Source: Anaerosomatales bacterium
Lineage (GTDB): Bacteria; Actinomycetota; Coriobacteriia; Anaerosomatales; Anaerosomataceae
Reading direction: 5' to 3'
NCBI GenBank assembly: GCA_030019445.1
Contig: JASEEU010000007.1
Location: 1-64,000 of the forward strand
Length of the DNA stretch: 64,000 bases
A model generated the notes under the pieces. The model ran no database searches, had not been told where the DNA came from, and saw only the letters and a program-made list of their open reading frames with translations. Made by a program: the position numbers and the translations under genes. Positions 1 to 64,000 of the stretch are shown here, piece by piece. Positions within the stretch are counted from its first letter, which is position 1, and every line of letters begins with the position of its first letter.

Positions 1-217
1 CGAGCGATGTGATGAGCCGGTGCGTGTCGTAGCCGGTCGGACCCGCCTCGTAGCAGAGCGTCGTGAGGCCCGGGTCGTGGCGGGCGAGCAGCCGGCGGAT
101 GGCTTCCGGGGTGTTGGGGATCACCCGCTCGTCGACCTCGGTGGTGTGCGGTCGCAAGACGGCGACCGCGATGGTGTCCTTGTGGACGTCGAGCCCGATG
201 TGAGTACACTCGTTCAT
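1..217 (-). CDS. IS110-family transposase, N-terminal fragment (runs off window)
   Basis: The start ATG is at 217 and the reading frame stays open to base 1. It encodes the RuvC-like DEDD N-terminal segment: the first residues match those of the complete transposase at 3860-4957, beginning MNECTHIGLDVHKDT with the first catalytic aspartate. The coding bases 102-217 are almost identical to the other copy, whereas 1-101 differ at roughly a quarter of positions. This suggests two related elements with a shared end, or gene conversion. Confidence 0.8.
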   Translation of the reverse strand, partial: MNECTHIGLDVHKDTIAVAVLRPHTTEVDERVIPNTPEAIRRLLARHDPGLTTLCYEAGPTGYDTHRLITSL

Positions 218-310
218 GGCCGGTCCCTCCGTATGTCGGCGCCGCGGGGTCGTTCCCGCCGTGATCCACGTTATATGCGGATTCGGGCCGGCCATCTCAT
301 AGTGACTAGG
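1..310 (-). mobile_element. IS110-family element, copy 1 (5' part only, cut by window edge)
   Basis: The stretch 102-309 is nearly identical to 4842-5049 of the complete copy further right, including about 90 bases upstream of the transposase start. The rest of the element lies outside the window. The right end is taken as the end of similarity, just after GTGACTAG. A cassette ORF starts about 20 bases beyond it, so this copy probably sits at an attC crossover, as the second copy does. Confidence 0.8.
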
Positions 311-330
311 CATAGCAGGGGGGGGTTACG

Positions 331-615
331 GTGAGGCGAATTGCGATTGCTGGTGTCATCAGTGGGGCGCTCGTTCTGGCTTCGATTCTCCTGATGAGTG
401 CTGTCGACACCGGGCTGACGCGACTGCTCGCGTTTGTCTTCCTACAGTTTCCCGCGATGCTGATCGGTTATGTGACCGGCGGGGAGGCAAACACCTACGC
501 GCTGGCCATCGTGGCCTGGGTTCTCTGGAGCGTCATCATGTATGCGGCTCTGTGGTTCATCGGTACGTTCGTCGGTGGCCTGAGGGCCACTGATCGAACG
601 GTGGGGCATGCCTAA
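331..615 (+). CDS. Small membrane protein, cassette-borne, unknown function
   Basis: A 94-residue protein with a GTG start preceded by a G-rich Shine-Dalgarno stretch. It is mostly hydrophobic, with about three predicted membrane segments (residues about 4-24, 30-48 and 56-82). The TAA stop lies inside the R'' box of the following attC site, a typical gene cassette arrangement. I recognise no family. It is the cargo of the first cassette, just right of the IS110 copy. Confidence 0.6.
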   Translation: MRRIAIAGVISGALVLASILLMSAVDTGLTRLLAFVFLQFPAMLIGYVTGGEANTYALAIVAWVLWSVIMYAALWFIGTFVGGLRATDRTVGHA

Positions 616-696
616 CCAGCGCATTCAGCCGACGGCGCAAGCGGTACTCTACGACGAGAGGCGCACGGCCGCGGCTGATGCGCAAATGCGTTAGCG
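610..696 (+). other. attC site 1 (integron cassette recombination site)
   Basis: Outer boxes are GCCTAAC (610-616) and GTTAGCG (690-696). The inner arms GCGCATtCAGCCG and CGGCTGATGCGC pair fully apart from one extra base in the left arm, the strand-marking bulge of attC sites. A variable loop lies between. Confidence 0.85.
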
Positions 697-720
697 GCAA
701 CAGCTGTGGGGGGAGTTCGG

Positions 721-1365
721 GTGTCGCTGCCAGTCAGGTCGAGAGGCGTCCGGGTCGTTGTCGGTGCGGCTCTGCTCTGCGTTCTCACCGGCTGTTCTGC
801 CTCGAGCGCTGAAGACACTCCTCGGCATGACACCAGTGCGGCGCTGGAGGCCTCCGCGACCGTCAACCGTGCCACGGCGGTCGCTCTGGGCGCCTTCGCT
901 CAGGACTGGATGTTCAGTGACGAGTTCTCCGCAGAGCCGGAAGGCGATCTCGTCGACTCTGATTCACCTGTCTACGTCTACATCGCTTCCGCCACCGCTG
1001 AACCGGCGACAGTCAGCTTCGATGTCGCCCAGATCTACAAGTGGGAAGCGGCCGACCGGGAGGCGGCGCTTGACGGGGAGGATCCGCCGCCCAACGCCGT
1101 GTACGGACGGAACCGCTACAAGCACATCCAGCAGCTTCCCGTCCGCGGAGAGCCCCGGGTGATTCTCCAGGTGTGTGGCGGCTCCGTGGAGGGTGATGAG
1201 GCGCTGGCCATCCGGGAGAACTACGTCGGCTTGACGACGGTGACCTTTGACGAGTTCTGCTCGCGACTGCAGGAGTATCCGGACCAGTATCGTGACGATG
1301 CCGCGTACTGGTTGATAACGGATGGCGAGGCAGTCTACGGGATCATGCAGCAGTACTTTCCGTAG
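721..1365 (+). CDS. Predicted lipoprotein, unknown function (cassette cargo)
   Basis: The GTG start at 721 follows a GGGGGAG ribosome site; an upstream in-frame GTG at 706 is less well placed. The 214-residue product starts with an arginine-rich n-region, a hydrophobic stretch and the lipobox LTGC near residue 22, so it should be exported and lipid-anchored. The mature part is acidic, with a conserved-looking cysteine pair, and matches nothing I recognise. It is the only ORF between attC sites 1 and 2. Confidence 0.65.
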   Translation: MSLPVRSRGVRVVVGAALLCVLTGCSASSAEDTPRHDTSAALEASATVNRATAVALGAFAQDWMFSDEFSAEPEGDLVDSDSPVYVYIASATAEPATVSFDVAQIYKWEAADREAALDGEDPPPNAVYGRNRYKHIQQLPVRGEPRVILQVCGGSVEGDEALAIRENYVGLTTVTFDEFCSRLQEYPDQYRDDAAYWLITDGEAVYGIMQQYFP

Positions 1366-1384
1366 GAGAGGCCATTCGGGGTGC

Positions 1385-1472
1385 CGCTAACCAGCGCATC
1401 GAGCAGACGGCCACGCAGTAGAATCGACCTGAGCGGCGGCTGGGCCGCTGCTCATGCGCAACAACGTTGTGC
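1385..1472 (+). other. attC site 2
   Basis: R'' is CGCTAAC (1385-1391) and R' is GTTGTGC (1466-1472). Arms GCGCATcGAGCAG and CTGCTCATGCGC pair with one extra base on the left. Confidence 0.85.
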
Positions 1473-1523
1473 GGGCCGAGATTTCGGCACCGGCATGGTG
1501 ACCGTTTGGCGGGGAGGTCGGCG

Positions 1524-1778
1524 ATGGGGTTGATCCGTAAGTCCAGCGCGCAGGTGCGGGCCGAGAAGCTCATGCTCGATCTCGAGGCCCAGTACGAGCG
1601 AGACAAAGCAAGCCCGAATCGCAAGACCGGAGGATTCGAAGGGACGATGACAGTCCCATCCGATGAGGATCGTGAGTACCTGCGCGAGCTGTTCGCCATT
1701 CTTGAGGCCTGGAAGTGGGACGCGTCACTCATTGACTTCGACGACCACAAGGTGCTGTTCGTATCGAAGGACTGGTAG
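1524..1778 (+). CDS. Hypothetical protein, cassette cargo
   Basis: The ATG at 1524 has GGGGAGG seven bases upstream; the longer reading frame from 1467 begins inside the attC core and is unlikely. The 84-residue product is charged and probably soluble. Its helical N-terminal half is rich in Lys, Glu and Arg; the C-terminal half contains Trp and Phe and ends VLFVSKDW. No family recognised. It is the only ORF between attC 2 and attC 3. Confidence 0.55.
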   Translation: MGLIRKSSAQVRAEKLMLDLEAQYERDKASPNRKTGGFEGTMTVPSDEDREYLRELFAILEAWKWDASLIDFDDHKVLFVSKDW

Positions 1779-1800
1779 TGCCTCGCTGGTTCTCTGCGCC

Positions 1801-1886
1801 GCACAACAAGCACGTCCAGCAGACGCGACAAGCGCTAGATTGACGGTGAAGGATGGACGCGCAGCTGACGCGCTAATGCGTTAGAC
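1801..1886 (+). other. attC site 3
   Basis: R'' is GCACAAC (1801-1807) and R' is GTTAGAC (1880-1886). Arms AGCACGTcCAGCAG and CAGCTGACGCGCT pair with two mismatches and one extra left base. The inner bases closely resemble the right half of split attC 7. Confidence 0.8.
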
Positions 1887-1902
1887 CTACAGAGGGGGAC
1901 TT

Positions 1903-2625
1903 GTGACTGGAGAGGAGCACCCTGATCGGTGGGGGCAAGACTCCCTCTCGTCGCTCTTGGAAGTGGCTCGCGGACACGAACTCGCCGCCTTTCAAGGACA
2001 GTCACGGCTCTTCAATCTGCTAGCCAAAGTCGATGCCGTCTTCGATGCCGCTTCGGGCAGCCTTCCTCATAGTCCCAACTGGTTCCCTGGCCTGCTGCTG
2101 CTCAGTTCCCACCGGGCCTTCAGAGGCGGCGCCCACTTGGCATTGTCCGGGTTCGCGCCTGAGTCTTATGCCTGCGCCAGGCTTGTACTGGAGTACTCCC
2201 TATCGGGGGTGCACCTCTCACGGAATCCGGAGACTGCCGTGACCTGGCTGAGTCGCCATGATGGTGAAGCTGCGCGTAGGACGGTGAGAAACGAATTCAG
2301 CTACAGAGGGCTTCTGCAGGAGTTGACGGATCTGGACGCTGACAAGGCGGACAAGGTTTCTCGACTGTACGAGCTGACGATTGACCGCGGAGCTCATCCC
2401 AACGAACAGGCTCTGACCGGGGTTCTCGAGATTGAGGAGCAACCGGGGCAGAAGAGCTTCAAGGTGGCTCACCTATGTGGGGATGGCCTAGCACTTCCGC
2501 ACGCAATGGCGACACTGGCCAGATGTGGAGTGCATGGGCTCGACGTCTTCTCGCTTGTCTTCCCGGAGCGCTTCTCGTTGACTGGCGTGAACGCGACTCT
2601 GGCCAGCTTGAAGTCCTCGCTCTGA
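1903..2625 (+). CDS. Hypothetical protein (240 aa), cassette cargo
   Basis: A GTG start with AGAGGGGG upstream, 17 bases after the attC 3 crossover. The predicted soluble protein is largely alpha-helical, with a mid-section containing SSHRAFRGGAHLALSG and CARLVLEYSLSG. Helical proteins of this kind include HEPN-like and abortive-infection families, but I see no diagnostic motif and assign no function. The stop lies immediately upstream of attC 4. Confidence 0.6.
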   Translation: MTGEEHPDRWGQDSLSSLLEVARGHELAAFQGQSRLFNLLAKVDAVFDAASGSLPHSPNWFPGLLLLSSHRAFRGGAHLALSGFAPESYACARLVLEYSLSGVHLSRNPETAVTWLSRHDGEAARRTVRNEFSYRGLLQELTDLDADKADKVSRLYELTIDRGAHPNEQALTGVLEIEEQPGQKSFKVAHLCGDGLALPHAMATLARCGVHGLDVFSLVFPERFSLTGVNATLASLKSSL

Positions 2626-2626
2626 G

Positions 2627-2714
2627 GTCTAACAAGCGCTTCCAGCTGACGGCGGAAGCGTTACGCTACGAAGAGAGGCGCTTGCTCCGCAGCTGAAGCG
2701 CCGGGATGTTCGAC
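2627..2714 (+). other. attC site 4
   Basis: R'' is GTCTAAC (2627-2633) and R' is GTTCGAC (2708-2714). Arms AGCGCTTcCAGCTG and CAGCTGAAGCGC pair perfectly apart from the extra C, the cleanest site in the array. Confidence 0.9.
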
Positions 2715-2734
2715 GAAATCTACGGGGGTGTCAC

Positions 2735-3514
2735 GTGGGGGGACGGCCGAACTCCATTGACGTCCAGCGGATTCGAGACGAAGTCCAGCAACTCGAGACT
2801 GCCTGCCATGGGTTCGACGACCAGACTCTTTCTCCCACGGTATGCACCAATATCGCGAGCATTTCCCTACGCAAGCTGCTGAGGGATGGCAAGCGGGGGA
2901 ACACGGCGGTGCTCACGCACCTGGGGCTCAAGGAGTCCATGACCTTCTTCGACGGGGCCATCCATCCGCTGAAGTCCGATTTCCCCGTCGCGCACTGTGG
3001 CTTGGCCGGCTTCTCCGCTAGTCGACACGTTCCAAACATGGACTCAGTCATGTCTGGTCTCAGTGAACGACCCATGATGGACTTCGAAACCTGGTGGAAC
3101 TCTGCAGTCATTTGGGACTCTCAGGGCCGCACATTCTCTCGCTCTGACATTGTTCTCGTTTCAGCTGACAAAGATGGTGGGGCGCATATCGACGCTAGCC
3201 TTCCAGAGGAGTACTACGATCTCACCGTCGACAACAGCCTGGGAAGGCTCGGGGGCTTCGGCAATCAATGGAAGTCCTTGGGATCGCCAGTCCCCGCGTG
3301 TATTCGACACATTGGCCATGAGGTGCTCGTTTCGTTGGCCACACACGCGCCCTACGCGTTTCGCAGCAAGCATCACGCTCACGCGCTGCGCACAGGAAGG
3401 CTGAAAGCAGCTGTTGGCCCTGGTGATGGCATAGTCATTTCCGGGTTCGCCGTCCATGGCCAACCCGCAAGCGCTGACGACGCTCTGGACACCGAAGAAG
3501 GGGAGAGGCAGTAG
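2735..3514 (+). CDS. Hypothetical protein (259 aa), cassette cargo
   Basis: The GTG start follows TACGGGGGTG, 21 bases after attC 4. The N-terminal third is helical (IRDEVQQLETACHGF). The middle contains W, F and S-rich sequence, then the segment DIVLVSADKDGGAHID near residue 140, followed by LPEEYYDL. A similar D-K-D-G-G-A-H-D stretch occurs in uncharacterised proteins I cannot name with certainty. No signal peptide or membrane span. Function unknown. Confidence 0.6.
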   Translation: MGGRPNSIDVQRIRDEVQQLETACHGFDDQTLSPTVCTNIASISLRKLLRDGKRGNTAVLTHLGLKESMTFFDGAIHPLKSDFPVAHCGLAGFSASRHVPNMDSVMSGLSERPMMDFETWWNSAVIWDSQGRTFSRSDIVLVSADKDGGAHIDASLPEEYYDLTVDNSLGRLGGFGNQWKSLGSPVPACIRHIGHEVLVSLATHAPYAFRSKHHAHALRTGRLKAAVGPGDGIVISGFAVHGQPASADDALDTEEGERQ

Positions 3515-3529
3515 TGCGTGGACCGATTC

Positions 3530-3631
3530 GTCGAACCAGCGCTTCGACCTGACAAGACTCGGCATGCGAGCTACGCTCGATCAAGACGAGGATGAGCCTC
3601 GTCTTGCAGGTCAAGCGCAAAGACGTTGATA
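3530..3631 (+). other. attC site 5 (IS110 copy 2 inserted at its crossover)
   Basis: R'' is GTCGAAC (3530-3536) and R' is GTTGATA (3625-3631). Arms AGCGCTTcGACCTG and CAGGTCAAGCGC pair with one extra base. The terminal structure is a perfect hairpin, CAAGACGAGG/CCTCGTCTTG. The core AGACGTTG (3621-3628) recurs as AGACATTG at 5048-5055 on the far side of the IS element. Confidence 0.8.
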
Positions 3632-3859
3632 TGAGATTGCCGGTCAACCCGCGATCGCTCACGGTCCTCTCTGGCTTCTCGTCGCTGCAAGCGGGCGGGC
3701 ACATGGGAACGGCGCTCGACCATGCTGATATCCGGGGATTTCAACCCCACATCTCGGTCGGACCGGGGCCTGCCTCAAACTAGGCGCGCGCTTGCTCAAG
3801 TCGCATAACGTGATCGAGGATCTCCCCGGAGTCTGGCGCCCGCCCGCGTGCATGACTGA
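3632..3859 (-). ncRNA. Non-coding 3' flank of IS110 copy 2; candidate guide (bridge) RNA region
   Basis: About 230 bases between attC 5 and the transposase stop, with no convincing gene. A 50-codon frame at 3631-3783 begins at the attC edge but looks like chance. Local inverted repeats such as GGGG-N7-CCCC near 3736-3750 are visible. IS110-family recombinases are known to use a guide RNA from a non-coding end; in the IS1111 branch the longer non-coding end lies 3' of the gene, as here. The RNA itself is inferred, not seen. Confidence 0.3.
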
Positions 3860-4957
3860 CTATCGCGCAGGGCCGAGGTTGCCCGTCATGAGCCCCCAGA
3901 CGAAGCCGGAGAGCTCTCGCGCGGTGGCCACCACCGCGGTATGCGCACCCTTGCGGGCCGAGATCGTGCGGAATGTGCGGTTGAGGCGCACCTGTGCGGC
4001 CCACGAGTACGCGACGACCTCGGGATCTTGTCCTTCGAGCCGCTCGCGCAGCTTGCCGCGCACCGCAGGCGCGTGCCGGTAGGCCCAGGCGGACTCCACT
4101 AACACGCGCCGGATGTGGCGGTTGCCCGTCTTGGTGATCGAGCCTTGGTGACGAGACGCCCCGCTCGAGTGCTCGGAGGGTGTGAGCCCCGTGAACCCCA
4201 TGTAGCTCGACGCATCCCCGAAGCGGGAGAAGTCGCACGTCTCGGCAAGTATCGTCATCGCCGAGAGCGTGGAGATGCCACGCAGAGCGCTCAAGCGCGC
4301 GACGTCGCCGGCGAAGGGCTCGCTCCCCGCGATCTGCTCGATCCGCCTGCCCATATCGGCAAGCTGGGCGTCACGCATGAAGTAGGCGGAAAGCAGGTGC
4401 GAGAACGCTTCGGTCGCGTGGGGCTCGTCGAAGGTCACGGAGCGCGCCCACACCTCGAAGCGCACAGACCACCTGTCCGGGCCCGCCGGATAGCGCTTGC
4501 CGTAGCGCAGAAGGAAGCTGCGGATCCGCTGACGCGCGACCCTGCGGTCGCACTTGACCTCCTCGCGCACGCGGATGAGGTCCCGGACGGCCTCCTCCGC
4601 GGCACCGGGCACACGGACGCTGGTGAGCTCGTCGGCGCGATGGAGCCGTGCGAGGTTGCGCGCGTCGATGCGGTCGGTCTTCACGCGCGCGCCGCTTCGT
4701 CTCGGGATCATCGACGGAGCGATGACGTCGCAGGCAAAGCCCAGAGCGCTTATGAGGCGGTGGGTGTCGTAACCGGTCGGTCCCGCCTCGTAGCAAAGAT
4801 GCGCGGTGTTCGCGTCGTGGCGGGCAAGCAGGCGCCCGATCGCTTCCGGGGTGTTGGGGATCACCCGCTCGTCGACCTCGGTGGTGTGCGGTCGCAAGAC
4901 GGCGACCGCGATGGTGTCCTTGTGGACGTCGAGCCCGATGTGAGTACACTCGTTCAT
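3860..4957 (-). CDS. IS110-family transposase (DEDD recombinase)
   Basis: 365 residues starting MNECTHIGLDVHKDT; in-frame codons further upstream lie in conserved non-coding flank. The RuvC-like DEDD domain occupies about residues 1-160, with the first Asp in IGLDVHKDT and the KTDRIDARNLARL motif near residue 105. The C-terminal transposase-20 domain spans about 190-330, with GISTLSAMTILAE, GLTPSEHSSG (candidate serine nucleophile) and KTGNRHIRRVLVE. Length is normal for the family. It is transcribed against the cassette array and appears intact. Confidence 0.93.
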   Translation of the reverse strand: MNECTHIGLDVHKDTIAVAVLRPHTTEVDERVIPNTPEAIGRLLARHDANTAHLCYEAGPTGYDTHRLISALGFACDVIAPSMIPRRSGARVKTDRIDARNLARLHRADELTSVRVPGAAEEAVRDLIRVREEVKCDRRVARQRIRSFLLRYGKRYPAGPDRWSVRFEVWARSVTFDEPHATEAFSHLLSAYFMRDAQLADMGRRIEQIAGSEPFAGDVARLSALRGISTLSAMTILAETCDFSRFGDASSYMGFTGLTPSEHSSGASRHQGSITKTGNRHIRRVLVESAWAYRHAPAVRGKLRERLEGQDPEVVAYSWAAQVRLNRTFRTISARKGAHTAVVATARELSGFVWGLMTGNLGPAR

Positions 4958-5076
4958 GGCCGGTCCCTCCGTATGTCGGCGCCGCGGGGTCGTTCCCGCA
5001 GTGATCCACGTTATATGCGGATTCGGACCGGCCATCTCATAGTGACTAGACATTGCTCAGCCCAGGGGGCGGGTTC

Positions 5077-5679
5077 ATGCCAGGATGGCTCGAAACGTTG
5101 CTGGTCGGACTTCTTGGCAGGGTCGTGTTGCCCATCGCGAACACGCTTGGTGGCATCATCCGCAAACGCGTTCCAAAGTGGCTAGCGGCCCTTAGGCGTT
5201 TCGTCCGCCGTAGGCAGTTGATGCTCACCCTCGATGACGACCACATCGCGATTCTTGCTTCGATTCATGGGCGGCAGATGGACTATGCGCATGTGCAGAA
5301 CGTGCTCGCCGGTCGGCTTGAAGGTGAGGACTTGCTGCGCGCTGTGACCTTCCTTGAGGCCGCTGGTCTGCTGAACAGGCCCCGCCTATCTCAGCCGCCT
5401 GATCCGCGTGCGCTTCTCACGGTCTCAGCGGATGCTGGGCTGGTGCTCCCGTCAGGCAAGAGGCCGCGCAGGGTCAAGCCGCGACGCAGGGACATCTCGG
5501 AAGCGGTGGTTCGCCGCGCCAGGTTGCACGACGATCGTCACTGGCTGCAGGACTACGATGAGCAGGCTCGGCAGCATGCCTATCTCTCCAGCGAACGGAT
5601 GGAAGAGCAGAGTGTGCGGCGCTCTCGTCTTCAAGAGGATGAGGCGTGGCTCGCATCGCACGGTTTCAAACGCAGCTGA
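5077..5679 (+). CDS. Hypothetical protein (200 aa), cassette cargo
   Basis: The ATG at 5077 follows AGGGGGCGGG; an earlier in-frame start at 5053 overlaps the IS end and is less likely. The product has a hydrophobic N-terminus (about residues 4-25), a basic stretch (RFVRRRQ), an IHGRQMDYAHVQ helix and a highly charged C-terminal half rich in Arg and Glu. Possibly a membrane-associated protein with a winged-helix-like middle. No family recognised. The stop lies just upstream of attC 6. Confidence 0.6.
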   Translation: MPGWLETLLVGLLGRVVLPIANTLGGIIRKRVPKWLAALRRFVRRRQLMLTLDDDHIAILASIHGRQMDYAHVQNVLAGRLEGEDLLRAVTFLEAAGLLNRPRLSQPPDPRALLTVSADAGLVLPSGKRPRRVKPRRRDISEAVVRRARLHDDRHWLQDYDEQARQHAYLSSERMEEQSVRRSRLQEDEAWLASHGFKRS

Positions 5680-5683
5680 GCAT

Positions 5684-5785
5684 GTCTAACCCGCGCATCC
5701 ACCGCGACAAACCGCGGCAGGGAGCGATGGTGTGAACGAGTGCGCACGCGCCGCGGTTTGCGGGTGATGCGCCGAGACGTTAGCT
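5684..5785 (+). other. attC site 6
   Basis: R'' is GTCTAAC (5684-5690) and R' is GTTAGCT (5779-5785). Arms GCGCATCcACC and GGGTGATGCGC pair with one extra base; a second stem CGACAAACCGCGG / CCGCGGTTTGCGG continues inward. Confidence 0.88.
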
Positions 5786-5800
5786 CGAATCGGTGATGTT

Positions 5801-5830
5801 TGCGCGGCTGTATCATGTGGGATACACTGA
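5801..5830 (+). promoter_or_regulatory. Promoter and operator of cassette toxin-antitoxin pair
   Basis: A perfect inverted repeat TGTATC-N6-GATACA (5809-5814 and 5821-5826) overlaps a -10-like GATACACT, directly upstream of the toxin ATG at 5835. This is where the antitoxin would be expected to bind for autoregulation. Confidence 0.55.
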
Positions 5831-5834
5831 GCGC

Positions 5835-6125
5835 ATGTTCGAGATTCGAGAGACAGACACCTACCAGCGGTGGTTCGAGTCCCTGCGCGACCTGAACGCG
5901 CAGATGCGGATCGCCGCTCGAATCCGGAGGGTCTCCCTCGGCAATCTCGGCGACGTCAAGTCGGTCGGTGAAGGCGTGCTCGAGCTTCGGGTGATGTACG
6001 GACCGGGCTATCGCGTCTACCTCGCTCGACATGGCGAGAGGCTGATCGTCTTGCTTGCGGGCGGCGACAAGTCGACCCAGAAGCGGGACATCGAGCGCGC
6101 GAAGGAGCTCGCGCGAGGACTGTGA
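5835..6125 (+). CDS. Toxin of type II pair, RelE/HigB-like (HI1419 family)
   Basis: 96 residues; the ATG at 5835 is preferred to 5793 because the earlier frame covers the operator. It matches the addiction-module killer family: MFEIRETDTYQRWFESL at the start, a compact basic fold with ELRVMYGPGYRVYLARHGERL in the middle, and LLAGGDKSTQKRDIERA near the end. Such toxins cleave mRNA at the ribosome. The gene precedes its antitoxin, the HigBA order, and the pair is followed by a small basic ORF and an attC site. Confidence 0.85.
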   Translation: MFEIRETDTYQRWFESLRDLNAQMRIAARIRRVSLGNLGDVKSVGEGVLELRVMYGPGYRVYLARHGERLIVLLAGGDKSTQKRDIERAKELARGL

Positions 6126-6136
6126 GGAGGATCGCG

Positions 6137-6421
6137 ATGGCCAAGACAAAGACGCATCCTTGGGATGTCACCCGCTACCTCGACTCAGAAGAGGCCATGG
6201 CGGCGTATCTGGACGCGGCGCTCGAAGAGGGCGATCCGGCACTGCTCGCGGCCGCCCTCGGCGACATCGCGCGCGCCAAGGGCATGACGCAGATCGCGCG
6301 CGAGACAGGACTCGGGCGCGAGAGCCTCTACAAGGCTCTCTCCCCTGAGGGCAACCCGGAGTTCGGCACCGTGCAGAAGGTCGTCCGCTCGCTCGGCCTC
6401 AAGCTGCACGTCTCTCCGTAG
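6137..6421 (+). CDS. Antitoxin, helix-turn-helix (HI1420/HigA-like family)
   Basis: 94 residues with GAGGAGG seven bases before the ATG. The N-terminal TRYLDSEEAMAAYLDAAL segment and a helix-turn-helix (about residues 50-75: GMTQIARETGLGRESLYKALS) are typical of this antidote family. It should neutralise the RelE-like toxin 11 bases upstream and repress the shared promoter through the TGTATC/GATACA palindrome. Confidence 0.85.
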   Translation: MAKTKTHPWDVTRYLDSEEAMAAYLDAALEEGDPALLAAALGDIARAKGMTQIARETGLGRESLYKALSPEGNPEFGTVQKVVRSLGLKLHVSP

Positions 6422-6429
6422 GAGCGACC

Positions 6430-6579
6430 GTGGCTTGGGGGCGCATCAAGTCGGAGCACGCGGGCGCCAAGCGCGGCAAGGGCCACTGGGGCCGCAAGGC
6501 CGTCGCGAAGCAGGCGAGCCGCCGTGCGCGCCGCCGTGATGACGCAGCGGCAGAAGCGAGTCTCGGGCGATCGAGCTAA
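6430..6579 (+). CDS. Small basic protein downstream of toxin-antitoxin pair (49 aa)
   Basis: The GTG start at 6430 has AGGAG six bases upstream and lies eight bases after the antitoxin stop; the TAA is inside the R'' box of attC 7. The product starts AWGRIKSEHAGAKRGKGHWG and is rich in Arg, Lys and Ala. Similar short Gly/Lys/Arg-rich ORFs with a KSEHAGAK motif occur near related pairs, as I recall; their role is unknown. Possible nucleic-acid binding is inferred from charge only. Confidence 0.5.
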   Translation: MAWGRIKSEHAGAKRGKGHWGRKAVAKQASRRARRRDDAAAEASLGRSS

Positions 6580-6590
6580 CAAGCGCTTCC
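6574..6590 (+). other. attC site 7, left half (interrupted)
   Basis: R'' AGCTAAC (6574-6580) followed by the left arm AAGCGCTTCC, where the site stops. The matching right half resumes at 7934, beyond an IS110-type element. Confidence 0.8.
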
Positions 6591-6830
6591 TTAACGTCAC
6601 TCTGTCCCTGTGGGATGCCTGACGCGAGTCGGGTAGCCTCGGATCCGGCGGCGGAGTGACCCACCGCGCTTCTGTCACCGCATATCGGTTGACCGTCAGC
6701 TGTTATGTCCCCCGCCGCCGGCATTCGAGGGGTCGCCTTCGTGACCTGATAGGAGCCTGGCCTAGAGGCCCCGGTTAAGGCGTGTCCGTCGGCGTTCCCC
6801 ATCGATCCATCTAGCATCCGGCGGAAGGGG
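6591..6830 (+). ncRNA. Long 5' non-coding end of IS110 element B; candidate bridge RNA
   Basis: A gene-free stretch of 240 bases with GC-rich inverted repeats, e.g. GGCCTAGAGGCC near 6759-6770. In IS110-group elements the non-coding 5' end is known to encode the guide RNA that selects target and donor, so this is the place to look. Position and length fit; the RNA fold and its guide loops were not derived. Confidence 0.35.
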
Positions 6831-6836
6831 ACAGTG

Positions 6837-7916
6837 ATGATCGTAGTCGGGATCGACCCGCATATGAAGACCCACACGGCGGTCGCGCTCGACGGCGCCA
6901 CGGGGGTCGTCTTAGGTGAGCGCACCGTGACCTGCGACGGCGCGGGGCATGAGGAGCTCCTTTCGTGGGCCCGGGGCCTTGGTCAGGAGTGCTGCTTCGC
7001 GATCGAGGACTGCCGGCACGTCTCGGGAAGACTCGAGCGGTACTTGCTCGGCCGGGGCGAGCGTGTTCTGCGCGTGCCGCCCAAGATGATGGCCGGCGTC
7101 CGGGCCTCGGCGCGCAGCTACGGCAAGTCCGACCCGATCGACGCGGCGTGCGTGGCCAGGGCCGCGCTCCGTGAGCCCGACCTGCCACACGCCGCACTCG
7201 CCGGTCCCGAGCACGACGTGCGTCTGCTCGTCGACCACCGCGATGACCTGGTAGAAGAGCGCAGACGCATCATCAAGCGCCTGCGGTGGAACTGCCACGA
7301 CCTCGAGGTCGCACTCGACCTGCCGCCCCGCGTGCTCACCCGTACGGTCTGGCTCGTCCGCCTGGCTGACGCGCTGCGGTCCCTGCCCGAGAGCACGCGC
7401 CGGCGCATCGCACTCGATCAGACGGCGAGGTGTGTCTTGCTGACGCAAGAGATCCGGAGCCTGGAGCGTGAGATCCGCGCGTACATGCGCGTGCTCGCAC
7501 CGGAGCTCATGGAGGTACCCGGGTGCTCGGCTCTATCGGCCGCGCAGCTCATCGGTCAGGTGGCCGGGGCGAGTCGCTTCAGAAGCGAGGCCGCCTTCGC
7601 GATGCACGTGGGCACGGCCCCGCTTCCGGTCTCCTCGGGCAAGTGCGAGCGGCACCGGCTGAACCGCACCGGCAATCGGCATCTCAACTCGGTCATCCAC
7701 GTCATCGCCGTGACACAGGTCCGCATGCATCCGCCGGCGATCGCGTTCGTGGAGAGGAAGCGGGCCGAGGGGATGAGCACGCGCGAGGCGCTGCGGTGTC
7801 TCAAGCGCCACATCACCCGGACGCTCTACAAGACGATGGTGCGGGCCGAGAGGGTGAGGGCGGACGGCGTCGTGCACGTCGATTTCGCGCCCGGTGCTGT
7901 CGCTGTCGCGGTGTAG
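6837..7916 (+). CDS. IS110-family transposase (DEDD recombinase)
   Basis: 359 residues from the ATG at 6837 (a GTG at 6834 is an alternative); GGAAGGGG lies upstream. The DEDD domain starts IVVGIDPHMKTHTAVALD, with YGKSDPIDAACVARAAL near residue 100. The C-terminal domain has VPGCSALSAAQLIGQVAG, the LPVSSGKCERHRL serine region and NRTGNRHLNSVIHVIAV. It looks intact. It belongs to a different subgroup from the minus-strand IS110 gene at 3860-4957 and reads with the cassettes. Confidence 0.92.
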   Translation: MIVVGIDPHMKTHTAVALDGATGVVLGERTVTCDGAGHEELLSWARGLGQECCFAIEDCRHVSGRLERYLLGRGERVLRVPPKMMAGVRASARSYGKSDPIDAACVARAALREPDLPHAALAGPEHDVRLLVDHRDDLVEERRRIIKRLRWNCHDLEVALDLPPRVLTRTVWLVRLADALRSLPESTRRRIALDQTARCVLLTQEIRSLEREIRAYMRVLAPELMEVPGCSALSAAQLIGQVAGASRFRSEAAFAMHVGTAPLPVSSGKCERHRLNRTGNRHLNSVIHVIAVTQVRMHPPAIAFVERKRAEGMSTREALRCLKRHITRTLYKTMVRAERVRADGVVHVDFAPGAVAVAV

Positions 7917-7933
7917 GATTGACATAGGAGCAA

Positions 7934-8003
7934 CAGCAGACGCGGCAAACGCTAGACTGATGGAAGAAGATGGGCGCGCTGCTGATGCGCTCATACGTTA
8001 GCT
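7934..8003 (+). other. attC site 7, right half
   Basis: Begins AGCAGACGCGG, has the right arm GCTGCTGATGCGC and ends with R' GTTAGCT (7997-8003). Together with 6574-6590 it forms one attC interrupted by element B. Confidence 0.8.
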
Positions 8004-8070
8004 ACAGCCTAGAACTCGCTTCCGGACAGTCGCAGTGGTATCGTTGGTTGTACCTTAGGAGGTGCTTCTA

Positions 8071-8352
8071 ATGAGTGCGATGCCCAACATCATCCCGATC
8101 TCGGACCTGCGTCAGGACACGGCCGGCGTCATCAAGCGGGCCGCAACATCAGACGAACCCGTGTTCATCACCCAGCGCGGCCGCGCGTCCGCCGTCCTCG
8201 TAAGCTCGACCGCCTACGAGCGCACGCAGCGCGAGCTCGAAATCCTGCGCGTGCTAGCCCGGGGCGAGGCGGAGATCGCCGCCGGCGTCGGTTACGACCT
8301 CGACGACGTCATGGCGGAGGCGCGTGCGCTTCTGGCGCGGGACTCGGCGTGA
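8071..8352 (+). CDS. Antitoxin, Phd/YefM family
   Basis: 93 residues; the ATG at 8071 has AGGAGG eight bases upstream. It shows the Phd/YefM pattern: PISDLRQDTAGVIKRA at the N-terminus, EPVFITQRGRASAVLVSS in the DNA-binding core, then an acidic C-terminal tail for toxin binding. The stop overlaps the next start by four bases (GTGA), typical of a coupled pair. It probably represses its own promoter between attC 7 and 8056. Confidence 0.85.
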   Translation: MSAMPNIIPISDLRQDTAGVIKRAATSDEPVFITQRGRASAVLVSSTAYERTQRELEILRVLARGEAEIAAGVGYDLDDVMAEARALLARDSA

Positions 8353-8639
8353 GGGTCCGCTTCACCCCCTCGGCGCGACGGGAGCTCCTCGAGGCGGTCG
8401 ACTTCATCCGCCGGGACAGTCCGGCTGCGGCGGACGGTGTGCTCGTCCGGTCGCTTGAAGGGCTCGCGAGGCTGCGCGACTTCCCGGAATCAGGTCGCGT
8501 CGTCCCGGAGTTCCCCGATGCGCCGTATCGTGAGGTCATCGTGGATCCGTACCGCTTCTTCTATCGCGTCGGAGATGACGCCGTCTGGATCATCGCGGTC
8601 TGGCACGAACGGCAGCTGCCTGAGTCTCCGGAGGCGTAG
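8349..8639 (+). CDS. Toxin, ParE/RelE family
   Basis: 96 residues, GTG start overlapping the antitoxin stop. Family features: VRFTPSARRELLEAVDFI at the start, RDFPESGRVVPEF in the middle, YREVIVDPYRFFYRV and VWIIAVWHERQLP at the end. ParE members poison gyrase and RelE members cleave mRNA; this sequence alone does not decide. The TAG stop overlaps the R'' box of attC 8 by two bases. Confidence 0.87.
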   Translation: MRVRFTPSARRELLEAVDFIRRDSPAAADGVLVRSLEGLARLRDFPESGRVVPEFPDAPYREVIVDPYRFFYRVGDDAVWIIAVWHERQLPESPEA

Positions 8640-8721
8640 CTAACAGGCGCATCCAGCGGACGGCGAGAGCTACACTGGTCCCGAAGCGCACGGCCGCCGC
8701 TGAAGCGCCGAGACGTTAGCG
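8638..8721 (+). other. attC site 8
   Basis: R'' is AGCTAAC (8638-8644) and R' is GTTAGCG (8715-8721). Arms GGCGCATcCAGCGG and CCGCTGAAGCGCC pair with one mismatch and one extra base. Confidence 0.88.
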
Positions 8722-8724
8722 GGG

Positions 8725-9126
8725 CTATTGCTGCCGCTTCGCAGTGTGCAGCCTGATCCAGTCCGCGAGCGTCTCCTCGTCGATCTCACCTGCGGCGAGC
8801 GCCACGATAGTCGTCACGACGTCGCTCTCGCTCGCTGTGAACTCCAGTCCATTGAGTCCCAGGAACACCGCCATCGCGACGAATGCCACACGCTTGTTGC
8901 CGTCGTTGTAAGGGTGGTTGCGGGCGAGGCCGTAGCCGTAGGCGGCGGCGAGCGCGGGCAGATCGGCGGTCGGCTCGTAGGCGTGGCGCTGCCTGGGGCG
9001 CGCGAGCGTGGACTCGAGAAGGTTCTCGTCGCGTGGCCCCGGCATACCGCCGTGCGTCAGCAGCATGTCGGTCTGGATCGCGTCGACAACGACGCGCGCG
9101 ACCCAGCGCGGCTCCGTGCGCCCCAC
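8725..9126 (-). CDS. Toxin, Doc/Fic family
   Basis: 133 residues with a GTG start three bases after the antitoxin stop. It carries the Fic loop NHPYNDGNKRVAF (about residues 70-82), matching HxFxDGNKR, which marks Doc-type kinases that inactivate EF-Tu by phosphorylation. The rest follows Doc length and order: AIQTDMLLTHGGMPGPRDENLLES at the N-terminus and an acidic helix at the end. Unusually for this array the gene opposes the attC direction; its stop lies four bases from attC 8. Confidence 0.9.
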   Translation of the reverse strand: MGRTEPRWVARVVVDAIQTDMLLTHGGMPGPRDENLLESTLARPRQRHAYEPTADLPALAAAYGYGLARNHPYNDGNKRVAFVAMAVFLGLNGLEFTASESDVVTTIVALAAGEIDEETLADWIRLHTAKRQQ

Positions 9127-9129
9127 GCG

Positions 9130-9357
9130 CTACCTGGCCAGCTCGCGCAGGGCGCTGCGGTACGTGCGGCCCACTTCGGCGGCGATCGATAGCGCCTCTT
9201 CGGTGTCCGGGTCGTATGGGGTCAGCAGGATCCCGCGCTCTGTCTCGATCGCGATGACCGTGTCGCCGGCCGTGAGCTTGAGGCGGTCGGCCATGTCTTT
9301 GGGTAGCGTGGCGGCGATCGAGCCTCCCGCTTTGCGCAGCTTCACTCCCTGTGCCAT
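9130..9357 (-). CDS. Antitoxin, AbrB/MazE-like
   Basis: 75 residues; the ATG at 9357 has GGAGGA upstream, while the longer frame to 9396 covers the operator. The N-terminal swapped-hairpin AbrB pattern is clear: VKLRKAGGSIAATLPKDMADRL, then TAGDTVIAIETERGILLTPYD, with a C-terminal helix for toxin contact. It is the upstream partner of the Doc toxin, an AbrB-Doc combination rather than the classical Phd-Doc. Confidence 0.85.
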   Translation of the reverse strand: MAQGVKLRKAGGSIAATLPKDMADRLKLTAGDTVIAIETERGILLTPYDPDTEEALSIAAEVGRTYRSALRELAR

Positions 9358-9389
9358 CTCGTCCTCCGTCTTGAGGCAACGTGACCAGT

Positions 9390-9407
9390 GTAGCACAGAA
9401 ATGCTAC
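9390..9407 (-). promoter_or_regulatory. Operator of the AbrB-Doc pair
   Basis: A perfect inverted repeat GTAGCA-N6-TGCTAC lies 33 bases upstream of the antitoxin start and overlaps a minus-strand -10-like TACACT. The inverted cassette therefore seems to carry its own autoregulated promoter. Confidence 0.6.
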
Positions 9408-9416
9408 TTCGGAGCC

Positions 9417-9502
9417 CGCTAACAAGTACTTCCAGCCGACTTACGCATGCGCTAGGTTGGACTGAGGCCGCTCGTTCGCGGCTGAAGTACTCGACGTTGG
9501 GC
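9417..9502 (+). other. attC site 9
   Basis: R'' is CGCTAAC (9417-9423) and R' is GTTGGGC (9496-9502). Arms AGTACTTcCAGCCG and CGGCTGAAGTACT pair fully apart from the extra C. Note the different arm sequence (AGTACTT instead of GCGCATT). Confidence 0.9.
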
Positions 9503-9571
9503 GTGTTCTCTTGGGTCTCCTGCAGGTGCTATAATCGGCACCAGAATATCGATGCGGTTTGGAGGTCCATC

Positions 9572-9850
9572 ATGCGCAGCCCGGCTGTGAAGTTCTCGGA
9601 GGACGTCGTCCCGCTCGGGGACATGAAGATCAATCCCGGCAAAGTCGTTCGCCGCGTGGACGAGACCGGCCGACCCGTCCTGCTCACGAGCCACGGACGC
9701 GGTGTCGCTGTCGTTCAGGGACTCGACGAGTTCGAGGCCGCCCAGGAGGAGCGGGACTTCATGCGTGCGGTGGTCGCTGGCCTCGCGGACATCGAAGCGG
9801 GCCGGGTCGCGTCGCTCGATGAGGTCGTGCGCTCGCTCGGGCTTGAATGA
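9572..9850 (+). CDS. Antitoxin, Phd/YefM family
   Basis: 92 residues; the ATG at 9572 has GGAGG nine bases upstream, and the much longer open frame to the left is not used. Phd/YefM features: VVPLGDMKINPGKVVRRVDETG, RPVLLTSHGRGVAVVQ, then an acidic tail ending VVRSLGLE. It overlaps the toxin start by four bases (ATGA). Its layout mirrors the pair at 8071-8639 but the sequence is clearly distinct. Confidence 0.85.
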   Translation: MRSPAVKFSEDVVPLGDMKINPGKVVRRVDETGRPVLLTSHGRGVAVVQGLDEFEAAQEERDFMRAVVAGLADIEAGRVASLDEVVRSLGLE

Positions 9851-10164
9851 TGACCGCGGGCATCAGTGTCGAGTTCGCCCAGTCCGCGCAAGACGATCTG
9901 CGCGACATGATGGCGTGGTATGCGTCGCAAGACGTCCCCGAGGTCGGGCGGCGACTGGCGGCGGAGATCATCGACCGCGTCCGCCAGCTTGAGGCGTTCC
10001 CGGACAGCGGCAGGGTCGTCCCTGAGTTCGACACCACGTGGCTGCGCGAGCTCGAGCATCCACCATTCCGGATCGTCTACCGGCGTGACGAGTCGGTCGT
10101 GACAATCGTCCGTGTGTGGCGCAGTGAGCGGCTGATGGATCCTGCCCTCGGAGGAAACGCCTGA
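9847..10164 (+). CDS. Toxin, ParE/RelE family
   Basis: 105 residues from the ATG at 9847 (a second ATG at 9850 is equally possible). Family pattern: VEFAQSAQDDLRDMMAWYA, LEAFPDSGRVVPEF, RELEHPPFRIVYRR and VVTIVRVWRSERLM. The stop lies inside the R'' box of attC 10. It is coupled to the Phd/YefM antitoxin just upstream. Confidence 0.87.
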   Translation: MMTAGISVEFAQSAQDDLRDMMAWYASQDVPEVGRRLAAEIIDRVRQLEAFPDSGRVVPEFDTTWLRELEHPPFRIVYRRDESVVTIVRVWRSERLMDPALGGNA

Positions 10165-10258
10165 CAAGCGCTTCCACACAGACGGCGCGCCTCGTGGGGT
10201 AGACTCGGGTGGAAAGCGCTCGCCGGCGCGCCGTTGGTGAGGCGCCGAGACGTTGGGC
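10159..10258 (+). other. attC site 10
   Basis: R'' is GCCTGAC (10159-10165, G in place of the usual A) and R' is GTTGGGC (10252-10258). Arms GCGCTTcCAC and GGTGAGGCGC pair with mismatch, and the inner GGCGCGCC is repeated as a perfect stem. Confidence 0.75.
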
Positions 10259-10318
10259 GGACCGCACTCGAGAAGTGGCTATCAAGCGGGAACGAATCGG
10301 ATCTGCGAGGAGGACAGC

Positions 10319-10906
10319 ATGGTGGGCAAACGTAGGAGTCGTCTGCTCGTTGCCGTGGTGATGGTGTTGGTGTCGATCCCCCTCATGGGCTGTCTCGGTC
10401 AGTGGCTCGCCTACGAGGACGCCATGAACGATGACATGGGCGCGGCAGAGGCTGCGGCCGAGAACGCTCAACAGCGTGCAGACCAAGGCTCTCAGCCCGA
10501 GGAGACTGCTCCTTCCAGCCAAGAGGAAGGCGCACTGACCGGAGCGCAAGAGGCTCCTGCCACAGGTCCGATCTCGAGCCAGGAGATGGCTGGCACGTAC
10601 AGCGGGAGCGCAGTGCTGCAGGATGTGGCGAAGGGCGTGGAGTCTGCCGACAGCCTACCGGTGACGATGCAACTCAACGCGGCCGGCGCGGGTACCGCGA
10701 ACGTGAACGGCTACAGTGGCGCGGCACAGTACGCTGGCAGCGATGTCAGCTTCTCCGTGACCATGCAGGAAGATGGCCAGAAGGTCGTGTGCACGTTCGA
10801 AGGCACGGCAAGCAGAAGTGGCGGCGCCATCGTGATTGACGGGAACATGAAGTGCTCCATGATGGGCGTCACCTTCGCCTCCTACTCTTGGACGGCGCAG
10901 AACTGA
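10319..10906 (+). CDS. Predicted lipoprotein, unknown function (cassette cargo)
   Basis: 195 residues; the ATG at 10319 follows GAGGAGGA. Signal: KRRSR, a hydrophobic stretch and the lipobox LMGC near residue 24. A low-complexity Gln, Glu, Ala and Ser linker (about 45-85) leads to a C-terminal beta-rich domain (about 90-195: MAGTYSGSAVLQDV, VVCTFEGTAS, IVIDGNMKCSM) that may be a small barrel. Function unknown; it is the last cassette with a clear attC after it. Confidence 0.65.
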   Translation: MVGKRRSRLLVAVVMVLVSIPLMGCLGQWLAYEDAMNDDMGAAEAAAENAQQRADQGSQPEETAPSSQEEGALTGAQEAPATGPISSQEMAGTYSGSAVLQDVAKGVESADSLPVTMQLNAAGAGTANVNGYSGAAQYAGSDVSFSVTMQEDGQKVVCTFEGTASRSGGAIVIDGNMKCSMMGVTFASYSWTAQN

Positions 10907-10964
10907 GCATCATCGAACGGAAGGCTATCGTGGCGCCGACCGCCGTCGATCCGAGGTCGGGCGC

Positions 10965-11049
10965 GCCCAACAGGCGTCCAGCTGACGCGCCAGGCGGTAT
11001 CGTCTGATGAAGACGCTGTGGCGCGCCGCTGATGCGCAACCCGTCAGGC
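10965..11049 (+). other. attC site 11 (degenerate, last recognisable)
   Basis: R'' is GCCCAAC (10965-10971); R' reads GTCAGGC (11043-11049) with C in place of the conserved T. Arms GGCGTcCAGC and GCTGATGCGC pair partly. The right crossover may be dead, fitting the end of the array. Confidence 0.65.
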
Positions 11050-11097
11050 ACAGCAGCATTCCGTGCCCGAAAGACAGTGCGACTGCGGCGTGCGCCT

Positions 11098-11640
11098 CTA
11101 GAACGGGACGTTCAGGAGGCCGGGCTCGAACCGCTTGCCCTCATCGTCCCAGTAGACCTTCATATGCTTGCTCTCCCCGGTACTCAGCTGTATCGAGAGA
11201 TCGTACGCTCCTGCGATATCTTCCGGCTCGGGGTAGTACTCCTGGTTCGTCTGTCGGTTGAAGTTCTCCGCACCGAACGGAAAGTCGGCAAACCCCGGGC
11301 CGCTACTGCCGAGGCTCTCGCCTGTCGTCGAGTCCTCGATCTCGTCATACCAGCCGTTGCGGGGGTTCTCGATACGGACAAGGCAGCTTGTGGCCTCGGT
11401 ATCCGTCCCCCAGTGCACCCTGACCGAGAGGACGTGGCCCGACGCGAGCACCTGATCCGCGTCAGCCTGACTGTACCTGTCCAGTTCCGCCTGCTCTTCC
11501 TGCCGCACGCGCTCTTCCTCGCGCATCTTGTCGGCGCCCACGCTGTCCGCTGTCTCAAGCAACCCGCAGCCCATCAAGAGGATCGTGCTGGCTAGCATCG
11601 ACAAAGCTAGTCCCCATCGCCTGCCTCGTCCTGTTCCCAC
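11098..11640 (-). CDS. Predicted lipoprotein, unknown function (opposite orientation)
   Basis: 180 residues. The GTG at 11640 is chosen because GAGGGGGA lies eight bases upstream and it gives a normal signal: GRGRRW, a hydrophobic stretch and lipobox LMGC near residue 26. A charged Glu/Arg/Gln helix follows (about 35-60), then a beta-rich domain with a Cys, ending LLNVPF. Its start context resembles cassette genes, but no attC is visible to its right, so it may be the terminal cassette or flanking chromosome. Confidence 0.6.
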   Translation of the reverse strand: MGTGRGRRWGLALSMLASTILLMGCGLLETADSVGADKMREEERVRQEEQAELDRYSQADADQVLASGHVLSVRVHWGTDTEATSCLVRIENPRNGWYDEIEDSTTGESLGSSGPGFADFPFGAENFNRQTNQEYYPEPEDIAGAYDLSIQLSTGESKHMKVYWDDEGKRFEPGLLNVPF

Positions 11641-12019
11641 GTCTCGTGTCCCCCTCGTCTCGGCAGTGGCGCCGGGCGATGCGCTCGTGTGCCGTTCGTG
11701 GCACGCTGGCGCGATCCCGTGCCCGATCAGTGCCATGATAGCCAATACCGGCGAGTGCAGTCTGGTGCCAGACCGGCAGCCGCATGACGCGTCTCGCCGC
11801 TTGCCGAAATCCTGTTGCAGCTTAGGCCGTGGGCGGGATGATAGTCGGCGGGTGGGCATGCGTGCAGCATGCGTCCGACGGGGGCGGTGTGTGATGTCAA
11901 CGTCACCGGCTGATGCTGCTCCCTTCGGCCTTCGTCGTCCTGTTCATGCTCGGCGAGATGCTGGTACCGCACTAGCATCGATCGGGGGACTCCCCGCATC
12001 CGGAAGGAGAGCGACCACC
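11641..12019. other. Intergenic stretch at the right boundary of the cassette array
   Basis: About 380 bases with no supported gene. No attC, terminator or mobile-element end was recognised. It separates the last cassette-like gene from ordinary chromosomal genes and should contain the array boundary and the divergent promoters of the two flanking genes. Confidence 0.4.
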
Positions 12020-12766
12020 GTGGACATCCCGCGGATCTTCACCATTTCCGAGAGCGCTCATCGCATCCACGATCCGATCACGGCCGAGAAGCTCGCGACG
12101 CTCGGCGCCGCGTTGCGACTGGAGCCGGGGATGCGCATGCTCGACCTCGGCAGCGGTTCGGGCGAGATGCTGTGCACCTGGGCGCGCGACTACGGCGTCA
12201 CCGGCACGGGCGTCGACATGAGCCAGCTGTTCACGCAGCAGGCGAGACTCCGTGCCGAGGAGCTCGGCGTCGCCGATAGGGTCGAGTTCATCCATGGCGA
12301 CGCCGCGGGCTATGTCTCTGACGAGAAGGTCGACGTGGCGGCCTGCGTGGGTGCCACCTGGATCGCCGGGGGAGTCGCCGGCACGATCGAGCTGCTGTGC
12401 CGGAGCCTGCGCGACGGAGGACTCATCCTCATCGGCGAGCCCTACTGGCGGCAGCTGCCGCCGTCCGAGGATGTCGCCAGGGGGTGTGGGGCTGAATCGA
12501 TCGCCGACTTCCTGACGCTCCTGGAGCTCATAGCGTCGTTCGGCCGCCTCGGCCATGACGTCGTGGAAATGGTACTGGCTGACCAGGACAGCTGGGACAG
12601 ATACGAGGCAGCCAAGTGGCTCACCATGCGCCGGTGGCTTGAAGCCAATCCTGACGATGAGTTCGCGGAGGAGGTTCGAGCGCACCTGACGTCCGAGCCC
12701 GAGCGCTACACCGCGTATACGCGTGACTACCTGGGCTGGGGTGTGTTCGCGCTGATGCCGCGGTGA
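12020..12766 (+). CDS. Class I SAM-dependent methyltransferase
   Basis: 248 residues from the GTG at 12020, ten bases after GGAAGGAG; the open frame to 11528 is not coding-like. The Rossmann SAM-binding motif MLDLGSGSGEMLCTWA is near residue 42, followed by the acidic loop GVDMSQLF, EFIHGDAAGYV and later strands (GGLILIGEPYW). It resembles small-molecule methyltransferases of the UbiE/cyclopropane type; the substrate cannot be told. It stands alone. Confidence 0.8.
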   Translation: MDIPRIFTISESAHRIHDPITAEKLATLGAALRLEPGMRMLDLGSGSGEMLCTWARDYGVTGTGVDMSQLFTQQARLRAEELGVADRVEFIHGDAAGYVSDEKVDVAACVGATWIAGGVAGTIELLCRSLRDGGLILIGEPYWRQLPPSEDVARGCGAESIADFLTLLELIASFGRLGHDVVEMVLADQDSWDRYEAAKWLTMRRWLEANPDDEFAEEVRAHLTSEPERYTAYTRDYLGWGVFALMPR

Positions 12767-12842
12767 CGCGGCGGCGCACGCTTCGGGGCCCGGGCGGGGA
12801 ATACTCCCATCGTCGTGCATCCACGAGGCGGGAGTGAATCCC

Positions 12843-13283
12843 ATGGGTACGTCAGCGGGCAAGCCTGAAGCAGCCGCAGGACCCGTCCTCCTCTCGGGAG
12901 GCAATCCCCAGATACCCAAGGGCGACGGAGACGCGCCGGTGCAGGCATACATCGCCGCCATGCCGGGCTGGAAGAGCGACGTCGGACGTCGTCTGGACGC
13001 GATCATCCAACGCACCGTCCCTGAGGTGAGGAAGGGAGTGCGCTGGAACTCCGCCTTCTACGGGATTGAGGGCCGTGGCTGGATCCTCAGCTACCGCTGC
13101 TTCACGAAGTACGTGAAGGTCGCCTTCTACAACGGCGGATCGCTCGATCCGCTCCCACCCGGCGAGTCAAAGCACGAAGACGTCCGCTATCTCGACATCT
13201 ACGAGGATGGCGGCTTCGATGAAGCCCAGTTCGAGTCCTGGGTCAGGCAGGCGAGCACGTTGCCCGGATGGGACGGTTCGTAG
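12843..13283 (+). CDS. DUF1801-family protein
   Basis: 146 residues; the ATG at 12843 is placed nine bases after GGCGGGAG. The DUF1801 (YdhG-like) pattern spans about residues 30-140: VQAYIAAMPGWKSDVGRRLD, TVPEVRKGVRWNSAFYG and YVKVAFYNGGSL. These small proteins have an iron-chaperone-like fold but no settled function. It is followed closely by the promoter of a TetR gene and may be independent. Confidence 0.75.
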   Translation: MGTSAGKPEAAAGPVLLSGGNPQIPKGDGDAPVQAYIAAMPGWKSDVGRRLDAIIQRTVPEVRKGVRWNSAFYGIEGRGWILSYRCFTKYVKVAFYNGGSLDPLPPGESKHEDVRYLDIYEDGGFDEAQFESWVRQASTLPGWDGS

Positions 13284-13303
13284 GCTCTCGCCGTTCTTCT
13301 TTC

Positions 13304-13357
13304 TTGACTTCGGCCACGCGCGTGGATAGAGTGTACGCAGAAACGCAAAGCGTACAC
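13304..13357 (+). promoter_or_regulatory. Promoter with palindromic operator before a TetR gene
   Basis: -35 TTGACT (13304-13309), 17-base spacer, -10 TAGAGT (13327-13332). A perfect inverted repeat GTGTACGC-N11-GCGTACAC (13331-13338 and 13350-13357) covers the start-site region. Autorepression by the TetR protein encoded next is the likely use. Confidence 0.7.
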
Positions 13358-13395
13358 GCGTACAGCATGCCCACACGCAGTCGACGGAGGAGAGC

Positions 13396-13965
13396 ATGCC
13401 GGCCACCAAGGACGAGATCGCGACCGAGTTCCGCGCTCAAGTGCTGCGGTACGGCTACCGCCGTGCTGCTGTCGAGGACGTCGCGCGCTCGCTCCGCATC
13501 TCCAAGAAGACCATCTACGACTTCTTTCGCAGCAAGGAGGACCTCTACCGATACGCCATCGAGCTATGGGCGACCGAGCAGCGACGAGCCGTCGAGTCGA
13601 TGCTGACGGAGACGACGGCGCTGGGGAGGATCGAGCAGGCGACCGCGATCGCGTTCGCCGAGGCACGCCGCGGCTTTGAGGCGAACCCGTTCCAGGACGC
13701 GACGGAACCACCCGAGATCGTCGACGAGGTCAACGCGCGCGTGTTCGGGCCGATGATCCGTGACCTGCTGGCGCAGGGTGTCGAGTCGGGCGAGTTCTCC
13801 ATCCCGGATGTGGACATGACGACGGCGTTCGCGGTCGCCATCGGGACGGAAGCCGTGCGTATGCTCGGTGACGACCCCGCCGGGCATGCCGAGGAGGCGG
13901 CCCTCGACGCGATCCGCCGCCTTGTCGGCGGAACGGCCGCGAAGGAGATGAAAGAAGATGCGTAG
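13396..13965 (+). CDS. TetR-family transcriptional regulator
   Basis: 189 residues. The N-terminal helix-turn-helix is clear (about residues 10-55: VLRYGYRRAAVEDVARSLRI, SKKTIYDFFRSKEDLYRYAI). The rest is a helical ligand-binding domain of unassigned type. The stop overlaps an ATG (ATGCGTAG), so a small downstream gene was probably once coupled to it. The palindrome 40 bases upstream is its likely operator. Confidence 0.85.
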   Translation: MPATKDEIATEFRAQVLRYGYRRAAVEDVARSLRISKKTIYDFFRSKEDLYRYAIELWATEQRRAVESMLTETTALGRIEQATAIAFAEARRGFEANPFQDATEPPEIVDEVNARVFGPMIRDLLAQGVESGEFSIPDVDMTTAFAVAIGTEAVRMLGDDPAGHAEEAALDAIRRLVGGTAAKEMKEDA

Positions 13966-14121
13966 CGCGACTCGTTCAGCTACACGTTCGGGATTGACGA
14001 CCCCGCACTCGTGACGGTGCTCGTGGCGAGCGCCTTCAGCCTGCTAGCGGTGACCATCGTCGCGGGGCTTGCGCGCGACGCCGGAGGGACGGCGCCCGTC
14101 ACCGGCGCCGTGCCGGGATAA
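13957..14121 (+). pseudogene. Possible small membrane-protein gene, frame disrupted
   Basis: An ATG at 13957 overlaps the tetR stop but its frame ends after 18 codons. A second frame (13966-14121) reads a plausible peptide containing SYTFGIDDPALV, a hydrophobic span of about 20 residues (VLVASAFSLLAVTIVAGLAR) and a Gly/Pro-rich tail, but lacks a good start. A frameshift near 13966, real or from sequencing, would join them. Confidence 0.3.
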
Positions 14122-14130
14122 GGAAGTGAG

Positions 14131-14688
14131 ATGAGGGAGATGTCAGACAGGATCCTGGTCGCCTACGCGACGCGGTACGGCTCGACACGTGAGGTGGCCG
14201 AGGCGGTCGCCGAGACCCTGCGCGGACACGGCTTCGATGTGGACGTGCGGCCTGCGGGAGACGTTCCTGCTGTCGACGCCTACGCTGGCATCGTGCTGGC
14301 CGCGCCGTACTACATCGGGACGCTGCTCAAGGACGCGATAGCGTTCCTCGAGCGCCATCGCGCGGCCCTGCGCGGCATACCGCTCGCGCTCGCGACGCTC
14401 GGTCCGACACGGGCCGACGACGACATGGCCGAGGCCCGCCTGCAGATGGACGGGACGCTCGCGAAGCTGGACTGGCTCGAGCCGGTCGCCGCCGAGATGT
14501 TCGTCGGCGCGTACGATCCCGCGCGACTGCGTGTGCTCGACAAGCTCGTGGCGTTGCCGCCGGCGAGCCCGCTGCACGGCCGGCCGGCAAGCGATGACCG
14601 TGACTGGGATACGATACGCGCGTGGACGGAGACGCTCCCGGCGGCGATGGGGCTACCGGCGCCCGCCGGAGCGCCTCGCCCCCAGTAG
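14131..14688 (+). CDS. Flavodoxin-domain protein, HemG-like
   Basis: 185 residues; ATG at 14131, with a second in-frame ATG at 14140 also plausible. The FMN phosphate-binding loop ATRYGSTREVAEAVAETL lies near residue 12, followed by IVLAAPYYIGTLLKDAIAFLERH, a pattern of flavodoxin domain proteins related to menaquinone-dependent protoporphyrinogen oxidase. The true HemG role is uncertain; other flavodoxin_5 members act as general FMN reductases. It lies downstream of the TetR gene and may be its target. Confidence 0.75.
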   Translation: MREMSDRILVAYATRYGSTREVAEAVAETLRGHGFDVDVRPAGDVPAVDAYAGIVLAAPYYIGTLLKDAIAFLERHRAALRGIPLALATLGPTRADDDMAEARLQMDGTLAKLDWLEPVAAEMFVGAYDPARLRVLDKLVALPPASPLHGRPASDDRDWDTIRAWTETLPAAMGLPAPAGAPRPQ

Positions 14689-14753
14689 GCGTGGGCCCGA
14701 GTCGCAGCGAGAGCGGTTCGTCTCGGCCATGACGGCGGCCGGTACCGTCTCGA

Positions 14754-15119
14754 TCACGGTGTCGGCGGAGGGATCAGCGGTCGCACCTCGAGGCCGCCCG
14801 TGGGGGCGGCGGGGTGAAGGCGAGCGGCCTCCACGGCGGTGTCGAGGTCCGGCGCCGACAGCACGAAGAACGCGGCGGGGACGAGGTCCGATCCGATGAA
14901 CGTGCCCTCGGCGACGTCGTCGCCCTGGATCGACCGGGCGGTCGTGCTCGCCTCGAACGCGAATCCGCGCTGGCCCGCGAAGTACGACGCGCCGAGGACT
15001 TTCGCGCCGGCCTCCTTGGCAGCGTCGGGGTAGCGGCCGATCGCTTCGACGTGCTCGGCCGTGTACGCTGCGGGATCCGCGGGCGCGGGGGCGTAGACGA
15101 GGACTCCGTACTGAGGCAT
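14754..15119 (-). CDS. YCII/DGPF-domain protein
   Basis: 121 residues. The N-terminus MPQYGVLVYAPAP and later strand-helix pattern (FFVLSAPDLDTAVEAARLHP, GLEVRPL) match the small ferredoxin-like YCII-related family, common in actinobacteria and often near sigma-factor genes, with no firmly known function. The C-terminus ends in a proline-rich tail. Convergent with the flavodoxin gene. Confidence 0.75.
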   Translation of the reverse strand: MPQYGVLVYAPAPADPAAYTAEHVEAIGRYPDAAKEAGAKVLGASYFAGQRGFAFEASTTARSIQGDDVAEGTFIGSDLVPAAFFVLSAPDLDTAVEAARLHPAAPTGGLEVRPLIPPPTP

Positions 15120-15185
15120 GGGGTGCTCCCTGGGTCGGTGTCGTCTTCTTTCTACCCCCGGCGAAGCCCACCCACGCCGCGACGC

Positions 15186-15542
15186 TCAGCGTGTCCAGAA
15201 GCCGCTCATCAGCAGGCCACCGATGACGAGGCCGGTGCCGAGCACCGCGAGCCCTTCGGCAAGCCTCGGGCGGTCGAAGAGGAGCGCGAGCGCGCGGACG
15301 AGCGCGTCGCCGAGCCAGAGCGCGCCCGAGGTGAGGTATGCGTACGGATGCTGGGTGATGAGGCAGACGGCGCCCATCGCCATGAACATACCGCCGAAGA
15401 CCGCGCGGATCTCGGTGCGACCGAGCGGGGTCGCGGCGGTCACCCCCACGATCTCGAGAGCCGTGGGCTTGAGCGCCACGATCACGCCGAGCACGAGGAC
15501 GGCGACCGCGGCGACGGTGGACGGCGCCTGCGCGAGCTCCAT
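15186..15542 (-). CDS. DUF4345-like four-helix membrane protein
   Basis: 118 residues from the ATG at 15542, which has AAGGAG upstream. Four hydrophobic segments are visible (about residues 8-28, 42-66, 72-90 and 95-114). The motif GRTEIRAVFGGMFMAMGAV resembles the DUF4345 core. Integral membrane protein of unknown role; no obvious partner. Confidence 0.6.
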   Translation of the reverse strand: MELAQAPSTVAAVAVLVLGVIVALKPTALEIVGVTAATPLGRTEIRAVFGGMFMAMGAVCLITQHPYAYLTSGALWLGDALVRALALLFDRPRLAEGLAVLGTGLVIGGLLMSGFWTR

Positions 15543-15611
15543 ACCGCTCCTTCCCTCGGCCGGTCCCATCCGACGATAGCAGAGCGCCGACCGACGCGGG
15601 CCGGGCGAGCG

Positions 15612-15640
15612 TGGACATACCTAGAAGTGTGATGTATAGT
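15612..15640 (+). promoter_or_regulatory. Promoter of the padR-permease operon
   Basis: -35 TGGACA (15612-15617), 17-base spacer, -10 TATAGT (15635-15640), 54 bases before the PadR start. Flanking ATACC and GGTAT half-sites could form a loose operator. Confidence 0.5.
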
Positions 15641-15693
15641 GCTGCAAGGTATTCACGGATCCACGTTCGGGACACCGCGCGACGGGTGGAGCG

Positions 15694-16080
15694 ATGGAGA
15701 TCAACAAAGACCTGGTAGCAGCATCTTCGACGCCGATCGTCCTCGCCATACTGGCCGAGGAGGACAGCTACGGCTACGCCATCCTGCAACGGGTGCGCGA
15801 GCTCTCCGGCGGTCGGCTGGAGTGGACCGACGGGATGCTCTATCCGGTACTGCACCGGCTCGGGCGTCTCGGCTATGTGGAGTCGCGCTGGGAGGTGGCC
15901 GAGAGCGGCCGCCGCCGCAAGTACTACCGGATCACCGAGCGGGGTCTTACCCAGCTGGCCGAGGAGCGCGAGCAGTGGCAAGCGGTCGACGCCACGCTGC
16001 GAGGCATCTGGCACATGCGCTCCCGGCCCTTCTCGGCTGCCTTCCGCACGTCCGCCATCGTACAGCCGCAAGGAGCATGA
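15694..16080 (+). CDS. PadR-family transcriptional regulator
   Basis: 128 residues with the winged-helix PadR core (about residues 10-90): TPIVLAILAEEDSYGYAILQRVREL, LEWTDGMLYPVLHRLGRLGYV and RRRKYYRITERG. PadR proteins usually repress an adjacent transporter or membrane gene. The stop overlaps the ATG of the next gene, whose product is a membrane protein with a permease-prefix domain, so the two form an operon. Confidence 0.9.
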   Translation: MEINKDLVAASSTPIVLAILAEEDSYGYAILQRVRELSGGRLEWTDGMLYPVLHRLGRLGYVESRWEVAESGRRRKYYRITERGLTQLAEEREQWQAVDATLRGIWHMRSRPFSAAFRTSAIVQPQGA

Positions 16081-16082
16081 TC

Positions 16083-17453
16083 ATGTCTGATGCAGAGCAC
16101 GACGCACCCCTCGAGGAGCGGATCGAACTGTGGCGGAGCTACCTGAGCCGTCGTCAGGCGATCAGCCCGGTCGACGTCGCCGAGCTGGAGGACCACCTGC
16201 GCGAGCAGGTGGCGACGCTCGTCGAGGCCGGCCTGGACGACGACGAGGCCTTCCTCGTCGCGGTGAAGCGGCTCGGCGCGCTTGACGCGCTCTCGCGTGA
16301 GTTCGCGCGCGAGTACTCGGAGCGGCTCTGGAAGCAGCTCGTCATCGCATCGCCGGAGTCCGACGAGCGCAAGGCCGGCGCGCGTAGGGACGCCTTCGTC
16401 GCGTTCGGGCTGGCCGTCTTGGCGGCGCTGCTGGTGAAGACGCCGGCGCTCTTCGGCGTCGACTTTGACGGGCAGGCCGGGTTCTACGCCCGGAACGCGA
16501 GCTTCTTCGCCCTGCCGCTGCTGACCGGCTACTTCGTCTGGAAGCGGCGGGTCGACACCACCACGGTGCGCTGGCTGGCCGCGGGGTTCGTGGCGGCTGC
16601 GGTGTTTGCTAACGCATTCCCGTTCGCCGAGGCCGGTCACACGGAGACGCTCACAGCGCTGCACCTGCCGATCGCGCTCTGGCTGGCGGTCGGCGTCGCC
16701 TATGCCGGCGGTCGCTGGCGGCAGGTGGCGGGACGCATGGACTTCGTCCGCTTCTCGGGCGAGCTCTTCATCTACTACGTGCTCATCGGGCTCGGTGGAG
16801 CGCTGCTCATGGGCTTCATGGCGATGATCTTCTCGGCCATCGGCATCGACGTCGAACCGATCTTCGAGTCCTGGCTGCTGCCCTGCGGCGCCGCCGCCGG
16901 CGTGATCGTCGCGTCGTGGCTCGTGGAGGCCAAACAGAGCGTCATCGAGAACATGGCGCCGGTGCTGACGCGCTTGTTCACCCCGCTGTTCGCGGTCGCG
17001 CTGATCGCGTTCCTCGGCACGGCGCTCGTGACGGGGCGTGGGGTGGATGTCGACCGGGACGTGCTCATCGCGTTCGACCTGCTGCTCGTCGTCGTCCTCG
17101 GGCTGCTGCTGTACTCGGTCTCGGCGCGCGACCCCGAGGCGCCTCCCGGCTTCTTCGATGTGCTGCAGTTCGTCCTGGTCATCAGCGCGCTCGCGGCCGA
17201 CGCCGTCGCGCTCTGGGCCATCGCGTCGCGCATCACCGAGTTCGGCTTCACGCCGAACCGGGTCGCGGCGCTCGGCGAGAACATCATCCTGCTCGCGAAT
17301 CTCGGCTGGTCGGCGGTGCTCTACGCGCGCTTCATGCGCGGGCGGGGGACGTTCGCCGCGCTCGAGCGGTGGCAGACCGACTACCTCTACGTGTACGCGG
17401 GATGGGCGGCCATCGTCGTGGTCGCGTTCCCGCCGCTGTTCGGGTACGTCTAG
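16083..17453 (+). CDS. Membrane protein with permease-prefix domain
   Basis: 456 residues. The ATG at 16083 lies eight bases after AAGGAGC; an overlapping ATG at 16077 is possible. The N-terminal soluble region (about 5-80: LWRSYLSRRQAISPVDVAELEDHLREQ) is the permease-prefix helical domain that typically partners PadR regulators. About ten to eleven membrane segments follow from residue 100 on. Transported substrate, if any, unknown. Confidence 0.75.
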   Translation: MSDAEHDAPLEERIELWRSYLSRRQAISPVDVAELEDHLREQVATLVEAGLDDDEAFLVAVKRLGALDALSREFAREYSERLWKQLVIASPESDERKAGARRDAFVAFGLAVLAALLVKTPALFGVDFDGQAGFYARNASFFALPLLTGYFVWKRRVDTTTVRWLAAGFVAAAVFANAFPFAEAGHTETLTALHLPIALWLAVGVAYAGGRWRQVAGRMDFVRFSGELFIYYVLIGLGGALLMGFMAMIFSAIGIDVEPIFESWLLPCGAAAGVIVASWLVEAKQSVIENMAPVLTRLFTPLFAVALIAFLGTALVTGRGVDVDRDVLIAFDLLLVVVLGLLLYSVSARDPEAPPGFFDVLQFVLVISALAADAVALWAIASRITEFGFTPNRVAALGENIILLANLGWSAVLYARFMRGRGTFAALERWQTDYLYVYAGWAAIVVVAFPPLFGYV

Positions 17454-17529
17454 GGTCGCACCCCTTGCCCGCGGCGCTCGCGACGCGCACAGTGGTGCTA
17501 TCGGGCGGACGTGGAACGAGGGGGCCGCG

Positions 17530-18159
17530 ATGCCGAGGATCACCGGTGCCATGCGGGGACGTCTGCGCTCGCTCACAGGCGCGCTCGGCCGCTTCATACG
17601 GCACCCCGACCCGTTCGATGACGCCTACGGATGCCTCGTCGCGGCCGCGATGCTCGTGCTTGCAGCGGTGGTGATCATGGCGGGTCTCTACCTGGCGGGT
17701 GTCATCGACTACGACTTCACCCGCACGCCCGAGGAGCGGGCCGCCGAGGGCGGTAGCCCGTCGGGCGCCGCCGCCGACGTCGCGGACCAGGAACCGGGGC
17801 CGCCGTACCTGGAAGGCCGTCACTTCGCCATCATCGGGTCAGGCTCCGGTGGCGAGTACCGTGCCTACACGTTCGAGCTCGTCGGCGAGGGCGAGAGCGG
17901 GTCGATCAGGGTCTGGGAGGACGACACGGGGCGGGGGAGCTTTCAGATCGTCGACGGGAACATCCATATCGAGATGGAGCGCATGGTCCCGCCCGAGCGC
18001 CGCGAGATCTTCGAGCCCAACGTCTTCGACGGCGTGATGGCTCCTGACGGGTCGGGCTTCTCGGGCACGTGGACGCGCGAGGGCTGGACCGGCGTGCCTG
18101 GTGCGATGGAACTCACGGGCGAGTGGTCCACCGTCCCTTTCAGGGGCGAGCGGCTCTAG
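17530..18159 (+). CDS. Membrane-anchored protein, unknown function
   Basis: 209 residues. A basic cytoplasmic N-terminus is followed by one membrane span (about residues 36-58), then an acidic linker and an extracytoplasmic beta-rich domain (about 95-205: HFAIIGSGSGGEYRAYTFEL, GSFQIVDGNIHIEME, FSGTWTREGW). The pattern suggests a small barrel that binds something outside the cell, but no family was recognised. Confidence 0.6.
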   Translation: MPRITGAMRGRLRSLTGALGRFIRHPDPFDDAYGCLVAAAMLVLAAVVIMAGLYLAGVIDYDFTRTPEERAAEGGSPSGAAADVADQEPGPPYLEGRHFAIIGSGSGGEYRAYTFELVGEGESGSIRVWEDDTGRGSFQIVDGNIHIEMERMVPPERREIFEPNVFDGVMAPDGSGFSGTWTREGWTGVPGAMELTGEWSTVPFRGERL

Positions 18160-18235
18160 CGCGGAGGAGCCGGGCCACCGCAAGCTCCATCGCCCGCTCG
18201 GTCATGGCAGCGACAGGCGTGGAGGGGCGAGGGTC

Positions 18236-18709
18236 ATGCGCAGCGGATGGATCGCGATCGGCATCATCGGCGCTCTGGCGGTCGGGGCGGCTGCCGGCTA
18301 CTTCGTGGGGGTCTCGGCTGATGCGCCCGGCGTGTCCGCCGCCGAGAAGGTCGGCGCGACCGTGCGCGAGATCTATGAGGGTCCGGACGGCGTCGACAAG
18401 CTCGAGGAGCTGACGGCGCTCTACGCCGAGGACGCCGTCATCGACGACCTGGCCAACGGGGACCACTTCGAAGGCGAGTTCGAGCGGGAGTGGGCGAACG
18501 AGGTCTTCCTGGACACTCCCGATCTGGACATGGTGATCGAGGAAGTCATCGCTGGCGATGGCATCCTCGCGCTCACCTGGACGGCCACGGGGAGCGACGC
18601 GGGCGGCGAGCCCTTCACTCTGCCGGGGGTGACCGTCTACAAGCTGCGGGACGACCGCGTCATCCACGAGTACTACTACTACAACGAGCGGCAGGCACCG
18701 ATGCTCTAG
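18236..18709 (+). CDS. SnoaL/NTF2-like domain protein with N-terminal signal or anchor
   Basis: 157 residues from the ATG at 18236. An N-terminal hydrophobic stretch (about 5-27) is followed by an NTF2-like fold: VREIYEGPDGVDKLEELTALYAE, VIDDLANGDHFEG, LALTWTATGSDAGG and VTVYKLRDDRVIHEYYYYN. SnoaL-like domains bind small hydrophobic ligands; no function is assigned. Same strand as the preceding anchored protein. Confidence 0.7.
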   Translation: MRSGWIAIGIIGALAVGAAAGYFVGVSADAPGVSAAEKVGATVREIYEGPDGVDKLEELTALYAEDAVIDDLANGDHFEGEFEREWANEVFLDTPDLDMVIEEVIAGDGILALTWTATGSDAGGEPFTLPGVTVYKLRDDRVIHEYYYYNERQAPML

Positions 18710-18724
18710 CCCCTCGTGGGGGGC

Positions 18725-18847
18725 CTACCGCTTCGTGCGCCTGAACTGTGCCGTCGAGAGGCCGGTCGTCAAGAGCGCGAGACCCGAGACGAGCGCGACG
18801 CGGATCCCCTCGGCCATGCCCGATCGCCAGATCCAGGCTGCCTTCAT
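18725..18847 (-). CDS. Short hydrophobic protein (40 aa)
   Basis: ATG at 18847 preceded by GGGGGGTG. A single hydrophobic span (RVALVSGLALLTTGLS) is flanked by charged ends, finishing QFRRTKR. It could be a small membrane protein; the short length leaves doubt that it is expressed. Confidence 0.35.
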   Translation of the reverse strand: MKAAWIWRSGMAEGIRVALVSGLALLTTGLSTAQFRRTKR

Positions 18848-18883
18848 GGCGCACCCCCCGGACCTGATCGCCGATGCAACAGC

Positions 18884-18909
18884 GGCCCCGGCACCATCAT
18901 GCCGGGGCC
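18884..18909 (-). terminator. Hairpin, possible terminator
   Basis: A perfect nine-base stem GGCCCCGGC/GCCGGGGCC with an eight-base loop, downstream of the membrane protein encoded at 18966-19277. It lacks a clear U-run on either side. Confidence 0.45.
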
Positions 18910-18965
18910 CTGCAGGTATCGTAACACCCACGGTCGTGCATGACCGGGGGAAGCGCCTCGTCGAG

Positions 18966-19277
18966 CTACGCCTTCCAGGGAAAGACGAGCCACGTGGTGA
19001 AGCCGAGCGTCCCGATCACGAGCACCAGGCGGATGGGGAGCGACAGCGGCATCGTCCAGAACCACAGTGCGAGCATCCAGGGAAGGAAGAGCAGCCAGAT
19101 GACGCCCTGCACGAGGATGTTGAGCGAGCGCGTCCACTCCCAGACCTCGGTCAGCCGCGTGGGCTCGGTCACCAGGTAGTAGCCGAAGAGCGCCGTCGCC
19201 GCGAGCGACATCGCGAACACCGAGATCGAGAAGAGCGCCTCGCCAGTGGTCTGTCCGGGGATCTCCAGTACCTTCAT
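18966..19277 (-). CDS. Small three-helix membrane protein
   Basis: 103 residues; the ATG at 19277 is seven bases from AAGGAG, while the ATG at 19283 is too close to it. Three hydrophobic segments (about 16-36, 50-72 and 78-100). No family recognised. A GTTTC-N4-GAAAC repeat sits just upstream and resembles the operator of the neighbouring TetR gene, so it is probably controlled by that regulator. Confidence 0.6.
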   Translation of the reverse strand: MKVLEIPGQTTGEALFSISVFAMSLAATALFGYYLVTEPTRLTEVWEWTRSLNILVQGVIWLLFLPWMLALWFWTMPLSLPIRLVLVIGTLGFTTWLVFPWKA

Positions 19278-19291
19278 CGCCATACTCCTTC

Positions 19292-19305
19292 GTTTCGGTG
19301 GAAAC
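19292..19305 (-). promoter_or_regulatory. Putative TetR operator half-sites
   Basis: GTTTC-N4-GAAAC, 15 bases upstream of the small membrane protein gene. It shares the GTTTC/GAAAC half-sites with the palindrome at 19970-19990 upstream of the tetR gene, though the spacing differs. Confidence 0.4.
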
Positions 19306-19384
19306 CAAGACGGCTTCCAGTTTCCTTTGGGCCTGACAAAGGGCCGTCTCGGCGGCTCGTCGCCTCGAAGACGGCCCGTGGAAC

Positions 19385-19924
19385 CTACGTCAAGAACTTC
19401 ACTATGCGCTCGCGCAGCTCGTCGTCGTGATCCACCGTGGGGTCATCGTTGACCATCACGACGTAGTCCAGCACCATGGCGGCGATCATCCGCTCGGCGA
19501 ACTGTGCGTCGCCCGCCGCGAACTCTCCTGCGGCCATGCCCGCCTCGATGAGTTCGCGAAGCAGCTCGCCATTAGCCTGGCGGAACGCGTCGGCCGCGAT
19601 CTCGTACTCGCGCAGCCATTCGTCGCGTCCGGTCTTGGTGATGTGCTCGCGAGCGCTACTCAGGATGAACGACACGACTGCCTCGACTTTCGCGGTGTAG
19701 GTCGGAAGGGGGGCGACAGCGGCGGCGAGCCGCAGCTTGTCGCGCGATGCCTGTTCGGTCACGAGGTGGGCGTAGATGCCGTTCTTCCCGTCGAAGTGAA
19801 CGTAGATCGTCTTCTTCGAGATGTGCAGCTCGCGCGCGATGTCATCGAGCGTCGTGCCGTCGTAACCCGCGCTGGCGAGGCGACGAGCGAACGCCTCCGC
19901 TATCGCGCGCCTGGTCTCGCTCAT
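19385..19924 (-). CDS. TetR-family transcriptional regulator
   Basis: 179 residues. The helix-turn-helix is at about residues 8-50 (AEAFARRLASAGYDGTTLDD, IARELHISKKTIYVHFDGKN). The C-terminal helical domain is of unassigned ligand type. A perfect palindrome 45 bases upstream is its likely autoregulatory operator, and a related site precedes the next gene downstream, suggesting a local two-gene regulon. Confidence 0.88.
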   Translation of the reverse strand: MSETRRAIAEAFARRLASAGYDGTTLDDIARELHISKKTIYVHFDGKNGIYAHLVTEQASRDKLRLAAAVAPLPTYTAKVEAVVSFILSSAREHITKTGRDEWLREYEIAADAFRQANGELLRELIEAGMAAGEFAAGDAQFAERMIAAMVLDYVVMVNDDPTVDHDDELRERIVKFLT

Positions 19925-19969
19925 CGTGCCACCTCTCTTCCGGGATCGTGCGGAAACTCAATGCAAGTG

Positions 19970-19990
19970 CAGTTTCCACGATGGAAACTG
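19970..19990 (-). promoter_or_regulatory. Palindromic operator upstream of tetR
   Basis: Perfect inverted repeat CAGTTTCC-N5-GGAAACTG. Further GGAAAC- and GTTTCC-like half-sites lie at 19951-19957 and near 20000, so several dimers may bind. Confidence 0.6.
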
Positions 19991-20031
19991 AGATGTCAAG
20001 AAGTTTCCTCAAGAATCTTGGGGGCGCCGCC

Positions 20032-20688
20032 CTATGCGTCGTCGGACTCCCTGCGCGCCTCGAGTCCCACGAGAAGCGCGAGGAGACCCTCGTCCATCCC
20101 GCGACCCCAGTCGCGGAGCTGCGGCGCCAGTGAGGCGGCGAGCGGCGCTCCTGCGCCGGCAGCCTTGATCGCGTCGTCGCTCGGACCGCTCCACGAACCG
20201 CCCTGGCCCGATGAGAGCATGTACCAGCCGGCCGTGAACGCGAAGATGGCGTGCGCGGCGTCGACGAGGTCCTGACCCTCGAATCCCGCGGACCGCAGGA
20301 TCTGCAGCGGCGCCTCCAGCATCTGCAACGACTCCGTGGTGCTGTACTGACGGCCGAGGAAGAGCCAGCCGGCGTTGGGATGGGCCTCAAGCGCGCGACC
20401 CGCCGACGCCGGGCCGGAGAGCATGACCTCCTTCCAGTCCGACTCGGCCTCGGACACCGGCATCGCGGGCCCCGTCTCCTCGATGATCCGTGCGGCGACC
20501 GCGTCCAGGATCGCGTCTTTGTTGGGGAAGTGGTGGTAGAGCGCCATCGCCTCCACGCCGAGCGCGTCGCCGAGACGGCGCATGCTCAGACCTTCAACAC
20601 CCTCCGAGTCGAGCAGTTCGAGTGCCTTCTCGACGATCTTCTCCCTGTTCAGGGGCTTGCGACGGCTCGTATTCGGCTTCGGGGTCAT
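20032..20688 (-). CDS. TetR/AcrR regulator with TetR-type C-terminal domain
   Basis: 218 residues. The HTH lies at about 15-58 (NREKIVEKALELLDSEGVEG, LSMRRLGDALGVEAMALYHH). The C-terminal region (about 75-210) has the length and helix pattern of TetR_C proteins that bind drug-like ligands. It is divergent from the gene at 20818, and the shared intergenic region carries three TTTAC-GTAAA-like operators. Confidence 0.87.
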   Translation of the reverse strand: MTPKPNTSRRKPLNREKIVEKALELLDSEGVEGLSMRRLGDALGVEAMALYHHFPNKDAILDAVAARIIEETGPAMPVSEAESDWKEVMLSGPASAGRALEAHPNAGWLFLGRQYSTTESLQMLEAPLQILRSAGFEGQDLVDAAHAIFAFTAGWYMLSSGQGGSWSGPSDDAIKAAGAGAPLAASLAPQLRDWGRGMDEGLLALLVGLEARRESDDA

Positions 20689-20718
20689 GGCTTCTCAGCC
20701 TTTCTTCGAGAAAGGGGC

Positions 20719-20776
20719 TTGACTTTACGGTGTAAAGGCGTAGGATGCCTTACGGCGTAAAGTATACGCTGTAAAG
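20719..20776 (+). promoter_or_regulatory. Divergent promoter with three operator repeats
   Basis: -35 TTGACT (20719-20724), 16-base spacer, -10 TAGGAT (20741-20746) reading rightward. Operators: CTTTAC-GGT-GTAAAG (20723-20737, perfect), CTTACGGCGTAAAG (20749-20762) and TATACGCTGTAAAG (20763-20776). The first covers the -35 and spacer, so binding should block transcription. Confidence 0.65.
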
Positions 20777-20817
20777 CCGGTGCGGGGCAAGCCCCCGCAA
20801 AGGGAGGAGAAGGAACG

Positions 20818-21291
20818 ATGGAGATCACGACGACACCGGTGTGCAGGGTCGGCTGGAAGGGCGAGACCCTGCAGTATGTGGTGAAGGCCGAAGGCGCCAC
20901 CGAGGTGCTCGCGCCGGCGGGCGGCCCCGACGGGCTGCGCGTCCAGGTGACGGGCACGCGGCAGGTGCCGGGCGGCGTCGAGGCGGACCTCGAGGTCCAG
21001 GTCCTCGACTCGACCGCCTATTGAGAAGACCTGCTGATCGAGGCGCGTGACGCCTCGGGTTCCATCCAGCAGGGCGAGTTCGAGGTCATGACGCTCCCGT
21101 CGGCGGTCCTGCCGGCGTGTGCGATCGGCGGGACGCTCGCCCTCGTGGGCGCCGTCCTCGCGATCCGCTGGGGCGGTTGGGGCGGCTGGACGCTCGGCAT
21201 CCTCGCGTCGCTGCTGACGCTTGCCGGGCTCGGCATGGCCGGTTTCCTGATGTGGGGCCACTACGCGGGCTTCTCATGGCACTTCGCGTAG
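20818..21291 (+). pseudogene. Membrane protein gene interrupted by an in-frame TGA
   Basis: The ATG at 20818 follows GGGAGGAGAAGG. The frame reads 68 residues of a beta-rich domain, then TGA at 21022-21024, then continues open in the same frame for 89 codons, giving EDLLIEARDASGSIQQGEF and two hydrophobic segments before a stop at 21291. Both parts look coding. A Trp-to-stop mutation or sequencing error is simplest. A six-base stem GAGGCG/CGCCTC starts 15 bases after the TGA, so readthrough as selenocysteine cannot be excluded, but no redox motif supports it. Confidence 0.55.
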
Positions 21292-21349
21292 GGCGAGCAG
21301 GGCGTGCCGTCGCGCAGGCGGCGCGCCCGTTGACCGAAGGAGTAGAACG

Positions 21350-21859
21350 ATGAGCACGATTTTCACACATCCCGCCGAGAAGCCCGTTCGCCGTCCGGGG
21401 AGCGAGGTTCTCAGGACGCTCGTGGGCGCGGGCGATCGTATCGGCCGCTTCGTGCTGCCGTTCCTGGCGGCGGGCCTCGCTCTCAACCTCATGCGTCCGG
21501 AGCTCTTCAGCGTCGGTGGCCCTCCGGCGGTTGTCAGGGGCGTCGCCTTCGCGGTGCTCGTGCCCGGTGTCGTCATCTGGGCGTGGTCGGTGGCGTTGAT
21601 CCTCTCAAGGGTCCCGTGCGGCGAGCTCATCACGGGCGGTCCGTACGCGCTCGTGAAGCACCCGCTCTACACCAGCGTGGGCCTTCTGGTGCTGCCGGCC
21701 GCGGGCCTGCTGCTCGACTCGTGGCTGGGGATCGCCCTCGGCGCGGTGCTCTACATCGCCGCCCGGCGTTACGCCCCTGCCGAGGAAGCCGCGCTGGCGC
21801 ATGCGTTCGGCGCCGCGTGGGACGACTACCGGGAGAGGGTGCTCGTGACATGGCTGTGA
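21350..21859 (+). CDS. Isoprenylcysteine carboxyl methyltransferase-like membrane protein
   Basis: 169 residues with about four membrane segments. The C-terminal half has the ICMT/PEMT signature GGPYALVKHPLYTSVGLLVL near residue 100, followed by EEAALAHAFGAAWDDYRERV with the conserved acidic helix. Bacterial members methylate small or lipid substrates not predictable here. It overlaps the next gene by ten bases, so they are co-transcribed, probably from the operator-controlled promoter at 20719. Confidence 0.82.
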   Translation: MSTIFTHPAEKPVRRPGSEVLRTLVGAGDRIGRFVLPFLAAGLALNLMRPELFSVGGPPAVVRGVAFAVLVPGVVIWAWSVALILSRVPCGELITGGPYALVKHPLYTSVGLLVLPAAGLLLDSWLGIALGAVLYIAARRYAPAEEAALAHAFGAAWDDYRERVLVTWL

Positions 21860-22632
21860 AGAAGGTCACCGCGTTCGTCGGCTCAGCCCGCAAGGGTCAC
21901 ACGTACCAGGCGGTGCGTTCGTTCTGCGACCGGCTGGAGGCCGCGGGCGACGTGCGGACGGAGATCGTGTCGTTGAGCGACTACCGCATAGAGACGTGCC
22001 GGGGCTGCAAGGCGTGCTTCACCCGCGGCGAGGACCGGTGTCCGCTCGCCGATGATCGTGACGCGCTCATCGCCCTGATGCTCGCCTCAGACGGCGTCGT
22101 GTTCGCGTCGCCCAACTACTCGTTCCAGGTATCGGGACTCATGAAGTGCTTCCTCGACCGGCTCGGCTACGTGTTCCATCGGCCGTGCTTCCACGGCAAG
22201 ACGTTCACGAGCATCGTCGTACAGGGCGTGCACGGCGGCGGCAAGATCGTGAAGTACCTCGACTTCGTGGGCATGGGGCTCGGATTCACCGTGGTGAAGG
22301 GCACCTTCTCGACGGCGTTCGATCCGATGACCGCCAAGGAGGAGCGGAAGCGTGACGCGACGCTCTCCAAGCAGGCCGAGAAGTACCTGCGGCAGCTCGC
22401 GTGTCCGGCGGGTCGCGTACCCGGGCTCTTCGAGCTCATGATCTTCCGCTACGCGCGCACGAGCATGAGCATCGAGCTCGACGACTCCAACCGCGACTAC
22501 CGCTACTACCGTGATCGGGGTTGGTTCGACTCGGCGTACTACTACCCGACGAAGCTCGGCTTCGCCAAGCGGATGGCCGGCGGCCTGTTCGACTCGCTGT
22601 TCGCCGGCATGTCGAAAGCGCGCGCAAGCTAG
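21850..22632 (+). CDS. Flavodoxin-like NAD(P)H-dependent oxidoreductase
   Basis: 260 residues. The N-terminal FMN-binding motif VTAFVGSARKGHTYQAVRSF is followed by CRGCKACFTRGEDRCPLADD, the cysteine-containing loop of iron-sulfur-flavoprotein-like or multimeric flavodoxin reductases, and VVFASPNYSFQVSGLMKCFLDR. The C-terminal 90 residues are an extension. Probably a cytoplasmic FMN reductase; substrate unknown. Translationally coupled to the upstream methyltransferase. Confidence 0.82.
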   Translation: MAVKKVTAFVGSARKGHTYQAVRSFCDRLEAAGDVRTEIVSLSDYRIETCRGCKACFTRGEDRCPLADDRDALIALMLASDGVVFASPNYSFQVSGLMKCFLDRLGYVFHRPCFHGKTFTSIVVQGVHGGGKIVKYLDFVGMGLGFTVVKGTFSTAFDPMTAKEERKRDATLSKQAEKYLRQLACPAGRVPGLFELMIFRYARTSMSIELDDSNRDYRYYRDRGWFDSAYYYPTKLGFAKRMAGGLFDSLFAGMSKARAS

Positions 22633-22742
22633 TCGCATCCGGCGCGGTCTCCGACGTCACCGCGCGCTGATCCGGGCGCGCGGTAGAATCGAGAGGAAAC
22701 GCGCCGGGTGCGGTCGGCCCGCACCCGCGAGGGGAGGGCCTC

Positions 22743-22976
22743 ATGCGCAGCCTGTACGAGGAGCTGTCCGAGAAGCTCAGCCACGATCCGCGCCTCCTGA
22801 AGCGCGGCGGACCGCGTGTCGATCTGAGCCTGTTGCTCTTCAATGCGCGTGACGAGATCCGCGAGCTGTGGGATGCCGCCGACCGGTCGGCGGCCGGTGA
22901 CGAGGGCGCGCTGCACGACCTGCGCGAGGCCGTGGAAGCGCTCCGCCCCATCTTCGGCGAGCGGACGGGCTCGTGA
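22743..22976 (+). CDS. Small hypothetical protein (77 aa)
   Basis: ATG with GGGGAGGG upstream. Charged and mostly helical (LYEELSEKLSHDPRLLKRGG, LLLFNARDEIRELWDAADRS), no membrane span. The stop overlaps the GTG of the acetyltransferase by four bases, so both are on one message. No family recognised. Confidence 0.65.
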   Translation: MRSLYEELSEKLSHDPRLLKRGGPRVDLSLLLFNARDEIRELWDAADRSAAGDEGALHDLREAVEALRPIFGERTGS

Positions 22977-23482
22977 ACGGTCCCACCATCACCCGGGGAT
23001 ACGCTCCCGACGCCATCGACCGCGTCGTCGCGCTGCATGGCGTCTACTACCGGGAGCACTGGGGGTTCGGCCCGTACTTCGAGACCAAGGTCGCTCGTGA
23101 GCTCGGCGAGTTCTTCGCTCGCTACGATCCGGAGCGCGATGGCTTCTGGACGCTCACCGCCGGCGGCGTCGTGCACGGCGCGATCGCGATCGACGGCCTC
23201 CACGCCGGCACCGATGGCGCCCACCTGCGGTGGTTCATCGTCTCCGACGACTGGCGCGGCCAGGGCGCCGGCCGGGCGCTTCTCGGCAGCGCGATGGACT
23301 TCTGTCGCGCCTGCGGCTACACGCGCGTGTACCTCTGGACGTTCGCCGGACTCGATCCCGCGCGCCACCTCTACGAGGACGCGGGCTTCCGCCTTGCCGA
23401 GGAAGCGCGCGGCACGACGTGGGGCACCGAGGTGACCGAGCAGCGCTTCGTGTGCGCACTCGCGCCGCGCGACGGCCGGTAA
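22973..23482 (+). CDS. GNAT-family N-acetyltransferase
   Basis: 169 residues, GTG start coupled to the upstream stop. The GNAT acetyl-CoA motif A is visible: LRWFIVSDDWRGQGAGRALL (about 85-104), with the preceding GFWTLTAGGVVHGAIAI strands and the C-terminal ARHLYEDAGFRLAEE. Fused MarR-GNAT proteins share this type of domain, but no regulator is fused here. Substrate unknown. Confidence 0.85.
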   Translation: MNGPTITRGYAPDAIDRVVALHGVYYREHWGFGPYFETKVARELGEFFARYDPERDGFWTLTAGGVVHGAIAIDGLHAGTDGAHLRWFIVSDDWRGQGAGRALLGSAMDFCRACGYTRVYLWTFAGLDPARHLYEDAGFRLAEEARGTTWGTEVTEQRFVCALAPRDGR

Positions 23483-23587
23483 CCGGGCCTCGCTCTCGCG
23501 CGCCCGCACGCGCTGCCGTACAATCGCAGGGCGTTTCTGCCGGAGGGCGAGCCGCTGTGAGCCGCCCCAGACGACAGGAGGACTTCC

Positions 23588-24679
<1,092 letters not shown>

Positions 24680-24700
24680 CGCCACACTGCGAGCGCCCGC

Positions 24701-24728
24701 GGGCCGTCCTTCACGCGAAGGGCGGCCC
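24701..24728 (+). terminator. Bidirectional terminator between icd and acuC-like gene
   Basis: An eleven-base stem GGGCCGTCCTT/AAGGGCGGCCC with one G-T pair and a six-base loop. It overlaps the stop codon of the convergent deacetylase gene and can serve both strands. Confidence 0.65.
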
Positions 24729-25844
24729 GCTTCGCACCACGTCGATAGTTCGGCGCGTCTCGGTGAGCAGGCGGTCCTCGTCGGGGGCGGACGGCGTCAC
24801 GTCCTCGGTCAGCGTCTCCGGAAGCACGATACCGGGCACCGGATGCGTCTCCAGCCACCGCTCGGGCAGCCGTCCCGGCAGCGCTGTGCGCGTCAGCGAG
24901 GCGGCCAGCATCGTCCAGGCGCGCGGCACGACGTGCTCCCAGGCGTATCCGCCGCCACCGAACGCGACGAGCCGGCCGTCGCAGACCTCCTCGGCCAGAC
25001 GCGCGATGGCGTCGACGAGCGAGCGGTACCCGCCGAGCGTGCCACGGAGCATGGTGAGCGGGTCGGACCAGTGGCTGTCGGCGCCGTTCTGGCTCACGAG
25101 GACGTCGGGTCCGAAGCGGCGCACCGCGGGCGCCACGACGTCATCGAAGGCGAGCCGCATGCAGGCGTCCGTCGCGCCGGCCGGCAGCGGCACGTTCACG
25201 GCGCTTCCGGTACCGTCGGCGTACCCCCGCTCGTTGGTGAAACCGGTGCCCGGGAAGAGGCGCTCGCCCGACTGGTGCACCGAGACGGTCAGCACGCGCG
25301 GCTCGTCGTAGAACGCCCACTGCACGCCGTCGCCATGGTGCGCGTCGATGTCCACGTACGCCACGCGAAGCGCCGGGTCGCGTGCGATGGCCGTGGCGAT
25401 GGCGACGGCGACATCGTTGTACACGCAGAAGCCTGCGGCGCGGTCGGCCAGCGCGTGGTGGAGCCCGCCGGCGACGCTGAAGGCCCGCCGGTACTCGGTG
25501 CGCTGCACGAGGTCCATCGCCAGCACACCCGCTCCCGCTACGAGCGCGGCGGCCTCGTGCATGCCGGGGAACGCGGGATTGTCGCCCGGACCGATCCCAT
25601 ACCCCGGTGCCGGTTCGCCCCCGCGCGACGCGGCCTTCACCGCAGCGATGTAGCCCGGCGCGTGCACGCGCTCGAGCTCGTCATCGCTCGCCACGTCGGG
25701 GCGCACCGGCTCGAGCATGCCGTCGGTGAGACCGCACGCGCGCATGAGCGCCACCGAGCGGGTCACGCGCTCGGGTCTCAGCGGGTGTCCCGCTCCAAAG
25801 TCGTAGGCGGCCATCTCCGCCGAGAAGACCAGCGCCGTCCGCAT
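24711..25844 (-). CDS. acuC: Histone deacetylase-family protein, AcuC-like
   Basis: 377 residues. The zinc deacetylase fold is clear: HPLRPERVTRSVALMRACGL, GGLHHALADRAAGFCVYND, VAYVDIDAHHGDGVQ (catalytic His and zinc ligands, about residues 165-180), VLVSQNGADSHWSDPL and FGGGGYAWEHVVPRAW. AcuC removes acetyl groups from acetyl-CoA synthetase and activates it; other amidohydrolase roles are possible. It converges with icd, so both sit around acetyl-CoA metabolism. No acs gene is seen here. Confidence 0.87.
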   Translation of the reverse strand: MRTALVFSAEMAAYDFGAGHPLRPERVTRSVALMRACGLTDGMLEPVRPDVASDDELERVHAPGYIAAVKAASRGGEPAPGYGIGPGDNPAFPGMHEAAALVAGAGVLAMDLVQRTEYRRAFSVAGGLHHALADRAAGFCVYNDVAVAIATAIARDPALRVAYVDIDAHHGDGVQWAFYDEPRVLTVSVHQSGERLFPGTGFTNERGYADGTGSAVNVPLPAGATDACMRLAFDDVVAPAVRRFGPDVLVSQNGADSHWSDPLTMLRGTLGGYRSLVDAIARLAEEVCDGRLVAFGGGGYAWEHVVPRAWTMLAASLTRTALPGRLPERWLETHPVPGIVLPETLTEDVTPSAPDEDRLLTETRRTIDVVRSGPPFA

Positions 25845-25946
25845 CGGATCACCCCTCTCGGCAATGATGTACCACGAGGCGAGCGCCGTCTCTCATGCGG
25901 ATGCACGTACCCCATTACCCAAGCTGATGCGAACTGAGCGCAGGTA

Positions 25947-25975
25947 TTGACCCGGTGTGACGGCTGTCACATAAT
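25947..25975 (+). promoter_or_regulatory. Promoter with Crp/Fnr-type box in the spacer (43-haem cytochrome gene)
   Basis: -35 TTGACC (25947-25952), 17-base spacer, -10 CATAAT (25970-25975). A perfect TGTGA-N6-TCACA site (25956-25971) occupies the spacer and touches the -10. A regulator bound there would exclude RNA polymerase, so repression is expected. The same layout recurs at 30707-30735. Confidence 0.8.
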
Positions 25976-25985
25976 CATTAATCAA

Positions 25986-26096
25986 CTGCGTCCGAGGGGC
26001 CACCTTGACGGTGGGGCGTTCGCAGTCTGAGGCGAGGAACCGGCATCCGTTATCTGGGCACCTGGATGCCGGGGAGCCAGTGGTGCAACCGGCTGA
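25986..26096 (+). ncRNA. Conserved structured leader RNA, copy 1
   Basis: Starts about three bases after the predicted transcription start. Stems: CTGCG/CGCAG (25986-25990, 26021-26025) enclosing CCACC/GGTGG (26000-26004, 26010-26014); CCGGCATCC/GGATGCCGG (26040-26048, 26064-26072); AGCC/GGCT (26075-26078, 26091-26094). Compared with the copy at 30748, the second stem shows two compensatory pair changes. Shared loops include CTGGGCACC and CAGTGGTGCAACC. It does not match riboswitch consensus sequences I know; a ligand-sensing leader is the likeliest role. Confidence 0.7.
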
Positions 26097-26201
26097 TGCG
26101 TGTTCGGCCGGCTTTCGCGCGTGCCTGATCGGCACAAGCAAGCCGCAGTGACGACCCGACGGGGTAGCGACATTCACGACGCTGGGGAGTGGGTGCTGGT
26201 C

Positions 26202-29200
26202 ATGCGGAAGACGCTGCTGCTGATCGTTGTCATCGGCGTGCTCGCCGTCGCGGCGACAGGCATCGCGTATGCGGCGGTGCCTGAGGCGCCGTACGACACG
26301 AACGCCGAGTGTCTGGAGTGCCACGATGTGGCGCTTGACGGAGCGGCCATCTCAAAGGTCGACTTCTCCAATACGGTGGACCTGTCACGGTGTTGGGCGT
26401 GCCACTACAAGGCTAATCATCTCAAACCGTCTTCCCTCGATTGCATGTCGTGCCACCCCAACTTCCCGAGGACTGCGGGCCAGTACTACTCGGACACCAA
26501 CACGCCGTACGGCTGGTTCTCATCCGGCTCGTCACCCTACACGGACGCCGCCACGCTGCACCGGATCCATGTCAATGGCGACTGGGTGGTCAACTACTTC
26601 CCCAGTTGTGCGGGTGCGTGTCACGGCAGGGCCTCCTGCTCTGCGTGCCACGGTCCCGATTCGGCGGTCTCGCATGGCGACCACACGGCGGGTGCGTATC
26701 CTGCCGTCACGTACGCGCAATCGACCGGCAGCTCATACGCGGCGAGCGCCACAACGTGCGTGAACGCCGCGTGCCACAGCCTCGCCGCTGCGAGCAGTAG
26801 CACCTTCGTCCCGACATGTTCGTCCTGTCACGCCGAGAAGACCGACGCGCACGGCTATGACACGGTGGACCACGTCGCCGATGACGGCGTGACGGAAGGG
26901 ATCGCATGCTCGTCGTGTCACGCTCTCGATCTCGCGATGGAGCACGACAAGCCGACGTCCTCCTCGGCCGGGACCGGATGTGTCACGTGTCACCCGACTC
27001 CGCGGGACAGCATGGACGCGTGGGACCAGTCGTGCGCCACCGGCGGATGCCACACTGCAACGTCATCGGCGCCGATGCACGCCGCCACCGACACGGCGCA
27101 CGCGGTCGTCTCGACCGGCGAGGTATGCCTCGGCTGCCACGACGGCACCGATCTGGGATCCGTCCACGTTGGAGCGGCTACTGACACCGGCGCCACGTCG
27201 TGCCTTGTCTGTCACACGGCCGCAGGGGCACCGGCGAGCAACGACTGCACGGTCTGCCACTTCACGTTCGAGGAGCACTACGGCGATGAGCGCCACCAGA
27301 GTTCCTGGACGCTGGACGGGTGCGTCGCGGGTGGCTGCCACACGACGCGCGACCTCATGGAAGAGCACACCGCGTGGCGTCCGGACTTCGCGTGCGCGAC
27401 ATGTCACGACAACGCGTCTGATCCGCGGTACGCCGCGGCCATCGAGGCGGGGGACACCGCCTGCGGTGCATGTCATGACGTCAGCGAGGGCGACAGCCAT
27501 CGCACGGCCCATTGGGCGCAACCACCGCTTGTGGACGGTGCGGGACTGGCCGGCTACGGCTACTATGACGGCAGCGTCGCTGCTGTGAAGACGACGGACT
27601 GCGCGATGTGCCACGCGAGCAACCTCGTCGACGAGCACATGGGCGTGTCCAACTCCTACGTGACGCGCCTACCGCGCTACGATTCCACAGGCCAGCCGCT
27701 CGACTGCGCAACGTGCCACGGGTCGACCGATCTCGCGGTCGTAGGCGCCATCGCCTCCGGGATCAGCGCGTGTGAGACCTGCCATCCCGTGCACGGGCCG
27801 ATAGGGGCCGCCCATGGCAGCGACTTCGCAGGCGATCCCGCGCAGTGCACGGCGTGTCACTCGAGCCGACTGGATGTCGAGCACGAGGGCGTCACCGCGG
27901 TGATGCCGAGCGGGACCACGCTCAACGGATGCGCGGTGTGCCACTCGTACACCGAGGGAGCGTTCGGGGCGGCGGTGCAGACCGCGATCGATGTGACGAA
28001 CGATACGAGCTGCGTCGCATGTCACGGCACATACCATGATGACGCCGGCGCATCGCACACTGCGACGAACACGGCGAGCCTCGGCTGCGCCGGGTGTCAC
28101 GGCGACACCGCTGCCACATCTCTGGACGTGACCAGCCTCCATGCCGATGTGCTGGATCCCGGTCCGTGCACCGTATGTCACGAGAACGAGCCCCGGGTGA
28201 GCGACCTGGCGACCAAGACCGCGGAGTGCGCGTCGTGCCACGCCGCAGAAGGCAGCGACTACCACCGTACGATGACCACGGCGCATACCTTCTCGGCGAT
28301 GGATGCCAGCTGCGTGGGAGCAGGATGCCACGCGGCCGACACGCTGCCAGAGGCGCATGCGCCATACCTCGCGCGCTACCCCCAGTACGCGGATACCTGC
28401 GCGCTCTGTCATCGCAACGAGGACGCCGCGCGCATCGATTGGACGACCGCGACTGCGGACTGCGCGACCTGTCACGAGGTTCACGGCGACATCGCGACGA
28501 TCCACACAGCGCCTGCGAGCCAGGAGTGCGTCGACTGCCACGAGACCGGCGACGTGCGACAGCTGCACGGGACGAGCCCCGAGGCCTCCTGCGGTTACTG
28601 CCACGTGGCGGGCAAGGTGCTGCCAGCATCGGCGGATTGCGTGAACTGCCACCAGGACCACACCCCGGTCGACCCGGGCCACTACCCGACCGCCGCGCAT
28701 GACGCGGTGAACGAGTCCGGCTGCGAGCAGTGCCACTACAAGGACATGAAGGCGGAGCACTTCAAGCCGACGGTGGCGGTCACCTGCGTGACGTGCCACG
28801 AGATCGCGGTGGATGCCTTCTCGGCCCCATGGGACCGGACCTGCACGGCGTGCCACCCGACGAAGCACGGGGAGAAGTCCGCCAAGCACGTGTCCTCATC
28901 GACCGGATGCGGCGGCAGTGGATGCCATGACATCGCCGATGCCGAGTCGATCCACAGCGCCCTGTCGGGGAGCGGCTGCTCGGCGTGCCACATCGGCCCA
29001 GACCAGCCGGCGACGACGACCGAGTGCGCCGTGTGCCATGAATCGGCCACGCCCGGCCATCACGAGGAGCACAACGCCGCAGGAGCCAATCCCAACGGCT
29101 GCTCGGGATGTCACTTCATGTACCTCGACGACGAGCACATCAAGCTGGGCTACACGTGCGATGTCTGTCATGCGTCCACAGACACGGCGGTCCAGGGCGC

Positions 29201-30632
29201 GATAGCCTCCGGCGACCTGGCCTGCCTCTCCTGCCATCCCGACTCGCCGCATAACCAGCGCCAGAAGTGGGAGTTCAACCCCAATCGACAGTCGGTGCAC
29301 AGGACGAGCGCCGAGCTGCCCGGCATGCGCTCGAGCTTCGTGGTGAACGGCACCACCTATTCATGGACGCTGCCCTCCGCGAGCACGTTCCTCAAGAGCG
29401 GCTGGAGCACCGACAGCATGATGGGCTGCGACAGCTGTCACACGTACACCGGAGCCGAGGGGCCGCACGGGGCGACGATGAAGGTGAACATCGACCCCGC
29501 CTACCCCAATCCGTTCAAGGTGACGACCGGTTCGCAGTCGTTCACGGCGCAGCTGTCGCCCAATTCGCCCACGGGGATGAGCATGACCGAGAAGGGCAGC
29601 AGCCCTGCGGGCATCATCTGCGAGAAGTGCCACGACCTCCGCGGAAGCTCGTGGAGCAATGTCGTGCACAAGGAGCATGACGACCGGGGGATCGAAGGCG
29701 GCTACTGCAACCAGTGCCACGTGGGCATACCGCACGGCTGGGGCCGTCCGCGCCTCATCGGCTACACGAGCGACCCCACTGCGTATGCGACCTGGGCCGG
29801 GACAGGCAGGGACGGAGGCGGCGTCACGCGGATCTCGCTCAAGAGCTACTCGCCGTCGAACTGGCAGAAGTCAGACTGCGGTGCGGGCTGCTCAAGCGGG
29901 CGTCATCCTCTGAGCGGCAGCTCGTGGCCGTTCGTGGACGGGGGTACGACCCCGCCGCCCTCACCGACGACGGGTGTCGTCACCGGGCGGGTGACCGACG
30001 CCTCGACAGGTGCCGGCGTGACGGGAGCCACGGTCACCGTCGGAGGAACGACGGCCACCACGAGTGCCGACGGAACGTACAGCATCGTGGATCTGCCGCA
30101 GGGCTCGTACACGATGAGCGTCTCGGCAAGCGGCTACACCACGTGGACGGGTTCGGTGAGCGTCACCGCTGGCTCGACCACTACGAGGGATGTCGCGCTG
30201 ACGCCGGTCACCACGCCTCAGCCGGGCGGGAACCTGGCCCTCGGCAAGCGCTTCAGTGCGAGCGACACAGAGAGCTGGTCGTACTCGCCTGACCGCGCCG
30301 GTGACGGCGATCTCGCCACCTACTGGTGGTCCGATGACCACGGCGATGACGATGACACCGAGCGGTTGTGGGTGGATCTGGAAACGACCTATCGAGTGTC
30401 GAAGGTCGAGATCGCGTGGTGCGGCTCGCTGTGGGCGCGTGACTTCCGGATCCAAGTCTCCCGGGATGGCAGGAACTGGAGTGAGGTCTACCGGACAGAC
30501 CGCGGCGAGCAGGGCACGTCGGTCGTGACCTTCTCGGCACGTGACGCGCGCTACGTACGCGTCGAGTGTCGCAGGACCGGAACCGGACGTGACAACGGGT
30601 ACGGCATCGCGGAGTTCAGGGTGTTCGAGTAG
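26202..30632 (+). CDS. Giant secreted multiheme cytochrome c (about 43 haems) with C-terminal discoidin-like domain
   Basis: 1,476 residues from the ATG at 26202, the start that gives a normal signal peptide (MRKTLLLIVVIGVLAVAATG, ending near AYA-AVP). By my count there are 37 CXXCH, one CX3CH and five CX4CH haem motifs between residues 37 and about 1170, often as two-haem modules (C-N2-CH, about 15 residues, C-N2-CH, 5-9 residues, His). A carboxypeptidase-regulatory-like beta domain follows (about 1253-1335), then an F5/8 type C (discoidin) domain (about 1342-1476). Probably an extracellular electron conduit that attaches to carbohydrate or another surface. No LPXTG or lipobox is present. 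Confidence 0.9.
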   Translation: MRKTLLLIVVIGVLAVAATGIAYAAVPEAPYDTNAECLECHDVALDGAAISKVDFSNTVDLSRCWACHYKANHLKPSSLDCMSCHPNFPRTAGQYYSDTNTPYGWFSSGSSPYTDAATLHRIHVNGDWVVNYFPSCAGACHGRASCSACHGPDSAVSHGDHTAGAYPAVTYAQSTGSSYAASATTCVNAACHSLAAASSSTFVPTCSSCHAEKTDAHGYDTVDHVADDGVTEGIACSSCHALDLAMEHDKPTSSSAGTGCVTCHPTPRDSMDAWDQSCATGGCHTATSSAPMHAATDTAHAVVSTGEVCLGCHDGTDLGSVHVGAATDTGATSCLVCHTAAGAPASNDCTVCHFTFEEHYGDERHQSSWTLDGCVAGGCHTTRDLMEEHTAWRPDFACATCHDNASDPRYAAAIEAGDTACGACHDVSEGDSHRTAHWAQPPLVDGAGLAGYGYYDGSVAAVKTTDCAMCHASNLVDEHMGVSNSYVTRLPRYDSTGQPLDCATCHGSTDLAVVGAIASGISACETCHPVHGPIGAAHGSDFAGDPAQCTACHSSRLDVEHEGVTAVMPSGTTLNGCAVCHSYTEGAFGAAVQTAIDVTNDTSCVACHGTYHDDAGASHTATNTASLGCAGCHGDTAATSLDVTSLHADVLDPGPCTVCHENEPRVSDLATKTAECASCHAAEGSDYHRTMTTAHTFSAMDASCVGAGCHAADTLPEAHAPYLARYPQYADTCALCHRNEDAARIDWTTATADCATCHEVHGDIATIHTAPASQECVDCHETGDVRQLHGTSPEASCGYCHVAGKVLPASADCVNCHQDHTPVDPGHYPTAAHDAVNESGCEQCHYKDMKAEHFKPTVAVTCVTCHEIAVDAFSAPWDRTCTACHPTKHGEKSAKHVSSSTGCGGSGCHDIADAESIHSALSGSGCSACHIGPDQPATTTECAVCHESATPGHHEEHNAAGANPNGCSGCHFMYLDDEHIKLGYTCDVCHASTDTAVQGAIASGDLACLSCHPDSPHNQRQKWEFNPNRQSVHRTSAELPGMRSSFVVNGTTYSWTLPSASTFLKSGWSTDSMMGCDSCHTYTGAEGPHGATMKVNIDPAYPNPFKVTTGSQSFTAQLSPNSPTGMSMTEKGSSPAGIICEKCHDLRGSSWSNVVHKEHDDRGIEGGYCNQCHVGIPHGWGRPRLIGYTSDPTAYATWAGTGRDGGGVTRISLKSYSPSNWQKSDCGAGCSSGRHPLSGSSWPFVDGGTTPPPSPTTGVVTGRVTDASTGAGVTGATVTVGGTTATTSADGTYSIVDLPQGSYTMSVSASGYTTWTGSVSVTAGSTTTRDVALTPVTTPQPGGNLALGKRFSASDTESWSYSPDRAGDGDLATYWWSDDHGDDDDTERLWVDLETTYRVSKVEIAWCGSLWARDFRIQVSRDGRNWSEVYRTDRGEQGTSVVTFSARDARYVRVECRRTGTGRDNGYGIAEFRVFE

Positions 30633-30660
30633 CCGCGACGACCGTCGCCCGTGTTCTCGG

Positions 30661-30686
30661 GGGCCCGCCGCGCAGCGGTTGGGCCC
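30661..30686 (+). terminator. Terminator after the 43-haem gene
   Basis: GGGCCCGCCGC pairs with GCGG-TT-GGGCCC around a tight loop, with a two-base bulge, followed by a pyrimidine-rich TCGTTCCGTCC. It lies between the stop at 30632 and the next promoter at 30707. Confidence 0.55.
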
Positions 30687-30706
30687 TCGTTCCGTCCGGG
30701 TATGAT

Positions 30707-30735
30707 TTGACCGAGTGTGATGCGCGTCACATAAT
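30707..30735 (+). promoter_or_regulatory. Promoter with Crp/Fnr-type box in the spacer (12-haem cytochrome gene)
   Basis: -35 TTGACC (30707-30712), 17-base spacer, -10 CATAAT (30730-30735), with perfect TGTGA-N6-TCACA at 30716-30731. The core elements and spacing are the same as at 25947-25975, while the six central bases of the box differ. Confidence 0.8.
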
Positions 30736-30747
30736 GGGTTCTTGAAG

Positions 30748-30893
30748 CTGCGTCCGAGGGGCCACCGATCGGTGGGGCGTGCGCAGTCTGAGGCAGGGAA
30801 CCGACGTCCGTACCTGGGCACCTGGGCGTCGCGGAGCCAGTGGTGCAACCGGCTGACTACTGTCGAGCAGGCTTCCGCGTGGTCGCGGAAGCC
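30748..30893 (+). ncRNA. Conserved structured leader RNA, copy 2, with downstream hairpin
   Basis: Stems: CTGCG/CGCAG (30748-30752, 30782-30786), CCACC/GGTGG (30762-30766, 30771-30775), CGACGTCC/GGGCGTCG (30802-30809, 30824-30831) and AGCC/GGCT near 30835-30854. Relative to copy 1 a G-C pair became A-T and an A-T pair became G-C in the third stem. After it, a ten-base hairpin GGCTTCCGCG/CGCGGAAGCC (30870-30893) may be the switching part; it has no U-run. Confidence 0.7.
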
Positions 30894-30943
30894 GCCGGCG
30901 GTCCGAGGGGCCGCTGGGAACGTAGTTGGGGGTGGTGCCGGCC

Positions 30944-32029
30944 ATGCGCAAGATACTCTTCCTCGCGGCCGTGAGCCTCGTGCTCACGCTCGCCGTCGCA
31001 GGCGTAGCCTACGGCGTGATCCCGGAGGCTCCGTACGACACAAACGAGGACTGCCTCGCCTGTCACGACGTGGCTGCCGATGTGGCCGCTGCATTCTCGG
31101 TGGACTTCACCAGCAGCGTGGATCTGGATCGCTGCTGGGCGTGCCACTATCAGTCGAACCACTTCAAGCCGCTCTGGGGGTATCCAGTGGAACTCTATCC
31201 GTTGGGATGCCGCTCGTGCCACTACAACTTCCCGAGCGAGGCAGGCCGATACTTCTCGGAGATCTCGACTCCATACGGCTGGTTCACCACCGCGAGCTCA
31301 CCGTACACGGACGCCTCCGAGCTCCACTCGATTCACGTCAACGGGGACTGGGTGGCCGAGCCCGAGTATTACGCCTTCTGTGCTGCTCGGTGTCACGGCA
31401 AGGCGGCATGCTCGGCGTGTCACGGTCCAGATGAAGGGGTCGGGCACGGCGAGCATACCGGTGGCGTCTATCCTGCCGTCACCTACACCCAATCGATCGG
31501 AGCGGGCGTCGTCAGCACCGCGGTGACGTGCGTGAACTCGGCCTGCCACAGTCTTGGTGCCGCGAGTTCGGACGCCTTCGTCCCCGATTGCGGAGCGTGC
31601 CACCCTGGGCATGAGGATGTCGATTCCCTGCACGTGAGCTCTTCGAGCCAAGAGTGCGTCGACTGCCACGAGACGGCCGATGTTCGGGAGCTGCACGCCT
31701 CAAGTCCGGCGGCGTCGTGCGATCGCTGCCACACCGGCGGAACGCTGCCGGCGAGCGTCGAGTGTGCGGCCTGTCATGGTGGGCTTTCACCGATCGATCC
31801 CAACCACTACCCATCGGACGCCCACCTTGCATCAGCATCAGCCGGCTGCCGGTGTCACTCGAGGGACCTCTACACCGAGCATCTCAAGTTCGGAGTGGGG
31901 TGCGTGCAGTGCCATGAGAGCTCTGTCGACACGTTCGCGACCGCGTGGGACAAGACCTGCGATGCGTGCCACCCGGTCAAGCACGGTGCGACGGGCACCT
32001 GGTCCGGAGGCGGCGGGCGCCGCTGGTGA
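30944..32029 (+). CDS. Secreted multiheme cytochrome c (12 haem motifs), shortened paralogue of the 43-haem protein
   Basis: 361 residues with signal peptide (MRKILFLAAVSLVLTLAVAG, ending near AYG-VIP). Ten CXXCH, one CX3CH and one CX4CH motif, plus a CRCH that aligns with a CEQCH of the larger protein and so may have lost haem binding. Residues 1-215 align with 1-215 of the 43-haem protein, and 215-348 align with its residues 755-890, so about 540 middle residues and everything after 890 are missing. It ends in a Gly-rich tail without surface domains. Same promoter and leader type, hence probably the same signal. Confidence 0.9.
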   Translation: MRKILFLAAVSLVLTLAVAGVAYGVIPEAPYDTNEDCLACHDVAADVAAAFSVDFTSSVDLDRCWACHYQSNHFKPLWGYPVELYPLGCRSCHYNFPSEAGRYFSEISTPYGWFTTASSPYTDASELHSIHVNGDWVAEPEYYAFCAARCHGKAACSACHGPDEGVGHGEHTGGVYPAVTYTQSIGAGVVSTAVTCVNSACHSLGAASSDAFVPDCGACHPGHEDVDSLHVSSSSQECVDCHETADVRELHASSPAASCDRCHTGGTLPASVECAACHGGLSPIDPNHYPSDAHLASASAGCRCHSRDLYTEHLKFGVGCVQCHESSVDTFATAWDKTCDACHPVKHGATGTWSGGGGRRW

Positions 32030-32045
32030 CACCGCATTGGAACGG

Positions 32046-32080
32046 CACGGGAGCGGTGCGACAGACGCGCCGCTCCCGTG
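32046..32080 (+). terminator. Terminator after the 12-haem gene
   Basis: Perfect eleven-base stem CACGGGAGCGG/CCGCTCCCGTG with a 13-base loop, followed by TTGCCGCTCT. It directly abuts the -35 of the ilv operon promoter. Confidence 0.65.
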
Positions 32081-32109
32081 TTGCCGCTCTCGTACCGAGC
32101 AGGTATACT
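32081..32109 (+). promoter_or_regulatory. Promoter of the T-box/ilv operon
   Basis: -35 TTGCCG (32081-32086), 17-base spacer, -10 TATACT (32104-32109). It leads into a long leader with T-box features. Confidence 0.65.
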
Positions 32110-32169
32110 CGCTGCTTACAACAGCACAGCACGAACGGCGACGACGGGGACCAGTAGGGGCCAATCTCG

Positions 32170-32420
32170 GCCACAGAGAGCCGGAGAGGGTGGAAACCCG
32201 GCACGGGACGTCCCGAAGTCTCACCCCTGAGCCGCCCGGAAGAACGCACGCGACCCTCGAGCGGACGACCTCCGCGGGCGAGCGCGCAAGTAAGACGGGT
32301 CGGTGGCATCCGTTACCTGCCGCATGAGTGGGCGCATGCCATGCGTATGCGCCAATCGGGGTGGTACCGCGGGAGCACGCTCTCGTCCCTGGCCGGGGCG
32401 AAGCCATGCGCGTCTCGCGG
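32170..32420 (+). promoter_or_regulatory. T-box leader, probable leucine (CUC) specifier
   Basis: The leader shows the stem I motif AGAGAGCCGG with GGTGGAAACCCGGC, then GAAGTCTCACCCCTGAGCC. Placing the specifier six bases before GAGC, as in known T-boxes, gives CTC (32220-32222), a leucine codon. The T-box sequence GGTGGTACCGCGG lies at 32360-32372. Uncharged leucine tRNA should therefore switch on the operon. Whether control is by termination or translation is unclear; a small stem followed by TCTTTT lies near 32415-32430. Confidence 0.85.
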
Positions 32421-32507
32421 TCTTTTCGTATCCGCACCCGGTCACCCCGTTGCACCCGTCGTTCATGCGGCGAGCGGATGTCACCTTCCCCCGGGAAGGG
32501 TGGACGT

Positions 32508-34172
32508 ATGGAGCTGCGCAGCGACCGCATGAAGAAGGGGCTCACGAGGGCTCCGCATCGGAGCCTCCTCAAGGCCGATGGCCTCACCGACGAGGAGATC
32601 TCTCGCCCGTTGGTGGCCGTCGTCAACTCGGCCAACGAGATCATCCCCGGCCATCTGCAACTCGACGCCATCGCCGATGCCGTGAAGGCGGGCGTCCGCA
32701 TCGCGGGGGGCACGCCGCTGGAGGTCTCGACCATCGGTATCTGCGATGGTATCGCCATGGGGCATGCCGGCATGCGGTACTCGCTTGCCAGCCGCGAGGT
32801 CATCGCGGACTCGGTCGAGCTCGCCGTGCAGGCGCACGCCTTCGATGCGCTCGTGCTCATCCCCAACTGCGACAAGATCATCCCCGGCATGCTCATGGCT
32901 GCCGCCCGGCTCGATCTGCCCACGGTGGTCGTCTCAGGCGGCCCGATGCTCGCCGGCAAGTGGCAGGGGCGCGACGTCGATCTCGACACCGTCTTCTCCA
33001 CCGTCGGCGCGGTGAACGCAGGTGCGGTGTCCGAGGAGGACATGTGCGCGCTGGAGAACGCCGCGTGCCCGACGTGCGGCTCGTGCTCAGGGCTCTTCAC
33101 CGCCAACTCCATGAACTGCCTGACCGAGGCGATCGGCATGGGCCTGCCCGGCAACGGCACGATCCCCGCGGTCTACAGCGAGCGTATCCGGCTCGCGAAG
33201 CACGCGGGTATGCAGGTGATGGAGCTCCTCAAGAGAGGGATCACGGCACGCGACATCATGACGCCCGCCGCGATCCGCAACGGCATGACCGTGGACATGG
33301 CCTTCGGAGGCTCGAGCAACACGGTTCTCCATCTCACCGCCATCGCCCACGAAGCCGGAGCCGACATCACGCTTGCGGACTGGTCCGAGGTCTCGGCGCG
33401 CACGCCGAACCTCGTGCGCATATCGCCGGCAGGCGAGTACCACATGGAGGACCTCTACTTCGCGGGTGGCATCTCCGCCATCATGGCCGAGCTTGCCAAG
33501 CGCGACCTGGTGGACGACTCGGCCATGACCGTGACCGGTGAGAAGCTGCGCCGCACCCTCAAGAGCAGTGCCGGCGCGGACGGCACGGTCATCCGCTCCA
33601 TCGACGACCCGTACTACCCCGAGGGGGGCCTGCGCGTGCTCACCGGCAACCTCGCGCCGCGCGGAGCGGTGGTCAAGCAGTCGGCCGTCGCTCCGGAGAT
33701 GCGGCAGCATGCCGGACCGGCCCGCGTCTTCGACTCCGAAGAGGCCGCTTCCGATGCGATCCTCGGCGGGAAGATCGTCGCCGGCGACGTCGTCGTGATC
33801 CGCTACGAAGGGCCTCGGGGCGGCCCCGGGATGCGCGAGATGCTCGCTCCCACCTCGGCCGTGAAGGGCATGGGCCTCGCGAGCAGCGTCGCCCTCATCA
33901 CGGATGGCCGCTTCAGCGGCGCCACGTCCGGCGCGAGCATCGGTCACGTGAGTCCGGAGGCCGCCGAGGGCGGCCCGATGGCGCTCGTACAAGATGGCGA
34001 CACGATCGAGATCGACATCGACGCGGGAACGCTCACGCTGGCGGTCACCGATGAGCGACTCGCGGTGCGTCGTCGGGAATGGACCGCCCCCGAACCCAAG
34101 GTGAAGTCAGGCTACCTCGCCCGCTACGCGCGCTTCGTGCAGAGCGCGGACACGGGCGCGGTGTTCGAGTGA
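32508..34172 (+). CDS. ilvD: Dihydroxy-acid dehydratase
   Basis: 554 residues, normal length; the ATG at 32508 follows GGGAAGGGTGG, while the longer frame upstream runs through the T-box. Cluster ligands and core motifs are present: [12 protein letters not shown] (near 78), [10 protein letters not shown] (Cys 121) and [19 protein letters not shown] (from 187), with [20 protein letters not shown] at the C-terminal end. It converts dihydroxy-isovalerate and dihydroxy-methylvalerate to keto acids for valine, leucine and isoleucine. First gene of the operon. Confidence 0.97.
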
Positions 34173-34188
34173 CGAAGGAGGTGACGGC

Positions 34189-35943
34189 ATGCGGATGACA
34201 GGAGCCAGGGCGTTGGTGCGCTCGCTCGAGGCCGAGGGCGTGGACGTGGTGTTCGGCTACCCGGGCGGCGTCGCGCTGCCGATCTTTGATGAGCTCTACG
34301 ACGCCGAGAGCATCCGCAAGATCCTCGTGCGCCACGAGCAGGGAGCGACGCACGCTGCTGACGGCTACGCGCGCGCGACGGGCAAGCCCGGTGTCGTGCT
34401 CGTGACGAGCGGCCCCGGAGCGACGAACACGGTCACGGGGATCGCGAACGCGTACATGGACTCGATACCGATGGTGGTCATCACGGCGCAGGTCGCCACG
34501 CATGTCCTCGGCACCGACGCGTTCCAGGAGACCGACATCACCGGCATCACGATCCCGGTGACCAAACACAACTACCTGGTCAAAGACGCGTCCGAGTTGC
34601 CGGCGGCCATCCATGAGGCGTTCCACATCGCCACGACCGGCCGGCCGGGCCCCGTGCTCATCGACGTGCCCGTGGACGTGTCCAAGGCCGAGTTGGAGTA
34701 CACCAAGCCCCCGCAGGTGAGCCTGCCCGGTTACAAGCCCACGTACAAGGGCCACGCCAAGCAGATCAAGCAGGCGGCCATGCTCGTGAGCAAGGCGCGC
34801 AAGCCGCTGCTCTACGCTGGCGGCGGCGTGCTCGCGTCCGGCGCCTGGGCCGAGCTCAAGGAGCTTGCCGAGCTCATGCAGCTGCCGGTGACCACGACGA
34901 TGATGGGCAAGGGCGCGTTTCCGGAGGACCATCACCTCTGGATCGGCATGCCGGGCATGCACGGCGCCAAGTACACCAACTACTCGATCACCGAGACCGA
35001 CCTGCTCATCGCGGTGGGCGTCCGGTTCGATGACCGCGTCACCGGCAAGCTCGCTACGTTCGCGAGCAAGGCGAAGATCATCCACGTGGACATCGATCCC
35101 GCCGAGATCGGCAAGAACCGCGTCGCGGACGTGCCGATCGTCGGCGACGCCAAACACGTGCTCGCCTCGGTCACCGCCGAGCTCCGCAAGATGGGCGCCG
35201 AGCCGCGCACGGACGCGTGGATGCGCGTCATCGATGACTGGCGCGGACGTTTCCCGCTGCACTACCACGGCGACGACCCCGAGGTCCTCATGCCGCAGTT
35301 CGTTGTCGAGCGGGTGGATGCGATGTCGCGCGAGTTCAACGACGTCATCGTCGCCACGGAGGTGGGCCAGAACCAGATGTGGGCGTGCCAGTTCCACCAC
35401 GTCCGCAAGCCGCGGTCCTGGGTCTCCTCAGGCGGCCTTGGGACGATGGGGTTCGGTCTTCCCTCGGCCATCGGCGCGCAGGCCGGGCGCCCCGACGCGC
35501 TCGTGATCGACATCGCGGGCGACGGGTCGCTCCAGATGGTCTCCCAGGAACTCGCCACCGCGCGGATCCACGACCTGCCGGTCAAGGTCGTCATCTTGAA
35601 CAACGGCTTCCTCGGCATGGTCCGCCAGTGGCAGGAGCTCTTCTACGAGCGCCGCTACAGCGAGTCCGTTCTCGGCCAGGACGTGCCGGACTTCGTGAAG
35701 CTGGCCGAGGCGTACGACTGTCTCGGCATACGCGTGACGCGGCCGGCGGAGCTCGACGACGCGCTCAAGCGAGCGTTCGAGCACGACGGCCCGGCCGTGG
35801 TCGACTGCCGCGTGCATCCCGAGGAGAACGTGTTCCCGATGGTCGCACCCGGCGGCTCCATCGACGAGATGCTTGGCGGCATCCCCGGAGGACCGGTGTC
35901 CGAGATGCTCGATGACGACCTGCTCGAGGAGGTGTGGGAGTAG
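34189..35943 (+). CDS. ilvB: Acetolactate synthase, large subunit
   Basis: 584 residues; AAGGAGGTGAC before the ATG. Thiamine diphosphate enzyme: VVFGYPGGVALPIFDEL, the catalytic Glu in RHEQGATHAADGYARATG (near 50), the central FAD-binding domain, and the cofactor-binding GDGSLQMVSQELATA with LNNGFLGMVRQW (about 445-480). It makes acetolactate or acetohydroxybutyrate from pyruvate. The small subunit follows with no gap. Confidence 0.97.
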   Translation: MRMTGARALVRSLEAEGVDVVFGYPGGVALPIFDELYDAESIRKILVRHEQGATHAADGYARATGKPGVVLVTSGPGATNTVTGIANAYMDSIPMVVITAQVATHVLGTDAFQETDITGITIPVTKHNYLVKDASELPAAIHEAFHIATTGRPGPVLIDVPVDVSKAELEYTKPPQVSLPGYKPTYKGHAKQIKQAAMLVSKARKPLLYAGGGVLASGAWAELKELAELMQLPVTTTMMGKGAFPEDHHLWIGMPGMHGAKYTNYSITETDLLIAVGVRFDDRVTGKLATFASKAKIIHVDIDPAEIGKNRVADVPIVGDAKHVLASVTAELRKMGAEPRTDAWMRVIDDWRGRFPLHYHGDDPEVLMPQFVVERVDAMSREFNDVIVATEVGQNQMWACQFHHVRKPRSWVSSGGLGTMGFGLPSAIGAQAGRPDALVIDIAGDGSLQMVSQELATARIHDLPVKVVILNNGFLGMVRQWQELFYERRYSESVLGQDVPDFVKLAEAYDCLGIRVTRPAELDDALKRAFEHDGPAVVDCRVHPEENVFPMVAPGGSIDEMLGGIPGGPVSEMLDDDLLEEVWE

Positions 35944-37493
<1,550 letters not shown>

Positions 37494-37502
37494 GGGGAAG
37501 CG

Positions 37503-38648
37503 ATGCAGAAGAAGTACCTGATGACGCCGGGTCCGACGCCCGTGCCTGCCGAGGTGTTGCTCGCGCAGGCGCGGCCGATGATCCACCACCGGACACCGGA
37601 CTTCTCGGCCATCCTCATGGATGCCGTGGAGGGGCTTCAGGAAGTGTTCCAGACGGGCAACGACGTTCTCATCATGGCCGCGTCGGGCACCGGCGCCATG
37701 GAGTCGGCGTTCGCAAACTGCTTCTGTGCGGGTGACACCGTCATCGTGGCGCGCAACGGCAAGTTCGGCGACCGCATGGTGCAGCTCGGCCAGACCTACG
37801 GCCTGGCCGTGGTGGACCTGACCTACGCCTGGAACGAGACGGTCAAGCCCGCCGACATCGAGGAGGCGCTCGCCGCGCATCCCGATGCGCGCGGCGTCGT
37901 GGTGGTGCAGTCGGAGACGTCCTCGGGCGTGCTCAACGACGTCGAGGCTATCGGCGCGATCGTGAAGCGCTACGACGAGTGCGTCTTCATCGTCGACAGC
38001 ATCACGGGCATCGGGGCGGTGCCGTGCAGGACGGACGAGTGGGGGCTCGACGTCGTGATGACCGGCTCGCAGAAGGGTCTCATGCTGCCGCCGGGACTTG
38101 CGGCCGTGTCTGTCTCGGCCAAGGCGTGGAAGGCCTACGAGCGCTCCGACCTGCCGAAGTTCTACTTCGACTGGGGTCGGTACAAGAAGTCGCTCGACAA
38201 AGACACCACGCCCTTCACGCCGCCGGTCTCGCTCATCATCGGGCTCGGCGAGGCGCTCAGGATGATGCGCGAGGAGGGCATCGAGAACGTGATCGCGCGG
38301 CACTCCCGTCTGGCCGAGGCCACTCGCCGAGGGTGCGAGGCGCTCGGCCTCGCGCTCTTCGCGCCCCCCGAGGGTCGCGGCAGCGCGGTGACGCCTGTGT
38401 GGGTGCCCGAGGGTGTAGACGGCGCCAGGATCCCCAAGATCATGAAGGAGAAGTACGGCGTGACCATCGCGGGCGGCCAGGACGACTACAAGGGCCGCAT
38501 CTTCCGCATCGGCCACCTCGGCTACTTCGGGGACTTCGACATCATCACGACGCTCGCGGCGCTGGAGATGACGCTTGCCGAGCTGGGGTACGAGTTCGAG
38601 CGCGGTGCCGGCATCAAGGCCGCCGAAGCCGTCTTCATGGGGGAGTAG
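37503..38648 (+). CDS. Class V aminotransferase, probable phosphoserine/serine-type
   Basis: 381 residues. PLP-fold class V: LMTPGPTPVPAEVL at the start, IMAASGTGAMESAFANC, FIVDSITGIGAVP and the Schiff-base Lys in MTGSQKGLMLPPGL (near 193). The family includes alanine-glyoxylate and serine-pyruvate aminotransferases; in organisms lacking SerC, relatives serve as phosphoserine aminotransferase. Here it is followed four bases later by serA, which supports a role in serine synthesis. Confidence 0.85.
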   Translation: MQKKYLMTPGPTPVPAEVLLAQARPMIHHRTPDFSAILMDAVEGLQEVFQTGNDVLIMAASGTGAMESAFANCFCAGDTVIVARNGKFGDRMVQLGQTYGLAVVDLTYAWNETVKPADIEEALAAHPDARGVVVVQSETSSGVLNDVEAIGAIVKRYDECVFIVDSITGIGAVPCRTDEWGLDVVMTGSQKGLMLPPGLAAVSVSAKAWKAYERSDLPKFYFDWGRYKKSLDKDTTPFTPPVSLIIGLGEALRMMREEGIENVIARHSRLAEATRRGCEALGLALFAPPEGRGSAVTPVWVPEGVDGARIPKIMKEKYGVTIAGGQDDYKGRIFRIGHLGYFGDFDIITTLAALEMTLAELGYEFERGAGIKAAEAVFMGE

Positions 38649-38652
38649 CGAG

Positions 38653-40233
38653 ATGAAGGTACTGGTAGCAGAGAAGATCGCGGCCGCAGGTATCGAGCGG
38701 CTGAAGCGGGAGTTCGAGGTGGACGTGAAGCTCGAGCTGACGCCCGAGCAGCTCGTCGCCGAGATACCCGCGTACGACGGGTTGATCGTGCGCTCGGCCA
38801 CGAGGGCGACGCGCGAGGTCATCGAGGCGGGGACGAACCTCAAGATCATCGGTCGGGCGGGTGTGGGCGTGGACAACGTGGACGTCCAGGCCGCGACCGA
38901 GCGCGGTGTCATCGTGTGCAACGCCCCGACGAGCAACATCGTCTCGGCGGCCGAGCACACCATCGCGCTCATGCTGGCGCAGGCGCGCAACATCCCGCAG
39001 GCGAACGCGAGCATGAAGCAGTGCAAGTGGGAGCGCAGCAAGTTCACCGGCACGGAGGTGCTCGACAAGACGCTCGGCGTCGTGGGCCTCGGTCGGATCG
39101 GCGCGCTCGTGGCCGAACGCGCGCGCGGGCTCGGCATGAAGGTGCTCGCCTACGATCCGTACGTGAGCGAGGAGCGGGCCGCGCAGATGGGCATCGAGCT
39201 CGCGACGTCGCTCGAGGACCTGCTGCCCCGCGCCGACTTCCTGACGGTCCACCTGCCCAAGACCAAAGAGACGATCGGCATGTTCGGCGCCGAGCAGTTC
39301 GCGCTCATGAAAGACGGCGTGCGGCTGATGAACACGGCACGTGGCGGCATCTACCAGGAGCAGGCGCTCATCGACGCCCTCGAGAGCGGCAAGGTCGCTT
39401 CGGCGGGCGTCGACGTCTACGAGGTCGAGCCGTGCACGGACTCGCCGCTGTTCGCTTACGACCAGGTCATCGTCACGCCGCACCTCGGCGCGTCGACCTC
39501 CGAGGCGCAGGACCGCGCCGGTGAGCAGATCGCCGAGTACGTCGCCGCGGGGCTCAACGGCGAGATGGTGAGCACCGCCGTGAACATCGCGCCGGTCGCT
39601 CCCGAGGTCATGGAGCAGGTCGGGCCGTTCATCCCGCTTGCCGAGGCCATGGGCTCCGCGCTCGGCCAGATCGTGCGCGGGCACGTGAGCGACCTGCACG
39701 TGCACTTCATCGGCCAGCTTTCCGGTCAGGACACGCGCATCCTCAAGACGGCGCTCCTGAAAGGGCTGCTGACGGCGGTCACCCAGGACTCCATCAACTT
39801 CGTGAACGCGAACCTCTATGCCGAGCAACGCGGCATCCAGCTCGAGGAGCACAAACGACCTGAGAGCTTCGACTACGTGAGCGTGATGGTCATCGAAGCG
39901 TCCACCGAGGCCGGGCCCATCAAGCTCGGCGCGACGCTTGTCGGCAAGAAGAACGAGCCGCGCATCATCCTGTTCAACGACTTCGAGCTCGACATGGCGC
40001 CGAGCACGTGCATGGCGTTCCTGCAGTACGAGGACGTGCCCGGCGTCATCGGCAAGGTGGGCACCGCTCTCGGCGAGGCCAAGATCAACATCGGCTCGAT
40101 GCATGTGGGCCGCACCGAAGAAGGAGGAACCGCGCTGATGGGCATCAACGTGGACTCGCCCATCAGCTCTGAGCTACTCGACCGCATCGCCACGCAGGTC
40201 GGCGCCACCAACGCCTGGAGCGTCGAGCTCTAG
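38653..40233 (+). CDS. serA: D-3-phosphoglycerate dehydrogenase
   Basis: 526 residues, the long type. Substrate domain at the N-terminus, NAD-binding GVVGLGRIGALVAERARGLG (near 145), catalytic Arg, Glu and His regions (NTARGGIYQEQAL, TPHLGASTSEAQDRAG), an ASB domain (about 320-450) and a C-terminal ACT domain (YEDVPGVIGKVGTALGEAKI) for serine feedback. First step of serine synthesis, placed inside the branched-chain operon next to the class V aminotransferase. Confidence 0.96.
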   Translation: MKVLVAEKIAAAGIERLKREFEVDVKLELTPEQLVAEIPAYDGLIVRSATRATREVIEAGTNLKIIGRAGVGVDNVDVQAATERGVIVCNAPTSNIVSAAEHTIALMLAQARNIPQANASMKQCKWERSKFTGTEVLDKTLGVVGLGRIGALVAERARGLGMKVLAYDPYVSEERAAQMGIELATSLEDLLPRADFLTVHLPKTKETIGMFGAEQFALMKDGVRLMNTARGGIYQEQALIDALESGKVASAGVDVYEVEPCTDSPLFAYDQVIVTPHLGASTSEAQDRAGEQIAEYVAAGLNGEMVSTAVNIAPVAPEVMEQVGPFIPLAEAMGSALGQIVRGHVSDLHVHFIGQLSGQDTRILKTALLKGLLTAVTQDSINFVNANLYAEQRGIQLEEHKRPESFDYVSVMVIEASTEAGPIKLGATLVGKKNEPRIILFNDFELDMAPSTCMAFLQYEDVPGVIGKVGTALGEAKINIGSMHVGRTEEGGTALMGINVDSPISSELLDRIATQVGATNAWSVEL

Positions 40234-40246
40234 CGGCGCCGGGAAC

Positions 40247-40270
40247 GGGGCGGCGCACGGGCGTCGCCCC
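40247..40270 (+). terminator. Intercistronic hairpin between serA and leuA
   Basis: Nine-base stem GGGGCGGCG/CGTCGCCCC with one G-T pair and a six-base loop, 25 bases before the leuA start. No U-run follows, so it may be a partial terminator or a processing or stability element. Confidence 0.4.
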
Positions 40271-40294
40271 CCGGTCGAGTAAGGAGCGGTCGTC

Positions 40295-41836
40295 ATGACT
40301 GACACGGTACGGATCTTCGATACGACGCTGCGCGACGGCGAGCAGTCGCCGGGCGCGAGCATGAACACCGCCGAGAAGCTGGACATCGCCCGCCAGCTCG
40401 TGCGGCTCGGCGTGGACGTGATCGAGGCGGGCTTCCCGATCTCGAGCCCCGGCGATTTCGAGAGCGTGAGGCGGGTCGGCGAGGAGGTCGGCGACGCGGC
40501 GATCGTCTGCGCGCTGACCCGCGCCGTGCCCAAGGACATCGAGGTCGCGGCGGAGGCGCTCGAGGGCATCGCCCGCCCGCGGATCCACACGGGCATCGGC
40601 GTCTCGGACAACCACCTCCGGCACAAGTTCAAGATCTCGCGGGAAGAGGCGCTCGAGCGCGCCGAGAAGGCCGTCCGGCTGGCGCGCGCCCACACCGACG
40701 ACGTCGAGTTCTACGCCGAGGACGCCGGTCGCGCGGATCCCGCGTTCCTGTACCGCATGCTCGAAGTGGCGATCGCCGCGGGAGCGACGGTCGTGAACAT
40801 CCCGGACACGACGGGCTACGCCTACCCAGAGGTCTTCGGCGCGCTCGTCGCCGGCGTGTGCGAGAACGTCGCCGGCATCGAAGACGTGACGATCTCCGTG
40901 CACTGTCACAACGACCTCGGCATGGCGACCGCCAACTCGCTCGCCGCGGTGAAGGCGGGGGCTCGACAGGTCGAGTGCACCATCAACGGCATCGGGGAGC
41001 GGGCTGGCAACACCGCCCTTGAAGAAGTCGTCATGGCGCTTCGGCAGCGTCCCGACGTGTTCGGCGTGGACACCCGCATCAATACCCGCGAGATCGTCCG
41101 CGCGTCGCGTCTGGTCTCGAGCATCACCGGCATCCTCGTGCAGCCCAACAAGTCGATCGTGGGCGCCAACGCATTCGCGCACTCCTCGGGCATCCATCAG
41201 GACGGCGTGCTCAAGGAGCGCAGCACGTACGAGATCATCGACCCCGCCGAGGTGGGCGCGGGCGGGTCGAGCATCGTGCTGACCGCGCGCTCGGGACGTC
41301 ATGCCCTGCGCCATCGGCTCGAAGACCTCGGCTACGAACTGCCGGACGATGAGTTCGAGCGCGTCTACGACGCCTTCCTCGACGTCGCCGACAAGAAGAA
41401 GGAGGTCTACGACGAGGACCTCGAAGCGATCGTCGGCGAGAGCGAGCGCACCGTCGATGAGGTCTACCACCTCGCGCAGGTGCACGTGAGCTGCGGTGAT
41501 CCCGGCATCCCCACGGCGACGGTCGAACTGGTGTCGCGTGAAGGCGAGCACCTCATCGACTCCAGTCACGGCAACGGACCGGTGGATGCGGTGTACAACG
41601 CCATCAACCGCATCGTCGCCGTGCCCAACGACCTCACCGAGTTCTCGGTGCAGTCGGTCACGCGCGGCATCGACGCCATGGGCGAGGTCACCATACGGGT
41701 GCGTTCCGAGGACGGCCGCGTGTTCACCGGCCGAGGCGCGCACCCCGACATCATCGTGGCGTCCGCGAAGGCGTACACGAACGCGCTCAACCGCCTGCTC
41801 GTGAGCCAGAAGAAAGCCGACATCGAGGAGTTGTGA
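40295..41836 (+). CDS. leuA: 2-isopropylmalate synthase
   Basis: 513 residues. HMGL-like TIM barrel with [19 protein letters not shown] at the start (metal-binding Asp), [19 protein letters not shown] (His ligands, near 205) and [19 protein letters not shown], then the C-terminal regulatory LeuA dimer domain (about 385-505) for leucine feedback. It condenses acetyl-CoA with ketoisovalerate. ATG after TAAGGAG. The related gene at 53426 is cimA, which carries the citramalate-type motifs. Confidence 0.95.
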
Positions 41837-41837
41837 C

Positions 41838-43106
41838 ATGCCGCGATCGATGACCATCACCGAGAAGATCCTCGCGGCCCATGCGGGGTTGGCCGAGGTC
41901 GAGCCCGGACAGCTGATCGAGTGCGATCTCGACATCGTGCTCGCCAACGACGTGACGGCGCCTATCGCCATCCGCGAGTTCCGGCGGATCGGCCAGCCGA
42001 GGGTCTGGGATCCTGAGCGCATCGCGCTCGTGCCCGACCACTACACGCCAAACAAGGACATCAAGTCGGCCGAGCAGGCCAAGATGGTGCGTGACTTCGC
42101 TCGAGAGCAGGGCGTGACGCACTACTACGAGATCGGGTGCATGGGCGTCGAGCACGCGTTGCTGCCCGAGCAGGGCGTCGTCGGTCCGGGCGATGTCATC
42201 ATCGGCGCCGACAGCCACACCTGCACCTACGGTGCGCTCGGCGCGTTCGCCACGGGCGTGGGGTCGACCGACGCCGCCGTCGGCATGGCCACCGGCCAGG
42301 CGTGGTTCAAGGTGCCCGCCTCGCTCAAGTTCGTCGTCGACGGCGAGCTCGGGTCGTGGGTGAGCGCAAAAGACGTCATCCTGCACATCATCGGGATGAT
42401 CGGTGTGGACGGTGCGCTCTACCAGGCGATGGAGTTCACCGGGAGCACCATCTCGGCGCTCGATATGGACGGCCGCATGACCATCTGCAACATGGCCATC
42501 GAAGCGGGCGGCAAGAGCGGCATCATCGCTCCCGACGACGTGACTCGCGCCTACGTGGAGGGACGCGCCGAGCGCCCCTGGACCGAGCACGCCTCGGATG
42601 AGGACGCCTCCTACGCCGCAGTGTACGAGATCGACGCCTCGGCCATCAGGCCAACCGTCTCCTTCCCGCACCTGCCGAGCAACACGAGAGCCGCCGAGGA
42701 CAGCCGGGACGTGCGCGTGGACCAGGTCGTCATCGGTTCGTGCACCAACGGCCGCCTCGAGGACATGCGCGTCGCGGCGAGCGTGCTGAAGGGCCGTACG
42801 GTCCACCGGGATGTGCGGCTCATCGTGATACCAGCCACCCAGAAGGTCTACCGCGACATGATGCACGAGGGGCTCACGGACATCTTCCTCGATGCGGGCG
42901 CGGCGGTCTCCACCCCCACGTGTGGTCCGTGCCTCGGCGGGCACATGGGCATCCTCGCGGCGGGTGAGCGCGCCGTGGCGACGACCAACCGCAACTTCGT
43001 CGGTCGCATGGGCGATCCCACGAGCGAGGTCTACCTGTCGAGCCCGGCGGTTGCCGCGGCGACAGCCGTCATGGGGCACATCGCGGTGCCCGAGGACCTG
43101 GAGTAG
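41838..43106 (+). CDS. leuC: 3-isopropylmalate dehydratase, large subunit
   Basis: 422 residues, one base after leuA. Aconitase-family motifs: [40 protein letters not shown], the 4Fe-4S cysteines in [15 protein letters not shown] (near 300) and [14 protein letters not shown] (near 360). The short HACN type found in archaea and many anaerobes. Its small subunit leuD is not next to it but 7.7 kb away at 50836, beyond a cytochrome block. Confidence 0.95.
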
Positions 43107-43113
43107 GGTCGGT

Positions 43114-44883
43114 CTACAGGCCCAGGATGCGCTGCAGCTGGATACGCTCGGCGTCACCGATGGGGTAGTCGAGAGCGAGGCCCGCGTAGCGGCGCGCCTC
43201 GGGGACCATGCCCAACCGCTCGGCCTCCAGCGCGGTGAGGAAGTACCAGATGCCGCTGGCCGGGTCAGCTTCCAGCCCTTGGTTCGCTGTCTGCACGAAC
43301 GCTGCGAAGGTGTCGTCGCCATGAACCGCGGAGCGCATTTGCTGGTACGCGAGCGTGCGAAGCGCGAGATCGACGTGCCAGCGGCGCGCCGCGGCGTAGC
43401 GGTCGACGAGGGCGGCCGCCTCGTCTCCCGGACCGACGGAGTCCAGGGTGGCGGCGAGCGCTCGCGTGGCGATGTCCGGGTCATGGCCGGTGAGCGCGCC
43501 CTCGAGCAGGGCATCGACGTCAGCGCCGGGTAGTGCGCGGAACTCCGCGGGCATGACGACAGCGGCGGCCAGGGCGAAGGCGGCGCACGCGACCGCAAGA
43601 GCCGTGACCGCGACCCTGTGCGCTTCGCCGGATGCGCGTCGCATCGATACGCTGCGCTCTCTGTCCAGGCCGAGCAGCGTTCCCACGATGGCCGCAGCGC
43701 CGATGGCCGCGGGTACCGACACCCATGCGAACAGCGTCGAGAACGCGAGCGCCACGATGCCTGCGATGAGAACCAACATGAACATCGGGCGGCCGCTTGC
43801 GTTCCACGTCGTGACGAGGCCACGGAAGACGGTCGCCGCCGTGAGGATGCCGAGCGCCAACGCCACGATCCCACCTCCAAGGAGGAGGGCGAGCAGCACG
43901 TTGTGCGGATCGTACGCTCCGTAGTAGGAGAGCGCGCCGCCCGGCTGCAAGGACCAGTCGATCCATGCCGAGAACTGCTCGACGCCGCACCCGACGAACG
44001 GTGACTCTCCGAGCCGAACGACCGCAGAGCGCCAGATGAGCGCGCGATCCGTGCCCACGGAGTTCAGCGCGTCGAACGCAGAGGAACCCAGGGCGCCCCC
44101 CGCGACGGCGAGACCGAGGCCCGTGCCACCAGTGGCGATCGCCGTGAGCACCGCCGCTACACCGCGCTCGGTCTTTGATGACCCACGATCCACAGCGAGC
44201 ATGAGTCCCGCCGCGAGGCCGATCGCGAGACCCACCACCCCTGCCCTCGAATCCGTGACGACGATCCCGCCGAGCGACAGCGCAGCGCACGCGATGGCGA
44301 CGAGGCGTTCGCTGCGACCGGACGCGAACATCGCCCAGGCGACCGAGGCGGATCCCCCGACGATGAACGTCTGCGCGGCGCTGAGCGAGTTCTCCAGGAC
44401 CCCCGCCGCCGACCCCCAGAGACGTCCGGCTGAGATCGGTGCCCCAAGCGCTTCCAGCACCGCGAGGAGAGCAAGGATCCCGAATCCGCCGGCCGCGGTG
44501 ACGATCACGGCACGCAGGGAGCGCTTGGATGCCGCGAGCGCTGATGCCGTCGCGACGGCGAGCGCTGCGACCCACAGCGTGGTTCCGTTGTGCTGTCCCG
44601 CGAGTCCAAGGAACGATGTCCAGGGGTCGTCAGCGAACGCCGAGGTCACGCAGAGCCACGCGGCGAGGCTGATACCGAAGTAGAGCCACGCGCGACACCC
44701 GGCGGCTCCCGTAGCGTCTCCCGAGCGAACGCCCCATGCGCTCGCACCGGCGGCGACGATGAGCGCCAGGGCCAGGAGCAGGCCGCTCGCCGCGTACGCA
44801 GGTGCGAGCAACGGAACCACCACGGACAGTCCCACGAGGACCACCGCCGGCCCTCTGTAGGCGACCTGGACGGTACGAGACAT
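43114..44883 (-). CDS. O-antigen ligase/Wzy-like polytopic membrane protein with C-terminal soluble domain
   Basis: 589 residues. About twelve membrane segments to residue 450, with the Wzy_C-type region carrying a conserved Arg (SVGTDRALIWRSAVVRLGES), FVGCGVEQFSAWID and YDPHNVLLALLLGGG (DPHN replaces the usual xxHN). The C-terminal 130 residues are helical and TPR-like (DVDALLEGALTGHDPDIATRA, WYFLTALEAERLG). Such proteins polymerise or transfer glycans. Next to secreted cytochromes it may glycosylate them or build surface polymer; inference only. Divergent from the TPR gene. Confidence 0.75.
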   Translation of the reverse strand: MSRTVQVAYRGPAVVLVGLSVVVPLLAPAYAASGLLLALALIVAAGASAWGVRSGDATGAAGCRAWLYFGISLAAWLCVTSAFADDPWTSFLGLAGQHNGTTLWVAALAVATASALAASKRSLRAVIVTAAGGFGILALLAVLEALGAPISAGRLWGSAAGVLENSLSAAQTFIVGGSASVAWAMFASGRSERLVAIACAALSLGGIVVTDSRAGVVGLAIGLAAGLMLAVDRGSSKTERGVAAVLTAIATGGTGLGLAVAGGALGSSAFDALNSVGTDRALIWRSAVVRLGESPFVGCGVEQFSAWIDWSLQPGGALSYYGAYDPHNVLLALLLGGGIVALALGILTAATVFRGLVTTWNASGRPMFMLVLIAGIVALAFSTLFAWVSVPAAIGAAAIVGTLLGLDRERSVSMRRASGEAHRVAVTALAVACAAFALAAAVVMPAEFRALPGADVDALLEGALTGHDPDIATRALAATLDSVGPGDEAAALVDRYAAARRWHVDLALRTLAYQQMRSAVHGDDTFAAFVQTANQGLEADPASGIWYFLTALEAERLGMVPEARRYAGLALDYPIGDAERIQLQRILGL

Positions 44884-45018
44884 GTGGTGTACCTTTCATC
44901 ATCGTGCAGCGGGTTCCCGATCTAGTCTACGCGGATGTGAATCGGAGCACGAGGTGGTATGTCCCTTGCTCCCACACATTCACTCACACATCGACACACC
45001 TTCCAAGGAGAGCGGCTG

Positions 45019-45777
45019 ATGTCCGAGCGAGCCTATGGCAGCGCTGACGACGCCACGTACGTCGTCGTCGAAGAGCGCGATCCGGTCGTGACCTACCTGC
45101 GATTCGGTATCGCGCTCGTCATCATCACTATCCTCGTCTCTGCGATATATGTTCTGGTGCAAGGGGTCTTCAGCGACCGCGCTCCTCAAACGGCTCTCGA
45201 ATCGAGCATCGCGATCGCCCGCTCAGCGACGGAACAGCTTCCGGCCAACGGTCAGGCATGGGGAGACTACATCCGGCTGCTCGTCGTCGCCGAGGAGTAT
45301 GGCAAGGCGCAGGAAGCTATCGCCGATGCGCGCGAGAACGTGGCGGGCGCTTCGCTCGCATGGGTCAACAACGCGGAGCTCCGCTATCTGATCGCCACCG
45401 GAAAGAACGAGGAGGCGGTGGAGCTCGCTCCTCGATTCGTTCAGCAAGACATCGACTGGCGCGCGGAAGTGGCGAACGAGCTCGCGCAGCAAGGCGTCAG
45501 GGCGACTGCGGAGACCCTGCCCTCGGACAGTACGGTCGAGCTGTGGATGCTCAAGGCGACGGCCGAGGGCGGCGTGGGTGACTGGGAGAGCGCGATCGAG
45601 TCTCTGACGTTCGGTCTCAAGTACCAGCCGAATTCCGCGGACCTCCTTGCGCTTCGCGGAAACGCATACCTTGCGGTCGGGGATACCGAGCAGGCTCGCA
45701 AGGACTTCGAGGCGGCATTGAAGTACGTTCCTGACTACGCCCCCGCACTTCGGGGACTGGAAGAGGTGCAGCGGTAG
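45019..45777 (+). CDS. Membrane-anchored TPR-repeat protein
   Basis: 252 residues from the ATG at 45019, preceded by CCAAGGAGAG. Short cytoplasmic start, a membrane span at about residues 32-54, then an external helical domain with TPR-like repeats, clearest at the end (SADLLALRGNAYLAVGDTEQ, ARKDFEAALKYVPDYAPALRG). Likely a scaffold. Its stop abuts the ATG of the NHL protein, so both act together, next to the hexahaem cytochrome gene. Confidence 0.75.
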   Translation: MSERAYGSADDATYVVVEERDPVVTYLRFGIALVIITILVSAIYVLVQGVFSDRAPQTALESSIAIARSATEQLPANGQAWGDYIRLLVVAEEYGKAQEAIADARENVAGASLAWVNNAELRYLIATGKNEEAVELAPRFVQQDIDWRAEVANELAQQGVRATAETLPSDSTVELWMLKATAEGGVGDWESAIESLTFGLKYQPNSADLLALRGNAYLAVGDTEQARKDFEAALKYVPDYAPALRGLEEVQR

Positions 45778-47040
45778 ATGCGCGAGAGCGAGTTCGAGAC
45801 ACGGAGTGCGAGCGCCGTCGAAGGCGATGTTCAGTATGTGGAGGAGCGTGTCGTCGAGTATGTGACGAACCGGCGCCAGCGCGGTCTTCTCATCATCGCC
45901 CTCGTCGCCCTCTTCCTGTTGCTGATCGGCCTCATCGTCGGCGTCACCATGCTGAGCTCGCCGGTCGGGGCGCCCACCGAAGGGGACCTGCCGGAGGATA
46001 TCGAGTGGGTGCGCTCCATCTACGGCTGGGGCACCGCTCCGGAGCAGGCGTTGGCAAGTCCGGTGGACGCTGCGGTAGCACCTGATGGAACCATCTGGGT
46101 GGTGAGCGGCAAGACGACGATCGTCGCCTTCGAGCCTGACGGGAGCCTTGAGCGCCTCGTCGAGCTCCCCTTCGGTGAAGGCGAGGGTCAGGTCAGCGCT
46201 CTCGAGGGGCTCGACGTCGCCGATGACGGGTCCGTGTATGTGTGTGACTACGGCAACAACAAAGTGATCGTGCTCTCCCCGGAGGGCGAACTCACGAACG
46301 AGTGGAGCGTTCAGCTTCCCAATGAGATCGCGGTGCAGGGCGACCGCGTGGCCCTCGCCGCGGCGTTCGGCGTCGGCGTCTTCACCACCGAGGGTGAGCC
46401 GATCTCGACATGGGGGTCACGCGGCGCCGGACTCGAGAACTTCGACCTTCCGCACGGTATCGCGTTTGGTGAGAACGGCGAGGTGTTCGTGTCCGACACG
46501 CACAACGAGCGTGTCAAGGCGTACACGCAGGATGGCCGCCTGTTGTGGGTCAGCCGGACTTCAGGCGTTCCGGCGAGCGAGGCGTCAGCGGAGGCTACGG
46601 GCAGCGCATACCAGCTTCCCGCAGGCATGACCTTTGATGCGGCCGGTCGCCTCCTCGTGGTGGATCCGTTCGAGTTCGCCATCTTCGCGCTTGACCCGGA
46701 GACCGGCGACATCACCGATCGCTACGGCGACTTCGGGTCTGCCGACGGTCTCTTCGCGTATCCGACGGGCGTCTCCTATGACGACGCTCGTGACTGGTTC
46801 GTCGTAGCCGACACGGCGAACAATCGTGTCCAGATCATCCGTCTCGCCGGCAGCGGAGGCAACGCCGTGGTCGCCGCTATCGCGACCGCATTCGACCGCC
46901 CGATCTGGCTGTTCCTGCTGCCGATCCTTCTGTTGCTCGCGGCCCTGGCCGTGGCGGTCGCACGGCGCAAGCGGCAGCGTCTGGAAGCGCGTCGCATCGC
47001 GGGCTCCGGGGTCAAGAACCGGCCCGGGAATGCCGATTAA
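45778..47040 (+). CDS. Membrane-anchored NHL-repeat beta-propeller protein
   Basis: 420 residues. Cytoplasmic N-terminus, membrane span at about 37-59, an external propeller (about 75-370) with NHL blades such as LEGLDVADDGSVYVCDYGNN, LPHGIAFGENGEVFVSDTHN and FAYPTGVSYDDARDWFVVAD, then a second span (about 376-396) and a basic tail. No catalytic motif. Propellers of this kind often accompany extracellular cytochromes; a role in export, folding or docking of the next gene product is plausible. Confidence 0.8.
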   Translation: MRESEFETRSASAVEGDVQYVEERVVEYVTNRRQRGLLIIALVALFLLLIGLIVGVTMLSSPVGAPTEGDLPEDIEWVRSIYGWGTAPEQALASPVDAAVAPDGTIWVVSGKTTIVAFEPDGSLERLVELPFGEGEGQVSALEGLDVADDGSVYVCDYGNNKVIVLSPEGELTNEWSVQLPNEIAVQGDRVALAAAFGVGVFTTEGEPISTWGSRGAGLENFDLPHGIAFGENGEVFVSDTHNERVKAYTQDGRLLWVSRTSGVPASEASAEATGSAYQLPAGMTFDAAGRLLVVDPFEFAIFALDPETGDITDRYGDFGSADGLFAYPTGVSYDDARDWFVVADTANNRVQIIRLAGSGGNAVVAAIATAFDRPIWLFLLPILLLLAALAVAVARRKRQRLEARRIAGSGVKNRPGNAD

Positions 47041-47192
47041 GAATCATTGATATCCGTTGAATGTGGTTTGCGATTCCGTGCTCAGCATGGCATGATGATG
47101 ACACATGTGAACGGTGTGCCGGATGGCCGCCGCAGACAGGGTTGAACGGAGCTGAGCTCCGACGACGATTCCGTCATGGAAAGGAGGTGCGA

Positions 47193-48389
47193 ATGACTAT
47201 GACAGGACGATTCACTGCAACTAGCAAGGAGTCTCATACTATGAAGAAGACGCTCGTCATCGTGGCGCTCGCCACGCTGATGGTGTTCGCGTTCAGCGGT
47301 GTCGCCATGGCCAAGATCACCAACAACTATCACGAGTGGGATGCGGCTGGCGGCTTCGGTGGCGCGAACGCGACGGTTCCGACCCCCCACAAGGGCTACA
47401 CCGAGGCGACCGTGAAGTGCAACGTGTGCCACGCGGTTCACAACGCCCCGATCGCGGGAACCGGTTGGGATGCCAACAAAGATGGCGATTTCCTCGATGC
47501 AGGCGAATGGGAGGCTGGCGACACCGACACCGAGATGCTGCTCCGCTCGACGGTGGCGAACGCATGCAACTACTGCCACATCGAGACCAGCATCGGTGGC
47601 ACGCAGCTGTACGGCGGCGACCCGGTCCTTTACACGCGCACGGGCAACCCGTGGGAGGACTTCAACCACGGTGGTCCGAGCGCCTCGTGCACCGGCTGCC
47701 ACGCCGTCCACGGCGCCAACACCTATGGCGGTCCCACCACGCTCGCCAACAAGATCCTCAAGCAGGGCACCATCCAGGATGAGGTCATCCTCGAGGGTGT
47801 TCCCGCAGTCGATCCTCTGAACGACGCGCTCTTCCCGAGCGCAGCGGATGCCTACGCGGGCACCAACGTCCGCGCTGACGCCGCTGGCGATCTCCGGAAC
47901 GCACAGCTGACCGCGTTCTGCTCGCAGTGCCACAGCAACTACAGCTACGCTTCCGAGCAGACGGTCAACGTCGATGGCGACTATGTCTACGGCGATTCCG
48001 GGTACGTGTACCCCACGGGTTCGAGCTATCGCTACAAGACCCACCCCCTCAAGGCTGCGGCCACGGGTGCGGTCGGCGATCGCTTCGTCGCAGCGGGCGC
48101 CACGATCACGTCTGACACCCCCGTCGCCTTCGCCACGTCGGCGACGTGCCGCGATTGCCACGACGCTGGCAACGTGGACGAGGGTGCGGTCACCACGTAC
48201 AACAGCTTCCCGCACTACACGCGCGGCTCGTTCAACTTCATGACGGCCGGTGCGTCTGTGGGCGATGCGCAGGATCATGGTGATCCGCTGGATGCTACCG
48301 ATCCTCCGTATATGTTCCAGGTGGATGGACACTGCCTGAAGTGCCACGTGAACGCTGCGGGCACCGCCGGCATCAACATCACCTACTAG
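47193..48389 (+). CDS. Secreted hexahaem cytochrome c
   Basis: 398 residues from the ATG at 47193, which has the very strong AAAGGAGGTGCGA; a second ATG at 47241, also with AAGGAG, would start exactly at the signal peptide (MKKTLVIVALATLMVFAFSG, cleavage near AMA-K). Six CXXCH motifs: CNVCH, CNYCH, CTGCH, CSQCH, CRDCH and CLKCH, widely spaced, with extra histidines for second ligands. Tyr, Gly, Asn and Thr-rich mature sequence. Size and haem number resemble filament-forming OmcS-type cytochromes, but haem number alone proves nothing. Confidence 0.88.
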   Translation: MTMTGRFTATSKESHTMKKTLVIVALATLMVFAFSGVAMAKITNNYHEWDAAGGFGGANATVPTPHKGYTEATVKCNVCHAVHNAPIAGTGWDANKDGDFLDAGEWEAGDTDTEMLLRSTVANACNYCHIETSIGGTQLYGGDPVLYTRTGNPWEDFNHGGPSASCTGCHAVHGANTYGGPTTLANKILKQGTIQDEVILEGVPAVDPLNDALFPSAADAYAGTNVRADAAGDLRNAQLTAFCSQCHSNYSYASEQTVNVDGDYVYGDSGYVYPTGSSYRYKTHPLKAAATGAVGDRFVAAGATITSDTPVAFATSATCRDCHDAGNVDEGAVTTYNSFPHYTRGSFNFMTAGASVGDAQDHGDPLDATDPPYMFQVDGHCLKCHVNAAGTAGINITY

Positions 48390-48421
48390 TCACCTGACTG
48401 GTAGCACCGCTTTGCGGGAAC

Positions 48422-48451
48422 GGGGCGGCTCTCCATAACGGGAGCCGCCCC
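48422..48451 (+). terminator. Rho-independent terminator after the hexahaem gene
   Basis: Stem GGGGCGGCTC/GAGCCGCCCC (ten pairs) extended by CC/GG, short loop ATAAC, followed by TCTTCCTG. It separates the hexahaem gene from the two larger membrane cytochrome genes. Confidence 0.75.
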
Positions 48452-48532
48452 TCTTCCTGCACGTGAGGGCTGTGCCGTTGGCCCTCCGCTTGCTACGCTT
48501 TCCCCTCGAACGAGTGGTCGGCAGGAGTCCTT

Positions 48533-49498
48533 GTGCGGATCATCGAGCATGTCCGAGAGCATAGACGCGCGACTGTGGTCATCGCCGGAGCGGTGCTCGT
48601 GCTGTCGACGGCCCTCTTGGGCGCCATCACCTCATCGACGGCTGTCTGCGCTCCGTGTCATGCCGCACAGGTGAACGCCCTGCACCAGAGCCCGCATGCG
48701 AAGTCCGGGTGCTACTCATGCCATCTGGAAGACGGAGCGTGGAGCCTTCCGGGTGCCAAGTCCGCGGAGTGGTTCCGCATGTACCCCTCGGCGCTGCTCG
48801 GCGACGACGTGATCGTTCCGCAACCGACCGACCGAGGCTCGTGCCTCGAGTGCCATTTGACCATTCTTGATGCGCCCGTGGAGCGGTACGGGCTGCGTGT
48901 GGACCACGCGACCTGCGCAACGGGCGACACATGCGATGCCTGCCACACGGGCGATGCGCATCCGGGGGTAGGGCTTGCGCGAGGTCCTGTCATGGAGGAC
49001 TGCACGGCCTGCCACCTCGAGAATGGCGCGACGATCGCGTGCGATGCGTGCCACGCGGGGCGAACCGAACGGGATCGGCTTGCCCGTGGGCCGTGGCAGG
49101 TCACACACGGCCCAGAGTGGCGCAGCACGCACGGCATGGGCAACATCGACTCCTGCGCCACGTGTCACCCGCAGGAGTTCTGCGGCAAGTGCCATGGCGT
49201 GCCGCTACCACACCCCGCCGAGTTCGGTCGCACGCATGGCGCCTCAGCCACAGAGGATCCGACCGGATGCGCTACCTGCCACAAGAGCACGCGGTTCTGC
49301 GAGGCGTGCCATGGGATGCACATGCCGCATCCCGCCGGCTACCTCGCGAACCATAGCGCGGATGCTGCCGGTATCGATGACGAGCGCTGCGCTCGATGTC
49401 ACGTTCGCTCTGAGTGCGAGGATTGTCATTCCCGCCACGTCCACCCAGGTGGGGCCTCCGGTGTGCCCTGGCTCGAAGGCGGAGTGGATGGCCGGTGA
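48533..49498 (+). CDS. Membrane-anchored 12-haem cytochrome c
   Basis: 321 residues, GTG start. An N-terminal hydrophobic span (about 14-36) without clear cleavage site suggests an anchor. Twelve CXXCH motifs by count: CAPCH, CYSCH, CLECH, CDACH, CTACH, CDACH, CATCH, CGKCH, CATCH, CEACH, CARCH and CEDCH. The start, with a span then CAPCHAAQVNALHQSPHAKSG, resembles NapC/NirT-type quinol-oxidising cytochromes, so it may take electrons from menaquinol. Its stop overlaps the next start (GTGA), implying a stoichiometric partner. Confidence 0.88.
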   Translation: MRIIEHVREHRRATVVIAGAVLVLSTALLGAITSSTAVCAPCHAAQVNALHQSPHAKSGCYSCHLEDGAWSLPGAKSAEWFRMYPSALLGDDVIVPQPTDRGSCLECHLTILDAPVERYGLRVDHATCATGDTCDACHTGDAHPGVGLARGPVMEDCTACHLENGATIACDACHAGRTERDRLARGPWQVTHGPEWRSTHGMGNIDSCATCHPQEFCGKCHGVPLPHPAEFGRTHGASATEDPTGCATCHKSTRFCEACHGMHMPHPAGYLANHSADAAGIDDERCARCHVRSECEDCHSRHVHPGGASGVPWLEGGVDGR

Positions 49499-50760
49499 GC
49501 GAGCTTCTCGATCGCATCGGACAGGTCGGCTTGGATGGCGTGATCGAGGCGGTTCGGCGTGTGATCGCCGAGCCGACCGCCGACCTCACACTGACCTTCA
49601 TCTTCCTAGCTGCCGTCACGGTCGCCCTGCTGCTCCTTGTCGTGGGTCTGCTGCTCGTCCTCACGCCGAGCCGCAAGCGTGTCGTGAAGATCCGGCGACG
49701 TCCGCTGCCCGGCGGGCCTGCGCCTCAGTCGGAGGCGGCCGCCACTGAGGAGCTCACCGTCATCGAAGGGTGGGAGGACGAGAGCGAGCGCGAGCCGCTC
49801 GCGATGCCGGAGCTGTCCCAGCAGCCCGAAGCGGACGTCGCTGGAGAACCCCGGCGTTGGCTTCCCGCGTGGGCGTTGGGGTCTGCGACCGTGCCGCTGC
49901 TCATCGTGCTGGCAGGCTTCGCGGGGTACGTCGCCACGGGTACGGATGCGTACTGCGCGACGCTGTGCCACTCGACGTCGGAAGCAGTGATCGCGGCTGC
50001 GGAGATCGACCACGCGTCATGCGTTTCGTGCCATGAGCAGCCCGGACTGTGGGGAGTCGTCGGCAACGTGAGCAGCAGGACGCGCATGGTAGTCCGCGAG
50101 CTGCAGGGCGATGCCTCAGACCCGCGTGCCACGCTTCATCCGGCGGGGTGTCTTGGCTGCCATGGAGACGTTCTGGACGAGGTGACCGAGAGCCCGGCCG
50201 GCATCCGGATGTCGCACCGCGAGCCCGTCTCAGCGGGGATGTCGTGCACCGAGTGTCACCGCACGGTCGGTCACACCGAGCGGCGTTCCGAGGCCACGAT
50301 GTCCCAGTGCCTGCCATGTCATGACGCGGAGCAGGCATCGGCCGATTGCGAGACGTGCCACGTGCTCGATCCGTTGACGCAAGGGATCGCCAGCGAGGAG
50401 TCGACCAAGACGCTCGGGAGCGGGCGCGTGGTGTACCCGACGGTTCCCATCGACCGACGGGAATGCAGCGGCTGTCACGACGAGGAGAGCGAGTGCGACA
50501 CGTGTCACGGGCTCCGGATGCCGCACAGCGAGGAGTTCATCGAGGGTGACCACGCGAGCGCGGCGGCGTTCGAGCGCAAGGAGCTCTGCTACCGCTGTCA
50601 CGAGGTCTGGGAGTGCAACTCGTGCCATCGCAACTTCGATGCGCATGGCCTCAACTGGAAGTACGAGCACCGCGCCTCGGCCTGGGACGCGGGGTGCACG
50701 TGCCATCAGTTCCGCAGCGACCGGGACTATCCGATCTGCTATCGGTGTCACGACCGCTGA
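49495..50760 (+). CDS. Membrane multiheme cytochrome c (11 motifs plus one atypical)
   Basis: 421 residues, GTG start overlapping the upstream stop by four bases. Two membrane spans (about 31-57 and 127-148) separated by an acidic cytoplasmic stretch rich in Glu and Pro. After the second span come CATLCH (CX3CH), ten CXXCH motifs, and a CTCH near residue 402 that lacks one residue of the motif. The start of the haem region again resembles NapC/NirT. It probably forms a quinol-to-periplasm electron relay with the 12-haem protein. Confidence 0.87.
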   Translation: MSELLDRIGQVGLDGVIEAVRRVIAEPTADLTLTFIFLAAVTVALLLLVVGLLLVLTPSRKRVVKIRRRPLPGGPAPQSEAAATEELTVIEGWEDESEREPLAMPELSQQPEADVAGEPRRWLPAWALGSATVPLLIVLAGFAGYVATGTDAYCATLCHSTSEAVIAAAEIDHASCVSCHEQPGLWGVVGNVSSRTRMVVRELQGDASDPRATLHPAGCLGCHGDVLDEVTESPAGIRMSHREPVSAGMSCTECHRTVGHTERRSEATMSQCLPCHDAEQASADCETCHVLDPLTQGIASEESTKTLGSGRVVYPTVPIDRRECSGCHDEESECDTCHGLRMPHSEEFIEGDHASAAAFERKELCYRCHEVWECNSCHRNFDAHGLNWKYEHRASAWDAGCTCHQFRSDRDYPICYRCHDR

Positions 50761-50835
50761 CGGCGGTGCGTCCATCCGCTCCTCGTGGTACCCTGCTTGT
50801 CACACTTCAGACGGCAGGGCGCCGAGGAGGGCACC

Positions 50836-51336
50836 ATGAAGTTTCACGGCACCGCGCACAAGTACGGTCGTGACGTCGACACCGATGTGATCATCCCCGC
50901 GCGCTACCTGAACACGAGCGTGCCCGAGGAGCTCGCGAAGCACTGCATGGAGGACCTCGACCCGCGCTTCATCGAGAAGGTCGAGTTCGGCGACGTGCTG
51001 GTGGCCGAGGAGAACTTCGGCTGTGGCTCCAGCCGCGAGCATGCCCCCATCGCCATCAAGGCGGCGGGCGTGAGCGTGGTCATCGCGAAGTCCTTCGCGC
51101 GCATCTTCTATCGCAATGCGATCAACACCGGGCTTCCGATCATGGAGTCACCGGAGGCCGTCGATGGCATCAGCGACGGCGATGAGGTCGAAGTGGACGC
51201 CGACACCGGCGTCATCGTCAACGTCACGAGCGGGGAGACGTACCAGGCGCAGCCGTTCCCGCCCTTCGTGAAGGACATCATCGAGCGGGGTGGCCTCGTT
51301 GAGTCCGTCAAGGCGAAGGGCGCGCGCCGTGGCTGA
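50836..51336 (+). CDS. leuD: 3-isopropylmalate dehydratase, small subunit
   Basis: 166 residues; the ATG at 50836 follows GAGGAGGG. Swivel-domain motifs [19 protein letters not shown] and [20 protein letters not shown] (near 60) are complete. The short archaeal-type LeuD matches the HACN-type LeuC encoded at 41838. It overlaps leuB by eight bases. Confidence 0.96.
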
Positions 51337-52450
51337 CGTCAAGCGTATCTGCCTGCTCCCCGGCGACGGCATCGGACCTGAGATCGCCGCCGAGGCGGTC
51401 AAGCTCCTGGAGGCCATCGGCGAGCTGGAGGGCGTGACGTTCGAGCTCACCGAGGCGCTGCTCGGCGGCGTCGCGATCGACGAGACCGGCTCCCCGCTGC
51501 CCGACGAGACGCTCGCGGAGGCGCGCGATGCCGACGCCGTGCTGCTGGCTGCCATCGGCGGTCCCCGGTGGGATACCACCGATCCTGCGCGACCGCGGCC
51601 GGAGCAGGGGCTTCTCGGCATCCGGAAGGCGCTCGGCCTCTATGCGAACCTGCGGCCGGTCAAGCTCTTCGACGCGCTCACCGACGCCTCCAGCCTCAAG
51701 CGGGAGGCCCTCGAGGGCGTGGACATGCTCATCGTGCGCGAACTGACGGGCGGCCTGTACTTCGGCGAGAGCGCGCGCGAGGCCGATGTCGACGGCGCGT
51801 CGGCAGACGGCTCGCCCGGCATGCTCGCGTACGACACCATGGTCTACACCGAGGCCGAGATCGAGCGCATCGCGCGCGTCGCGTTCGAGGCCGCGCGCAA
51901 GCGGCGCGGTAAGGTGCACTCGGTCGACAAGGCGAACGTGCTCGAGAGCAGCCGGCTGTGGCGCGAGGTCGTCCACCGGCTGCACGCGGCCGAGTACGGA
52001 GACGTCGAGCTTCTCGACCAGCTCGTCGACAACACCGCGATGCAGCTCGTGCGGATGCCCGCGCAGTTCGACGTGATCGTGACCGAGAACATGTTCGGTG
52101 ACATCCTCTCGGACGAGGCGTCGATGCTCACCGGCTCGCTCGGCATGCTGGCGAGCGCTTCTCTCGGCGATGGCACCGCGCTCTACGAGCCGAGTCACGG
52201 CAGCGCACCGGACATCGCCGGGCAGGGCATCGCCAACCCGCTTGCGATGCTCCTCTCGGTGGAGCTCATGCTGCGCTACAGCTTCGGGATGGACGCGGCG
52301 GCGGATCGGCTGGCCGCCGCGATCGAGGTCACGCTGGCCGAGGGCTGGCGCACGCGCGACATCGCGGATGCGTGGACGCTGCCGCAGCGGACGGTGGGGA
52401 CGAGCGCCATGGGCGATCTCGTCGTCGAGCGTTTGCGCGCGCCGAGGTAG
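51329..52450 (+). CDS. leuB: 3-isopropylmalate dehydrogenase
   Basis: 373 residues from the GTG at 51329 inside the end of leu[21 protein letters not shown] at the start, the LeuB-type loop [20 protein letters not shown] (near 95), [32 protein letters not shown] and [14 protein letters not shown] for NAD binding. The ELTGG and GLLGIRK signatures separate it from the isocitrate-type paralogue at 23588. Confidence 0.96.
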
Positions 52451-52501
52451 AATCACGGATACGCACCGCGTGCGCGGTGTCAGGCTGGAAGGGGAGGCAT
52501 C

Positions 52502-53419
52502 ATGGCGGCACTGCCGAAGGTGGACAAGATCTGGATGGACGGCGCGCTCGTCGACTGGGACGCCGCGCAGGTCCACGTACTCACCCACGCGCTCCACTAC
52601 GGCACCGCCGTGTTCGAGGGCATCCGCTGCTACGAGACCGGCGACGGCCCGGCCGTCTTCCGCCTGACCGAGCACATGGAGCGGTTCGAGCGCTCGGCGG
52701 CGATGCTGCTCATGGACCTGGGCTACACGGTCGAGCAGACCGTCGAAGCGGTCAAGGAGACCATCCGCGCGAACAAGCTCATGAGCTGCTACATCCGGCC
52801 GATCGCCTTCCGTGGCTACGGCGTGATGGGTCTTGATCCCATCCCAGCGCCGGTGAACGTCTCCATCGCGGTCTGGCCGTGGGGCACGTACCTCGGCGAG
52901 GACGCGCTCAAGCATGGGGTCGAGGTCGGCGTCTCAAGCTGGCGCCAGCGCACCGTCAACGCACACCCGCCCGCGATCAAGGCCTCGGCCAACTACCTGA
53001 ACTCCGCGCTCGCCCGCGTGGAGGCCAACCGCCACGGCTACAACGAGGCGATCATGCTCAACGAGGACGGCAAGGTCTGCGAGGGCACCGGCGAGAACAT
53101 CTTCGTGGTGAAGAAGGGCGTGCTGATGACGCCGCCCATCTCGGACGGCGTGCTCGAGGGCATCACGCGCGACTCGGTGATGACCATCGCCCGCGACCAG
53201 GGAATCGAGGTGCAGGAGCGCTCGCTCGTGCGCACCGACCTCTACACCGCCGACGAGATGTTCATGACCGGGTCGGCCGCCGAGGTCGTGCCGGTGCGCG
53301 CGGTCGATGGCCGCGTCATCGGGGACCCGGGGTCGGTCACGGTCGCGGTCCAGAAGGCGTTCTTCGACGCCGTCAGCGGGAAGAACCCGGCGTACTCGAG
53401 CTGGCTGGAGCACGTGTAG
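52502..53419 (+). CDS. ilvE: Branched-chain amino acid aminotransferase
   Basis: 305 residues. Class IV PLP fold: IWMDGALVDWDAAQVHVLTH, HYGTAVFEGIRCYET, the catalytic Lys in PAIKASANYLNSALA (near 160), EGTGENIFVVKKGVL and MTGSAAEVVPV. Final step for valine, leucine and isoleucine. ATG after GGAAGGGGAGG; a short seven-base inverted repeat CACCGCG/CGCGGTG lies in the gap after leuB. Confidence 0.95.
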   Translation: MAALPKVDKIWMDGALVDWDAAQVHVLTHALHYGTAVFEGIRCYETGDGPAVFRLTEHMERFERSAAMLLMDLGYTVEQTVEAVKETIRANKLMSCYIRPIAFRGYGVMGLDPIPAPVNVSIAVWPWGTYLGEDALKHGVEVGVSSWRQRTVNAHPPAIKASANYLNSALARVEANRHGYNEAIMLNEDGKVCEGTGENIFVVKKGVLMTPPISDGVLEGITRDSVMTIARDQGIEVQERSLVRTDLYTADEMFMTGSAAEVVPVRAVDGRVIGDPGSVTVAVQKAFFDAVSGKNPAYSSWLEHV

Positions 53420-53425
53420 GCGCGC

Positions 53426-55000
53426 ATGGTCACCCTCTACGACACCACGCTCAGGGACGGCACCCAGCGCGAGGGGCTCTCGCTCTCGGTGGAGGACAAG
53501 CTGCGCGTGGCGATGCGCCTCGACGACCTCGGCGTGCACTACATCGAGGGCGGTTTCCCCGGCTCCAACCCCAAGGACATCGAGTTCTTCGAGCGTGCGC
53601 GCACCCTGCGGCTTGCCAACGCGACGATCACCGCCTTCGGCGCCACGCGCCGCAAGGACGTGTCCGCCGAGGAGGACGAGGGCCTGCGGGCGCTGCTCGA
53701 CACGGGCTGCGAGGCGCTCTGCATCTTCGGCAAGGCGTGGCCGGTGCATGTCACCGAGACGCTGCGCACCACCCTCGACGAGAACCTCGCGATGGTGCGC
53801 GAGAGCGTCGCGTACCTCAAGGCCGCCGGTCGCACGGTGTTCTTCGACGCCGAGCACTTCTTCGACGGCTACGCTGACGATCCGGCCTACGCGACCGCGG
53901 TCTGCGTGGCCGCCGCGGAGGCGGGAGCGGATGCGGTCGTGCTCTGCGATACCAACGGCGGGACGCTCCCGCACGTGGTCGCGCGGGTGGTGGCCGAGAT
54001 GGCCGAGCGCGTGAGCGTGCCGCTCGGCATCCACGCGCACAACGACGGCGGCTGTGCGGTGGGCAACTCGCTCATCGCGGTCGCGTCGGGGTGCACGCAC
54101 GTCCAGGGCACCATGAACGGCTACGGCGAGCGTGCCGGCAACGCGGACCTCACGAGCATCATCCCCGCGCTCGTGCTCAAGATGGACGACGACTGCGTCT
54201 CGCATGACCAGCTCAGGCTGCTGACCGAGGTCTCGCACTTCGTCGCCGAGACCGCGAACCTCTCGCCCTTCCCACACCAGCCGTACGTGGGCATGAGCGC
54301 CTTCGCGCACAAGGGCGGGGTACACGCGAGCGCGGCCGCGCGTCTCGCCGCAGCCTATGAGCACATCGATCCCGCGGCGGTCGGCAACCTGGCGCGCGTC
54401 GTCATCAGCGAGCTCGCCGGTCGCGCGAGCCTCACGATGAAGGCCGCCGAGATGGGCATCGACCTCGCCGGCGACGCCGAGACCGTCTCGGCGGTGCTCG
54501 ACAGCATCAAGGAGCTCGAGCATCGCGGGTACTCCTTCGAGGCCGCGGACGCCTCGCTCGAGATCCTGCTGCGCAAGCGCCTCGGCGGGTACACGCCGTA
54601 CTTCAGGCTCGAGAGCTTCCGCTGCATCATGGAGAAGCGCGAGGACGGCCGCGTGATGACCGAGGCCACCATCAAGCTGCACGTCGAGGGTCACCGCTTC
54701 ATCGCCACCGCCGAGGGGAACGGCCCCGTGAACGCGCTCGACAAGGCGCTCCGGATCGCGATCGGCCGCTACTACCCGCACCTCGACGATATCGAGCTCA
54801 CGGACTTCAAGGTCCGCGTGCTGGACGAGAAGAAGGGCACCGGCGCGGTCACGCGCGTGCTCATCGAATCCGCAGACGGTGAGAAGAGCTGGGGCACCGT
54901 CGGCGTGTCCGAGAACATCATCGAGGCATCGTGGGAGGCGCTCGTCGACTCCATCGACTGGGGGCTTTCGCATCCCAGGCAGGAATCGGACCCCTCGTAG
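53426..55000 (+). CDS. cimA: (R)-citramalate synthase
   Basis: 524 residues, six bases after ilvE. HMGL-like barrel with LYDTTLRDGTQREGLSLSVE, YIEGGFPGSNPKD, LGIHAHNDGGCAVGNSLIAV and QGTMNGYGERAGNADLTS, then the LeuA-type regulatory domain (about 400-515). The TQREG and HNDGG forms and long length mark the CimA branch rather than LeuA. It condenses pyruvate and acetyl-CoA to citramalate, which LeuCD and LeuB turn into 2-ketobutyrate for isoleucine without threonine deaminase. Confidence 0.93.
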   Translation: MVTLYDTTLRDGTQREGLSLSVEDKLRVAMRLDDLGVHYIEGGFPGSNPKDIEFFERARTLRLANATITAFGATRRKDVSAEEDEGLRALLDTGCEALCIFGKAWPVHVTETLRTTLDENLAMVRESVAYLKAAGRTVFFDAEHFFDGYADDPAYATAVCVAAAEAGADAVVLCDTNGGTLPHVVARVVAEMAERVSVPLGIHAHNDGGCAVGNSLIAVASGCTHVQGTMNGYGERAGNADLTSIIPALVLKMDDDCVSHDQLRLLTEVSHFVAETANLSPFPHQPYVGMSAFAHKGGVHASAAARLAAAYEHIDPAAVGNLARVVISELAGRASLTMKAAEMGIDLAGDAETVSAVLDSIKELEHRGYSFEAADASLEILLRKRLGGYTPYFRLESFRCIMEKREDGRVMTEATIKLHVEGHRFIATAEGNGPVNALDKALRIAIGRYYPHLDDIELTDFKVRVLDEKKGTGAVTRVLIESADGEKSWGTVGVSENIIEASWEALVDSIDWGLSHPRQESDPS

Positions 55001-55051
55001 CAGAATCACCTCCGTGAGGACTTCGTTAACGCTTGCACAGGGAGGGCCTGC

Positions 55052-55801
55052 ATGAGGGTGGTGCGCATATGGCAGGACGAGGACGTCCGCTACGGCCTTG
55101 CCGATGAGTCCACAGTGACGCTCATCTCCGATGAGCCGTTCGCCGCCTGGGAGGCCGAAGGCATCGTCCCGCTGTCCAAGGCGCAGCTCCTTGCCCCCGT
55201 CATCCCCACCAAGATCGTGTGCGTGGGCGTGAACTACCGCGGCCATGCCGCCGAGATGGGCCACGAGCTCCCGCACGAGCCGGTCATCTTCATGAAACCG
55301 CCCACGGCGATCAACGGCCCGCAGGGCGAGATCCGTCTTCCCGAAGGCATCGAGGTCGTCGACTACGAGGCCGAGCTCGCCGCGGTCATCGGCCGGCGGA
55401 CGCACATGGTGCGCCCCGACGAGGCCGTCTCCCACGTGCTCGGCTTCCTGTGCGCCAACGACGTGACGTCCCGTGAGCTCCAGAAGCGTGACGGGCAGTG
55501 GACGCGCGCGAAAGGATTCGACACGTTCTGCCCGGTCGGCCCGTGGGTGGAGACCGATGTCGACCCGATGGACCTCACGATCGAGTCGCTCCTTAACGGC
55601 GAGGTGAAGCAGTCCGCACGCACCTCGGACATGATCTTCAACGTCTACGAGCTCGTGAGCTTCATCAGCGGCATCATGACGCTCCTGCCCGGTGACATCG
55701 TGCTCACCGGCACCCCGCAGGGCGTGGGCCCGATGAAGCGTGGCGACGTCGTCGAGGTCCGCATCGAGGGCATCGGCAGCCTCGTCAACCGCGTTGTCTG
55801 A
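55052..55801 (+). CDS. Fumarylacetoacetate hydrolase-family protein
   Basis: 249 residues. N-terminal small domain, then the FAH core: KIVCVGVNYRGHAAEMGHEL, IFMKPPTAINGPQGEI, the metal-binding VDYEAELAAVIGRR (near 105) and VLTGTPQGVGPMKRGDVVEV at the end. Members hydrolyse or decarboxylate 2-oxo acids such as oxaloacetate or acylpyruvates; the substrate cannot be fixed. Located after cimA with 51 bases between and may be independent. Confidence 0.88.
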   Translation: MRVVRIWQDEDVRYGLADESTVTLISDEPFAAWEAEGIVPLSKAQLLAPVIPTKIVCVGVNYRGHAAEMGHELPHEPVIFMKPPTAINGPQGEIRLPEGIEVVDYEAELAAVIGRRTHMVRPDEAVSHVLGFLCANDVTSRELQKRDGQWTRAKGFDTFCPVGPWVETDVDPMDLTIESLLNGEVKQSARTSDMIFNVYELVSFISGIMTLLPGDIVLTGTPQGVGPMKRGDVVEVRIEGIGSLVNRVV

Positions 55802-55927
55802 GACCTGCTCCCTGCGCCGTCGACCCCCTCCGTCCCTGTCTGCGTCCCGGATCCGCTTGACCTGAGTCAAGGCGACGGTGCCCGCTCGTCGGTAGCATGC
55901 AGTGCGATACCGACAGCGGAGGTTGCC

Positions 55928-56584
55928 GTGACCGAGACCACCAGAGCCGAGACGCCCACAGCCGAGGCCCAGGCTGCCGAGACGCGTTTCTCGTACTCCT
56001 ATGCGCAGCTCTACGCGTTCACGCTCGTGCTGTTCATCCCCGCCATCTGGCTCGTGGGTCTTCAGGACACCTACGCCTTCGACGCCCCGTACCTGGCGAC
56101 CATGACCATACCGCCGCTCGTCGCGTTCTTCGCGTCGGTCGTCGCGCACGAGGGCTGGACCGGGACGCGACAGATCGGCCGGAGCCTGCTGCTCGGCGCC
56201 TCGTCGATGGTCCTCGGCGGCGCCGTCTTCCTGAGCCTCGCCTGGCTCATCGCGTTCCTCGGCCCGGCGCTGGAATCGCGCGAATGGGGCGGCATCCAGC
56301 TCGGCATCGTGATCGTCTTCGGTCTGCTCGCGCTGCCGCTGCTCGTCACCGCCGCTCGCCAGGTGCGACCCGGCGGACGAGCGCGCGTCGCAACCGCCCT
56401 CGCGTGCGTCGCGGCGATCGCGGTGATCGCCGGCACCGCGTACCTCACGATGCGCGGCGGCAGCGTGCCCATCACCGAGACGCTGCGCAAGGACCAGGCT
56501 TCCTACCTGGTGGGTGCGGTGATCTGGTACATCCCGGCGTACGCGCTCGTCGGCACCGTCCTGCGGCGCGTGGGCGTCGTCTAG
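55928..56584 (+). CDS. Polytopic membrane protein, unknown function
   Basis: 218 residues, GTG start. An acidic Thr/Glu/Ala-rich N-terminus is followed by about six membrane segments (about 27-44, 56-70, 84-110, 121-140, 153-172 and 188-205). No family motif recognised. Confidence 0.6.
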   Translation: MTETTRAETPTAEAQAAETRFSYSYAQLYAFTLVLFIPAIWLVGLQDTYAFDAPYLATMTIPPLVAFFASVVAHEGWTGTRQIGRSLLLGASSMVLGGAVFLSLAWLIAFLGPALESREWGGIQLGIVIVFGLLALPLLVTAARQVRPGGRARVATALACVAAIAVIAGTAYLTMRGGSVPITETLRKDQASYLVGAVIWYIPAYALVGTVLRRVGVV

Positions 56585-56667
56585 AGGCGCTGCCGCCGGC
56601 GCCGACCGCCCATCGGAAAGCCCGACCCGCTCGGCCCGACCCGGCCCATCATGTGGTCCGGCGGTGC

Positions 56668-56693
56668 TAGGATGAACACATCATCTTGTGTTC
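56668..56693 (+). promoter_or_regulatory. -10 element and palindrome before the TrpR-like gene
   Basis: TAGGAT (56668-56673) is followed immediately by a perfect inverted repeat GAACACA-N6-TGTGTTC (56674-56693). An operator at the transcription start; the product of the next gene is the obvious candidate to bind it. It could also control dnaE, two bases beyond that gene. Confidence 0.5.
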
Positions 56694-56720
56694 GCCGAGG
56701 GACCGAGGAGCACCGTCGCC

Positions 56721-57035
56721 ATGTCCGCTGAACGCCTGCGCACGCCCGAGGTCGAGGCCCTCTGTGACGCCTTCGCGACGCTCACCGATGCCGAGGATGT
56801 CTACGCTTTCCTGCAGGATGTGTGCACGATCAGGGAGATCCAGGACATGGCCCAGCGGCTCGCGGTCGCGCGGATGCTCGCGGCCGGCGCGCACTACTCG
56901 GCCATCCAGGAAGCGACGGGGGCGAGCTCGACGACCATCTCGCGCGTGAGCCGGAGCCTGAACTACGGCGCGGACGGCTACGCGCGCGTCATCGGAGCGA
57001 TCGGCACGCTCGGCGGCGAGGGGGCGGCCGAGTAG
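56721..57035 (+). CDS. TrpR-like YerC/YecD-family regulator
   Basis: 104 residues from the ATG at 56721, ten bases after GAGGAG; the earlier GTG at 56688 overlaps the palindrome. TrpR-superfamily HTH: LQDVCTIREIQDMAQRLAVA, RMLAAGAHYSAIQEATGASS, TTISRVSRSLNYGADGY. YerC proteins are DNA-binding regulators of largely unknown targets. The stop lies one base before the dnaE start, so the two are co-transcribed. Confidence 0.88.
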   Translation: MSAERLRTPEVEALCDAFATLTDAEDVYAFLQDVCTIREIQDMAQRLAVARMLAAGAHYSAIQEATGASSTTISRVSRSLNYGADGYARVIGAIGTLGGEGAAE

Positions 57036-57036
57036 C

Positions 57037-60000
57037 ATGAGCTCGTTCGTGCACCTGCACACGCACTCCGAATACTCGATGCTCGACGGGCACGCCAAGA
57101 TCGAGGCGCTGCTCGACCGTGCGTGGGAGCTCGACATGCCGGCCATCGCGCTCACCGACCATGGCGTCATGTTCGGCGCCGTCGAGTTCTACAAGGCGGC
57201 GACGCGCGGCAACCCCAAGACCGGCCGACCGCCGATCAAGCCCATCATCGGGTGCGAGATCTACTTCACACCCGACTCGCGCACCAAGCGCGACGGCAAG
57301 CCCAACCTCTACCACCTCCTGCTGCTCGCCAAGAACGAGACCGGCTACCGGAATCTCATGGCGATGGTCTCCGAGGCGTGGACGAGCGGCTTCTACTACA
57401 AGCCGCAGGTCGACCTCGAGCTGCTCGAGTCCTTCTCGGAAGGGCTCATCGCCACCTCGGCCTGTATGAGCGGGATCATCTCGAAGTCGTTCGAGTTCGG
57501 ACAGGCGGACGAGGCACGGCGGTGGGCCGAGACGTACGCGCGCATCTTCCCGGGCGACTTCTACCTCGAGGTCCAGAACCAGGGGATCACCGCCGACAAC
57601 GGCGTCACCCAGTCCGACCTCAACCGCGCGCTGGCCGAGCTCGGCCGCGAGCTCGGGCTGCCGCTCGTCGGCACCAACGATATCCACTATGTGCGCGCCG
57701 ATGACGCGCAGGCCCAGGACATGCTCGTCTGCATCCAGACCGGCCGCACCGTCGACGACGAGAGCCGGCTCAAGTTCTCCTCGGACCAGTTCTTCCTGAA
57801 GTCCGCGGGCGAGATGGGCACCGCGCTCGCCGGCTACGAGGAGGCGATCGCGAGCACGCTCGAGATCGCGGAGCGCTGCGAGCTCGACCTCGAGTTCGAC
57901 CGGATCATCCTGCCGGTCTTCGACGTCCCGCTCGGCAAGACCGAGGATGAGCACCTGCGCGACGAGTGTCTCGCCGGCCTTGCGCGGCGCTACGGCGAGC
58001 CGGTGCCCGGCGAAGCGCTCGAGCGGCTCGAGACCGAGCTCGAGGTGATCACGAGCAAGGGCCTCTCGGCGTACTTCCTGATCGTCGCCGACTTCGTGCA
58101 GTGGGCCAAGCACAACGGCATCGGCGTCGGACCGGGCCGCGGCAGCGCCGCCGGGTCGATCATCTCCTACGCGCTCGGCATCACCAACCTCGACCCCATC
58201 GAGCACGGGCTGCTGTTCGAGCGCTTCCTGAATCCCGAGCGGACCGAGATGCCCGATATCGATATCGACTTCGATGACGAGCGTCGCGGCGAGGTCATCG
58301 AGTACGTGCGCCGCAAGTACGGCGAGGACAAGGTCGCGCAGGTCGTCACGTACTCGACGATGAAGGCGCGCGCCGCCATCCGCGACGCCGGGCGGGTGCT
58401 CGGCTATCCGTTCGGCGTGCCCGACAAGGTCGCCAAGCAGATCCAGGACGACCCCAAGGCGACCATCGCCGGATCGCTCGCCGCCAACCCCGAACTGCGT
58501 GCGGAGTACGAGGCGGGCGGCGACACACAGCGTATCGTCGATGCCGCCAAGGCGCTCGAGGGCCGCGTCCGCGGCGAGGGCGTGCACGCCGCGGCCGTCG
58601 TCATCTGCCGCGATCCGCTCAACTACCACACGCCCGTCAAGCTCGACACCAAGGGCGGCTCGGTCATCACCCAGTACGAGGGCACGGTCATCGCCGAGCT
58701 CGGCCTGCTCAAGATGGACTTCCTCGGCCTCAGGACGCTCACCGTGATCGCCAAGGCCGTGCAGGCCATCAAGGAGCACCACGGCGTCGAGATCGACATC
58801 GAGAACATCCCGATGGACGATGCCGAGACGTTCAAGCTCCTGCAGCGCGCGGACACCGACGGCGTCTTCCAGGTGGAGTCGCCCGGCATGAAGCGCGTGC
58901 TGCGCGACCTGAAGCCCACCGTGTTCGCGGACATCGTCGCCGTCGTCGCGCTCTACCGGCCGGGCCCCATGGACTCCATCCCGGACTTCTGCGCGCGCAA
59001 ACACGGGCGCAAGCAGATCACGTACTACGACGACCGCATCAAGCACATCCTGGAGGAGACGTACGGCGCCATCGTCTACCAGGAGCAGGCGATGCGCATC
59101 ACGATGGAGATGGGCGGCTTCTCGGCGGCCAAAGCGGACAAGCTCCGCAAGGGCATGGGCAAGAAGATCATGGCCATCGTCGACGCGCTCAAGCCCGAGT
59201 TCATCGAGGGCGCGGTCGAACGCGGCTACGACCGGCGCCTGGCCGAGAAGGTCTGGAGCGACATCGAGAAGTTCGGCGAGTACGCCTTCAACAAGAGCCA
59301 CGCCGCGGCGTACGGCCTCGTGTCGTACCAGACCGCGTACCTCAAGGCGCACTACCCGCTGGAGTACATGGCGGCGGTGCTCACGAGCTACACCGGCAAG
59401 TCCGAGACGATCGTCCGCTACATCGCGGCCTGCAACAACGCGGGCATCAAGGTCCTGCCGCCGGACGTGAACTCCTCGGGCAGGGACTTCACCGCCGTCG
59501 GTGACGCGATCCGCTTCGGGTTGGCGGGCATCCGCAACGTCGGCGAGGGCGTCGTGGAGACGATCGTCGCCGAGCGCAAGGCGGGCGGGCCGTTCGCGTC
59601 CCTGCACGACTTCCTGGCGCGCGTCGATCTGCGGCAGCTCAACAAGAAGACGGTCGAGGCGCTCATAAAGGCCGGCGCGTTCGACTCCACCGGCTACACG
59701 CGCCGCCAGCTGTTCGAGCTCATGGACAGCGCGGTGGACGCCGCTCTCAAGCGCCAGAAGGACGCCGAGTGCGGCCAGACGTCGATGTTCGACCTCTTCG
59801 CTCCCGAAGAGCACGGGCTTGCCGACCACGTCCCGCCGCCGGATGGCGTCGAGTGGGAGAAGGGCGTCAAGCTCGCGTTCGAGAAGGAGATGCTCGGCAT
59901 CTACGTGAGCGACCACCCGCTTGCCGACATAGCCGAGACGATCAAGGCCGCGCGCAGCGCCTCGCTCGGCGACACCGAGGCGCTCAAAGACGGCACCGTC

Positions 60001-60501
60001 GGGTGGTTCGCGGGCATCGTGACCAAGACCGAACGGATCGCCACACGCCAGGGCAAGCTCATGGGGACGTTCGTGATCGAGGACCTCGAAGGCTCGATTG
60101 ACGGCGTCCTCTTCCCGCAGGCGTACGACCGGCTCCGAGATGTGATCGTCGAAGACGCCGTGATCCGCGTGAAGGCCAAGGTGGAGGACTCGGACCGCGG
60201 CCGCAAGCTCATCGTGCAGGAGGCCGAGCAGCTCGACGCCGAGGGCCGGTTCGCCGCCCCGCCGCGGACCCTCTGGGTGCGGGCCGACATGAGACTGCTC
60301 GCCAACGGCCTGGGCGCCCGGTTCAAGGCGATACTCGAGCGCCATCCGGGGAACGACTACGTGTGTCTGGAGCTTGCCAACGGTGACGGCCGCCCCAAGA
60401 AGGGGAGGATGCCCGGCGAGTACCGGGTGGACGCCGCGTCGTCGGCGCTGCACGCCGAGCTCAAGGAGCTGCTCGGTGAAGGGTCGGTCTGGGAGGGCTG
60501 A
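57037..60501 (+). CDS. dnaE: DNA polymerase III alpha subunit
   Basis: 1,154 residues. N-terminal PHP domain (FVHLHTHSEYSMLDGHAKIE, ALTDHGVMFGAVEFYKAA), palm with GVGPGRGSAAGSIISYALGI (near 365) and the catalytic aspartates in MPDIDIDFDDERRGE (near 404), fingers, tandem HhH (LRQLNKKTVEALIKAGAFDS), and a C-terminal OB domain (about 985-1060, GWFAGIVTKTERIATRQGKL). DnaE1 type, replicative. PHP His and Asp residues look intact, so proofreading by PHP is possible. Confidence 0.97.
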   Translation: MSSFVHLHTHSEYSMLDGHAKIEALLDRAWELDMPAIALTDHGVMFGAVEFYKAATRGNPKTGRPPIKPIIGCEIYFTPDSRTKRDGKPNLYHLLLLAKNETGYRNLMAMVSEAWTSGFYYKPQVDLELLESFSEGLIATSACMSGIISKSFEFGQADEARRWAETYARIFPGDFYLEVQNQGITADNGVTQSDLNRALAELGRELGLPLVGTNDIHYVRADDAQAQDMLVCIQTGRTVDDESRLKFSSDQFFLKSAGEMGTALAGYEEAIASTLEIAERCELDLEFDRIILPVFDVPLGKTEDEHLRDECLAGLARRYGEPVPGEALERLETELEVITSKGLSAYFLIVADFVQWAKHNGIGVGPGRGSAAGSIISYALGITNLDPIEHGLLFERFLNPERTEMPDIDIDFDDERRGEVIEYVRRKYGEDKVAQVVTYSTMKARAAIRDAGRVLGYPFGVPDKVAKQIQDDPKATIAGSLAANPELRAEYEAGGDTQRIVDAAKALEGRVRGEGVHAAAVVICRDPLNYHTPVKLDTKGGSVITQYEGTVIAELGLLKMDFLGLRTLTVIAKAVQAIKEHHGVEIDIENIPMDDAETFKLLQRADTDGVFQVESPGMKRVLRDLKPTVFADIVAVVALYRPGPMDSIPDFCARKHGRKQITYYDDRIKHILEETYGAIVYQEQAMRITMEMGGFSAAKADKLRKGMGKKIMAIVDALKPEFIEGAVERGYDRRLAEKVWSDIEKFGEYAFNKSHAAAYGLVSYQTAYLKAHYPLEYMAAVLTSYTGKSETIVRYIAACNNAGIKVLPPDVNSSGRDFTAVGDAIRFGLAGIRNVGEGVVETIVAERKAGGPFASLHDFLARVDLRQLNKKTVEALIKAGAFDSTGYTRRQLFELMDSAVDAALKRQKDAECGQTSMFDLFAPEEHGLADHVPPPDGVEWEKGVKLAFEKEMLGIYVSDHPLADIAETIKAARSASLGDTEALKDGTVGWFAGIVTKTERIATRQGKLMGTFVIEDLEGSIDGVLFPQAYDRLRDVIVEDAVIRVKAKVEDSDRGRKLIVQEAEQLDAEGRFAAPPRTLWVRADMRLLANGLGARFKAILERHPGNDYVCLELANGDGRPKKGRMPGEYRVDAASSALHAELKELLGEGSVWEG

Positions 60502-60514
60502 CGCGGCGCGGTGC

Positions 60515-60542
60515 TTGACCGGGCCGCGCGCACTGGTATACT
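60515..60542 (+). promoter_or_regulatory. Promoter of the his operon
   Basis: -35 TTGACC (60515-60520), 16-base spacer, -10 TATACT (60537-60542), about 125 bases before hisZ. The leader between (60550-60667) has GC-rich repeats, but I recognise no attenuator or T-box. Confidence 0.7.
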
Positions 60543-60667
60543 CCATTACTGCATCACTCTAGCGTAGTAAAGCACGCATGAGCGTTGGGACAGCAGACTC
60601 CGGGACGGATGACCGCACGGGCGTGAGCGGTGCGTTCGATGCGAGGACCGGGTGGAGGTAGCAGGCG

Positions 60668-61942
60668 ATGCGTCCAGTGACACCACGGGGCTTCCGTGAC
60701 GTGCTCTTCCAGGAGGCGGCCGAGCGCGAGGCCGCGAGTGCGGCGATCACCGCGGTCTTCGACGCATGGGGCTACCGCCCGGTCGAGACGCCGGTCGTCG
60801 AGGGCTATGCGACGCTCGAGGCGGCTGTCGGCAAGGCGCTCGAGACCACCGCGTTCCGCCTGTTCGACATGGACGGCAGCCTGCTCGCGCTGCGCCCCGA
60901 GATGACCGTCCCGCTCGCGCGGCTGGCGGCGTCCCGACTCGCGGGCGAGCCGGGTCCGCACCGGATGCGCTACGTCACCGAGGTCTTCCGCGAACAGGCG
61001 TCGCTGCGCGGCCAGGCGCGCCAGTTCACCCAGGCGGGCGTCGAGCTTATCGGCGCGGCGGGAGCCGCTGCCGATGCCGAGGTCGTCGCGCTGCTCGTCG
61101 AAGCGCTCGAGGCGGCCGGTCTCGGCGACTTCACCGTGGGCATCGGCACGGTGCGCCTGCTGCGCGGTCTCATCGATGCCGCACGCATGCCCGAGGCGTG
61201 GGGCCGGGGCGTCACCGACGCGGCGCACGAGCGCAACCTGGTCGAGCTCGACCGCCTCTCGGCGGAAGACGGCGTCCCGGATGCGGTGGGTGAAGCGCTG
61301 CGCCGCGTGCCGCGGCTGCGCGGCGGGGTGGACGTGATCGACGCCGCCGGGGAGATCGCGGCGCTCTGCGGTTGCGGCGACGTGCTGACGGAGTTCCGCG
61401 AGCTCTACGCGCTGCTGGATGCCGCGGGGCACGCCGCCCGCGTCACCGTGGACTTCGGGGTCATGCGCTCGTTCGACTACTACACGGGGCTCGTGCTCGA
61501 GGCGTACGCGCCCGGTCTGGGGCTCTCGCTCGGCGGCGGCGGTCGCTACGATCGCGTCCTCGCCGAGTTCGATGCTCCGGCACCCGCCGCGGGCTTCGCC
61601 GTCGGTATCGAGCGACTGATGATCGCGCTGGCCGAGCAGGGCGCCACGCCGTGCATACGGCCGCTCGACGCTGTGCTCGGCGGCGGCGACGCGCCCGCGG
61701 TCTTCTCGGCGGCTCGTCGGCTGCGCGAGGCCGGCTGGCGCGTCCGGCTGGCGGTCGGGCGCGACGGTCTCGACCTCGTCCGTGAAGCCGAGCGCGTGCA
61801 GGCCGAGGAAGCGCTCGTCGCCGAAGCCGGCCGGGTCGTGCGGCTCGACCGCGCCGGCGAGCCGGCACTGCCGCTGGAGACCCCCACGCCGGCGCCGCCG
61901 GCCGCGACGTGGGGCGATCGCGAGCGGGGGGAGCGGCGATGA
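60668..61942 (+). CDS. hisZ: ATP phosphoribosyltransferase regulatory subunit
   Basis: 424 residues; ATG with GGTGGAGG upstream. HisRS-like catalytic core: TPRGFRDVLFQEAAEREAAS, motif 2 region RMRYVTEVFREQASLRGQAR with QAGVELIGAAG, VMRSFDYYTGLVLEAYAPGL and LGGGGRYDRVLAEF. It lacks a typical anticodon-binding domain and is followed by short-form hisG, so it is HisZ rather than a synthetase. The C-terminal 90 residues are an Ala/Arg-rich extension. It activates HisG and carries histidine feedback. Confidence 0.92.
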   Translation: MRPVTPRGFRDVLFQEAAEREAASAAITAVFDAWGYRPVETPVVEGYATLEAAVGKALETTAFRLFDMDGSLLALRPEMTVPLARLAASRLAGEPGPHRMRYVTEVFREQASLRGQARQFTQAGVELIGAAGAAADAEVVALLVEALEAAGLGDFTVGIGTVRLLRGLIDAARMPEAWGRGVTDAAHERNLVELDRLSAEDGVPDAVGEALRRVPRLRGGVDVIDAAGEIAALCGCGDVLTEFRELYALLDAAGHAARVTVDFGVMRSFDYYTGLVLEAYAPGLGLSLGGGGRYDRVLAEFDAPAPAAGFAVGIERLMIALAEQGATPCIRPLDAVLGGGDAPAVFSAARRLREAGWRVRLAVGRDGLDLVREAERVQAEEALVAEAGRVVRLDRAGEPALPLETPTPAPPAATWGDRERGERR

Positions 61943-62631
61943 TGGCATCGGCGGCACGACGTGAGTCCGGCCGGCTGCGCATGGCGGTCCCCAAAGGCGC
62001 GCTCTTCGAGGGCACCGTGGACCTTCTCGTTCGTGCGGGCGTCGACATCGGCGAGCTGGCCGACCCGGGCCGACAGCTCGTGATCGGCACGGGGGACATG
62101 GAGTTCATCATCGCGCGGCCGACAGACATTCCCGTCTACGTCGCATACGGCGGCGTCGATGTGGCGATCGCCGGCAAGGACGTGCTGCTCGAGGCGGGTC
62201 TCGAGGTGACCGAGCTCGCGGACCTCGGCTTCGGCGAGTGCCGGTTCGTGGTCGCCGAGCCCGAGGGCGCGGCGCGCAGCACCGAGGAGCTCTACCGGCA
62301 CCTCGGCGTGATCCGTGTCGCCACCAAGTACCCGCGTATCGCCGAGCGGCACTTCGCCGAACGGGGCATCCAGGTGGAGGTCGTCAAGCTGCACGGCAAC
62401 ATCGAGCTCGCCCCGCTCATCGGGCTCGCCGACCAGATCGTGGACATCACCGCCTCCGGGCGTACACTGGCCGAGAACCGGTTGCGCATCACCGACGAGG
62501 TGCTTGCTTCGACCGCGCGGTTCGTCGCCAACCCGGTGAGCGTGAAGACCATGTCCGAGCGCGTGAACGGGCTTGCGGCGCGGCTGGCCGAGGCCGCCGC
62601 GGTGCGGGCGGAAGGGGAGCGGGACTCATGA
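61939..62631 (+). CDS. hisG: ATP phosphoribosyltransferase, short form
   Basis: 230 residues, ATG overlapping the hisZ stop by four bases. RLRMAVPKGALFEGTVDLL, IARPTDIPVYVAYGGVDVAI, RVATKYPRIAERHFAERGIQ and the PRPP loop DITASGRTLAENRL (near 180). It lacks the C-terminal regulatory domain, so it needs HisZ, encoded directly upstream. First step of histidine synthesis. Confidence 0.96.
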   Translation: MMASAARRESGRLRMAVPKGALFEGTVDLLVRAGVDIGELADPGRQLVIGTGDMEFIIARPTDIPVYVAYGGVDVAIAGKDVLLEAGLEVTELADLGFGECRFVVAEPEGAARSTEELYRHLGVIRVATKYPRIAERHFAERGIQVEVVKLHGNIELAPLIGLADQIVDITASGRTLAENRLRITDEVLASTARFVANPVSVKTMSERVNGLAARLAEAAAVRAEGERDS

Positions 62632-63947
62632 TGCGACGCATCGAGCTCGAGCGTGGACGGCGACTGACGCCGGCCGACATCGTGCGCACCGGCGGCATGG
62701 ACGTCGAGGTGCTCGGTGTCGCCCAGCGGATCATCGACGACGTCAAGGCGCGCGGCGATGAGGCGCTCGTCGAGCACACCGCGCAGCTCGACAAGGTCAC
62801 GCTCACCGAGCTTGCGGTCACGCAGGACGAGATCGAGGCCGCCCTTGAGGCGGTGGACGACGATTTCCGCAGCGCCATCGCCACGGCCGCCGCAGCTATC
62901 GAGGATTTCCACCGCCGTCAGGTGACGCAGTCGTGGTTCTCCACCGATGAGAGCGGCATCGTGCTCGGCCAGAAGGTCACGCCGCTCTCGCGCGTGGGCA
63001 TCTACGTGCCGGGCGGACGGGCGCGGTATCCCTCCTCGGTGCTCATGAACGCCATCCCGGCCATCGTGGCCGGCGTGTCCGAGATCGCCATGGTGGTGCC
63101 GCCGGCACCCGATGGGAGCGTCGATCCGCACGTGCTCGCCGCCGCCGCCGAGTGCGGCGTCTCCGAGATCTACAAGGTGGGCGGCGCGCAGGCGATCGCG
63201 GCGCTCGCGTACGGCACCGAGACCATCGCGCGCGTGGACAAGATCACCGGCCCCGGCAACGCGTACGTGACCGCGGCGAAGAAGCTCGTCATGGGCGATG
63301 TCGGCATCGACATGCTGGCCGGACCGTCCGAGGTCTTGATCCTCGCCGATGAGACCGCCGAGCCGGTCTTCTGCGCGGCCGACCTTATGGCGCAGGCCGA
63401 GCACGACCCCCGTGCGGCGACGTATCTCGTGACGACCGATCCCACGCTGCCCGACGACGTCGAGGCGGCGCTCGCCGAGCTGCTCGCGGACGCGCCGCGC
63501 GCGGAGGTCATCGAGCGTTCCCTCGTCGACAACGGGCTCATCGTCATCTGCCCGGACATCGACTCGGCGCTCGACGCCGCCGACCTCATCGCGCCGGAGC
63601 ACCTCGAGGTGATGATGGCCGAGCCGTTCGAGCTGCTCGGCGCCATCCGCAATGCGGGCGCGATCTTCCTCGGCCCGTGGACGCCCGAGAGCGTCGGCGA
63701 CTACGTCGCGGGTCCCAACCATGTGCTTCCCACCGGCGGGACGGCGCGCTTCTCGAGCCCGCTGTCGGTCGACGACTTCGTCAAGAAGTCCTCGGTCATC
63801 AGCTACTCGCTCGCGGGACTGGAGATGGACGGCCCGTCGGTCATGACCATAGCCGAGGCCGAGGGGCTCGACGCGCACGCGCGCGCCGTGGGCCTGCGCC
63901 TCGCCCTCGCGTACGGCATCGAGGACGGCGTCGGGGGTGATGAGTGA
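62628..63947 (+). CDS. hisD: Histidinol dehydrogenase
   Basis: 439 residues, ATG overlapping the hisG stop. Family motifs: VGIYVPGGRARYPSSVLMNA (near 122), GAQAIAALAYGTETIARVDK, GPGNAYVTAAKKLVMGDVGI, MLAGPSEVLILAD, the zinc and catalytic His region IAPEHLEVMMAEP (near 325) and GPNHVLPTGGTARF. Final two oxidations to histidine. Confidence 0.97.
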   Translation: MMRRIELERGRRLTPADIVRTGGMDVEVLGVAQRIIDDVKARGDEALVEHTAQLDKVTLTELAVTQDEIEAALEAVDDDFRSAIATAAAAIEDFHRRQVTQSWFSTDESGIVLGQKVTPLSRVGIYVPGGRARYPSSVLMNAIPAIVAGVSEIAMVVPPAPDGSVDPHVLAAAAECGVSEIYKVGGAQAIAALAYGTETIARVDKITGPGNAYVTAAKKLVMGDVGIDMLAGPSEVLILADETAEPVFCAADLMAQAEHDPRAATYLVTTDPTLPDDVEAALAELLADAPRAEVIERSLVDNGLIVICPDIDSALDAADLIAPEHLEVMMAEPFELLGAIRNAGAIFLGPWTPESVGDYVAGPNHVLPTGGTARFSSPLSVDDFVKKSSVISYSLAGLEMDGPSVMTIAEAEGLDAHARAVGLRLALAYGIEDGVGGDE

Positions 63948-64000
63948 TGGACCGCGTCCGTCCGTCTCGGCCGGACCTCGCCGACCTCGCGCCCTACACC
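63947..64000 (+). CDS. hisC: Histidinol-phosphate aminotransferase, N-terminal fragment (runs off window)
   Basis: ATG overlaps the hisD stop by one base. The 18 visible codons read MDRVRPSRPDLADLAPYT, matching the usual HisC start before the LxPYxP segment. Assignment rests mainly on position after hisD. Confidence 0.7.
   Translation, partial: MDRVRPSRPDLADLAPYT

Follow-up and report, generated by a model that had tools for sequence, protein, structure and literature searches.

The electron-transfer chain of the Gram-positive Thermincola, with which the present genes compare best, consists of a membrane decahaem cytochrome (ImdcA), a periplasmic decahaem cytochrome (PdcA) and a hexahaem cytochrome of the cell wall, CwcA (PMC7911101; PMC12203936). 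CwcA was modelled on OmcS, with which it shares 18% identity, as an OmcS-like polymer crossing the peptidoglycan; it could not be purified as a soluble protein, and the authors read it as polymer-forming (PMC7911101). In Dethiobacter alkaliphilus, NHL and TPR genes lie beside the multihaem cytochromes of Fe clusters and a role in assembly was suggested for them. The cytochromes were described as SmhB-, MtrA/MtoA- or CymA-like, and no conserved hexahaem wire subunit was singled out (PMC10376724). An Fe(III) reducer is among the cultured Anaerosomatales, and multihaem clusters for extracellular electron transfer are known in this order as sets of MtrA-, OmcH- and OcwA-like homologues (PMC9686372). 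We found no description of the conserved six-gene unit reported below, or of its CYT6 family, in the texts searched.

A conserved cytochrome module in Anaerosomatales

We analysed a stretch of 64,000 nucleotides (the window) from a genome of the Anaerosomatales (Coriobacteriia), contig JASEEU010000007.1. CXXCH-type motifs were matched 79 times in the window versus 3.2 times in shuffled sequence. The preliminary description had placed TPR, NHL and hexahaem genes at 45019-48389, and these coordinates were correct; the three genes lie on one strand. The features of the module are as follows.

43114-44883, minus strand: Wzy_C (O-antigen-ligase-like) membrane protein, 589 aa, a possible O-oligosaccharyltransferase; Pfam PF04932, E 9e-10; divergent from the module
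45019-45777, plus strand: TPR gene, 252 aa, one N-terminal transmembrane (TM) segment followed by a TPR domain; Pfam TPR_19, E 6e-10; conserved neighbour
45778-47040, plus strand: NHL beta-propeller gene, 420 aa; Pfam NHL, E 1.8e-21; conserved neighbour
47180-47246, plus strand: two Shine-Dalgarno/start pairs in one frame, as read from the sequence
47241-48389, plus strand: CYT6, secreted hexahaem c-type cytochrome, 382 aa, with signal peptide and six CXXCH
48422-48451, plus strand: GC-rich hairpin 3' of CYT6, a putative partial terminator or 3' stabiliser
48533-49498, plus strand: CYT12, dodecahaem cytochrome with N-terminal membrane anchor, 12 CXXCH; conserved neighbour
49495-50760, plus strand: CYT10, membrane-anchored decahaem cytochrome (two TM), 10 CXXCH and one CX3CH; conserved neighbour

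The TPR and NHL genes abut with zero gap. The NHL protein has a TM segment at either end with the propeller in between (TM segments of both proteins were assigned by hydropathy), and its profile matched solved NHL propellers at E 1e-46. Pfam, TM and coordinate data thus confirmed two abutting genes for membrane-anchored proteins ahead of a secreted hexahaem cytochrome, and the divergent O-antigen-ligase-like gene was real as well. The four-gene filament system proposed earlier consists of real, co-occurring genes, but it missed the two membrane-anchored cytochromes with which the module continues past CYT6. CYT12 matched Cytochrome_C7 (E 1.4e-11) and, weakly and below threshold, NapC/NirT. The CYT10 gene starts inside the CYT12 stop, giving an overlap of 4 bases. 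Because these 12- and 10-haem cytochromes belong to the module, we consider it a conduit rather than a lone filament gene.

In its own genome, CYT6 has one full copy. CYT6 was matched at E <= 0.001 in 55 of 69 genomes of Anaerosomatales, many matches being partial, and the named public records with matches were Coriobacteriia, Anaerosomatales and unclassified Actinomycetota assemblies. Full-length matches within the class were concentrated in Anaerosomatales, more distant full-length relatives occurred elsewhere in the phylum, and the viral contigs and plasmids searched held no relatives. For the fetched loci, genes were predicted with a caller that had learned its codon usage from the GC-rich window; it performs poorly in the low-GC genomes of other classes, so gene absence there is not evidence.

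The supposed co-occurrence of the genes was borne out: TPR and NHL genes both lay within six genes of CYT6 for 51 of 67 CYT6 genes, in 38 genomes. The other 16 comprised five near a contig end, three with TPR only and eight with neither gene. Every module had an NHL propeller, and CYT12 or CYT10 was also present in 34 of the 38 module genomes. The genomes average about five Wzy_C copies, and a Wzy_C-like gene lay close to the module in 18 of the 38. At a chance rate of about 4% of modules this gives P ~1e-15, and at 10% P 5e-9; both values are indicative only, since the loci were picked by CYT6 matches and related genomes are not independent. The module occurs across many families of Anaerosomatales, whether at the leu locus or elsewhere, and other classes of the phylum also have TPR-NHL-hexahaem neighbours. 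A conserved block of five to six neighbouring genes in this little-studied anaerobic Gram-positive group is clearly real.

Several observations concern the surroundings. The gene order at 40295-55000 is serA, leuA, leuC, cytochrome module, leuD, leuB, ilvE and cimA. In one homologous locus (L035, 4814-6397), a membrane protein with a spermidine-synthase domain is encoded between leuC and the module; the Geobacter spermidine synthase GSU2502 is numbered between oscC and omcT, a likeness that is maybe coincidence. On contig C17 of the same genome as the window, at about 228-262 kb, another TPR-NHL pair lies next to cytochromes of 14 and 10 haems, with a Wzy_C gene at 237.8 kb; an additional NHL gene there adjoins a gene for a 1052-aa 19-haem protein. 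Five CYT6 paralogues had neither TPR nor NHL nearby, and three of these had CX3CH at haem 5. Elsewhere in the window (26100-30632), a giant cytochrome of 1510 aa with 37 CXXCH combines MtrC/MtrF-like and c7 domains with C-terminal carboxypeptidase-regulatory and F5/8 type C domains, and a cytochrome with 10 CXXCH (30926-32029) follows it. The giant protein is likely a surface reductase.

Haem sites and expression signals of CYT6

The haem motifs of CYT6 are those of C60, C109, C150, C227, C303 and C365, and its distal-type His residues are H50, H67, H143, H157, H268 and H325. Exactly six CXnCH sites were found in every one of 68 full-length homologues, and where some subfamilies have an X3 or X4 spacer at haems 3 to 6 the site count is unchanged. 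Across the same 68 sequences there were exactly six further conserved His columns, complete save for one sequence at H67, while any other His column reached at most 25% conservation. These extra His residues and the haem motifs alternate strictly. From six haem sites and six alternating conserved His we therefore infer six bis-His haems. CYT6 ends in GINITY, and 63 of the 68 homologues have a C-terminus of the G-V-G-x-x-aromatic type (GVGxxY/F), as would be expected if it docks on a partner. A CYT6-like hexahaem domain was also seen at the C-terminus of five proteins of about 790-1250 aa, where it is used as a fusion module and mostly keeps the GVG-type end.

Structure prediction gave an unusable AF2 model of CYT6 (pLDDT 52). 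For a compact homologue (61 sequences) pLDDT rose to 67, with the haem-1 end below 50, and this weak model had no match in the PDB by Foldseek or VIA-align. NCBIfam held no model naming the family beyond a generic doubled-CXXCH domain.

The strong translation signals noted earlier for the hexahaem gene were confirmed as two in-frame pairs. The mechanical ORF begins at 47061, and the starts bearing a Shine-Dalgarno sequence lie further in: AAAGGAGGTG at 47180-47189 with ATG at 47193, and AAGGAG at 47226-47231 with ATG at 47241. Shine-Dalgarno sequences were also present upstream of CYT6 homologues. The first start, with its own Shine-Dalgarno sequence, is in frame about 16 codons ahead of the signal peptide (47193-47241), and several homologues (four loci) are likewise extended at the N-terminus by a similar length. 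Downstream of the stop, 31 of 44 CYT6 homologues have a GC-rich hairpin that reaches at least -22.6 kcal/mol in 40 nt, and its sequence differs between genomes. The mean z was -2.6 downstream of CYT6 versus -0.35 downstream of NHL genes, as scored from mononucleotide shuffles with some duplicate loci in the NHL control set. The strong hairpin together with the strong Shine-Dalgarno sites suggests that CYT6 is made in excess over CYT12 and CYT10, as for a structural subunit. A simple promoter and terminator scan found no promoter-like site and missed the CYT6 hairpin because its T run is short. No Rfam riboswitch was found upstream of CYT6; Geobacter OmcS, by contrast, has an upstream riboswitch.

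Comparison with filament-forming cytochromes

Among published systems, the Thermincola chain (CwcA, Tfer_0075 or TherJR_1122; ImdcA, Tfer_0070; PdcA, Tfer_1887) is the best comparison for the module. Both hosts are Gram-positive, and both gene sets include a secreted hexahaem cytochrome, that of the wall in Thermincola, which would belong to a chain across the wall with a membrane-anchored decahaem partner on the quinol side and proposed bis-His haems. As in the CwcA system, membrane-anchored multihaem partners (here CYT12 and CYT10) are encoded with the secreted hexahaem protein; CwcA was compared by architecture only. However, Thermincola belongs to a different phylum, and a third cytochrome with 12 haems and the TPR, NHL and Wzy_C genes belong to the conserved unit described here.

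The likeness to OmcS-type subunits put forward in the preliminary description held for haem number and size (six haems; a 382-aa precursor versus 407 aa for mature OmcS), but in sequence it stayed at motif level and no fold match accompanied it. OmcS and CYT6 share the CXXCHxxH motif of haems 1 and 3. They differ in that the OmcS host is a diderm with outer-membrane export whereas the CYT6 host is a monoderm, and in the conserved GVGxxY/F-type C-terminus of CYT6. In our searches phmmer with CYT6 gave no OmcS match; the OmcS sequence used was identical to that of PDB 6ef8 (407/407). The CYT6 profile matched OmcS at E 2e-5 with the haems misregistered, and the hhalign score was 47.4 versus a maximum of 45.0 in 60 CXXCH-preserving shuffles, with the register off by one haem. 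In PDB profile searches OmcS took 2nd and 4th place, interspersed with unrelated multihaem proteins, and other such proteins scored as well as OmcS against the CYT6 profile. Homology to the OmcS family, with an hhalign score barely above the shuffles and off-register, was thus rejected as unproven; since CXXCHxxH is common, other proteins score equally and a mediocre model gave no fold match, we do not claim membership. Since cytochrome polymers are considered to have evolved repeatedly (PMC9473688), lack of homology does not count against polymerisation.

An alternating His order can be selected in OmcS as in CYT6: H2, C1, H16, C2, H53/63/110, C3, H147, C4, H247/257/309, C5, H335, C6, with one His chosen from each of the two sets of three. 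Six c-haems that are all bis-His, the mark of the OmcS family, would likewise be present throughout the 68 CYT6 homologues, to judge from the conserved His. H67 of CYT6 is by motif only the positional counterpart of OmcS His16, which we take to be the His that reaches into the neighbouring subunit. Haem 5 of OmcS takes a His ligand from the adjacent subunit (PMC6584659). OmcE and AvECN also use inter-subunit His ligation (PMC12203936).

The filament cytochromes OmcE, AvECN and PcECN are secreted multihaem proteins like CYT6 but have four haems, and OmcE (7tfs) gave only a sub-threshold profile match (E 0.6). The OmcZ family, marked by eight haems, a long-spacer haem-1 motif and an adjacent protease, was rejected on all three features: CYT6 has six haems and X2-X4 spacers, and no adjacent protease was seen in the window. 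Shen et al. in 2025 reportedly described OscD of Geobacter as propeller-like. The idea of an accessory propeller, raised in the preliminary description, has in OscD a published parallel: this protein of the omcS-companion (osc) operon was proposed to act on nanowire morphology (PMC13194489). Helper genes lie beside a hexahaem cytochrome in the osc operon, as putative helper genes do in our module. PPIase and channel-like genes, which are Osc features, were not recognised by Pfam or among the ORFs of the module in the window.

Conductor, shuttle or reductase

We tentatively favour a monoderm conduit for extracellular electron transfer in which quinol-side cytochromes feed a wall conductor, CYT6, that would most likely be polymeric and assisted by TPR and NHL proteins. 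CYT12 and CYT10 in the cytoplasmic membrane would be supplied with electrons by the quinol pool or by one another and pass them to the secreted, presumably abundant and all-bis-His CYT6, which would conduct through the cell wall. CYT6 would most likely form an end-to-end polymer in which one distal His serves as haem ligand in the next subunit; the best candidate for this ligand would be H67 of the haem-1 CXXCHxxH motif. The TPR and NHL proteins, membrane-anchored and conserved beside CYT6, are most likely its assembly partners and would fold, hold or nucleate the outgoing cytochrome. The Wzy_C protein may glycosylate it. Against this reading speak the CYT6 paralogues that lack TPR and NHL neighbours, 8 of 67 genes lying away from contig ends.

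In our view a polymer is the single most likely mode of CYT6, with a monomeric shuttle as a strong rival. It is quite possible that the same conduit works with a monomeric CYT6, which would shuttle electrons in the wall or periplasmic space between CYT12 and CYT10 and a surface reductase, kept in position by TPR and NHL in a stable complex and not built into a wire. Full ligation of the six haems by the six distal-type His is possible within one chain, TPR and NHL domains commonly form stable scaffolds, and sequence and fold searches gave no evidence of a filament family; the giant 37-CXXCH surface-type cytochrome with its F5/8 type C domain could be the terminal reductase. However, a monomer alone does not explain the conserved extreme C-terminus and the 3' hairpin, and CwcA, the closest published Gram-positive hexahaem protein, could not be maintained in solution and was read as polymer-forming (PMC7911101). 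Improbable in our view is that CYT6, instead of conducting, is itself the terminal reductase at the surface, with Fe(III), humics or some other acceptor as its substrate. It is secreted and multihaem, and the OcwA structure 6i5b was the top PDB profile match, yet this match was mainly over one two-haem stretch; moreover, the invariant partner His for all six haems leads us to expect no open substrate-binding haem.

The module sits between leuC and leuD, within the leucine operon, and leuC or leuD was in the same locus in 21 of 38 module genomes. Its position between leu genes in many genomes would fit operon hitch-hiking, with TPR and NHL unrelated to CYT6. This explanation is very improbable and largely refuted, because many genomes carry the TPR-NHL-CYT6-CYT12-CYT10 set apart from leu genes, and it is also present outside the class; chance co-location with the leu operon was rejected on the same ground. 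The favoured polymeric conduit can be extended to a glycosylated hexahaem filament through the monoderm wall, with a TPR-propeller assembly pair, in Anaerosomatales and other Actinomycetota, of an origin separate from OmcS, OmcE, OmcZ and archaeal filaments and with the GVGxxY/F-type end as a polymerisation or assembly signal. In this full form we regard it as rather unlikely.

For electron transport across the thick wall of Gram-positive cells, CwcA is the sole proposed wire subunit. The module gives a defined gene set, conserved across an order with cultured members, for direct tests of a wire, and offers a short-loop model protein, for which homologues of 272 aa or 283 aa are available, as well as named residues (H67 and the C-terminal motif). 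Cytochrome-wire assembly factors have so far come only from Geobacter; if the proposal is true, an assembly pair of TPR and NHL propeller proteins and a candidate glycan transferase would be added to the field.
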